Positions 1 to 34,056 of a stretch of 34,056 nt of DNA are shown here, piece after piece. Below the pieces are notes generated by a model. It saw only the letters and a list, made by a program, of their open reading frames with translations. It was not told where the DNA came from and did no database searches. Both the position numbers and the translations under genes were made by a program. Origin of the DNA: Lachnospiraceae bacterium (lineage in GTDB: Bacteria > Bacillota > Clostridia > Lachnospirales > Lachnospiraceae); the NCBI GenBank assembly GCA_021771755.1, contig JAETOL010000028.1, forward strand, positions 1 to 34,056, written 5' to 3'. Position 1 is the first letter of the stretch; each line of letters opens with the position of its first letter.

Positions 1-111
1 TAGACAATGAAAAATACTAACCGATGGAACGCCGTGTGCGGTGAAAGTCGCATGCACGGTGTGGAGTGGGGGAAAAGCCCGAGATGATATCAGAGGCTTA
101 CCTATCACTAT
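1..111 (+). mobile_element. Group II intron, 3' end (domains V and VI)
   Basis: Bases 29-62 form the 34-nt hairpin typical of group II intron domain V, with a GTGAAAGTCGC core and arms that pair almost completely; the triad position reads CGC rather than AGC. A second pairing region (about 65-108) fits domain VI. The intron probably ends with AT at 110-111, because a stop codon at 111-113 would otherwise lie in frame with the VirB4 codons that follow. The rest of the intron, including any reverse transcriptase ORF, lies outside the window. The exact 3' boundary is inferred within a few bases. Confidence 0.85.
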
Positions 112-365
112 AAAACAGTGATTTTATCCTGATGCTGAATCAAGCTGCAGGCGACAGGCAGATTCTGGCGAAACAGTTGAACATTTCACCGTATCAGTTA
201 TCCTATGTAACGAATTCCGGGGAAGGCGAAGGTCTCCTTTTCTATGGAAATATCATCATTCCATTCAAGGATAAGTTCGATAAGAGTCTGAAACTGTATT
301 CCTTGATGACAACAAAACCGGAGGAAGTCGAGGAACGAAAGAAACTGGAGGCAGAAAGAAAATGA
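112..365 (+). CDS. virB4: VirB4/TraE conjugation ATPase, C-terminal exon
   Basis: The frame reads NSDFILMLNQAAGDRQILAK, then QLSYVTNSGEGEGLLFYGN and a MTTKPEEV tail. This matches the extreme C-terminus of VirB4/TraE-type conjugation ATPases of Tn916/Tn1549-like elements. These proteins power assembly of the mating channel and substrate transfer at the inner face of the membrane. Only the last 84 or so residues are present; the Walker motifs would be in the 5' exon, beyond the intron and outside the window. The in-frame ATG at 132 is internal and is not a true start. The stop overlaps the sortase start (ATGA), so the two genes are translationally coupled. Whether VirB4 is functional depends on intron splicing. 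Confidence 0.85.
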
Positions 366-1144
366 GAAAATGGATATCGAGGATTCTGTTTGTAGTTTCC
401 ATTATCCTTCTCTCCATCAGCCTCTATTATCTGATGGGAATGTATCTGGAAGATCGAAAAAGCGAAACAGGATTCGACTCTATTCGACAAATCCATGAAG
501 AACAGGAAACCAATGATAAAAAAGATGATGCTGAGGGAGACAGTAATCCTTCTGCTATTGTTGATTCTGGCCTTCTGGCTTTACATGAAAAGAATCCGGA
601 CTGCATTGGATGGATAAAGATTGAAGGGACAGCAATCAATTATCCGGTCATGTATCATCCGGAGGAAAAGAACTTCTATCTCCGAAGAAATTTTGAGAAA
701 GAATACGATGTGAGCGGGACACCATTTCTCTCAGAACTTTGTGATCCGGAAGATGCAGACAACCTGATTATCTATGGTCATCATATGAGTTCAGGAAAAG
801 TGTTTGCAGCTCTGGATCGTTATAAGTCAGAAGAATTCTATCAGGAACATCCGATCATCCAGTACAGCACACTTCATGGGAAGGAACAGTATCAGATCAT
901 AGCAGCCTTTGCTGTTCCGGTATATACCGGGCATGATTTTGAATATTACTCTTTTACCAAAGCAGAAAATGCTGCGGATTATATGGTATTTGTCGAAGAA
1001 TGTAAAAAACGGTCATCTTACGACACAGGTTATACAGCCCAATATGGAGATAAACTGATCACTCTTTCTACCTGTGAGTATTTGCATAAAAACGGGCGGA
1101 TGGTTGTAGTTGGATGCAAAATCAATGAGTACAATCTGGAATAG
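362..1144 (+). CDS. srtB: Class B sortase
   Basis: 260 residues, the usual length for class B sortases. An N-terminal membrane anchor (about residues 6-28) is followed by a charged linker and the sortase domain (about 80-258). The catalytic triad is visible: His140 in YGHHM, Cys238 in STCEY and Arg246 in NGRMVVVG. These transpeptidases join sorting-signal proteins to the cell wall outside the membrane. In conjugative elements of this type the gene stands between virB4 and the cell-wall hydrolase, so it probably anchors an element-encoded surface protein or helps mating-pair contact. No LPXTG/NPQTN-type substrate is evident in the window. The start overlaps the virB4 stop. Confidence 0.93.
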   Translation: MRKWISRILFVVSIILLSISLYYLMGMYLEDRKSETGFDSIRQIHEEQETNDKKDDAEGDSNPSAIVDSGLLALHEKNPDCIGWIKIEGTAINYPVMYHPEEKNFYLRRNFEKEYDVSGTPFLSELCDPEDADNLIIYGHHMSSGKVFAALDRYKSEEFYQEHPIIQYSTLHGKEQYQIIAAFAVPVYTGHDFEYYSFTKAENAADYMVFVEECKKRSSYDTGYTAQYGDKLITLSTCEYLHKNGRMVVVGCKINEYNLE

Positions 1145-1192
1145 CAAAAAGTTGTATTATATAATATTCACAGAAGGAGGGTGAATGGTAAG

Positions 1193-1366
1193 ATGTTAAA
1201 TATATGTTCAGAGGGCAATGAGTATAATTTGCCAAATGAAGAAATAATAATGTCTGAAGAAATGCTTTTGAATCGATTGGAGAAATCCAGAGAATCTGCA
1301 AAAAAAGGACATGTTAGAGATGCCGAAGTTGTTATTTCAGATATTAGAAAGAAATATCAATTGTAA
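1193..1366 (+). CDS. Small acidic protein, possibly antitoxin-like
   Basis: 57 residues from the ATG at 1193, which lies 12 bases after an AAGGAGG site; a GTG at 1181 directly abuts that site and is less likely. The C-terminal half (LLNRLEKSRESAKKGHVRDAE) is helical and charged, and resembles the tails of short Phd/RelB-type antitoxins. No toxin gene is adjacent, so this resemblance is weak and the function is unknown. The gene is separated from the hydrolase downstream by a terminator-like hairpin, which suggests its own short transcript or the end of the virB4-srtB transcript. Confidence 0.5.
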   Translation: MLNICSEGNEYNLPNEEIIMSEEMLLNRLEKSRESAKKGHVRDAEVVISDIRKKYQL

Positions 1367-1382
1367 ATAGTGAAATTATGAG

Positions 1383-1419
1383 AGGTCATTTACCGTGAAG
1401 ACGATAGATGGCCTTTTTC
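1383..1419 (+). terminator. Rho-independent terminator
   Basis: A 7-bp stem (AGGTCAT at 1383-1389 with ATGGCCT at 1408-1414, one G-U pair) is followed by a run of five T. It lies between the small protein and the hydrolase gene. Confidence 0.5.
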
Positions 1420-1449
1420 TTATGTCTATTTTGATGGAAAGGAGGAAAA

Positions 1450-3744
1450 TTGGCAGGAAAAGAATATACAGCGAAAGACAAGATCTTTTCTAAAATGACA
1501 AGAGAAGGTCTGACGGAAGAAACACTCCGGGAAGGTTCAGTGAAGAAAATCGGCCAGAAAAGCCGGGATGAACCTGAACTTGACAGTAAGGAGCGGGATG
1601 AGAAAAATGCGGCTCCCGGCAAATGGCTATCGGACAGTTCCGGAAGAACTGATAACCGACGCATGAGAAGGTATGTGCAGGAATTAAGAATGTCTTCGGA
1701 TATTGCATCTGAAGAAAGACCTGCAAGAACTTTTTCAAAAGCAAGCAGTGAAAGAATCATAGAAAAAAAGAACAGCCGGTACCAGGGAAAGCTTCATTCT
1801 CAGGAACAGATTCCGAAAGTATCCGGTATCTCGGATCAGAAAGATCAAGTAAAGAAGAAACGTGCTCGAAAGAGACTGACAGAAGAACAGGAAAAATCGG
1901 GTAGGCTTTCTTTTGGTGATGAAGGATCCGGCATGATCCACGGAGCCGGAACAGGAATGGGTCGAAAGGTAGCAGCCGGTGCGGCACTATATGCCAGAAA
2001 TCAGATAACAGAGGATGGAGATGATAATGCTGCTGTAGATGGTTCCGGTGCAGTGATTGCAGTTGCTGATGAAGCAGCCCACAGTCTTCGCAGAGCACAG
2101 TTAAGAAGCCAGAGAAGTGATGTGAAAGCACACAGAAAAGGGATGAATCTGGATGCTCCGGAGGCTTCCAGATTGAAGTTTGATGCAGTGAAAGAAGCGG
2201 CAGAAAGATCAGCCGGGGAAGCAAAGAAAAATGCAGAAAAGAAGCGTTTGCTCAACCGCTTCTTCCAGAGAAAAAAATATAAAGATGCCTACCGGGCAGT
2301 AAAAGCTGGTAAAACAGCCGGAAGCCTCGGAGGGGCAACAACGATTGCCGGTGTCGAGAACATGACGGTAAAAGCCAAGATTGCTTTAAAAGAAATCGTA
2401 AGGCGAAACCGTACCGTGTTTCTTGGTATCGGTATTTTTTCGCTTATTTTTATGCTCATTGCTGTTTCTTTGGGAAGCTGCAGTGCTTCGATTCAGGGTG
2501 GAGCTTCCGTGATCGGTATGACAACCTATCCCAGCACAGATGCAGATATCTATGCGGCAGAAAATGCTTATGCTGCCATGGAGGAGGCATTAAACCGGCA
2601 GATTAACAATATGGAGTCTACATATCCGGATTATGATTCCTATCAGTACAATGTCAGCGAAATCGGGCATAATCCGTATCATCTGACTTCATACCTGACC
2701 GCAAAATATGGTGGATATACCTATGACGATGTAAAGGATGAATTACAGGATCTGTTTCAGGCACAGTATCATCTGTCAACCCATGGAAGGACGGAAACTG
2801 TCACAAAAACGAGAACAGTACGTGTGGGAGAATCCCTGGGAAATGTGGTAACCAGCGGATATTGTAACTGCTCCATTTGTTGTGGAAGATGGTCCGGCGG
2901 ACCAACAGCCAGCGGTGCATACCCGACAGCCAATCATACGATTGCGGTAGACGCAAACAATCCGATCGTACCTATGGGAACGAAAGTGATCATGAATGGT
3001 GTGGAATATACCGTTGAGGATACAGGGAATTTTGCCAGGTATGGGGTTGCTTTTGATGTGTATTATGACAGCCATTCTGCAGCCAGTGCCCACGGTCATC
3101 AGACATGGGAAGCATTTCTGGCAGATGATAATGGCAGCCGGGAGGTGGAGGTTACTACCACTACTACTCAGAGAGTCCTCTATGTCACTCTCACGAATAC
3201 AAATTTTGACGCAGTGGCAAGAGCAAATCTGACAGAGGAACAGGAAATCCTGTACGATGCATTGAATACCACACTGGGCAACCGGGATTATTTGTGGGAT
3301 GTAAACCGAATCACCGGAGCCGGAGGCGGCATGAGCTATGAGATCCCGCCGGAAGCACTGTCGGATGAACGTTTTGCAAGAATGATCCGGGAAGCAGAAA
3401 AATATCTGGGATATCCCTATGTATGGGGCGGATCTTCACCGAGTACCAGTTTTGACTGTTCCGGGTTTGTATCCTGGGTAGTCAATCATTGTGGAAATGG
3501 ATGGAATTATGGACGTCGGACAGCAGATGGGCTTCGCGGTCTCTGTACTTATGTTCCACCGTCTCAGGCAAAGCCGGGAGATCTCATCTTTTTCCAGGGA
3601 ACCTATAATACCAGCGGTGCCAGCCATGTGGGAATTTATGTTGGCAATGGAATGATGATTCACTGCGGGGATCCGATCCAGTATGCGAATATCAATACAT
3701 CCTACTGGCAGCAGCATTTTATGTGCTTTGGAAGGCTGCCTTAA
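1450..3744 (+). CDS. Bifunctional cell-wall hydrolase, 3D domain plus NlpC/P60 (CD1108 family)
   Basis: 764 residues from a TTG start preceded by GGAGG. A long, basic, low-complexity N-terminus (1-315, cytoplasmic) leads to one membrane segment (about 321-342). Outside follows a 3D-type domain (about 463-560, with the GYCNCSICCG start and AVDANNPIVPMGT, EDTG and FDVYYDSH motifs), as in transglycosylase-like proteins. The C-terminus (about 645-764) is an NlpC/P60 peptidase with Cys670 in FDCSGF, His726 in ASHVGIYVG and His738 in MIHCGD. Together these should cut glycan strands and stem peptides to open the wall for the mating channel. The position after virB4 and srtB is the standard one in Tn1549-like ICEs. 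Confidence 0.93.
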   Translation: MAGKEYTAKDKIFSKMTREGLTEETLREGSVKKIGQKSRDEPELDSKERDEKNAAPGKWLSDSSGRTDNRRMRRYVQELRMSSDIASEERPARTFSKASSERIIEKKNSRYQGKLHSQEQIPKVSGISDQKDQVKKKRARKRLTEEQEKSGRLSFGDEGSGMIHGAGTGMGRKVAAGAALYARNQITEDGDDNAAVDGSGAVIAVADEAAHSLRRAQLRSQRSDVKAHRKGMNLDAPEASRLKFDAVKEAAERSAGEAKKNAEKKRLLNRFFQRKKYKDAYRAVKAGKTAGSLGGATTIAGVENMTVKAKIALKEIVRRNRTVFLGIGIFSLIFMLIAVSLGSCSASIQGGASVIGMTTYPSTDADIYAAENAYAAMEEALNRQINNMESTYPDYDSYQYNVSEIGHNPYHLTSYLTAKYGGYTYDDVKDELQDLFQAQYHLSTHGRTETVTKTRTVRVGESLGNVVTSGYCNCSICCGRWSGGPTASGAYPTANHTIAVDANNPIVPMGTKVIMNGVEYTVEDTGNFARYGVAFDVYYDSHSAASAHGHQTWEAFLADDNGSREVEVTTTTTQRVLYVTLTNTNFDAVARANLTEEQEILYDALNTTLGNRDYLWDVNRITGAGGGMSYEIPPEALSDERFARMIREAEKYLGYPYVWGGSSPSTSFDCSGFVSWVVNHCGNGWNYGRRTADGLRGLCTYVPPSQAKPGDLIFFQGTYNTSGASHVGIYVGNGMMIHCGDPIQYANINTSYWQQHFMCFGRLP

Positions 3745-3770
3745 TAATAAAAAAGAAGGAAGGTGAAAAT

Positions 3771-4082
3771 TTGAATCGGAAGATTAAAAAGTATCTGGAT
3801 GAGATTGAAAAGACCGAAAAGAAAATTGCTGATCTGGAAATGTATCTGAAAGGTGTCCGGTCAGCGCTGAAAGAGGAAGAAAATAACGAAATGATCAAAA
3901 GCATCCGTGGAATGAAATTAAAAGGGCAGGAATTATTTGACCTGCTAAACGGAATCCAGGATGGAACGATATCATTTGTAGCGAGCGGGGAGTCAGAAGA
4001 AGAATCTGGCTCCTTTGTTGTTCAGGAAGAAAAAAGAGAAAGTGAGGAAAATGAATATGGTGAAATGGAAGAAACTGAATAA
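3771..4082 (+). CDS. DUF4315 family protein
   Basis: 103 residues from a TTG start that follows GAAGGAAGGTG; an upstream in-frame ATG at 3723 lies inside the hydrolase gene and lacks a good ribosome binding site. The N-terminal half is a coiled coil (KIKKYLDEIEKTEKKIADLE), followed by a conserved LKGQELFDLLNGIQDG segment and a very acidic tail. This is the DUF4315 pattern, a small conserved partner of DUF4366 proteins in conjugative elements, with no known biochemical role. Its 3' end overlaps the next gene by 32 bases, so the two are probably coupled and act together. Confidence 0.85.
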   Translation: MNRKIKKYLDEIEKTEKKIADLEMYLKGVRSALKEEENNEMIKSIRGMKLKGQELFDLLNGIQDGTISFVASGESEEESGSFVVQEEKRESEENEYGEMEETE

Positions 4083-4752
4083 AAAACTGGTGGTGCTTTT
4101 GACAGCAGCTATGATGCTTTTTGGCAGTCAGGCTACTGCTTTTGCGTATGTGGATCAGGGCACAGAGGCAGCTCAGGAGGAATCAACAACAGAAACGGAG
4201 GAACCGGTGGTTGAGGATACTCATACCGAGGAAAATGGCGATCCGTTCTCTGTTCCTGGTAACGGAGAGGTAAGGGATGACATTACCGATGATTCCAGTA
4301 AGGAATTTCTGACGATTAAAACAAAGAATAACAATACATTTTATATCGTAATTGACCGGGCGGCAACAACGAACAACGTGTACATGCTGTCTCAGATTGA
4401 TGAAAATGACCTGAAAGAATTTCTGGATGAGGATCAGCAGCAGACTTTAGAGACTGCCCCTTCTGTAGTCCTGGAGGACGAGCATACAGACGATACGGAG
4501 AGCAGTGTGGCTGTTGAAGAAGAAACACAGGAAGACAAACAGGATAAATCTACAACAAATTCTGGTCTGTTTGTGATCCTTCTTCTGGCTGTAGCGGGTA
4601 TTGCAGGCTATTACTACTTCAAGATCTACAAACCGAAGCAGGAAGATGATGATTCTGAAAATGAAGGTCTGGAAATGGATGACGGGCTGGAGACCATCAA
4701 TGAGGATGAGGAATCAGACAATCCGGAAGAGAAAGTCGAATCACAGGAATAA
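4051..4752 (+). CDS. DUF4366 (CD1107 family) exported membrane protein
   Basis: 233 residues from ATG 4051, preceded by a GTGAGG site; an in-frame TTG-type start at 4015 would add 12 residues and is less likely. A signal peptide (about 8-30, ending near TAFAYV) precedes an acidic region, a compact domain containing FLTIKTKNNNTFYIVIDR and YMLSQIDENDL, an acidic linker, one membrane span (SGLFVILLLAVAGIAGYYYF) and an acidic cytoplasmic tail. This is the DUF4366 family, found next to DUF4315 in ICE transfer modules. It is probably a surface-exposed part of, or accessory to, the conjugation machinery; the activity is unknown. Confidence 0.87.
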   Translation: MNMVKWKKLNKKLVVLLTAAMMLFGSQATAFAYVDQGTEAAQEESTTETEEPVVEDTHTEENGDPFSVPGNGEVRDDITDDSSKEFLTIKTKNNNTFYIVIDRAATTNNVYMLSQIDENDLKEFLDEDQQQTLETAPSVVLEDEHTDDTESSVAVEEETQEDKQDKSTTNSGLFVILLLAVAGIAGYYYFKIYKPKQEDDDSENEGLEMDDGLETINEDEESDNPEEKVESQE

Positions 4753-4763
4753 ATCCAAAAAGG

Positions 4764-4800
4764 TGGGAGCTGATGTTGTATAAGGGCAACGCAGCTCCCA
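4764..4800 (+). promoter_or_regulatory. Nested RNA hairpin before topB
   Basis: TGGGAGCTG (4764-4772) pairs perfectly with CAGCTCCCA (4792-4800), and an inner GTTG/CAAC pair (4775-4778 with 4787-4790) closes an 8-base loop. No T-run follows, so it is not a standard terminator. It ends 25 bases before the topB start and could affect mRNA processing or translation of topB. Confidence 0.45.
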
Positions 4801-4825
4801 TATAAGTGAAAGGAGTTGTAAGAAT

Positions 4826-6934
4826 ATGTATTTAGTAATTACAGAAAAACCAAGCGTAGCCAGATCCATTGCGGATGTGATCGGCGCACAGAAACGTGAA
4901 GACGGATATCTGGAAGGAAAGGATTGTATCGTCAGCTGGTGTCTTGGACATCTTGCTGAATATGTGGCTCCGGATGCCTATGACGAGAAATTCAGCAGAT
5001 GGAACTATGAGGATCTGCCCATTATTCCACAGGAGTGGAAACTGGCAGTGTCAAAGGATAAGAAGGATCAGTTCTATGTGTTAAAGAAGCTGCTGAACCG
5101 TCCGGATATCGACTATGTAGTAAATGCCTGTGATGCAGGACGGGAAGGAGAATTGATCTTCAAGAGAGTCTATGATCTTTCACGGAGCAGAAAACCGGTA
5201 AAAAGACTGTGGATTAGTTCCATGGAAGATGAAGCCATCCGCAAGGGATTTTCTCAAATGAAAGATGCGTCTGCATATGGAAACCTTGCCGATGCTGCTG
5301 TGTGCAGAGCCCAGGCAGACTGGCTGGTAGGAATGAACGCAACCAGAGCTTACACCAGTAAATATTATAAGAAGCTGACTGTGGGGCGTGTCCAGACACC
5401 GACGCTTGCCATGCTGGTAGACAGGGACAGAGCTGTTTCCTCATTCCAAAAGGAAAAGTATTTCAATGTGGAACTGGATCTGGATGGTCTGCAGGTGGAA
5501 AAACAGAAAATCTTCGATGAAAAAGAGGCTGAAAATCTGAAATCCATGTGCCAGGGAAGTGATGCTGTGGTGGAAGAAATTCATTCCACAGATAAGACAG
5601 TAAAGCCACCGAAGCTCTATGATCTGACTACCCTGCAGAGGGAAGCCAACCGGCATTATGGGATGACTGCACAGCAGACTTTAAATGCGGCACAGTCTTT
5701 GTACGAGCAGAAATTGATCACTTATCCGAGGACGGACAGCCAGTATCTGACAGAGGATATGGAAGTAACAGCCAGAAATGTGATCCATAAGATCCATGAA
5801 AAGTATCAGCTGACAGGACCCTTTGATCAGCCGGAGAAACCAAATGTCAAGCTTGTCCTGAATAACAAGAAGGTGTCCGATCATCATGCCATTATCCCAA
5901 CGGTGGAATTAACAGATTGTGATCTGTCACAGTTAAAGGATTGGGAACAGAGGGTATTGTTCCTCATCTGTGTCCGTATGGTGGAAGCCACTGAAAAAGA
6001 TCATATTTTCACAGAAACCGATATTACCGTGAAGTGCCAGAACGAGCTGTTTTCTGCAAAAAAGAAAGCGGTAAAGCAGATGGGATGGAAGCTTTATGAA
6101 GAGTGTTTCAAGAACAAAGAAGGGCTGGCAATGGAAAATCCCGAAAATGTGGAAACAGACCGGTTTTCTGATCTGGCTCCCGGACAGATCTTTTACAATG
6201 TGGCAGCTGATAAATTGGAGCATTTCACTTCCCCACCGAAACAGTACAGCGAAGATACTCTGCTTGCGGCTATGGAGACAGCCGGGAATAAGGAGTTTGA
6301 TGAGGATACGGAGAAAAAGGGACTGGGTACTCCAGCAACCAGAGCTGGAATCATTGAAAAACTGGTACATTCCCAATATGCCGTCCGTAAGGGAAAACAG
6401 ATCATTCCTACAGAAGATGGAAAGGTTCTGATTGAGATTCTGCCTGACTTTTTGAAATCAGCCAGCATGACTGCGGAATGGGAAAATCAGCTTCTTGAAA
6501 TGGAAAAAGGTAAGATCACCCCGGACAGATTTATGACCGGAATTAAGAATATGATCACCATGATGCTGAACGGATGTGACACGATTCCGGAGGAAGAAAC
6601 CAGAAAATTCCAGACAAGGGAAAGCATAGGAACTTGTCCGGTATGCGGAAGCCTGGTGTATGAAGGGAAAAAGAACTTCTACTGCAGTAATAGGGAATGT
6701 CGTTTTGCCCTCTGGAAAGAAACAAAATATCTGGAGCGGATGCAGAAAACCATTGATAAACGCATGGCTGCCGAGCTATTAAAAAGCGGGAAAGTCCGCG
6801 TAAAGGATCTGTATTCTGTCAAGAAAAATATGTATTTCGAAGCAGATCTGATCATGGATGCGAATGAAGAACGCGTGAATTTCTCTCTTGAATTTCCAAG
6901 TAGGAAATCATCAGGGAAAAGCAAGAAAAAATAG
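4826..6934 (+). CDS. topB: DNA topoisomerase III (type IA)
   Basis: 702 residues, full length for ICE-borne TopB. The TOPRIM domain (1-140) starts with VITEKPSVAR and carries the acidic DAGREGE motif at 103-109. The catalytic tyrosine is at about residue 300 in TYPRTDSQYL. The family motif LGTPATRAGII follows, and a CPVCG...CSNREC zinc ribbon lies near residues 603-630. Type IA enzymes pass single strands through transient breaks and relax negative supercoils; the conjugative-element versions are thought to resolve DNA during transfer or replication of the element. The gene starts after an AAGGAG site and leads into DUF5688. Confidence 0.97.
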   Translation: MYLVITEKPSVARSIADVIGAQKREDGYLEGKDCIVSWCLGHLAEYVAPDAYDEKFSRWNYEDLPIIPQEWKLAVSKDKKDQFYVLKKLLNRPDIDYVVNACDAGREGELIFKRVYDLSRSRKPVKRLWISSMEDEAIRKGFSQMKDASAYGNLADAAVCRAQADWLVGMNATRAYTSKYYKKLTVGRVQTPTLAMLVDRDRAVSSFQKEKYFNVELDLDGLQVEKQKIFDEKEAENLKSMCQGSDAVVEEIHSTDKTVKPPKLYDLTTLQREANRHYGMTAQQTLNAAQSLYEQKLITYPRTDSQYLTEDMEVTARNVIHKIHEKYQLTGPFDQPEKPNVKLVLNNKKVSDHHAIIPTVELTDCDLSQLKDWEQRVLFLICVRMVEATEKDHIFTETDITVKCQNELFSAKKKAVKQMGWKLYEECFKNKEGLAMENPENVETDRFSDLAPGQIFYNVAADKLEHFTSPPKQYSEDTLLAAMETAGNKEFDEDTEKKGLGTPATRAGIIEKLVHSQYAVRKGKQIIPTEDGKVLIEILPDFLKSASMTAEWENQLLEMEKGKITPDRFMTGIKNMITMMLNGCDTIPEEETRKFQTRESIGTCPVCGSLVYEGKKNFYCSNRECRFALWKETKYLERMQKTIDKRMAAELLKSGKVRVKDLYSVKKNMYFEADLIMDANEERVNFSLEFPSRKSSGKSKKK

Positions 6935-6973
6935 AAAACGAAAAGAGAATGAAATCAGGAAAGGACGAAAAAT

Positions 6974-8029
6974 ATGGAATTTGAAAAATTTGTAGAAACT
7001 GTAAAAGAAACAATCAATGACTATCTTCCGGCTGAATATAACAATGCCAGTGTTGATGTTTATCCCCATGAAAAGCTGAATGAAAACTATCTGGGGATGA
7101 CTGTAAGAACGGAGAACCAGGTGGCTTCCCCTACACTGAACCTGAACATGTTCTATGAACAGATGCAGGATGTTCAGATGAATATGGAAGATATTATGGA
7201 ACGGATGGCTGAGGTTGTGCAGATCACACCTATGGATATTGATATGGATATTTTGACAGATTATGAAAAAGCAAAAGAGAATCTGTTTATCCGGGTATCT
7301 GATGCGGACAGGAATCAGGAAATGCTGTCAAAAGTTCCTCATACTCGTGTAGAGAATCTGGCGATTACCTATCATATCTTTGCTAATTCCGGAGCAGATG
7401 GCATTGCTTCTGCGATTGTAAACAACGAAATGATGAAACTTTTTGGTGTTTCAAAGGACCAGCTTCATCAAGATGCTCTGGAAAACAGTCCGAAGGTGTT
7501 TCCGGTCAAGATAGAATCTATGGATAAAATGATGGAAAACATGATGAGAAATGATATGCGGGCTGCCGGTGTAAAAGAAGAAGATATTGACCAGATGATG
7601 GAAGAAATGTATCAGAATATGGCTGTTCCGCTCACCATTGTTACGAATGAGCAGATGCTCGATGGTGCTGCAGTTCTCTTCTATCCCGGCCAGATGGATC
7701 AGATTGGAGAAGCATTAAAGGGAGATTACTATATTCTTCCCTCTTCCACTCATGAAATGCTGGTTCTTCCGGATAATGGAGAGATGACCTCCCGTGAATT
7801 AAAACACATGGTAATGGAAGTGAATAACAGTGAAGTCCGTCCTGAAGAAAAGCTGGCGGATGAAGTGTATCACTATGATACCAAGGACAGGATTTTTGAA
7901 AAAGCATCTGCTTTTGAAGATCGTCAGAAAGCGAAAGGAAAGGAACAAACAATGCCCGATAAGAAAGATGCAAATATGTCTCAGCCGGTACATAAACCGA
8001 AGCATAAAGCAAATGATATGTCACTTTAA
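6974..8029 (+). CDS. DUF5688 family protein
   Basis: 351 residues, start after AGGAAAGGACG. The protein is soluble, acidic and rich in Met and Glu, with no membrane segment. It has the DUF5688 hallmarks: an N-terminal FEKFVETVKETINDYLP, the phrase PTLNLNMFYEQ, a long mixed domain and a PSSTHEMLVLPD segment that is well conserved in these proteins. The family is found almost only in Clostridia mobile elements and chromosomes and has no known activity. It sits between topB and the ArdC-like gene and is followed by a hairpin terminator, so it is likely the last gene of the topB transcript. Confidence 0.85.
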   Translation: MEFEKFVETVKETINDYLPAEYNNASVDVYPHEKLNENYLGMTVRTENQVASPTLNLNMFYEQMQDVQMNMEDIMERMAEVVQITPMDIDMDILTDYEKAKENLFIRVSDADRNQEMLSKVPHTRVENLAITYHIFANSGADGIASAIVNNEMMKLFGVSKDQLHQDALENSPKVFPVKIESMDKMMENMMRNDMRAAGVKEEDIDQMMEEMYQNMAVPLTIVTNEQMLDGAAVLFYPGQMDQIGEALKGDYYILPSSTHEMLVLPDNGEMTSRELKHMVMEVNNSEVRPEEKLADEVYHYDTKDRIFEKASAFEDRQKAKGKEQTMPDKKDANMSQPVHKPKHKANDMSL

Positions 8030-8047
8030 AAATATGTGTATGAGAAG

Positions 8048-8078
8048 CCCCGTCGGAATTAGAAACCGGCGGGGTTTT
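8048..8078 (+). terminator. Terminator-like hairpin
   Basis: CCCCGTCGG (8048-8056) pairs with CCGGCGGGG (8066-8074), nine pairs including one G-U, loop of nine, followed by TTTT. The ribosome binding site of the next gene begins just after it, so read-through is possible. Confidence 0.65.
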
Positions 8079-8092
8079 AGAAAGGAGTTCAA

Positions 8093-10078
8093 ATGAACAG
8101 AGAAAATAATATTGAAGCAGTTCAGTCAGCTACTATCCCACTTCCGGTTGCGGGAAAGGATATGAACAGCATCCTGAAATCTTTGGAGACTGGCGTGGAG
8201 AATATTTTTACCGGTGATAAATATGCCCAGTATCTGCAGACCATGTCGAAGTTTCACAGATATTCATTTAATAATACACTCTTGATTGCGATGCAGAGAC
8301 CGGATGCAACCCTTGTTACCGGATACCGAAACTGGCAGTCAATGGGTAGACAGGTGAAAAAAGGGGAAAAAGGAATTACGATCCTTGCTCCTGCCCCGAT
8401 CAAGAGAAAAAGGGAACAGGAAATTCTGGATCAGAATCATAAGCCTCTTCTGGATGCAGATGGGAAGCCAAGAACAGAGGAAGTCGAAGTGGTCATTCCG
8501 CGGTTTAAACCAACCACAGTATTTGACATCAGCCAGACAGATGGTGAGCCTATAGAGACCCTTGCTCCTGAAGAACTGACGGAGGCGGTTGCGGATTATG
8601 ATTTATTCATGGAAGCAATCACAGCGGTCTCTCCGGTTCCGATCCGATTTGATGAGATTGCAGGAGAAGCCAAAGGATACTATCATTCCGGAGATAAAGA
8701 GATTGTGATTCAAAAGGGAATGAGTGAAAGCCAGACAATCAAAACAGCAATTCATGAAACCGGACATGCCCGGCTCCACGACAAAGACATCATGGAGAAA
8801 CAGGGAATAGAAAAGGATCGGCTGACAAAAGAGGTTGAGGCAGAATCTGTTGCTTATTGTGTCTGCTCTGCTTTTGGTGTAGATACTTCTGAATACAGTT
8901 TTCCGTATATTGCCGGATGGAGCAGCAATCGTGACATGAAAGAGTTAAAATCATCCATGGACATAATTCGAAAGACTGCAGGAGAAATGATTGATGAATT
9001 ATCCGACAACCTGCAGGAACTGTTTGCAGAGAAAAAGCAGTTTCTTGAATCAGAACAGAAATTGATACCGGCTATGGAAGCTGCCGGATATCATTTTGAT
9101 GAGTTGGAAAGTACAGATGGCAATCTTCGTTTCCTTCCGGATGGTATACATGAAATCGGTGGTGTGATGATTTCAGATTCCTGGAATGATGTAAAAGAAT
9201 GGCTGGAAGGTGTTGTCCTGGAAGATCCAGACACTGCGGAAAGAGTGGAACGGGTAATGCACCCGGAACGATATGGAAAAACTTCCGAAGAGTTGATGTT
9301 TGCGGGAGAAGAAAGATATGCCCTTTATCAGTTGAATACGGAATCGAAAGACGTTCCTTATGAGTTTATGGGCATGGATTTTGTAAAAGATCATGGGATG
9401 GAAGTAACTGCAGCGGATTATAAATGTGTATATTCCGGAATTCTGCATGATTCGGTTTCATTAGATGAGTTATACAGTATTTTTAATCAGAATCATCCGG
9501 CTGACTTCAAGGGTCACTCGATGTCTGTCAGTGATGTGGTAATTGTGAACCGAGATGGAGATATGAAAGCTTATTATGTGGACAGTTTCGGTTTTACAGA
9601 TCTGCCGGACTTTGTAAGACAGAGACAGGAAGTGCTGGGAATTGAAAGTACAGAGTCTCATCTGGACGTGGGAGAAACAAGCTCCTGCATTAGTTTCTAC
9701 GTTGCAGAATGTTCCGAGTTTCCGGTTCTTGGAGAGTTTCATCAGGATCTGACATTGGAGCAGGCATTTGAAATCTTTGATCAGATACAGGGAAGCCGAA
9801 TGAATGGTATAAAAAGTATTGGCTTTAATCTGCAGGATGGTAGTGATAATGAAGGAATGTTTGATCTGTATGTGGGCAGAACCTTACAGAAAGATATCAT
9901 TAATTCCATTCCGGGATACCGTGATAACAAGTTGGTGCAGAAAGCTATATCCGATGCGGAAAAAATCATTGAGAAAAGGCAGGCAAAAAAGGAAAAACCA
10001 GATATAAAAAAGTCTGAAGAACTACAGAAAGAAAATAAAACAAAATCACAGCACAGAAGGGAGGCGATGAGTTTATGA
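8093..10078 (+). CDS. ArdC-like antirestriction/metallopeptidase with YodL-like region
   Basis: 661 residues, start after AAAGGAG. Residues about 20-150 form an ArdC-type ssDNA-binding domain (FHRYSFNNTLLIAMQRP, GYRNWQSMGRQVKKGEKG). A zinc peptidase domain follows with H221-E-T-G-H225 and a candidate third ligand in EVEAES (247-252). The C-terminal half holds large polyvalent protein-type segments, including a YodL-like stretch around residues 400-520 and another repeat-like domain at 540-640. ArdC proteins of conjugative plasmids protect incoming single-stranded DNA from host restriction. Here the same role is inferred from domain content and position in the ICE. The stop overlaps the next start (ATGA). 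Exact boundaries of the C-terminal domains are uncertain. Confidence 0.88.
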   Translation: MNRENNIEAVQSATIPLPVAGKDMNSILKSLETGVENIFTGDKYAQYLQTMSKFHRYSFNNTLLIAMQRPDATLVTGYRNWQSMGRQVKKGEKGITILAPAPIKRKREQEILDQNHKPLLDADGKPRTEEVEVVIPRFKPTTVFDISQTDGEPIETLAPEELTEAVADYDLFMEAITAVSPVPIRFDEIAGEAKGYYHSGDKEIVIQKGMSESQTIKTAIHETGHARLHDKDIMEKQGIEKDRLTKEVEAESVAYCVCSAFGVDTSEYSFPYIAGWSSNRDMKELKSSMDIIRKTAGEMIDELSDNLQELFAEKKQFLESEQKLIPAMEAAGYHFDELESTDGNLRFLPDGIHEIGGVMISDSWNDVKEWLEGVVLEDPDTAERVERVMHPERYGKTSEELMFAGEERYALYQLNTESKDVPYEFMGMDFVKDHGMEVTAADYKCVYSGILHDSVSLDELYSIFNQNHPADFKGHSMSVSDVVIVNRDGDMKAYYVDSFGFTDLPDFVRQRQEVLGIESTESHLDVGETSSCISFYVAECSEFPVLGEFHQDLTLEQAFEIFDQIQGSRMNGIKSIGFNLQDGSDNEGMFDLYVGRTLQKDIINSIPGYRDNKLVQKAISDAEKIIEKRQAKKEKPDIKKSEELQKENKTKSQHRREAMSL

Positions 10079-10335
10079 AACCAGTGAAATTCGAAGAAAA
10101 TGAATTGATGGTAATGGCGATTTTTGCAGAAAAAACCAGACAGGATACAGTAATGACATTGAAGGAAGCACTGGAAGTTCTGGAAGAAACCAAAGAAGAT
10201 GTGTCCGATGAGGAAATGATCGAAATTGTATCCTCTCTGATTGAGAAACTGCAGCAGATTGAAGATAAGTATTTCTATACTCTGGATCTGGATTCATATC
10301 TTCTAGCGGCAGAGGAGGATGTATATGACGATTAA
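10075..10335 (+). CDS. Transposon-transfer assisting family protein (TTRAP)
   Basis: 86 residues, highly acidic. The pattern FEENELMVMAIFAEKTRQDTV..LKEALE..EE....EMIEIVSSLIEKLQQI.D..Y..LDLDSYL matches the small TTRAP family found in Clostridia conjugative transposons, where it sits by the ArdC/YodL genes. The activity is unknown. The gene is coupled at both ends: its start overlaps the ArdC-like stop, and its 3' end overlaps the start of the YodL protein. Confidence 0.82.
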   Translation: MKPVKFEENELMVMAIFAEKTRQDTVMTLKEALEVLEETKEDVSDEEMIEIVSSLIEKLQQIEDKYFYTLDLDSYLLAAEEDVYDD

Positions 10336-11173
10336 CCAGTTTGCCCTTTACCGAGTCAATAAAATGACTGCCGGGCGAAAGTTGTGGCATCTATCCTACA
10401 ATGAAGTTAGGGAAAAAAAGCTTTCTATCCGCATGGAGTATTACCGACAGATCGCAATTGGAGAAATGCAGAAGGAAGAGACAGCCAACGATGTCTGGAA
10501 GCGGATCCGGAATAAAGCAGAGGTCAGTGATGTATTGGTGGTTAACCATGAAGGAGTAATCTCCTGCTTCTATCTTAGTGATGATCATCCCAGAAGAATC
10601 AGCGGATTCATCCGCATGGGAGCAACAGGAAGTGTAATCTCCATGGACACGAAGGATTATAAAATAGATGGGTATTCCGGAAACTGGAAGGTAACGGACA
10701 ATATCATAATTGATGGGAAGCAGTTTTATCTGCTGGAACATCAGGAATTCAGGGAGCAGGCAGCGAGGATTATTCTCGACAGCTATGGAAAATTTGTCAC
10801 GGAAACAGGATCCAGAGGATTTGACGAAGCTGCCAAAAAGAAGATCCGTGAATATAGCCATCCACAAGAGCATCCTGCAGAAAGGATAAAACAGCTGCAG
10901 ATTAAGCTGGAGCTTTATCAGAAATATTTTCAGAACGGGATGTATGAACGCAGTCATGAATCGGGAACAGAAGCCAATTATGATATGGTCGATGGACAGG
11001 TGAACAACCAGAAGAAAGCTACAGAAAAAATACAGAAGCCGGTGAATAAACTACCGAAGAAAAGGACTTCTGTGATAAAGAAACTTTATGAGAAACAGAT
11101 TGCCATTGCCAAAAGATCCGGAAAGCCGGTGCCGAGATATCTGGAGCAGCAGATGGAGAGATCTAGGAAATAA
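10325..11173 (+). CDS. YodL-like domain protein of conjugative elements
   Basis: 282 residues from ATG 10325, six bases after GAGGAGG; ATG 10319 directly abuts the site and is unlikely. The N-terminus (INQFALYRVNKMTAGRKLWHLSY) is the YodL-type start, followed by a compact domain (VLVVNHEGVISCFYLSDD, SGFIRMGATGSVISM) and a basic C-terminal tail (KRTSVIKKLYEKQIAIAKRSGK) that could bind nucleic acid. Such proteins accompany ArdC-like and TTRAP genes in ICEs; no activity is established. It is the last gene before the strong terminator that bounds the cargo island. Confidence 0.75.
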   Translation: MTINQFALYRVNKMTAGRKLWHLSYNEVREKKLSIRMEYYRQIAIGEMQKEETANDVWKRIRNKAEVSDVLVVNHEGVISCFYLSDDHPRRISGFIRMGATGSVISMDTKDYKIDGYSGNWKVTDNIIIDGKQFYLLEHQEFREQAARIILDSYGKFVTETGSRGFDEAAKKKIREYSHPQEHPAERIKQLQIKLELYQKYFQNGMYERSHESGTEANYDMVDGQVNNQKKATEKIQKPVNKLPKKRTSVIKKLYEKQIAIAKRSGKPVPRYLEQQMERSRK

Positions 11174-11193
11174 ATAGTAGTTGATAATTTAAT

Positions 11194-11232
11194 ATGCATT
11201 CGAAGGTATAATGCCTTTGGATGCATTTTTTA
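11194..11232 (+). terminator. Rho-independent terminator ending the ICE accessory operon
   Basis: A 13-bp stem with wobble pairs (left arm from ATGCAT at 11194, right arm ending ATGCAT at 11226, loop TATAATG) is followed by six T. It marks the left border of the AT-rich cargo island. Confidence 0.8.
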
Positions 11233-11248
11233 GTTCATTAATTATAGG

Positions 11249-11270
11249 TTTTAGAATCTAAATTCTAAAA
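11249..11270. promoter_or_regulatory. Palindromic operator candidate
   Basis: A perfect inverted repeat, TTTTAGAAT (11249-11257) and ATTCTAAAA (11262-11270) around CTAA, lies five bases upstream of the -35 box of the island promoter. It is a likely binding site for the HTH protein encoded at 11351. Confidence 0.55.
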
Positions 11271-11274
11271 ATAA

Positions 11275-11303
11275 TTGATCTATAAAGTTTTTTTTTATAT
11301 AAT
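11275..11303 (+). promoter_or_regulatory. Sigma-A type promoter of the defence island
   Basis: TTGATC (11275-11280) and TATAAT (11298-11303) are separated by 17 bases, with a T-rich spacer. The first gene starts 47 bases downstream of the -10 box. Confidence 0.7.
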
Positions 11304-11350
11304 AAAACATAAGAAAATTGTAGAGGTAGTTTGTTTTAGAGGAGTCTTAT

Positions 11351-11554
11351 ATGATATTCTGTTATGATAAATTGTGGAAAATATTAGAAAGTAAGAATAT
11401 GAAAAAGACAGATCTGATTAAGGAGGCAGGTATTACCAGCAATTCATTAGCAAGATTGGGTAAAAATGAAGATGTCCGATTGGAAGCAATAGCAAAAATT
11501 TGTATTTTACTTGATTGTAAATTGGATGATATCGTTGAGATATCACAGGAATAA
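11351..11554 (+). CDS. Small Cro/C1-type HTH regulator
   Basis: 67 residues, start after AGAGGAG. The protein is one HTH domain: YDKLWKILESKNMKKTDLIKEAGITSNSLARLGKNEDV followed by LEAIAKICILLDCKLDDIVEI, typical of the short YozG/Cro-like regulators. Such proteins dimerise on palindromes and often repress their own promoter; the palindrome next to the -35 box here is the obvious target. Being first in an operon with a methyltransferase and a nuclease-like protein, it may work like the controller proteins of restriction-modification systems, delaying or balancing expression. That timing role is inference. Confidence 0.88.
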   Translation: MIFCYDKLWKILESKNMKKTDLIKEAGITSNSLARLGKNEDVRLEAIAKICILLDCKLDDIVEISQE

Positions 11555-11576
11555 ATTACAAAGTAGGGATAAAAAA

Positions 11577-12050
11577 ATGAATTATACAGTGTCATTTCCA
11601 CAAGCGGATAACTTAGAACTTGTTTATCAGATTTTTGTAGATATGGATGAGCTGGGTTTAAATCGTTATTCATTTGCGGATAAATATGGTATGGCTGATA
11701 GACAAGGAGCTTATTATTTAAATGCAATTTGTTTTATTGGCTTAGCGGAGAAAAAAGGGAAAAATACATTTTTAAATGGGAGAGGAAAAACAATTCAGTT
11801 GCTTGATGAACCATTTAGAAGAAAAGTCTTTCAGTTAGCAATTTTAGAGAATCAATTTATTTGTGACACTTATCATAAGTGCAAGGGAAAAGATAAATCA
11901 GAACAAAAAGAAATAGTAAGTATTTTGATAGAAGGAACATATGGCATAAGTGATGAGACAACAAAAGAGAGACGAGCACGGACGTTGGTTAGTTGGTATA
12001 GATGGTTTGAACAACAACATTGTTTGATTGAGGAGAAATATAATGAATAA
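11577..12050 (+). CDS. Small island protein, probable winged-helix DNA-binding
   Basis: 157 residues from ATG 11577, which follows AGTAGGG; upstream in-frame codons lie within the regulator gene. The region FPQADNLELVYQIFVDMDELGLNRYSFADKYGMADRQGAYYLNAICFIGLAEKKG is strongly reminiscent of winged-helix modules found beside or fused to restriction enzymes and methyltransferases. The C-terminus contains RARTLVSWYRWFEQQHCL, helical and aromatic. I do not recognise a catalytic motif. It is probably a specificity or DNA-recognition partner for the adjacent methyltransferase and nuclease-like protein. Its stop codon overlaps the methyltransferase start region by eight bases. Confidence 0.7.
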   Translation: MNYTVSFPQADNLELVYQIFVDMDELGLNRYSFADKYGMADRQGAYYLNAICFIGLAEKKGKNTFLNGRGKTIQLLDEPFRRKVFQLAILENQFICDTYHKCKGKDKSEQKEIVSILIEGTYGISDETTKERRARTLVSWYRWFEQQHCLIEEKYNE

Positions 12051-12867
12051 ACTTTCTCCGATATTAAAATGGGCAGGTGGAAAACGCCAATTGCTTTCTC
12101 ATATAATTCCATTAATTCCAGAGACATTTGATACATATTATGAACCTTTTGTAGGAGCAGGAGCTGTTTTGCTTGATTTGCAACCATCCAAAGGTGTAAT
12201 AAACGATACTAATATTGAATTAATGAACATGTATACAATAATAAAAAATGCTCCTAAACAACTTATAGAAATACTTGAATTTTTTGAACAACAGCATTGT
12301 AAAGAGTTTTATTATCAAATTAGAGATTTGGATCGAAATGAGTATCAATTTAATAAGCTTACAGATCTGGAAAAAGCAGCTAGAACTATATATTTAAATA
12401 GAACTTGTTTTAATGGTTTGTACAGAGTGAATAAGCAAGGCTTTTTTAATACTCCAATGGGACATAATTCGTCAATACAAATAGTAAATAAAAAAGGAAT
12501 AATGGGAATTCATCATTTTCTAAATAATTCTGATATTAAAATATTAACTGGTGATTACACTATTTGTTTATCAACTGTAACTGAAAAAGATTTTGTGTTT
12601 TTAGATCCACCATACTACCCTACGAATTATAATTCTTTTGTACGATATGACGTTAAGGCGTTTGATGTAGAGGCTCAGATACAATTGAAAGAAAAATGTG
12701 ATGAGTTAACCAAAACAGGAGTAAGATTCATAGAAACAAACTCTGATTGTGAAGAAGTCAGAAGCTTATATACTGATTATTCGATAATTGAAGTAGATGT
12801 GAGACGTTCCATCAATGCACAAGTTGATGGGCGCCGAGGCAAAGAATTAATTATTTGTAATTACTAA
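12043..12867 (+). CDS. dam: Dam-family N6-adenine DNA methyltransferase
   Basis: 274 residues from ATG 12043, seven bases after AGGAG; an upstream TTG at 12028 has no ribosome binding site. The D12-class layout is clear: N-terminal PILKWAGGKRQLL, SAM-binding YYEPFVGAGAVLLD (about 32-45), the YLNRTCFNGLYRVN signature and the catalytic DPPY at 188-191. These enzymes methylate adenine N6, commonly in GATC. Within this operon it probably protects host DNA from the downstream nuclease-like protein. The recognition site cannot be read from sequence. The gene is noticeably AT-rich compared with the ICE backbone, in line with transfer from another source. Confidence 0.93.
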   Translation: MNKLSPILKWAGGKRQLLSHIIPLIPETFDTYYEPFVGAGAVLLDLQPSKGVINDTNIELMNMYTIIKNAPKQLIEILEFFEQQHCKEFYYQIRDLDRNEYQFNKLTDLEKAARTIYLNRTCFNGLYRVNKQGFFNTPMGHNSSIQIVNKKGIMGIHHFLNNSDIKILTGDYTICLSTVTEKDFVFLDPPYYPTNYNSFVRYDVKAFDVEAQIQLKEKCDELTKTGVRFIETNSDCEEVRSLYTDYSIIEVDVRRSINAQVDGRRGKELIICNY

Positions 12868-12878
12868 GGAGAAGGATC

Positions 12879-15155
12879 ATGACTGATTGGGGAAAATTAT
12901 TGACACCAGCAGAAGTTCCTAATGCAATGAGGGAACGGAAAAAAGCATATTTGGAAAAAACTGCATGGAGAATTGCCCTACCAAATGAAGAAAAGGAAGG
13001 CTGGTCCTTTTATAAAGATACTAAAAATCCAGAGAAAGTAAAAGTTAGAAAGAATAAGCCTTTAGATGAAATATTTGAGAATAGATTATGGGTATTATTT
13101 GCACAAATGGGATTTTGTGTATTGAATCGAGATAGGACATTTGCAATTAATTATTCGCAAAAAGGTCAGAATCTTTCGAAGCAGATAGATGTCTTTGCTA
13201 TGGATGAAGAAACAGTTTTGGTTGTCGAATGTAAATGCGCTGAAAAAATTAATGACAGAAAACAGTGGAAAACAGAGCTTGAGGCTATAAACGGATACAT
13301 GGGATCTGTTAGAAATGAAATAATTAAAAAATTTCCTTCTCGAAATGTAAAATTTATTTTTGCAACGCAAAACTATATTGTGGGTGAGCAAGATAAAAAA
13401 AGAATGGAAGAATTTAATATTGCATATTTTGATGAGAAAACAATCAAATACTATGAAGAATTAGTAAAACATCTCGGAGGATGTGCACGTTATCAATTAC
13501 TTGGATCATTATTTGCCAATAACAAAATAGCTGGGATGGATAATAGGGTTCCAGCTATCCGTGGGAAAATGGGTGGATACACTTATTATGCATTTAGTAT
13601 TCAACCTGAAACTCTTTTGAAAATTGGCTATGTTTTACATAGAAGTGAAGCAAATGAAGGAATGATGCCTACTTATCAAAGAATTATTAAAAAAGCTCGA
13701 TTAAAGTCAGTCCATGAATTTATTGAGAATAAAGGTTTTTTCCCAAATTCAATAGTAATTAGTATTGATTCCAAAAGACCTCTTCAATTCGACTTGGCAG
13801 AAAAGCAGGGATCAGATGACGTTGCTAAGTTGGGAATATTACATTTGCCTAATATGTATCGTTCAGCATATATTATCGATGGACAACATAGACTTTATGG
13901 TTATTCTGATTCAAAGTATGCGAAAACTAATAGTATCCCTGTTGTTGCATTTGAAAATATGGAGCAAAAAGAACAAGTAAAATTATTCATGGAAATCAAC
14001 GAAAACCAAAAGGCTGTATCAAAAAATTTGCGTAATACTTTAAATGCAGATTTGTTATGGGTTTCTGATAATCCAAGTGAGAGAAGAGAAGCTCTAAGGT
14101 CGAAATTAGCACAGGAATTAGGGGATAATAATGCTTCACCGCTTTATAATAGAGTAATTATCGGTGAGGATCAGTCGGATGATTATAGATGTATAACATT
14201 AGAAGTTATTTGTTCGGCAATTGATTCCACAGGATTTTTATCTAAATTTGGTAAAGACAAAACACCAATATATCATGGGCTTTTTGATTTAGATGATAAT
14301 GATAAAACTTTTGCATTAGTAAAAAAATATTTGTTTGGTTGTTTTAATTATATAAAGGAATTATTACCAGAAGAATGGGAAAAAAATCCGAAAAAGGAAG
14401 GTATTCTTTTATTTAACAATGCAGTGGGAGGAGTGATTCGACTTTTAGGAGATATAGCGGTAGAATTAAAAGAAAACGATCATGATCCAAAACAAATAGA
14501 TGATTTTATAGAAGAAACACATTATTATTTAGATCCGTTACAACATTATATACGGACATTATCAGAGCAAGAGAAAGCAGAATTACATTCTAATTATGGA
14601 GGAAATGGACCAAAACATTATTGGAGAAATCTTGAAAAAGCAATTCATGAAGTGCGAAGTTCTTTTGTTCCAGAAGGATATATAAAATATTGGGAAGATC
14701 ATGGTAAATCATATAATAGTGAATCAATAATGATTATGGCTCACATTGAGAAAACGGTAAGATCTTATATAAAGCATATTTTAGAAAAAAATTATTCTGG
14801 ACAAAATTGGATTCAGGAGATTCCTAAAAAGAACTATACATCTGCGACAACGAGTATGTCTAAATATAAATATGAAACTGGAGAAGAAAAGCCTATATGG
14901 GAATTCTTTTCCTTGGCCGATTTAAATGCAATTATTTTGTATGGTAATCATTGGACTAGTTTTTTCGAAAAATGTTTTACTCTTCCTTCAGAGCAGAAGA
15001 AAGCAGGTGGAAAAAAAGCAAAAACAGAGTGGATGACTATGGTAGATAAATTACAAAAAACGGTAGGACGTGCGAATTTTTGCGTAGCTAAATCAGAATA
15101 TGAAACCTTAAAAGAAATCGAATCTTCTGTTTTACCTTTATTAAAAAATGATTAA
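12879..15155 (+). CDS. PD-(D/E)XK nuclease-like / DGQHR (DndB-like) / HEPN-like fusion protein
   Basis: 758 residues, start 11 bases after the methyltransferase stop, after AAGGAG. Residues about 60-200 look like a restriction-type PD-(D/E)XK fold, with Asp104 (QIDVFAMDEE) and E117-C-K119 (LVVECKCAE) and an upstream helix Glu in ENRLWVLFAQMGF. Residues 240-470 form a DGQHR domain (D334-GQHR338, IIDGQHRLYGYSD; FMEINENQKAVSKNLRNTL), as in DndB-related proteins. The C-terminal region (620-755), with WEFFSLADLNAIILYGNHW and WMTMVDKLQKTVGRANFCVA, resembles Swt1-type HEPN domains, but the RNxxxH motif is degenerate. It is most likely the effector of the system. No helicase or ATPase motif is seen. 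Confidence 0.78.
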   Translation: MTDWGKLLTPAEVPNAMRERKKAYLEKTAWRIALPNEEKEGWSFYKDTKNPEKVKVRKNKPLDEIFENRLWVLFAQMGFCVLNRDRTFAINYSQKGQNLSKQIDVFAMDEETVLVVECKCAEKINDRKQWKTELEAINGYMGSVRNEIIKKFPSRNVKFIFATQNYIVGEQDKKRMEEFNIAYFDEKTIKYYEELVKHLGGCARYQLLGSLFANNKIAGMDNRVPAIRGKMGGYTYYAFSIQPETLLKIGYVLHRSEANEGMMPTYQRIIKKARLKSVHEFIENKGFFPNSIVISIDSKRPLQFDLAEKQGSDDVAKLGILHLPNMYRSAYIIDGQHRLYGYSDSKYAKTNSIPVVAFENMEQKEQVKLFMEINENQKAVSKNLRNTLNADLLWVSDNPSERREALRSKLAQELGDNNASPLYNRVIIGEDQSDDYRCITLEVICSAIDSTGFLSKFGKDKTPIYHGLFDLDDNDKTFALVKKYLFGCFNYIKELLPEEWEKNPKKEGILLFNNAVGGVIRLLGDIAVELKENDHDPKQIDDFIEETHYYLDPLQHYIRTLSEQEKAELHSNYGGNGPKHYWRNLEKAIHEVRSSFVPEGYIKYWEDHGKSYNSESIMIMAHIEKTVRSYIKHILEKNYSGQNWIQEIPKKNYTSATTSMSKYKYETGEEKPIWEFFSLADLNAIILYGNHWTSFFEKCFTLPSEQKKAGGKKAKTEWMTMVDKLQKTVGRANFCVAKSEYETLKEIESSVLPLLKND

Positions 15156-15181
15156 TGGAAGAGGTATATCAGATCATGTAA

Positions 15182-15222
15182 AATAAGGTGTTAGGCTTCG
15201 GACCCAACACCTTATTGTTTAT
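15182..15222 (+). terminator. Terminator at the end of the defence island
   Basis: AATAAGGTGTT (15182-15192) pairs perfectly with AACACCTTATT (15206-15216), extended by a GG/CC pair around a bulged A. GTTTATAATTA follows on the plus strand and TTATTTTACA on the minus strand, so it may serve both converging transcripts. Confidence 0.75.
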
Positions 15223-15230
15223 AATTATAA

Positions 15231-15500
15231 TTATATTTTCATTTCCTTCATCCAGAAGAATGCGGCAGAGAATTCCTTTGGTTTTGTGAGCACTGGCACA
15301 GCGAGAATTTCTTTCTCTACTCCAAGTACTTGTGCCAACTTTTTTAATAGTTCCTCTCGTGGCATACGTGCATTGGTCTCATACTGAGCAATTCGGACAT
15401 CCGCAGTATTTTCAGGAAATCCAACTGCCATGCCAAGTTCTTTCTGGGTAAGATTGTTTTTTCGTCCTAAATATCGTAATTTTTCTCCAAATGTAATCAT
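15231..15500 (-). CDS. Xre-family HTH regulator
   Basis: 89 residues from the second ATG, 15500, eight bases after GAGG; the ATG at 15506 is only two bases from it. Residues 2-65 are a clear HTH_3 domain: ITFGEKLRYLGRKNNLTQKELGMAVGF, then RIAQYETNARMPREELLKKLAQVLGV. A short hydrophobic tail ends with FFWMKEMKI. It is the last gene of the minus-strand mob/nucleotide operon, behind a hairpin, and converges on the island terminator. It probably regulates this operon or ICE transfer; the target is not visible. The protein ends exactly at the border of the cargo island, so loss of a longer C-terminus by island insertion is possible but not shown. Confidence 0.85.
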   Translation of the reverse strand: MITFGEKLRYLGRKNNLTQKELGMAVGFPENTADVRIAQYETNARMPREELLKKLAQVLGVEKEILAVPVLTKPKEFSAAFFWMKEMKI

Positions 15501-15534
15501 AATCATATCCTCGTATTTTATATTTTATCTGTGT

Positions 15535-15557
15535 TGAGGTGCCGGTTTGGCACCTCA
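15535..15557 (-). terminator. Hairpin between dut and the Xre gene
   Basis: A perfect 9-bp stem (TGAGGTGCC with GGCACCTCA, loop of five) lies after dut. No T-run follows on the minus strand, so it is more likely a weak terminator or an mRNA stability/attenuation element that lowers Xre expression. Confidence 0.5.
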
Positions 15558-15574
15558 GTTATTAAAAGTTTCAA

Positions 15575-15988
15575 TTATTCTCCGGAACTTCCGAATGCAT
15601 CCGTGCCTCTTTCTTTTCCAAGGTCAAATACAAAATCAGCAATGATGATAGGTGTAATTACCAGTTGACCTACTCTGGTTTCTTTGTGTATCGTCTGTAC
15701 CTTGTTGCTGACATTGCTGATGATGGCATGGATCTCTCCACGGTATCCAGAATCAACCGGTGGCAATTCACAGGTAAGCCCCTTCTCTGCCATGCTGCTT
15801 CTGGGAAATACAAATCCGGCATATCCATCTGGAAGGATCAATCCGAATCCCAAAGGAACTTTGACAATTTCCCCTGGCTGGAGCGTACAGTCATAAGGCA
15901 TATATACATCGGCACCGGCATCGTTTTCATGGACGCGGAGAGGATTGTGTCCGGGAGTCAGCCCGAAATCAATGAGTTTTATTTTCAT
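15575..15988 (-). CDS. dut: dUTP diphosphatase
   Basis: 137 residues, full length for a trimeric dUTPase. All five motifs can be read: 1 AGADVYMP, 2 PRSSMAEKG, 3 PPVDSGYRGEIHA with the catalytic Asp, 4 TRVGQLVI, 5 GTDAFGSSG at the C-terminus. It hydrolyses dUTP to dUMP and pyrophosphate, which keeps uracil out of DNA and supplies the ThyX substrate dUMP. The start follows GAGGTG and overlaps the thyX stop (ATGA), so the two enzymes are co-produced and form two successive steps toward dTMP. Motif 5 is slightly shortened compared with the usual RGxGGFGSTG. Confidence 0.93.
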   Translation of the reverse strand: MKIKLIDFGLTPGHNPLRVHENDAGADVYMPYDCTLQPGEIVKVPLGFGLILPDGYAGFVFPRSSMAEKGLTCELPPVDSGYRGEIHAIISNVSNKVQTIHKETRVGQLVITPIIIADFVFDLGKERGTDAFGSSGE

Positions 15989-16752
15989 ACTGCATCACCT
16001 CTGCAAAGTAAAGGATAATCCAGTTGGAGAATTTCATTGGGCAGCAGGATATGATCAATGGAATGACCACAGCTCATTTTTCCTTCCAGGCATTTTCCTT
16101 TCTGACAAAATGGACCTGTCTGTTCTGGAGTAAAAAGAGCTGGACTCAATTCATACAGATCCTGCCAGATCATGAGCATCACAATTCTCATTTCATCAGT
16201 ATTTCTGCGGCAACAACGCTGACCGATCATATGCTTCCACTGATATGGGGTTGCGCTGATAATCAGTACATTTCTTAATCCTTGCGGTGTTGCATAACCG
16301 GCAGCATCATGGCTAATCCCGGCTTTGTACAGGCGGTCATAACAGTCCATGTCTTCCTGACAGCTTTCAAGATAAAGTGTCTGTATCTTCGGAGATGCAG
16401 AAATAATCTCGTAAGGAATCGCGAAATCAGCTTCTCCGGAATAGTTGCTGTACTGTAATGATGCGCTCATGAACTTTACTTCGTTCTGGTGCCGGGTGAT
16501 TTGGGAAAGGAATCTTCTGCTGGCACCTACGACAGCCAGGGTAATTACTGTAAATTTCTGAATGGCAGGGTGCGGAAGTTCTCCCAGGTTGGTCAATGTC
16601 TCATTCGTAAAGGATTGGTTATACAGATCCACCAGGTCATTCATGGAATGGATGATATGCCCTCTCTGGGTCAGCCTTGCGGCAAAAACCATATTCTTTT
16701 CTGCTTCTTTTACTGCAAAGCAGTTCAGGATTTTTGTTTCAATTCTATTCAT
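15985..16752 (-). CDS. thyX: Divergent FAD-dependent thymidylate synthase
   Basis: 255 residues from ATG 16752, seven bases after GAGGAGG; an upstream GTG-type start at 16779 lies before that site. The region FLSQITRHQNEVKFMSASLQYSNYS occupies the place of the ThyX signature (RHRX7S), and YQWKHMIGQRCCRRNTDEMR matches the C-terminal substrate/FAD region. ThyX makes dTMP from dUMP using methylenetetrahydrofolate, NADPH and FAD. Here the signature reads RHQ, with the serine spacing shifted, so activity is likely but not assured. The C-terminus adds a Cys-rich segment (GPFCQKGKCLEGKMSCGH). Overlaps at both ends place it firmly in the mob operon with dut. Confidence 0.8.
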   Translation of the reverse strand: MNRIETKILNCFAVKEAEKNMVFAARLTQRGHIIHSMNDLVDLYNQSFTNETLTNLGELPHPAIQKFTVITLAVVGASRRFLSQITRHQNEVKFMSASLQYSNYSGEADFAIPYEIISASPKIQTLYLESCQEDMDCYDRLYKAGISHDAAGYATPQGLRNVLIISATPYQWKHMIGQRCCRRNTDEMRIVMLMIWQDLYELSPALFTPEQTGPFCQKGKCLEGKMSCGHSIDHILLPNEILQLDYPLLCRGDAV

Positions 16753-17065
16753 GGAAGCCCTCCTCTCTGACCAATGCATTGAGCAGGAACAGATAATTCA
16801 AAGTATCTGTAATTTTCTCATTCCAAATGCTCTGATCATAAGATGCCTGTTCTGAAAAGCACATATCATAAATTGAGATGATATGTTTTGCCATCATTCC
16901 GGCAAGAGCCCTTTCGGGTGTACATTCCTGCAGAGCTGCAGCTGTTTTAAATGCACTGAGCCTGTCCGGGTTGTTCCCAGTATATTCTTTTGCTTTCCCG
17001 CGCAGGGTTTCTTCACAGCGGTTTACTTGCTGTATGAATAGCAAATTAAAGTCTGATTGTGTCAT
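16745..17065 (-). CDS. Small conserved protein, possibly MazG/NMAD1-like
   Basis: 106 residues, start overlapping the relaxase stop (ATGA) and stop overlapping the thyX start. All-helical pattern: LRGKAKEYTGNNPDRLSAFKTAAALQ, then ALAGMMAKHIISIYDMC and WNEKITDTLNYLFLLNALVREE. The order of a K/E-rich helix, a KH..S.YD helix and an ExxxDxxNY-like helix resembles phage nucleotide-modification-associated (NMAD1/DUF1599) or MazG-like proteins. Its location with thyX and dut supports a role in nucleotide supply or clean-up. This is a resemblance only; I would not assign an activity. Confidence 0.65.
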   Translation of the reverse strand: MTQSDFNLLFIQQVNRCEETLRGKAKEYTGNNPDRLSAFKTAAALQECTPERALAGMMAKHIISIYDMCFSEQASYDQSIWNEKITDTLNYLFLLNALVREEGFHE

Positions 17066-18738
17066 ATTGTTTTGTCCTCCTTCTTTTTGTGTTGTGAATT
17101 TGTTTTTAGGTTTTCTGTCTGTGCCGGTTGTTCGTAATGTGTATGAATGGATGGTTCCTTCCTTTCGAGAATGGCATCTACATTGGCATTGGCGATTTCC
17201 AGTTCTTTGTGATAATCCTTAAATTGTTTTACAACTGATTTCTGAGTAGCAATGGATTTCTGTAGTTCCGATTTTTGAGATTTCAGGACTTTCATCGAAA
17301 GCATCTTTCCATCCGGATAGAACGCTTTTAACCAGTCACGGGCTTCCTCGTAGGATTTGATTTCCGATAAATGATCCTGTCGGAATTTCTTTTTATTTTT
17401 CGATTTCAGAAATTCAGCATATATCGGTTTTGAAGCAAAATATTGTCCGGTGTAGTGGATCTGTGCGTTTACATCTTTCATTTTGGAAAATAGATCGGAA
17501 AGATGTTCCTGCGCTTCTTCCATCTTCAACCGAATGTCAATTTCCTGTGTCCTCAGATCTTCTCTGGTGTCATAGCCGTGATCCTGAATATAGATCAAGG
17601 TATCTGCCATTTGCTGCAGATTGCTGATCTTCACTTTTCGGGCATAAGCCTGATTCTGCATTGCCTTTACATTTGTCTGAAGATCCGTCACAAGACGAAG
17701 CTCAGATTTTACATAAAAGATCATGAATGAATCTGTATGATAATCGAGATTTGCAGCATTTTCTGTATTGTGAGAACTTTCATGCGGTTGACTTTTGTTG
17801 ATGAAATGGTTCTGGAATTGCTGTTCCAGATATTCTTTTCCATAGTTGCCTCCCAGAGATTCTGACGAGATCCGTCTATCCCTGTCCGGATGAAGATACC
17901 GGTAACTTCCCCTTTTCTCAATGACAGAAATATTGTATCTGTCCAGAAGCAGAGATTGGAATTCATCGAAACTTCCGGATAACTGCGAGCAGTCATCAAT
18001 GGCATCTCTCAAAAACTGTTTTTGTGTCTGAAATACAGTCGAAGCCGGTTTAAGTCCGGCAGCACGGATTTTCGCATTCACCTTATCCAGTTCATCCTGT
18101 CCATGGGTTTTCGTCCAGTATTCTCCTCTGGTCATTTTTGCCGGTGCAGGGGAAAGAAGATCTACCTGATGCAGTCCTTCCCGGTTGCACATATCCATGA
18201 CTTCCTGTTTCAGATAATCCAGTAATTTGTTTGTGGAGCGGTGTTTATATCCGGCTTCCTGTTCATGGGGCTTGTCCATGTAGTCCTGTCGTTCAACCGC
18301 ATATTTGCGGACACTATTAATGACGATATGGGTATGAATGTTACCGGAGCCATTGTGTCCATCTGTATGAGTGACTACCAGTGCTTGATAGCCGGGAAAG
18401 TTTTGTCTGGCATATTCCAGACAAAGAGCCTGGGCCTTTTCTCCGGTAAGTCCACATTCTGTTGCATCTGCTGGATCGAAACTGATGATGTAGTGGTGGC
18501 TTTTCAGTTCTTCCTTTCTTCTGTTTTTCTTGAAATGAGCATTTGTTTCCATACACTCAATATCAAAAGTTTCGGGATCACAATTTAAGCCATCCATATA
18601 AAATTCTTCCCGAAGAAGCTTTCTGCCATATTCATCCAAGATTGCTTTATTGGATTTTTCATCATGCTGATACATAAGGTATTCCAATGCATCAGAATAA
18701 TTTGAATTATGGCTTTTGATGTGTTTGATTATGGCCAT
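17062..18738 (-). CDS. MOBP-type relaxase
   Basis: 558 residues from ATG 18738, seven bases after GGCAGGTG; a GTG at 18747 is in frame but sits on the site. The N-terminal relaxase domain (1-230) has the His triad: H124 in VVTHTDGHN and H135-T-H137 in GNIHTHIVIN. The candidate nucleophile Tyr lies near the start (Y15 or Y21 in NSNYSDALEYL). The C-terminal half is coiled coil and basic (KSKNKKKFRQDH, KSQKSELQKSIATQK). It nicks oriT, binds the 5' end and leads the strand into the channel. It overlaps mobC by 32 bases, and the likely oriT lies just upstream of mobC. It converges with no other transfer gene. Confidence 0.93.
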   Translation of the reverse strand: MAIIKHIKSHNSNYSDALEYLMYQHDEKSNKAILDEYGRKLLREEFYMDGLNCDPETFDIECMETNAHFKKNRRKEELKSHHYIISFDPADATECGLTGEKAQALCLEYARQNFPGYQALVVTHTDGHNGSGNIHTHIVINSVRKYAVERQDYMDKPHEQEAGYKHRSTNKLLDYLKQEVMDMCNREGLHQVDLLSPAPAKMTRGEYWTKTHGQDELDKVNAKIRAAGLKPASTVFQTQKQFLRDAIDDCSQLSGSFDEFQSLLLDRYNISVIEKRGSYRYLHPDRDRRISSESLGGNYGKEYLEQQFQNHFINKSQPHESSHNTENAANLDYHTDSFMIFYVKSELRLVTDLQTNVKAMQNQAYARKVKISNLQQMADTLIYIQDHGYDTREDLRTQEIDIRLKMEEAQEHLSDLFSKMKDVNAQIHYTGQYFASKPIYAEFLKSKNKKKFRQDHLSEIKSYEEARDWLKAFYPDGKMLSMKVLKSQKSELQKSIATQKSVVKQFKDYHKELEIANANVDAILERKEPSIHTHYEQPAQTENLKTNSQHKKKEDKTI

Positions 18739-19102
18739 CAAAATCACCTGCCAATCTAATAACTTTTTTTCTTAACTGCTGTAATTCAGAAATACATTGA
18801 CGGATATCATCTTCCATTGCCATCGAACGTTCCCCACCAGAGTTGAAAAATTTTGCAATCTGATTCAGATTTGATCCAATCTTTCCAAATTCACCTGCCA
18901 GTTTTTTGATTTCATCTGAATCTGCAACAACTTCATATTTTGTTACTACCCTTTTTCCGAGAATCAATCTTCGTAGAAATTCAGAACGGGATAAGTCTGC
19001 TCTGTTTACAGATTCATTTAGAAATGCAAATTCTGTGTCTGTTAATCTCAGACAAATGATATGGTTACGATGCATTTCCTGAGGTTTTTCTTTTGGTGCC
19101 AT
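18707..19102 (-). CDS. mobC: MobC-family relaxosome accessory protein
   Basis: 131 residues from ATG 19102, five bases after AAAGGAG; a start at 19135 would add 11 residues without a good site. The N-terminus has a ribbon-helix-helix pattern (HIICLRLTDTEFAFLNESVNRADLSRSEFLRRLILG), and the C-terminus the MobC signature EIKKLAGEFGKIGSNLNQIAKFFNSGG followed by a helical segment. MobC proteins bind near the nic site, help the relaxase melt DNA and often repress the mob promoter. Being first in the operon and next to the inverted-repeat region supports this. Confidence 0.93.
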   Translation of the reverse strand: MAPKEKPQEMHRNHIICLRLTDTEFAFLNESVNRADLSRSEFLRRLILGKRVVTKYEVVADSDEIKKLAGEFGKIGSNLNQIAKFFNSGGERSMAMEDDIRQCISELQQLRKKVIRLAGDFDGHNQTHQKP

Positions 19103-19472
19103 GCTTCTCCTTTCTGCAGTTTTTACTGCATCCACGTAGTGGTACCACTGAAAAATCGGCTGTCCCTTCCGATTGTAATCAGTGCTGCGCCCACATTTAT
19201 GTGGAAGCCAATAGACATCAAAGATGTCCTTTATCGAGGGTATGGGGAAACGAAATCCCCATCAAGATTGCAACCCGGTGAAAATACAATAGAGCAAAAA
19301 TTGCGATAGTGTATTACCGGGTGGATCTTGCTCTTAGAAAAAGAACCTCTCACTTATATGGGAGAAGAGAGCCATTTATACAACATGGAAATGAAAAAAC
19401 CTCGCTATGGTAGAAATATGATTTTGTTGATATAATCAGAAAGTGAAATGATTTGATACGGAGGAATGATAG
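19103..19472. other. Non-coding region with inverted repeats: likely oriT and divergent promoters
   Basis: No gene fits these 370 bases between divergent mobC and def. They hold a chain of palindromes: TGCAGT/ACTGCA (19115-19130), AGTGGTACCACT (19138-19149), CCACAT/ATGTGG (19191-19204), GACATC/GATGTC (19214-19228), ATGGGGA/TCCCCAT (19242-19262) and the large repeat at 19273-19322. Relaxase operons of this type have oriT directly upstream, so this is the best oriT candidate. A TATAAT box at 19431-19436 probably serves the def gene; its -35 box is weak. The nic position cannot be fixed from sequence. Confidence 0.7.
19273..19322. repeat. Nested inverted repeat in putative oriT
   Basis: ACCCGGT (19273-19279) pairs with ACCGGGT (19316-19322); AATACA (19283-19288) with TGTATT (19310-19315); GCAA (19294-19297) with TTGC (19301-19304). 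The outer arms are perfect except for a three-base bulge, and ATAG occurs on both sides of the inner hairpin. This is the most oriT-like structure in the window. Confidence 0.65.
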
Positions 19473-19883
19473 ATGGTAAAGCCAATAATGAAAGATGTGT
19501 TCTTTCTGGGACAAAAGTCAGAACCTGCTACAAAAGCGGATTTGCAGGTGGGAAGGGATTTACTGGACACCTTACAGGCAAATCGTGCCGGTTGTGTAGG
19601 CATGGCTGCAAATATGATCGGTGTGAAAAAGAGAGTAATCATTGTAAATATGGAATTCGTAAATGTTGTGATGTTTAATCCAGTCCTGTTGAGCAAGGAT
19701 ACCCCGTATGAAACAGAGGAAGGATGCCTGTCTCTTTCCGGTGTAAGAAAAACGACACGATATGAAAATATCGAAGTAGAATATTATGATATGAATTGGA
19801 AGAAACAGCGACAGAAACTCACTGGCTGGCTGGCACAGATCTGTCAGCATGAGCTGGATCATCTGGAAGGAATATTGATTTAA
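19473..19883 (+). CDS. def: Peptide deformylase-like protein, copy 1
   Basis: 136 residues, start eight bases after GGAGG. Motif 2 EEGCLSL (Cys85) and motif 3 QHELDHLEG (His126, Glu127, His130) are intact, which gives the full metal-binding set of a peptide deformylase. Motif 1 reads CVGMAANMIG where the classic form is GxGLAAxQxG, so the glutamine that stabilises the transition state is replaced by Met. Deformylases remove the formyl group from new proteins, but this variant clade may be less active or act on other substrates. It is followed closely by the 90-residue gene, an arrangement repeated at 33.2 kb. The protein is shorter than the usual 150-190 residues. Confidence 0.88.
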   Translation: MVKPIMKDVFFLGQKSEPATKADLQVGRDLLDTLQANRAGCVGMAANMIGVKKRVIIVNMEFVNVVMFNPVLLSKDTPYETEEGCLSLSGVRKTTRYENIEVEYYDMNWKKQRQKLTGWLAQICQHELDHLEGILI

Positions 19884-19913
19884 TGAATTTTGTAATTACT
19901 GGAGTGGCTGCTT

Positions 19914-20186
19914 ATGGCATCGGAACGAACTGATGAGTTATACAAGACTTTACTGGACAGAGGATATCCAAAAAAATTCTGTGCAGAAATTGCCTATAAA
20001 AATATGAATACAGATTATACTGCCACCCGGATGCTTGGTTATTTGTATCGGGTGAGTAATCCCAGAATCGAGGATCTGGTGGATGAGATGCTTGCAATCT
20101 TGAGTGACAGAGATGCAATTATTCAGAAAAAAGAAATGGAACATGCCCAGGCTGTGATTAATGAGATTTACAGAAATGGGTTGTAA
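19914..20186 (+). CDS. Conserved 90-residue protein, copy 1
   Basis: 90 residues, start nine bases after GGAG and 30 bases after def. Helical throughout: LYKTLLDRGYPKKFCAEIAYKNMNTDYTATRMLGYL, then RIEDLVDEMLAIL and a charged helix QKKEMEHAQAVINEIYRNGL. The RGYP..FC.EIA.K.LNTDYTATRMLGYL phrase looks family-wide and is somewhat like a UBA-type three-helix unit, but I do not recognise a named family. The constant pairing with the deformylase-like gene in two copies here suggests a joint function. The C-terminal half is identical in the two copies, so it is under constraint. Confidence 0.75.
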   Translation: MASERTDELYKTLLDRGYPKKFCAEIAYKNMNTDYTATRMLGYLYRVSNPRIEDLVDEMLAILSDRDAIIQKKEMEHAQAVINEIYRNGL

Positions 20187-20351
20187 AAAGACAAAAAGAA
20201 ATCCGAAATTTTATAAGAGAAAAATATATGACAGATGGATTGCAAATATGTATGAAGATTTATTGATGGATTAATTATGATTCCTCTGAGAGATGAATAA
20301 TGGCCAGCATAAAAGCATTTGGAAATCGGAAAGGTGGGAAAGAGAAAACTG

Positions 20352-21827
20352 ATGAGAAATAGCAAATTATCCGATCACACCTTTAAAAAGGGCAAGTTTA
20401 TAACTCCAATAAATTCTTTGCCGATGATGCAGGAATTTGAAGATGAAAAATCATGGACGTATGGTCGTATGCCTGAGTATCTTTGGATTGGGCTACTTTT
20501 GAAATACTACGGGCGAGAAGAAGGGTTGAGAAAGTCCTACAGCATTATTTCTGCACTGCACAAATTAGCTCCTGATCTCTATACTGCAAGATTGTCACAG
20601 ATATTAAAGCTTGACACAGATATTCAAAAGAGATTTTATGACCATATTGTTTGCATGGGGGCTAAGAAAGCACTTGCACCGTTAACTATTTATCTTACAG
20701 CAAGCCGAGCCCCGGTTTTTGCTGAATGCTTTTACTGTCCTGAACTGAGCATTGATGATAGATGTGAAGCAATAGTTCAGACTATGCGTGAAATAATGGA
20801 TCATCAGTCAAATGAAGCAACTGATATCAGATTTGTGGCGCTCTATTTCAATCTGCTTTCGGGAAAAGTTCATCTTTTGAAAGATCAAGTGGATCTGTTG
20901 GTAGCCTATCCGGCATCAAAGCATGCTGATGAGATAATGCGGATGGCTCGTCCAGCAGTGCGTTCTTTAGAAATGATGATTTTAACTTTTGAGAATGTTG
21001 ACTCAGAATACTTGAAAGGATTTTGGAGGTGTGTAAGTGAAATGACAGAATGTAGTATATTCGCTGTTGAATTTCCAGAGGAAAAACGAAACATCACAGA
21101 ATACATGGAAAAGCTGCATGAGGTGTTTGTTTATCTTTCAGAATTGTTTACTGCAGCAGATCCACTTGATGAAAAAATGAATGTTTTATTTGGAATAGCA
21201 ACATATTCCTATAAACGTTTAAAAGAAATATATGAACATCATTTGTTTAATTCCATATCTGGAAGAAGTTGTGTGCGTGTTTTGATAGAAGACTATATTA
21301 TGATGAAATATCTGGTAAAAAACGAAGCATTTCATGACAACATCTGGCGTGATTACCAGTTGTACGGAATGGGACTATACAAGTTGGTTTTAGCCAGACA
21401 CAGAGAAAGCGGCGATTCGGGGGAATCTCACTTCGATGAAAAATATATTGAAGCACTGGTTAATGAATTTAAGGGAGAAGAATTCATTGACATGGATACT
21501 AAATATTTCGACAAGCAAAACATAAGGCTCAAGGCTGAAAGCGTTGATGAGAAGAATCTTTTCGGCTTATATTATGATTATGATTCTTCTTTTGAACACG
21601 GATTGTGGGGAGCAATTCGAGAATCTTCCTTGTTAAAATGCAACAACCCAGCCCACAAATATCATTGCGTTCTGGATATTGAGGATGAGACAAGGCTCAA
21701 GACTGTCCTACCAGATTGTATTATGGTTATGAACAAAACTGTGTCTTTTTTGAACGAACTGTACGGTGTTCCGGAGCAATTATTAAACGAGGTAATAAAC
21801 TTTGAAATCAAATCTATTGTTGAATAA
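20352..21827 (+). CDS. DUF5677-like protein, first gene of a two-gene cassette
   Basis: 491 residues from ATG 20352. The start is uncertain: GGTGGG lies 14 bases upstream, and in-frame GTG 20334 or TTG 20319 would add 6 or 11 residues. The N-terminal third (WTYGRMPEYLWIGLLLKYYGREEGL) and the long middle are helical. The C-terminal third has RSCVRVLIEDYIMMKYLVKN, YGMGLYKL and LYYDYDSSFEHGLWGAIRES, the pattern of DUF5677, a group of helical proteins seen in accessory regions. The invariant S...H in SSFEHG may be functional. The gene overlaps the next by 26 bases. Position in a cargo slot suggests defence or stress function, but this is inference. Confidence 0.68.
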   Translation: MRNSKLSDHTFKKGKFITPINSLPMMQEFEDEKSWTYGRMPEYLWIGLLLKYYGREEGLRKSYSIISALHKLAPDLYTARLSQILKLDTDIQKRFYDHIVCMGAKKALAPLTIYLTASRAPVFAECFYCPELSIDDRCEAIVQTMREIMDHQSNEATDIRFVALYFNLLSGKVHLLKDQVDLLVAYPASKHADEIMRMARPAVRSLEMMILTFENVDSEYLKGFWRCVSEMTECSIFAVEFPEEKRNITEYMEKLHEVFVYLSELFTAADPLDEKMNVLFGIATYSYKRLKEIYEHHLFNSISGRSCVRVLIEDYIMMKYLVKNEAFHDNIWRDYQLYGMGLYKLVLARHRESGDSGESHFDEKYIEALVNEFKGEEFIDMDTKYFDKQNIRLKAESVDEKNLFGLYYDYDSSFEHGLWGAIRESSLLKCNNPAHKYHCVLDIEDETRLKTVLPDCIMVMNKTVSFLNELYGVPEQLLNEVINFEIKSIVE

Positions 21828-22935
21828 GATCCATTTAATCCAAGCTGAGTATAAAGAATTACTTACAGCATTGGTGCCAAAACTAAAAAGCAGTCACGCT
21901 CCAGAAGTATTGGACGATATTAATTTGTTTTGGCTACGTCATATTGAAGAAGTACAGCTGTATCTAAGGGCTTGGTTTCCAGGAGAAAACAGTTATGTCT
22001 TCACAGCTGCTACATACATGGATTATGCTGATAAAGAACATCTGCCATTTTTACTAATGGGAGATAAACATGTTCTCGATGATCCGTTGAGCAAGTATGC
22101 GGAGATACGAAGCAAGATGCCAGAAGGCAAAGATGCTGAATTCCTGTATGAGCAAATAGGTGTAACGGCGGAAGATAACTTAAAACTATTAGAAAATGTT
22201 CATGAAGAAATTCTCATATTACCATTGAGACTTCTCAACCAATCAAATGCTCATAATTCTCTTTATAAAGTTGGAGAGCAGGCATTTGTCAGTCTATTTA
22301 ACGGTATAAATAGTTTTAGTGATTATTTTTCTAAGTGCGACAGTATCGACGATATTATACAATATGCTCGTGAAGATATCGGAAGACTGGTAATGTTTTC
22401 AGAAGATGACGATGCTTCTCTGCCTTTTAAGGAAAGGTTTAAGTCAGCATTGGCAGGAACGCAATATATGGTAGATGTAAATAAACCGGATTCGGATAAT
22501 TTCTTTATGCTTGTATTTGGATGCATACAACAAGCTATAGATGTTATCGTCTCATGTGTGGAATACGGTTGCATTCCGTATATTAGATACCCAGTTTCGC
22601 TTCATTATATATCCTTACTGTCGAAAAGTATGCTGGACATTGAACACATCATTACGCTTCGCTTCAAGATGAGTGTAGCATTTGTTGTTTACCAGCTTTG
22701 CGATAAGAACAGGCTTGCGACAGTTTGCTTTGAAGAGTTTTTGAAGAAAAAACAGGAGTATGATTTTAATGCAAAGCTGTTTCGTGTTTTGACCCAACAC
22801 GGCGTTAATGAAAAGAGTTTTTTAGGTCATACAATCACAAAGTTAGTTATTGATGAATTAGAAGAATTCTATAATATACTGTCTGGGGCAGAAGATAAGG
22901 ATAGTGACAAAGAAGAAAATCAGCCGAGCAACTAA
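21802..22935 (+). CDS. Unknown helical protein, second gene of the cassette
   Basis: 377 residues from a TTG start, nine bases after GAGG, within the end of the preceding gene. I recognise no domain. The protein is soluble and largely helical (KSNLLLNKIHLIQAEYKELL, RHIEEVQLYLRAWFPGE), with a SLFNGINSFSDYF stretch, an amphipathic but not convincingly membrane segment near 230-260 (FFMLVFGCIQQAIDVIVSCV), and an acidic tail. The overlap with the DUF5677-like gene means coupled translation, so the products probably form a complex. The pair is found alone between the def module and a terminator. Confidence 0.62.
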   Translation: MKSNLLLNKIHLIQAEYKELLTALVPKLKSSHAPEVLDDINLFWLRHIEEVQLYLRAWFPGENSYVFTAATYMDYADKEHLPFLLMGDKHVLDDPLSKYAEIRSKMPEGKDAEFLYEQIGVTAEDNLKLLENVHEEILILPLRLLNQSNAHNSLYKVGEQAFVSLFNGINSFSDYFSKCDSIDDIIQYAREDIGRLVMFSEDDDASLPFKERFKSALAGTQYMVDVNKPDSDNFFMLVFGCIQQAIDVIVSCVEYGCIPYIRYPVSLHYISLLSKSMLDIEHIITLRFKMSVAFVVYQLCDKNRLATVCFEEFLKKKQEYDFNAKLFRVLTQHGVNEKSFLGHTITKLVIDELEEFYNILSGAEDKDSDKEENQPSN

Positions 22936-23326
22936 CCGCTGCCTGGCTAAACGTAATGCATCTCTCATCCGAACACCGACCTGTAACGTTTATAAAAACC
23001 ATACTGTTTGTGGCTAAGGCAATTTGATGGTATGTATTTGATTTACATGCAGGTGTGAGGGTAATGATTGACCAAAACAGTATTCGTTCAAAATCGATTA
23101 ATTCGAGTTGGTTTCTTATCTTAATATCAGGGATTTTCAAAAATAGAATAATGAGTGCAGATCACCTTCGTATGATTCGATTCATACGGAGGTTTCTTTT
23201 TGCCCTTTTTTCTCAACTTTACTTTTTTTTACCGAAACATGTTGTATAAGACCCTCTGAAACTTTGGATATATAGAGGGACATTTATTTGCCGCCTCCAA
23301 AATAATGAAATGTGAGGTAATGACAT
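22936..23326. other. Non-coding stretch between cassette and excisionase
   Basis: About 390 bases without a convincing gene. It contains the terminator at 23164-23200, T-rich runs, and an imperfect CCCTCT/AGAGGG inverted repeat (about 23250-23280) upstream of the excisionase gene, which may be part of its promoter or a control site. The stretch 22940-23160 shows no feature I can name. Confidence 0.5.
23164..23200 (+). terminator. Rho-independent terminator
   Basis: ACCTTCGTATGA (from 23164) pairs with TCATACGGAGGT (to 23193), one G-U pair, loop of six, followed by TTCTTTTT. It ends the two-gene cassette transcript and insulates the recombination genes. Confidence 0.75.
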
Positions 23327-23512
23327 ATGTCAGAGAAAAGATGTTATACAGTAAAAGAGTTACAGGAAATCCTTGGAGTCAGCAGACCGACAATATACAA
23401 CCTTCTGAAGAAAAATGAGTTCCGGTGGATCCAGCTGGATGGCGGAAAGTACCGTATTTCCAAAAAGAGCTTTGATGACTGGCTGGATAAGCTGCCGGAA
23501 TCCTCCAACTAA
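23327..23512 (+). CDS. xis: Excisionase-type HTH protein
   Basis: 61 residues, start nine bases after GTGAGG. One MerR/HTH_17-type domain fills the protein: CYTVKELQEILGVSRPTIYNLLKKNEFRWIQLDGGKYRISKKSFDDWL. This is the layout of excisionase-family DNA-binding proteins, which bend DNA at the attachment site and push the integrase toward excision. It is the first of three genes leading to the integrase and lies on the same strand. A role as transcription regulator instead cannot be excluded. Confidence 0.85.
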   Translation: MSEKRCYTVKELQEILGVSRPTIYNLLKKNEFRWIQLDGGKYRISKKSFDDWLDKLPESSN

Positions 23513-23593
23513 TCCCCTATCCGGATGAAAAATCGACATCCTAAATTTTTTTGAAAAAGTGCGGTATGGTATGGGAAGAAGGAGGAAAGCTTC

Positions 23594-24565
23594 ATGGATG
23601 AGGAGGGAAAAATGAATACCGGGGAATACGAAGAACTGATAAAGGAAGTGGAAGCAAACAGTCCATACAAGAGACTGTCTTCTGCAAAAAAGAAATGGAT
23701 GAGTGTTTCTGAGATGGGCGAGCTCCTGGGGCTTAAAAAGACGGATCGGTATTGGCTGGTACATAAATACTTTTTTGAGACCAAAGAGATTGCCGGAAAG
23801 ATGCGGGTCAATATTGAGAGTTTTGAAAAGTGGTATGCGAATCAGATTAAATATCATAAAGTCAACGGAGAAGAACCGGGAAAGGAATTGAAAGAATGGT
23901 CTTATTCTGTTCCGGAACTTGCAGAAATGCTGGAGCTTACAGATGGTGTCGTTTATGACCTGATCAAGCGGAATAATATCGAAGTCGTGATTGTGGACTA
24001 CTGGAAACGTGTACCAAAAGCTACATTTCAGAAATGGTATGACGGACAGTCCAGATACCGCACGAAGGATGATAAAAAGAGGGATGCCGAAATGGAGGCC
24101 GCTACTCTCACTATGCCGGAAATGGCCAGACAGCTGGGAATCACAAGAAATCAGGTATATGGCATCCTGAATAGTCAAAAGTATCAGCATTTCTTTGAGT
24201 TCGTCACGATCGCTGATCGAAAAAGAATCACGAAGGAAAGCTTTCAGAAGTTTCTGGAAGGGCAGGATGAATATCATCTGGATCCGGCGAACGATTATGA
24301 AGAACTGGCAATGGAAGAAAATGTGGCACTGGCGAATTATCGGAGAAAGAAACTGGCACAGAACGGGGAACGAGGAAGGAATGGCAATCTGCAGTATCTT
24401 ACTATAGATGAAGCAGCCTTTATGGCAAAGGTCAGCCGGTCCATGATAAATGTCTGGTACACAAAAGGATATTTTCCGGTTGTAAAACTAAGGAACCATG
24501 TTCGGATCAAACGAAAAGAATTTGAAGCGTGGCTGGAAAAGAGAAATACAGAAAGGGGTTGTTAA
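23594..24565 (+). CDS. Protein with four tandem excisionase-type HTH repeats
   Basis: 323 residues, start nine bases after AAGGAGG. Four similar units are visible, each with a MerR/HTH_17 start and a closing F..W/F motif: about 34-84 (WMSVSEMGELLGL to FEKWYANQ), 100-152 (YSVPELAEMLEL to FQKWYDGQ), 172-225 (LTMPEMARQLGI to FQKFLEGQ) and 271-318 (LTIDEAAFMAKV to FEAWLEKR). Each unit resembles the 61-residue excisionase upstream, so the gene probably arose by duplication. It ends three bases before the integrase start. It may act as a multivalent att-site architectural protein or recombination factor. No catalytic motif is seen. Confidence 0.8.
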   Translation: MDEEGKMNTGEYEELIKEVEANSPYKRLSSAKKKWMSVSEMGELLGLKKTDRYWLVHKYFFETKEIAGKMRVNIESFEKWYANQIKYHKVNGEEPGKELKEWSYSVPELAEMLELTDGVVYDLIKRNNIEVVIVDYWKRVPKATFQKWYDGQSRYRTKDDKKRDAEMEAATLTMPEMARQLGITRNQVYGILNSQKYQHFFEFVTIADRKRITKESFQKFLEGQDEYHLDPANDYEELAMEENVALANYRRKKLAQNGERGRNGNLQYLTIDEAAFMAKVSRSMINVWYTKGYFPVVKLRNHVRIKRKEFEAWLEKRNTERGC

Positions 24566-24568
24566 ATT

Positions 24569-25960
24569 ATGGCATCGATCAGAGAACGAAATGGAAAATT
24601 TAATGTGATCTATTCCTATACTGATGCAGACGGGAAACGGAAGCAGAAATGGGAAACTTATGCTACAAGGGCAGAGGCAAAGAAACGCAAGAAAGAAATT
24701 GAATATAAAGAAGAAATGGGATCCATGATAATTCCGCAGTGTAAAACCATGAAGGATCTTCTGGCAGAATACGTTGCCCTGTATGGAAAAGACAACTGGG
24801 CATTATCTACGTATGATGGAAATGTTTCTCTCATAAATAATTATATCCTTCCGATCATCGGGGATGAAAAACTGTCGGAGATCAATACCCGTTTTATTGA
24901 AAAATATTATCAGAGATTGTTGAAAGCTCCGGCTGTGGTCAATCCTATAATTGGGAAAAGAAAGAATGAATATGTATCTACCAGTACCATCAGAGATATC
25001 CATAAACTCCTCCGAAGCTGTTTTAAACAGGCTGTCAAATGGGAGCTGATGGAGAAGAATCCTTGTATCTATGCGACCGTACCAAAACATAAAACAAAGA
25101 AACGGGAGATCTGGACTGCCGAAACTCTGATGTACGCACTGGAAGTATGTGAGGATGATCGGCTAAAGCTGGCAATGAACCTTTCCTTCTCCTGCTCTCT
25201 CCGGATCAGTGAGCTTCTGGGGCTTACCTGGGATTGTGTGGACATCTCGGAGGAAGCAATTGAGGAAAACCGGGCATATCTGTTTATCAATAAGGAATCC
25301 CAGCGAGTGAGCAAATCCGCTTTAAAAGAGCTGGATGCAAAAGATGTGCTGTTGATATTTCCGGAAAAAAGCAAGACCAATAAAACAGTCCGTGTTTTGA
25401 AAACACCGAAGACCGACAGCAGTGTCCGAAAGGTTTTCCTTCCAAAGTCTGTCGCAAAGATGCTGATCGAATGGAAAGAAAAACAGGATGAGACAAAGGA
25501 AGTTCTTGGAGATGAATACATGGACTATAACCTGGTCATGGCAAGTACGTTTGGTCTTCCTTTGGGGGATGGTGCGATCCGGAAGCCATTGAATCAGTTG
25601 ATTAAAGACTATGATCTCCCACCGGTTGTTTTCCACAGTCTCAGACACAGCAGTGTTACCTATAAGTTGAAACTGAATGGTGGAGATATCAAGGCAGTTC
25701 AGGGCGACTCCGGACATGCTCAGGTCAGCATGGTTACGGATGTATATTCCCATATCCTGGATGACGACCGGAAGAAAAATGCAGAGCTGTTTGAAGAAGC
25801 ATTTTATGAGAAAAAAGATCTGGATCCACAGATGCATCCGAATACAGCACAAAACACGGTAGCGGTTCCGGAAGGCGTGGATGCAGAGCTGCTTGCAAAG
25901 GTTCTTAATAATCCTGAGATGGCGGCACTGCTTGCGTCACTGGCGAAGACAATGAAGTGA
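24569..25960 (+). CDS. int: Tyrosine recombinase (ICE integrase)
   Basis: 463 residues, start after AAAGGGG, three bases from the previous stop. An N-terminal AP2-like arm-binding domain (MASIRERNGKFNVIYSYTD) and a SAM-like core-binding domain (65-170) precede the catalytic domain. The active residues are seen: Arg212 in SLRISELLG, His356-x-x-Arg359 in FHSLRH, His383 in SGHAQ and the nucleophile Tyr393 in DVYSH. It integrates the element at an attachment core and excises it together with Xis. The tRNA-Arg 3' fragment 1.5 kb downstream is the likely core, with only fic between. A C-terminal extension of about 65 residues follows the tyrosine. Confidence 0.96.
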   Translation: MASIRERNGKFNVIYSYTDADGKRKQKWETYATRAEAKKRKKEIEYKEEMGSMIIPQCKTMKDLLAEYVALYGKDNWALSTYDGNVSLINNYILPIIGDEKLSEINTRFIEKYYQRLLKAPAVVNPIIGKRKNEYVSTSTIRDIHKLLRSCFKQAVKWELMEKNPCIYATVPKHKTKKREIWTAETLMYALEVCEDDRLKLAMNLSFSCSLRISELLGLTWDCVDISEEAIEENRAYLFINKESQRVSKSALKELDAKDVLLIFPEKSKTNKTVRVLKTPKTDSSVRKVFLPKSVAKMLIEWKEKQDETKEVLGDEYMDYNLVMASTFGLPLGDGAIRKPLNQLIKDYDLPPVVFHSLRHSSVTYKLKLNGGDIKAVQGDSGHAQVSMVTDVYSHILDDDRKKNAELFEEAFYEKKDLDPQMHPNTAQNTVAVPEGVDAELLAKVLNNPEMAALLASLAKTMK

Positions 25961-26006
25961 AAAATAGTGAAAAAATGGGTTTCGTTAAAAGGAATGTTAA
26001 AAATAT

Positions 26007-26060
26007 ATCTCCATCATGCTAATTGATATCACCGTCATTTGATGGTAAAATGATGGAGAT
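26007..26060. promoter_or_regulatory. fic promoter with overlapping inverted repeat
   Basis: TTGATA (26023-26028) and TAAAAT (26046-26051) are 17 bases apart. A perfect repeat, ATCTCCATCAT (26007-26017) and ATGATGGAGAT (26050-26060), flanks the promoter, and a third ATGATGG-like palindrome (ACCGTCATTTGATGGT) lies in the spacer. The layout suggests repression by a DNA-binding protein, perhaps the winged-helix tail of Fic itself. Confidence 0.65.
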
Positions 26061-26084
26061 AATATTAAAATGAAGGAGATTTCG

Positions 26085-27131
26085 ATGAGAAGTTTTGATT
26101 ATATAAAAACTCCGGAGCAATTGCTAAAACCTGAAATTGTTCAGATGGTCGGAAGCATTCATGAGCATAAAGGTAAGCAGGAATTGTTCCTTGAAGCCAA
26201 TATAGACGAATTGAAAACTCTGCTGGAAGTTGCTTTGATTCAAAGTACAGGGGCTTCTAACAGGATTGAAGGTATTTATACTACCGACAAACGTTTGGAA
26301 GAATTAGTAAGACAGAAAGCCGAACCACGTAACCGGTCTGAACAGGAAATATCCGGATACCGGGAAGTTCTTGCCACTATCCATGAAAGTTATGAGTATA
26401 TTAATCCGAGACCCAATATTATTTTACAATTGCATCGGAATTTATACTCATATTCCGGAGGAAATGCTGGTGGAAATTATAAAAATTCGGATAATGTAAT
26501 TGCAGAAACAGATGTAGAAGGTCATCAGAAAGCGCGTTTTATCCCGGTGCCGGCATTTCAGACTCCAGAAGCTATGAATGAACTTTGTACAAATTTTCTG
26601 GAAGCATGGGAAGCAGATCGAATAGATAAGTTGATTCTTATCCCTATGTTTATTCTTGACTTTCTGTGTATCCATCCATTTAATGATGGAAATGGGCGAA
26701 TGAGCCGCCTGTTAACACTTCTTTTGTTTTATAAAGCCGGCTATATTGTCGGAAAGTATGTCAGTGTTGAAATGCTGATTGAAAAGACAAAAGAAACTTA
26801 TTATGAGGCATTACAGGAAAGTTCCAATGGATGGCACGAAAATGAAAACAGTTATGAGTCATTTGTAAAATATTATCTGGGAATTATACTGAAAGCATAC
26901 AGTGAGTTTGAGGGGCGTGTAGAGCACCTGAAAAACAGAAGCCTTTCAAAGCCGGATCGTATAAAGGCAGTGATTGATAATAAGGTAGGAAAAATTACCA
27001 AAAAAGAAATCATGGAGTTATGTCCGGATATAAGCAAGGTAACTGTAGAAAGGACCCTGACGGAACTGGTTAAAAGTGGATATATCGCAAAAGTAGGTGC
27101 CGGGCCGGCAACTGGATATGTTCGTATTTAA
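26085..27131 (+). CDS. fic: Fic family protein (class II, with C-terminal winged helix)
   Basis: 348 residues from ATG 26085, six bases after AAGGAG; ATG 26070 lies before that site. The inhibitory helix S58-N-R-I-E62-G lies N-terminal, so this is a class II Fic. The catalytic loop is H197-PFNDGNGR205, and the preceding flap region is GQ/ARFIPVPAFQTP. The C-terminus (290-348: KITKKEIMELCPDISKVTVERTLTELVKSGYI) is a winged helix. Fic enzymes attach AMP, or another nucleotide part, to a target hydroxyl. The wHTH and the repeats around its promoter suggest autoregulation. It lies between int and the att core, where element ends often carry small cargo genes. The target is unknown. Confidence 0.93.
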   Translation: MRSFDYIKTPEQLLKPEIVQMVGSIHEHKGKQELFLEANIDELKTLLEVALIQSTGASNRIEGIYTTDKRLEELVRQKAEPRNRSEQEISGYREVLATIHESYEYINPRPNIILQLHRNLYSYSGGNAGGNYKNSDNVIAETDVEGHQKARFIPVPAFQTPEAMNELCTNFLEAWEADRIDKLILIPMFILDFLCIHPFNDGNGRMSRLLTLLLFYKAGYIVGKYVSVEMLIEKTKETYYEALQESSNGWHENENSYESFVKYYLGIILKAYSEFEGRVEHLKNRSLSKPDRIKAVIDNKVGKITKKEIMELCPDISKVTVERTLTELVKSGYIAKVGAGPATGYVRI

Positions 27132-27336
27132 GTTGGCTGTCGTGGTCGAAACACCATAGACAAATTTTCAATAACGGTGTATAGTAATAATAGAAATCTG
27201 GTCAATTGAATATTGTTTATCATTCCCGCTTGTAAGGGGATGGTAGCCGGAAGATGATATCTGTCAGTAACAACAGAGCTTTCCCCGGATGTTAGCAGCT
27301 GCAAAGAATCTGCTAATTTTCAGGTCTTATCTGGTC

Positions 27337-27438
27337 TTGACAGAAAGGGTATTCAGATTACCAGAATTTGATTCGAAAATAAAAAAAGTCCTTGATAATA
27401 AAAGGCTAAACATATCAGTTCTTGACAGGGATTGACAG
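27337..27438 (+). repeat. TTGACAG repeats, possible integrase arm sites
   Basis: TTGACAG occurs at 27337-27343, 27422-27428 and 27432-27438; the last two are exactly ten bases apart, one helical turn, and are framed by GTTCT/AGAAC. They lie just before the tRNA fragment, where arm-type sites of tyrosine integrases are expected. Confidence 0.4.
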
Positions 27439-27450
27439 AACCACAGAGCT

Positions 27451-27492
27451 CTCCTAAGCGAAGGGTCGGAGGTTCAAATCCTCTTGTCGACG
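27451..27492 (+). other. tRNA-Arg(CCU) 3' half: probable att core
   Basis: The sequence folds as the 3' part of a tRNA: anticodon loop CTCCTAA with CCT anticodon (27451-27457), 3' anticodon stem GCGAA, variable GGGTC, T-arm GGAGG-TTCAAAT-CCTCT (27468-27484), acceptor TGTCGAC and discriminator G. The 5' side is missing: bases 27446-27450 (GAGCT) cannot pair with GCGAA, and no GTCGACA acceptor lies upstream. Such displaced 3' halves are the typical attachment cores of tyrosine-recombinase elements. No CCA is encoded. Confidence 0.8.
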
Positions 27493-27498
27493 GTGGAC

Positions 27499-27536
27499 AT
27501 CGGAATGATTAGCAGAAATTGCGAAATCATTCCGAT
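27499..27536. repeat. Perfect 12-bp inverted repeat beside the att core
   Basis: ATCGGAATGATT (27499-27510) and AATCATTCCGAT (27525-27536) surround a 14-base loop, followed by TTGTCTTTG. It could be the terminator that belongs to the tRNA gene or a protein-binding site of the recombination complex. Confidence 0.6.
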
Positions 27537-27782
27537 TTGTCTTTGTAACGGTGTAAAAACGCTTCGTTTTACCCTCGGAATTGCAAACGAAATAGGGATC
27601 CGGGCAATGAAATTTTCCCAACAAAAAAGTACCTATTTCCAAAACATGAAAATGAATTCTTCTAAGGAATTATGGCGACGATGCTGTTCTCGCCAGTATG
27701 GTTAGCGTTAAGTATTGTTAAAATCAGTACTTTCTTAGCAAAAATTCATTGAATGACAACTCTATATAAGTTATCGAATGAC

Positions 27783-27829
27783 AATGCTCATTCACAGATC
27801 TGTAAATGGTCTCGTGAATGGGCATTTTT
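27783..27829 (+). terminator. Terminator upstream of the par operon
   Basis: AATGCTCATTCAC (27783-27795) pairs with GTGAATGGGCATT (27814-27826), with one G-U pair and an 18-base loop, followed by TTTC. It would stop transcription coming across the att junction into parB, or act as a leader attenuator. Confidence 0.65.
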
Positions 27830-27866
27830 CTTTGCATTTAAATAGCCAAAAAAGGAGGGAATTCTA

Positions 27867-28802
27867 ATGAATTGCAAAAAGAATGCGAACAGCAATCCGG
27901 GCGAAGAAAGGCAACTGTTTCATCCCGAGAGTGAGAAAGTCGTAGAAATCGGACTGGAGAGATTAAGGCCATTTAAAAATCATCCATTCAAAGTCAAAGA
28001 AGATGAGGCCATGGCACAGCTCATGGAAAGTATTGAGCGATATGGAATTATGAATCCGCTGATCGTGATGCCGACAAGAGAAGGAGTATATCAGATCGTT
28101 TCCGGTCATCGTAGAAAGTATTGTGCCGAGAAACTTGGATATACCCAGGTACCGGTGATTATCCGATACATGAAAGAGAATGATTCAATTATCTCCATGG
28201 TGGACTCAAATTTGCATCGGGACAAGATCCTGTTCAGTGAGAAGGCCTTTGCTTACTACATGAAGAATGAAGCGATGAAGAGAAAGACCGGAAAACGAAG
28301 AAGAACCCAGGAAGGACAGCTGGAATCCATCAAGGGAACCAAGACGATTCAGCTGATTGGAAAGGAAACAGGGGAAAGTCCAAGGCAGGTACTCAGGTAT
28401 ATTCGTCTGACATTACTGGTTCCAGAGTTACTGGATATGCTGGATGAGGGGAAAATCTCCTTTAATCCGGCGGTGGAACTCTCCTTTTTATCTGAAGTTG
28501 AGCAGAAATGGGTACTGAACGGTATGGATTACGCACAGGCAGCTCCTTCCGTTTCTCAGGCTAAGAGGATCAAGGCTTTGAGCCAGGAAAAGAAGCTGAC
28601 CCAGCAGAAAATCAATGAGATTCTGAGTGAAATCAAGAAGTCAGATATGAGCAGAGTTATCTTCAAGAACTCTCAAATGTATAAATATTTCCCACGGTAT
28701 TACAGTGCTGAGCAAATGAAGGAGGAGATTATCGCACTTTTAGAGAAAGATTACAAACGCAAAGAACGCCAGAGAAAGAAGGAGGAAAAGAAAAATGTGT
28801 AA
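27867..28802 (+). CDS. parB: ParB/Spo0J-family protein 1
   Basis: 311 residues, start after AAAGGAGGG. The N-terminal ParB/Srx domain carries [24 protein letters not shown] and the [13 protein letters not shown] box; the middle has the HTH-like region [27 protein letters not shown]. Chromosomal and plasmid ParBs load on parS as CTP-using clamps and stimulate ParA. Here the box reads GHRR in place of the usual GERR. The gene overlaps parA by eight bases. The C-terminus ([23 protein letters not shown]) matches that of the second ParB-like protein and marks the ICE-specific form. Confidence 0.92.
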
Positions 28803-29580
28803 GGTTATTTCTATCGCAAACCAGAAAGGTGGAGTCGGCAAGACTACCACAGCAGTGAATTTAGGCATTGGATTAGCAAAAGAAGGTAAGAAAGTGCTCC
28901 TGATTGATGCGGATCCGCAGGGTTCTTTAAGTGCCAGTCTTGGTATCGGGGAGCCGGATGAGATTAAGACAACACTGGCAACGATTCTTATGAATATCGT
29001 TAATGAGAAGAATATCGATCCGGAAGAAGGTATTTATCACCACGAGGAAGGTGTGGATCTGCTTCCTGGCAATATCGAATTGTCCGTTATGGAACTGACT
29101 CTGGCCAATGTGATGAGCAGAGAGATGATTATGCGAGAGTATATCGAAATGCAGAGAGAGCGATATGACTATATCATCATTGACTGCATGCCATCCCTTG
29201 GGACCATGACTATCAATGCTTTGGTTGCATCAAATTCCGTATTAATTCCGGTCCAGGCTGCATACCTGCCGGTCAAAGGTCTTCAGCAGCTGATCAAAAC
29301 CATCTCCATGGTAAAGAGACGATTGAACAGACGACTGATTATTGAGGGAATCCTTCTTACCATGGTAGATTACAGAACCAATTATGCGAAGGATGTTTCT
29401 ACCAAAGTTAGAGAAACCTATGGAACCAACATTCCAATCTTTGAAAGTGTAATTCCGATATCGGTAAAGGCTGCAGAAGCCAGTGCGGAAGGAATCAGCA
29501 TCTATGGGCATTGTGTAAACTGTAAGGTCGCTAATGCTTATAAAGAATTAACGCAGGAGGTGTTGAACGATGGCAAGTAA
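28795..29580 (+). CDS. parA: ParA-family partition ATPase
   Basis: 261 residues, typical of small ParA/Soj proteins without an N-terminal HTH. The deviant Walker A motif is [14 protein letters not shown] (10-23), Walker A' is [17 protein letters not shown] (about 34-50), and Walker B is [13 protein letters not shown]. ParA binds nucleoid DNA in the ATP form and is released by ParB, which positions the DNA cargo. In an ICE it would stabilise the excised, replicating circle. It is flanked by two parB-like genes, overlapping both, so all three are made from one mRNA. Confidence 0.95.
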
Positions 29581-30484
29581 GATGAGCGAGAGATTAAATT
29601 TCAAGAGTGTAGAGGAACTGCTTGGTGTAGTAAATGAAGAAGCAGCTATGGATATCGAAATTTATAAGATTTCTGGATTTAAGGGTCATCCCTTCAAGGT
29701 AATTGATGATGAGAAGATGCAGGAACTGGTGGAAAGTATAAAGATAAATGGTGTATTATCACCGGTTCTGATCCGGCCAACAGGCATGGATACCTATGAA
29801 ATGATCTCCGGTCACAGAAGACTACATGCTGCACAGCTGGCAGGACTTACTGCAATCCCTTCTATTATCAGAGAGATGACAGATGATGAAGCGGTAATCG
29901 CGATGGTGGATGCCAATATCCAGAGGGAGGAGTTACTGCCGAGTGAGAAGGCATTTGCTTATAAGATGAAGATGGATGCTATGAAACATCAAGGAGATAG
30001 GACAGATATAACTTCTGGTCAAAATGGCCAGAAGTCAGCTGGATCTGTATCGAGGGACTTATTGGCGGATCAAGTCGGTGAAAGTTCTAAACAGATTCAA
30101 AGATACATTCGTCTGACAGAATTGATTCCTGAGCTGCTTGAATATCTGGATTTAAAGAGAATCCAATTTACATCAGCAGTCGAGATTTCATATTTGGATA
30201 AAGAAATCCAAAAGTGGCTATTTGAGTATATAAGGGACAATGGCCTTGTGAAGCCGAAGCAGATTGCATTACTGAGAGAAGCATGCAAAACTGGAATTAT
30301 GACAGAAGGTAAGCTGATTGCAATCTTGAATGACAGTCAGCCAGGCAGGACTCCAAGCACAAAGAATCTGATATCAGAGAAGAAACTGAGAAAGTATTTT
30401 CCGGCTGATTATACGGAAGAAGATATGAGAAGTGTCATTGTAGAACTTCTGGAGCAATGGAGTCAGGGAAAGGAGTCTGAGTAA
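29570..30484 (+). CDS. parB: ParB/Spo0J-family protein 2
   Basis: 304 residues, start ten bases after AGGAGG and inside the parA end. Same plan as the first: [94 protein letters not shown] and the C-terminal [14 protein letters not shown]. The two ParBs are clearly related but well diverged over most of the length, so they are old paralogues rather than a recent copy. One may be the centromere binder and the other a regulator or CTP-clamp partner; which is which cannot be told. Confidence 0.92.
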
Positions 30485-30485
30485 T

Positions 30486-31475
30486 ATGGAATTCGATTAT
30501 TACTATGGATCCCAGGCGGACCAATTCAGTTTCATAAGGATACCAAAGATGCTGCTGACAGAGGAAACATTTTCTTCATTAACACTGCAGTCCAAGATGC
30601 TGTATTCGGTACTTCTGGACCGCATGTCCTTATCTATGAAGAATGGCTGGTTCGATGAAGAAAACAGGGTGTACATCATCTATCAGATATCTGAGATTCA
30701 GTCAGATCTGGGATTTTCCAAAAGAAAGGCCATGGATTATCTGGTTGAGTTAGAAACATTTGGATTGGTTCAAAAGAAAAAGAGAGGATTCGGCCTACCA
30801 AGTATCATCTATGTAAAGAGCTTTCTGATTCAAAAAGACTATTCCGGAAGTATCGAAAGCGGAACTTCTGAAGGAAAACAGATACTTTCCAGAAGTACGG
30901 ATTTTCGCACCTCTGATGCTATAAAATGCACCTCAAGAGGTAGCGGTTCCGACACCTCTGAGGTTACTGAATCGACACCTCTTGTGGTGTCAGAATCAGC
31001 ACCTCTAAATAATAAGACTAATACAAAACATATTTACCAGAGTGATATTAAATCGAATCATATCTTATCTGCGGATGACGATGAGATAAGATGCGATACG
31101 GATCAGGTAGATACTATCAAATCTTATGAGAAAATCATTAAGGACAACATCGAGTACGATGCATTGCTTCAGGCAAATAGGTTTGATGAAGAACTGGTAC
31201 AAGGGATTTTCGAACTGATCTTGGAAACAGTGGTAAGTCAGAGCGAGACAATTCTGATTGCCAGTGAAAAATATCCGGCAGCTCTGGTAAAGAGTAAATT
31301 CCTGAAGTTGAATTACATGCATATCGATTATGTGATCAGTTGCATGAAGAAGAATACGACGAGAGTCAAAAACATCAAGAAGTATTTACTGGCGACTCTG
31401 TTTAATGCACCGACGACCATGGAGGGGTACTACAGAGCTGAAGTAAATGCAGATATGCCACAATTTGCTGGATGA
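30486..31475 (+). CDS. repA: RepA_N-type replication initiator
   Basis: 329 residues, ATG 30486 right after the parB2 stop. The N-terminal domain (3-115) is the RepA_N winged helix: DQFSFIRIPKMLLTEETFSSLTLQSKMLYSVLLDRMSLS, then YIIYQISEIQSDLGFSKRKAMDYLVELETFGLVQKK. A Ser/Thr-rich linker (120-180) leads to a C-terminal helical region (190-329, DUF6017-like) ending in IKKYLLATLFNAPTTMEGYY. RepA_N proteins start theta replication of low-copy plasmids and of some ICEs, together with ParA/ParB. The origin is often inside the gene; the linker region (30880-31030) contains repeated CACCTCT motifs. Confidence 0.88.
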   Translation: MEFDYYYGSQADQFSFIRIPKMLLTEETFSSLTLQSKMLYSVLLDRMSLSMKNGWFDEENRVYIIYQISEIQSDLGFSKRKAMDYLVELETFGLVQKKKRGFGLPSIIYVKSFLIQKDYSGSIESGTSEGKQILSRSTDFRTSDAIKCTSRGSGSDTSEVTESTPLVVSESAPLNNKTNTKHIYQSDIKSNHILSADDDEIRCDTDQVDTIKSYEKIIKDNIEYDALLQANRFDEELVQGIFELILETVVSQSETILIASEKYPAALVKSKFLKLNYMHIDYVISCMKKNTTRVKNIKKYLLATLFNAPTTMEGYYRAEVNADMPQFAG

Positions 31476-31486
31476 AAGGAGAAGTT

Positions 31487-31801
31487 ATGAGAGTGATTTT
31501 ATTTATCTTAAAACTCATTGGAAGAATTTTACTTATTCCGGTATGGCTTATCCTTGCTTTTATCGGAGTATGTGTCAGCGCAGTAGTTAATCTCTACTGC
31601 GTGGCAAAGGAACTTGTTGGTCTGCTTCTTGGAGCAATACTTGTGTGTACCTTCATCTGGTACCGCACCCAGTTCATGAACTATATCCTTTTGGGAGTTT
31701 CTGAATTCATGCTGGTAGGAGTATTGGCTGCAGGAGCATTTATCCTGGCACTTGTAACAGAAGCAAGAGACGGTGTAGGAAGATTTATTATCGGAGGTTG
31801 A
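31487..31801 (+). CDS. CD1845-like small membrane protein
   Basis: 104 residues from ATG 31487, after AAGGAGAAG; ATG 31472 overlaps the repA end and lies before the site. Three membrane segments: VILFILKLIGRILLIPVWLI to LAFIGVCVSAVVNL, AKELVGLLLGAILVCTFIWY and YILLGVSEFMLVGVLAAG. This matches the short hydrophobic CD1845-type proteins found after repA in Clostridia conjugative transposons. No activity is known. It follows repA by 12 bases and is probably in the same transcript. Confidence 0.82.
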   Translation: MRVILFILKLIGRILLIPVWLILAFIGVCVSAVVNLYCVAKELVGLLLGAILVCTFIWYRTQFMNYILLGVSEFMLVGVLAAGAFILALVTEARDGVGRFIIGG

Positions 31802-31805
31802 GAAG

Positions 31806-32219
31806 ATGGAAAAAGAAAAATATATTCAGTTACCACCAATTCCAGAAGAACTGGATGGAAATGTCGTTCGTTTGATTTGGGAATATACAAAACTTCCAAA
31901 GAAAGAACAGCAGTTTATTTATGAGCAGTATAAAGTATTAAGCGATGATTCCAGAAGTGAAAGTGATGTGGATGCTGTTTTAATTAAGCCAGATCATCCG
32001 GAAAAAATAGAGGAATTCGGAAATAATATGAAAGCTGTCATTGCAGAATTATTCCGAGAAGCGGTAGGATTAGCTCAATATGTTTACGAGGAATGTTTTG
32101 TAAATGGTAAAGATGTAGAAGAAATTTTGAGTGATGATCCCAGAAAGACGGAAGCTATTATTGCAACGTATATGCTGTTTTTGAATAATGGAAACGGAGA
32201 TGTAGGGATGCCGTCATAA
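31806..32219 (+). CDS. Hypothetical soluble protein
   Basis: 137 residues, start two codons after the membrane protein with GGAGGTTGAG as site. Acidic and helical: PPIPEELDGNVVRLIWEYTKLPKKEQQFIYEQYK, NNMKAVIAELFREAVGLAQYVYEECF and ETEAIIATYMLFL. I recognise no family. It belongs to the repA operon and ends at a terminator-like hairpin 50 bases on, so it is probably the last gene of that unit. Confidence 0.6.
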   Translation: MEKEKYIQLPPIPEELDGNVVRLIWEYTKLPKKEQQFIYEQYKVLSDDSRSESDVDAVLIKPDHPEKIEEFGNNMKAVIAELFREAVGLAQYVYEECFVNGKDVEEILSDDPRKTEAIIATYMLFLNNGNGDVGMPS

Positions 32220-32272
32220 TAATTTAATAACATATAATATTGTCATAGAAGAACTTTGAATTTATAAACAAG

Positions 32273-32305
32273 AAGACTACCCACAATCACCGGACAGTCT
32301 TTTTG
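32273..32305 (+). terminator. Weak terminator after the repA operon
   Basis: AAGACT (32273-32278) pairs with AGTCTT (32296-32301), followed by TTTTG. The stem is short, with possible inner pairs. The 176-base gap it lies in shows nothing else certain before the AGGAG site of the next gene. Confidence 0.4.
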
Positions 32306-32395
32306 TTATTGGACATGTTGTAGATTTTATTTACGACTGCGAGTACAATATATAGATAGATCAACATAGAGGAAATATCAAAATGAGGAGAAGCT

Positions 32396-32800
32396 ATGCA
32401 GACAAGGCAGGAGGCAATACAATATTGCCATTCATTTCAAGATGTATATGAAGATTATCCTTTTCATGATGATAACTGGTGTGTTATGCGTCATAAGGGA
32501 AATAAGAAAACATTTGCGCTTATTTATGATAAAGATGGTTATGTATGGATAAATGTAAAATGTGATCCGGAATGGAGAGAGTTCTGGAGAAATACTTTTG
32601 AATCTGTTGTCCCGGCTTATCATATGAACAAAACACACTGGAATTCTATTATTCTGGATGATTCTGTTCCAGATAAAGATATCCGGCGTATGATTGGGGA
32701 AAGTTATGATCTGACGAAAGGAAAGAAAAATGAGGATATTAGTAGATGCGGATGCTTGTCCTGTAGTGTCCATCGTAGAAAAGACAGCAAAGAAATATGA
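32396..32800 (+). CDS. MmcQ/YjbR-family protein
   Basis: 134 residues, start seven bases after GAGGAG. The pattern YCHSFQDVYEDYPFHDDNWCVMRH..NKKTFALIY...GYVWINVKCDP, then VVPAYHMNKTHWNSIILDDSVPD..IRRMIGESYDLT, is the MmcQ/YjbR fold, a small protein with a CyaY-like shape and possible DNA or partner binding; the function is unclear. The last 24 residues, after SYDLTKGKK, overlap the next gene and look unlike the family, so the natural end may have been extended. The gene is coupled to the UPF0178 gene by a 71-base overlap. Confidence 0.82.
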   Translation: MQTRQEAIQYCHSFQDVYEDYPFHDDNWCVMRHKGNKKTFALIYDKDGYVWINVKCDPEWREFWRNTFESVVPAYHMNKTHWNSIILDDSVPDKDIRRMIGESYDLTKGKKNEDISRCGCLSCSVHRRKDSKEI

Positions 32801-33173
32801 AATTCCGGTTATTCTCTTATGTGATACAAACCATGTTTTATATTCAGATTACAGTGAAGTGATCACAGTGGGAGCCGGTGCCGATGCAGTGGACTTTAAA
32901 CTGGTCAGCCTGTGCCAGAAGGGAGATATTGTTGTGACACAGGATTATGATGTAGCTGCAATGATTCTGGGAAAAGGTGCTTACGGTATTCATCAGAGCG
33001 GTAAATGGTATACAAATGAAAATATCGATCAGATGCTGATGGAACGTCATCTGGCGAAGAAGGCAAGAAATGCAAAGAAAAAGCATCATTTGAAGGGTCC
33101 GGCGAAGAGGACGGAGGAAGATGATAAAAGGTTTGAAGTATCGTTAGAGAGACTCATTGATTATATGACATAA
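32730..33173 (+). CDS. YaiI/YqxD-family (UPF0178, DUF188) protein
   Basis: 147 residues, start after AAAGGAAAG inside the MmcQ gene. The family signature is clear: MRILVDADACPVV at the start, VILLCDTNHVL, TVGAGADAVDFKLVSL, GDIVVTQDYDVAAMILGKGAYGIHQSGKWYT and the C-terminal KGPAKRTEEDDKRFE. The fold is PIN-like with conserved Asp residues (D6, D8), suggesting an RNA or DNA nuclease, though no activity is proven. It is 28 bases upstream of the def copy 2 and probably co-transcribed with it. Confidence 0.9.
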   Translation: MRILVDADACPVVSIVEKTAKKYEIPVILLCDTNHVLYSDYSEVITVGAGADAVDFKLVSLCQKGDIVVTQDYDVAAMILGKGAYGIHQSGKWYTNENIDQMLMERHLAKKARNAKKKHHLKGPAKRTEEDDKRFEVSLERLIDYMT

Positions 33174-33201
33174 GAGATAATATGACATGGAGGAATGAAA
33201 G

Positions 33202-33612
33202 ATGGTAAAACCGATAATGAAAGATGTGTTCTTTCTGGGACAAAAGTCAGAACCTGCTACAAAGGCAGATCTGCAAGTTGGAAAGGATCTACAGGATACC
33301 TTACAGGCAAATCGTGCCGGGTGTGTGGGTATGGCTGCGAATATGATCGGTGTGAAAAAGAGAGTAATCATTGTAAATATGGGATTCGTAGATGTTGTGA
33401 TGTTTAATCCGGTTCTTCTGAGCAAGGATACTCCATATGAAACAGAAGAAGGATGTCTGTCTCTTACCGGTGTGAGGAAAACAACACGATATGAAAATAT
33501 TGAAGTGGAATATTATGATATGAATTGGAAAAGGCAGCGGCAGAAACTGAGTGGATGGCCGGCACAGATTTGTCAGCATGAACTGGATCATCTGGAAGGC
33601 ATTTTAATTTAA
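33202..33612 (+). CDS. def: Peptide deformylase-like protein, copy 2
   Basis: 136 residues, 128 identical to copy 1. The metal site is intact (EEGCLSL; QHELDHLEG), and motif 1 again reads CVGMAANMIG with Met in place of the catalytic Gln, so the change is an inherited clade feature, not a chance mutation. Differences from copy 1 include Arg28Lys, Leu31Gln, Glu61Gly, Leu119Pro and conservative changes, mostly in surface positions. The upstream neighbours (MmcQ, UPF0178) differ from copy 1, which suggests the def pair moves as a unit. It starts eight bases after GGAGG. Confidence 0.88.
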   Translation: MVKPIMKDVFFLGQKSEPATKADLQVGKDLQDTLQANRAGCVGMAANMIGVKKRVIIVNMGFVDVVMFNPVLLSKDTPYETEEGCLSLTGVRKTTRYENIEVEYYDMNWKRQRQKLSGWPAQICQHELDHLEGILI

Positions 33613-33641
33613 GTTTTTGGAAATTACGGGAGTGATCGATT

Positions 33642-33914
33642 ATGGCATCGGAACGAACCAATGAATTATACAAGGTTTTGCTGGACAGAGGATATCCCAA
33701 AGAGTTCTGTGCAGAGATTGCCTTTAAAAATATGAATACAGATTACACTGCCACCCGGATGCTTGGCTATTTGTACCGGGTAAGTGATCCTCGAATCGAG
33801 GATTTGGTGGATGAGATGCTTGCAATCTTAAGTGACAGGGATGCGATCATCCAGAAAAAAGAAATGGAACATGCCCAGGCTGTGATCAATGAGATTTACA
33901 GAAATGGGCTATAG
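33642..33914 (+). CDS. Conserved 90-residue protein, copy 2
   Basis: 90 residues, 85 identical to copy 1; residues 50-90 are fully identical. Changes are Asp7Asn, Thr12Val, Lys21Glu, Tyr28Phe and Asn49Asp. It starts 29 bases after the def stop with a GGGAG site. The same unknown helical protein follows the deformylase-like gene in both places, the best evidence that the two genes act together. Confidence 0.75.
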   Translation: MASERTNELYKVLLDRGYPKEFCAEIAFKNMNTDYTATRMLGYLYRVSDPRIEDLVDEMLAILSDRDAIIQKKEMEHAQAVINEIYRNGL

Positions 33915-33957
33915 GGAAAAAATCAATTTAAGGAATTTATCAAATCGTTAAGGAAAG

Positions 33958-34034
33958 AATCGAAGATGGTGCAAACGAAAAAGCAGCATTGAGACTTTTC
34001 AGTAACTGCCCTTTCGTTTGCATCAATTTCGATT
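33958..34034. repeat. Long imperfect inverted repeat
   Basis: A 29-base left arm (33958-33986) and a 29-base right arm (34006-34034) match at all but about six positions, sharing the core GCAAACGAAA / TTTCGTTTGC, around a 19-base loop. TTTCCT follows, so it may be a strong terminator for the def module, or a folded RNA. Nothing similar follows def copy 1. Confidence 0.6.
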
Positions 34035-34056
34035 TTTCCTGGTTGAACAAAGTGCG

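What the first reader, a model, noticed from the sequence alone, without database searches (positions are those of the whole stretch)
11249..15222. Compact, possibly undescribed defence island: Cro-like regulator, wHTH protein, Dam methyltransferase, nuclease-DGQHR-HEPN protein
Seen: four same-strand, tightly packed, AT-rich genes between two strong terminators, with their own promoter and operator, inserted in an ICE backbone. Known: Dam methyltransferases usually pair with a simple type II endonuclease such as DpnII/MboI types; DGQHR domains belong to DndB-like proteins of phosphorothioate systems. Inferred: here the methyltransferase appears paired with an unusual large effector rather than a standard endonuclease, and no Dnd modification genes are near. 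This could be a restriction-modification system with a DndB-like sensor, or a methylation-controlled abortive system.
Basis: partly seen in the sequence, partly recalled or inferred. Interest (0 to 1): 0.82.

Follow-up and report, generated by a model that had tools for sequence, protein, structure and literature searches.

The report
Methylase-paired three-domain nuclease defence cassette
A small mobile gene cassette pairs an enzyme that probably marks the cell's own DNA with a large three-part nuclease that probably attacks unmarked DNA, an unusual form of bacterial restriction system whose relatives come with several different partners.

Summary
The island is real: four same-strand genes at about 31% GC between two hairpins, absent from a sibling element. 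The 758-aa protein (BIG) joins a PD-(D/E)XK nuclease domain (key residues intact), a DGQHR (ParB/DndB-type) domain and a Swt1-type HEPN domain whose catalytic motif is lost here. The HTH gene is not conserved. The 157-aa protein is the detached C-terminal DUF7226 domain of Dam-linked restriction enzymes, apparently co-inherited with the other two in the closest relatives. The methyltransferase is DpnM-like, predicted GATC. All 9 BIG loci with DpnM-like enzymes also carry DpnII or DUF7226; 61 others with Dam-type enzymes carry neither. Outside one DISARM-like clade, every BIG with a broken PD-(D/E)XK site keeps the HEPN motif (12 of 12). Best reading: a restriction-modification-like system with an unusual, probably nucleotide-gated effector. 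A 2013 survey lists Swt1-HEPN/ParB fusions. No structure was predicted; nothing was tested at the bench.

The parts
11157..15293 (.). whole variable insert, bounded by comparison with the sibling element L125
   Evidence: blastn of the window against L125
11194..11226 (+). upstream terminator-like hairpin
11249..11270 (.). operator-like perfect inverted repeat, arms 11249-11257 and 11262-11270
   Evidence: function inferred
11275..11303 (+). promoter-like site TTGATC-17-TATAAT
   Evidence: not above the shuffle background
11351..11554 (+). Cro/C1-type HTH_26 regulator, 67 aa, possible controller
   Evidence: Pfam PF13443 E 1e-16
11577..12050 (+). stand-alone DUF7226 winged-helix-type domain, 157 aa, probable DNA reader
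   Evidence: PF23871 E 3e-16; PADLOC REase_II positions 274-423 of 426; alignment with endonuclease C-termini
12043..12867 (+). DpnM/Dam-type adenine-N6 DNA methyltransferase, 274 aa, predicted GATC
   Evidence: TIGR00571 E 1e-73; DpnM structure 2dpm E 4e-62
12879..15155 (+). BIG, 758-aa PD-(D/E)XK / DGQHR / HEPN-fold effector
13077..13235 (+). nuclease core of BIG, residues 67-119, with E67, D104, E117, K119
   Evidence: PF09002 E 9e-4, below cut-off; alignments
13554..14456 (+). DGQHR domain of BIG, residues 226-526
   Evidence: TIGR03187 162.8 bits, cut-off 58.9
14691..15149 (+). Swt1-type HEPN-fold domain of BIG, residues 605-757, motif degenerate (Q726, R731)
   Evidence: profile comparison 93% for the group that holds the window's protein; motif check
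15182..15216 (+). downstream terminator-like hairpin

Best explanation
A mobile restriction-modification-like defence cassette. The methyltransferase puts N6-methyladenine on the cell's own sites, probably GATC. BIG is the restriction effector: its PD-(D/E)XK domain cuts DNA that lacks the mark, under control of the DGQHR (ParB-type, probably nucleotide-binding) domain. The DUF7226 protein is the DNA-reading domain of a GATC endonuclease without its catalytic half, and directs BIG to unmethylated sites. The HTH protein with the palindrome probably delays the effector, as controller proteins do. The HEPN-fold end of BIG is inactive here but in relatives is probably an RNase second effector. Shown by sequence: gene order, domains, motif states, co-occurrence, partner exchange, insertion. 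Inferred: methylated site, cutting, nucleotide gating, recruitment by DUF7226, control by the HTH protein.
For: Methyltransferase beside or in the cluster of BIG in 77 of 80 loci; Dam-type D12 hits: 70 within 1.2 kb of BIG (window included), 2 farther, over 821 kb of flank. Non-homologous exchange of partner: MT-A70 in L073, divergent D12 in 6 loci; the D12-variant label changes at least 4 times on the BIG tree. Key nuclease residues intact in the window and invariant in a 27-row alignment. EcoDam contacts K9, Y119, L122, R124, P134 (PMC10073500, passage read) align with K9, F123, L126, R128, P138 here. DUF7226 is otherwise the C-terminal domain of about 430-aa DUF6996-DUF6997-DUF7226 proteins directly downstream of Dam-type genes in the loci read; the stand-alone copies keep its conserved residues. 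Partner rule: 9 of 9 DpnM-like methyltransferases next to BIG come with DpnII or DUF7226, 0 of 61 other Dam-type ones do. The window's methyltransferase does not group with those of BIG's nearest relatives (AU p 2e-81): module exchange. The host genome has no other D12 methyltransferase.
Against: No structure could be predicted, so the nuclease call rests on motifs and sub-threshold profile hits. Most relatives lack DUF7226, so BIG may recognise sites by itself. 6 loci (5 of the 80 and L126) carry a complete-looking DpnII system as well as BIG, which argues for BIG as an addition rather than the endonuclease. In 21 of 81 full-length relatives the PD-(D/E)XK site is altered, so cutting by this domain is not universal. 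Neither GATC methylation nor defence has been measured.
Confidence: 0.55

Rival explanations
1. Guard or backup system: BIG is not the routine endonuclease but a dormant effector that is released when methylation or restriction is disturbed by an invader, as PrrC is by an anti-restriction peptide. In relatives with the HEPN motif it would cut RNA and stop growth; in the window it would damage DNA.
For: 6 loci have BIG beside a DpnII endonuclease operon. The HEPN motif is present in 38 of 81 relatives. Anantharaman 2013 proposes this role for HEPN domains in restriction operons (PMC3710099, section 10 read).
Against: The window and most relatives have no other endonuclease in the cluster; the HEPN motif is lost in the window while the DNase residues are kept.
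Confidence: 0.25
2. Type IV-like action: the DGQHR domain reads foreign DNA modifications, as in the related GmrS/DUF262 enzymes, and the methyltransferase only protects host sites or regulates.
For: DGQHR is related to the DUF262 domain of GmrSD (PMC4619093, passages); weak GmrSD_N hits in 3 of 10 relatives scanned.
Against: Almost constant pairing with a methyltransferase is not typical of type IV enzymes (recalled); the link with GATC-specific endonuclease parts suggests sensing of lack of methylation.
Confidence: 0.1
3. An ordinary Dam/DUF7226 endonuclease system in decay: the DUF7226 protein is what is left of the endonuclease, and BIG is an unrelated passenger.
For: The DUF7226 protein lacks the catalytic DUF6996-DUF6997 part.
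Against: 75 stand-alone relatives are listed, most of 155-157 aa, at 63-99% identity (the search could only return proteins of 0.55-1.75 times the query length); separate stand-alone genes in L077 and L078 in another gene order; contig-length matches with BIG.
Confidence: 0.04
4. Epigenetic regulation or maintenance function of the mobile element rather than defence.
For: The cassette lies in a conjugative element with its own regulator; DndB has been described as a transcriptional regulator (PMC12704722, passages).
Against: Intact nuclease residues; association with DISARM genes and DpnII in relatives.
Confidence: 0.06

Closest known systems
DpnII-type restriction-modification (DpnM, DpnA, DpnII; GATC)
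   Same: DpnM-like methyltransferase; 6 relatives of BIG sit in such operons
   Different: no DpnII endonuclease and no DpnA in the window; the effector is BIG
Dam plus DUF6996-DUF6997-DUF7226 endonuclease systems
   Same: Dam-type methyltransferase and DUF7226 domain
   Different: here DUF7226 stands alone and a different nuclease is supplied
Swt1-like HEPN fused to ParB (Saro_3948 row of Table 1, PMC3710099, passages read)
   Same: ParB-type plus Swt1-HEPN domains in one protein; the Novosphingobium plasmid relative L002 is probably this protein or a neighbour of it (old locus tag not verified)
   Different: the row as shown names no N-terminal PD-(D/E)XK domain and no Dam partner; in the window the HEPN motif is lost
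GmrSD (type IV) and SspE
   Same: related ParB-fold domain with a DGQ(H/Q)R motif next to a nuclease
   Different: no HNH domain, a methyltransferase partner instead, low GmrSD_N scores
DndB / DpdB
   Same: DGQHR domain
   Different: twice the length, two added nuclease-type domains, scores far under the equivalog cut-offs
DISARM
   Same: 9 of 80 relatives follow DrmA-, DrmB- and NERD-helicase-like genes (PADLOC/Pfam run on L025 only; the other 8 by similarity)
   Different: no drm gene among the 15 window genes scanned; BIG is not a known DISARM part in the papers found
PrrC/RloC with type I systems
   Same: HEPN-type effector tied to restriction-modification
   Different: other NTPase type, and the HEPN motif is inactive in the window

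Membership tests
Type II restriction-modification, GATC (DpnII kind) | GATC adenine-N6 methyltransferase | tested here: met
   by sequence only: DpnM E 4e-62 and the five EcoDam contact positions; the site itself is not measured
Type II restriction-modification, GATC (DpnII kind) | DpnII-fold or DUF6997 endonuclease in the operon | tested here: not met
   only the DUF7226 part is present; BIG shows no DpnII or DUF6997 match
Type II restriction-modification, GATC (DpnII kind) | cleaves unmethylated, spares methylated site | not testable with these tools
   needs the bench
Dnd (DndB) or Dpd (DpdB) | DGQHR domain | tested here: met
   TIGR03187 162.8 bits, cut-off 58.85
Dnd (DndB) or Dpd (DpdB) | equivalog score over the curated cut-off | tested here: not met
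   86.9 bits of 450 (DGQHR_dnd_1) and 80.3 of 300 (DpdB)
Dnd (DndB) or Dpd (DpdB) | Dnd or Dpd modification genes nearby | tested here: not met
   none among the 15 window genes scanned; not every window ORF was scanned
HEPN RNase effector | HEPN fold | tested here: met
   profile comparison 95% and 93% against Swt1-type HEPN, control region 0.5%; Pfam hits below cut-off in 7 of 10 relatives
HEPN RNase effector | R-x4-6-H motif | tested here: not met
   window has Q726 and R731; present in 38 of 81 relatives
PD-(D/E)XK nuclease | E...D...ExK residues | tested here: met
   E67, D104, E117, K119
PD-(D/E)XK nuclease | fold | tested here: inconclusive
   sub-threshold Card1 and Hjc hits; structure prediction unavailable
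DISARM | drmA and drmB genes | tested here: not met
   absent among the window genes scanned
GmrSD | DUF262 plus HNH domain | tested here: not met
   neither listed for the window protein at E up to 1

The most novel reading that the evidence does not exclude
BIG is a modular self/non-self machine in which one nucleotide-switched DGQHR core, reading the absence of N6-methyladenine, can fire either of two built-in nucleases: a DNase (classical restriction) or a HEPN RNase (suicide). Lineages keep at least one, drop the other freely, and drop both once DISARM-like helicase-nuclease genes take over. Interchangeable readers (DUF7226, DpnII) set the site. The window would be the DNase-only, DUF7226-guided form.
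Probability: 0.3. Interest if true: 0.82.

Novelty: new variant of a known kind. Interest (0 to 1): 0.62.

Why it matters
Over 4000 proteins match BIG, yet the profile libraries name only its DGQHR domain. If the reading holds, methyltransferase-guided restriction extends to a ParB-type switch protein with two candidate nuclease heads, and the natural loss pattern offers a direct way to ask when bacteria answer an invader by cutting its DNA and when by stopping the cell. A stand-alone DUF7226 reader would also show how an endonuclease can be taken apart and its DNA-reading part re-used.

Tried and rejected
Structure prediction of BIG was not possible. Viral contigs gave one close relative (L109, 53%), beside a D12 gene in a phage-like contig, and three distant ones; single-protein scans of viral contigs gave nothing. 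BIG was found in 2 of 397 genomes of the family and 1 of 398 of the phylum, the window's own included: rare and patchy. Plasmid records gave 39 matches, 5 covering most of BIG at about 30%, phage records 4 partial ones. Metagenome contigs could not be scanned, so the neighbourhood of the 62-99% relatives (P0001-P0042) was not read; the contig-length comparison is an indirect substitute.

Own error found on re-checking: the gene layout hid intact methyltransferase genes in L009 and L080 because they overlap an over-extended BIG frame; they are intact. The labels noMT for these two are wrong, and the methyltransferase tree was rebuilt with them. Rejected: phosphorothioate or 7-deazaguanine role (scores); DUF7226 as a decayed endonuclease; BIG as an orphan effector. 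Limits of the statistics: HEPN-minus rows are mostly one clade (3 changes on the tree), independent pairs gave no significant result, the nine DISARM-like rows are one clade, K-to-R changes counted as broken may be active (with the EDER rows counted intact Fisher p rises from 2e-4 to 0.0025), the AU groups were chosen after seeing trees, and the Mantel correlation (r 0.41, 0 of 2000 permutations) does not remove common descent.
Full report
What is there. The window is part of a conjugative or integrative element (relaxase 17065-18747, phage-type integrase 24569-25957, ArdC-N and LPD18 proteins). Between a hairpin at 11194-11226 and another at 15182-15216 lie four same-strand genes with GC near 0.31. 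The island is therefore a cargo slot, not backbone. A palindrome and a promoter-like site precede the first gene; promoter-like sites as a class are not enriched over shuffles.

The proteins. HTH_26 regulator. A 157-aa DUF7226 protein that matches only the last third of a PADLOC type II endonuclease model. A D12 methyltransferase closest in solved structures to DpnM of the DpnII system (E 4e-62). A 758-aa protein, here BIG, with a DGQHR domain at 162.8 bits (cut-off 58.9) and no match to a named whole-length family over cut-off. Its N-terminal part has E67, D104, E117 and K119, the PD-(D/E)XK pattern, invariant in 27 relatives of 47% identity or more; profile support (Card1, Hjc) is below cut-off. 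Its C-terminal part matches Swt1-type HEPN by profile comparison (95% for relatives with the motif, 93% for the group without it that contains the window; control region 0.5%) and by sub-threshold Pfam hits in 7 of 10 relatives. The catalytic R-N-x3-H motif seen in relatives reads Q...R in the window.

Co-inheritance. A scan of 84,980 species genomes gave 224 relatives; the best 80 were kept. The query alignment was made without regard to neighbours. 62 have a Dam-type D12 gene within 200 bases on the same strand, 2 on the other strand, 4 with a DpnII endonuclease gene between, 1 beside a split BIG (L074), 1 in a DpnII operon facing BIG (L062), 6 have a divergent D12 gene (5 adjacent; in L082 two genes away) and 1 (L073) an adjacent MT-A70 gene: 77 of 80. 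L070 and L076 end at the contig edge; L085 has a D12 gene 4 kb upstream. Dam-type hits within 1.2 kb number 70 with the window counted, against 2 in the other 821 kb of flank. Distances of BIG and methyltransferase correlate over 64 pairs (Mantel r 0.41, no permutation of 2000 as high), though common descent is not removed.

Partners. Among 70 BIG-linked Dam-type methyltransferases that could be placed (69 full-length rows and L126, window included), 9 are DpnM-like and lie outside a clade of 59 (support 100). All 9 have either a DpnII endonuclease (L059-L062, L065, L126) or a stand-alone DUF7226 gene (window, L077, L078); none of the other 61 (the 59, and L022 and L037) has a DpnII, DUF7226 or DUF7226-endonuclease match in the DNA held. 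In the BIG tree the window lies in a clade with L006, L007, L008, L012 and L079 (support 100), whose methyltransferases belong to the other type. Holding the window's methyltransferase with those of L006, L007, L008 and L079 is rejected (p 2e-81); holding its BIG with L077, L078 and L126 is rejected more weakly (p 0.015). So a DpnM-like methyltransferase appears to have replaced the older partner, with DUF7226 present alongside it.

DUF7226. In 6 Dam-linked cases read in detail, DUF7226 is the C-terminal domain of an endonuclease-like protein directly downstream of a Dam-type gene (L088-L091, L130, L132); Pfam gives DUF6996-DUF6997-DUF7226 for L088. The three stand-alone proteins begin near the domain border and keep its conserved residues. 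75 stand-alone clusters match the window's protein, mostly 155-157 aa. Among the 42 BIG clusters of 62-99% identity, 16 share the exact length of their longest contig with both a DUF7226 cluster and a close methyltransferase cluster, and 17 with a DUF7226 cluster; lengths shifted by 1-20 bases match 0.16 times on average. Of 78 more distant BIG clusters 2 match, one of which is a fragment of a 72% relative. This implies shared contigs, not read contigs.

Nuclease heads. Over 81 relatives with both ends, the PD-(D/E)XK set is altered in 21 and the HEPN motif present in 38. Nine relatives follow DrmA-, DrmB- and NERD-helicase-like genes; all nine have lost both, and they form one clade. In the other 72: both intact 26, only PD-(D/E)XK 34, only HEPN 12, neither 0 (Fisher p 2e-4; one of the 12, L003, has a looser R-T-x3-H form). 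The ten losses of the PD-(D/E)XK set outside the DISARM-like clade all fall on HEPN-plus lineages, which make up 58% of the branch length (p 0.004). Independent-pair analysis had too few informative pairs to decide. The DGQHR motif reads otherwise in only one row (L054, DSQHR). So the DGQHR part is the constant core and the two nuclease-type parts are partly exchangeable.

Mechanism. EcoDam contacts GATC through K9, L122, R124, P134 and intercalates Y119 (passage in PMC10073500); the window has K9, L126, R128, P138 and F123 at the aligned places, so GATC methylation is predicted. A bacterial DndB-like ParB-fold protein binds ATP and GTP (PMC12704722, passages), so nucleotide control of BIG is plausible. 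The best-supported model is restriction of unmethylated DNA by the PD-(D/E)XK domain, with DUF7226 as site reader. The main rival is a guard role like PrrC, proposed in general for HEPN domains tied to restriction systems (PMC3710099, section 10 read).

Known or new. Searches for DGQHR, DUF7226 and combinations of DndB, ParB, HEPN, Swt1, DpnII, DISARM and methyltransferase terms returned no paper whose listing or passages seen describe this cassette; subscription papers and preprints are not in the library. Table 1 of PMC3710099 (passages) lists Swt1-like HEPN fused to ParB, with Saro_3948 as example and mostly active, so the ParB-HEPN combination is known. The methyltransferase pairing, the DUF7226 and DpnII links, the DISARM-like form and the loss pattern I found in no passage seen. 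I rate it a new variant of a known kind.

Noticed in passing
L023, L025, L027, L028, L031, L032, L034, L035, L038: DrmA-, DrmB- and NERD-helicase-like genes directly upstream of a D12 methyltransferase and a BIG with both nuclease motifs lost: a DISARM-like variant.
   Followed up: partly
L002 (5983-12481) and L003 (5878-12582): Distant BIG relatives on two alphaproteobacterial plasmids lie beside a small DGQHR protein, a radical SAM protein and a GHKL-type ATPase, with no Dam-type gene near: perhaps another DNA modification system.
   Followed up: partly
L082, 4124-10313: Divergent D12 methyltransferase, AAA ATPase, PtuB-like HNH protein and BIG in one run of genes: Septu-like parts inside a BIG cluster.
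   Followed up: partly
window 19870-23168: A second variable stretch of the same element, different in L125; it holds a 502-aa DUF5677 protein (20319-21827) and a 377-aa protein without Pfam match.
   Followed up: no
window 19473-19883 and 33202-33612: Both places match the same stretch of the sibling L125 (86% and 90%), so a short gene of 136 aa appears twice in the window.
   Followed up: no
L085, 2756-10244: D12 methyltransferase, two large ORFs and then BIG; the ORF upstream of BIG looks by eye like an McrC-type protein (not scanned).
   Followed up: no
L040, L054, L055, L063: A second, smaller DndB-like protein of about 370-396 aa lies within 4.5 kb of BIG (cluster).
   Followed up: no
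window 15575-16779, minus strand: A dUTPase-like frame (by eye) and a ThyX-type thymidylate synthase (Pfam Thy1) lie in the element next to the island, also present in L125.
   Followed up: no
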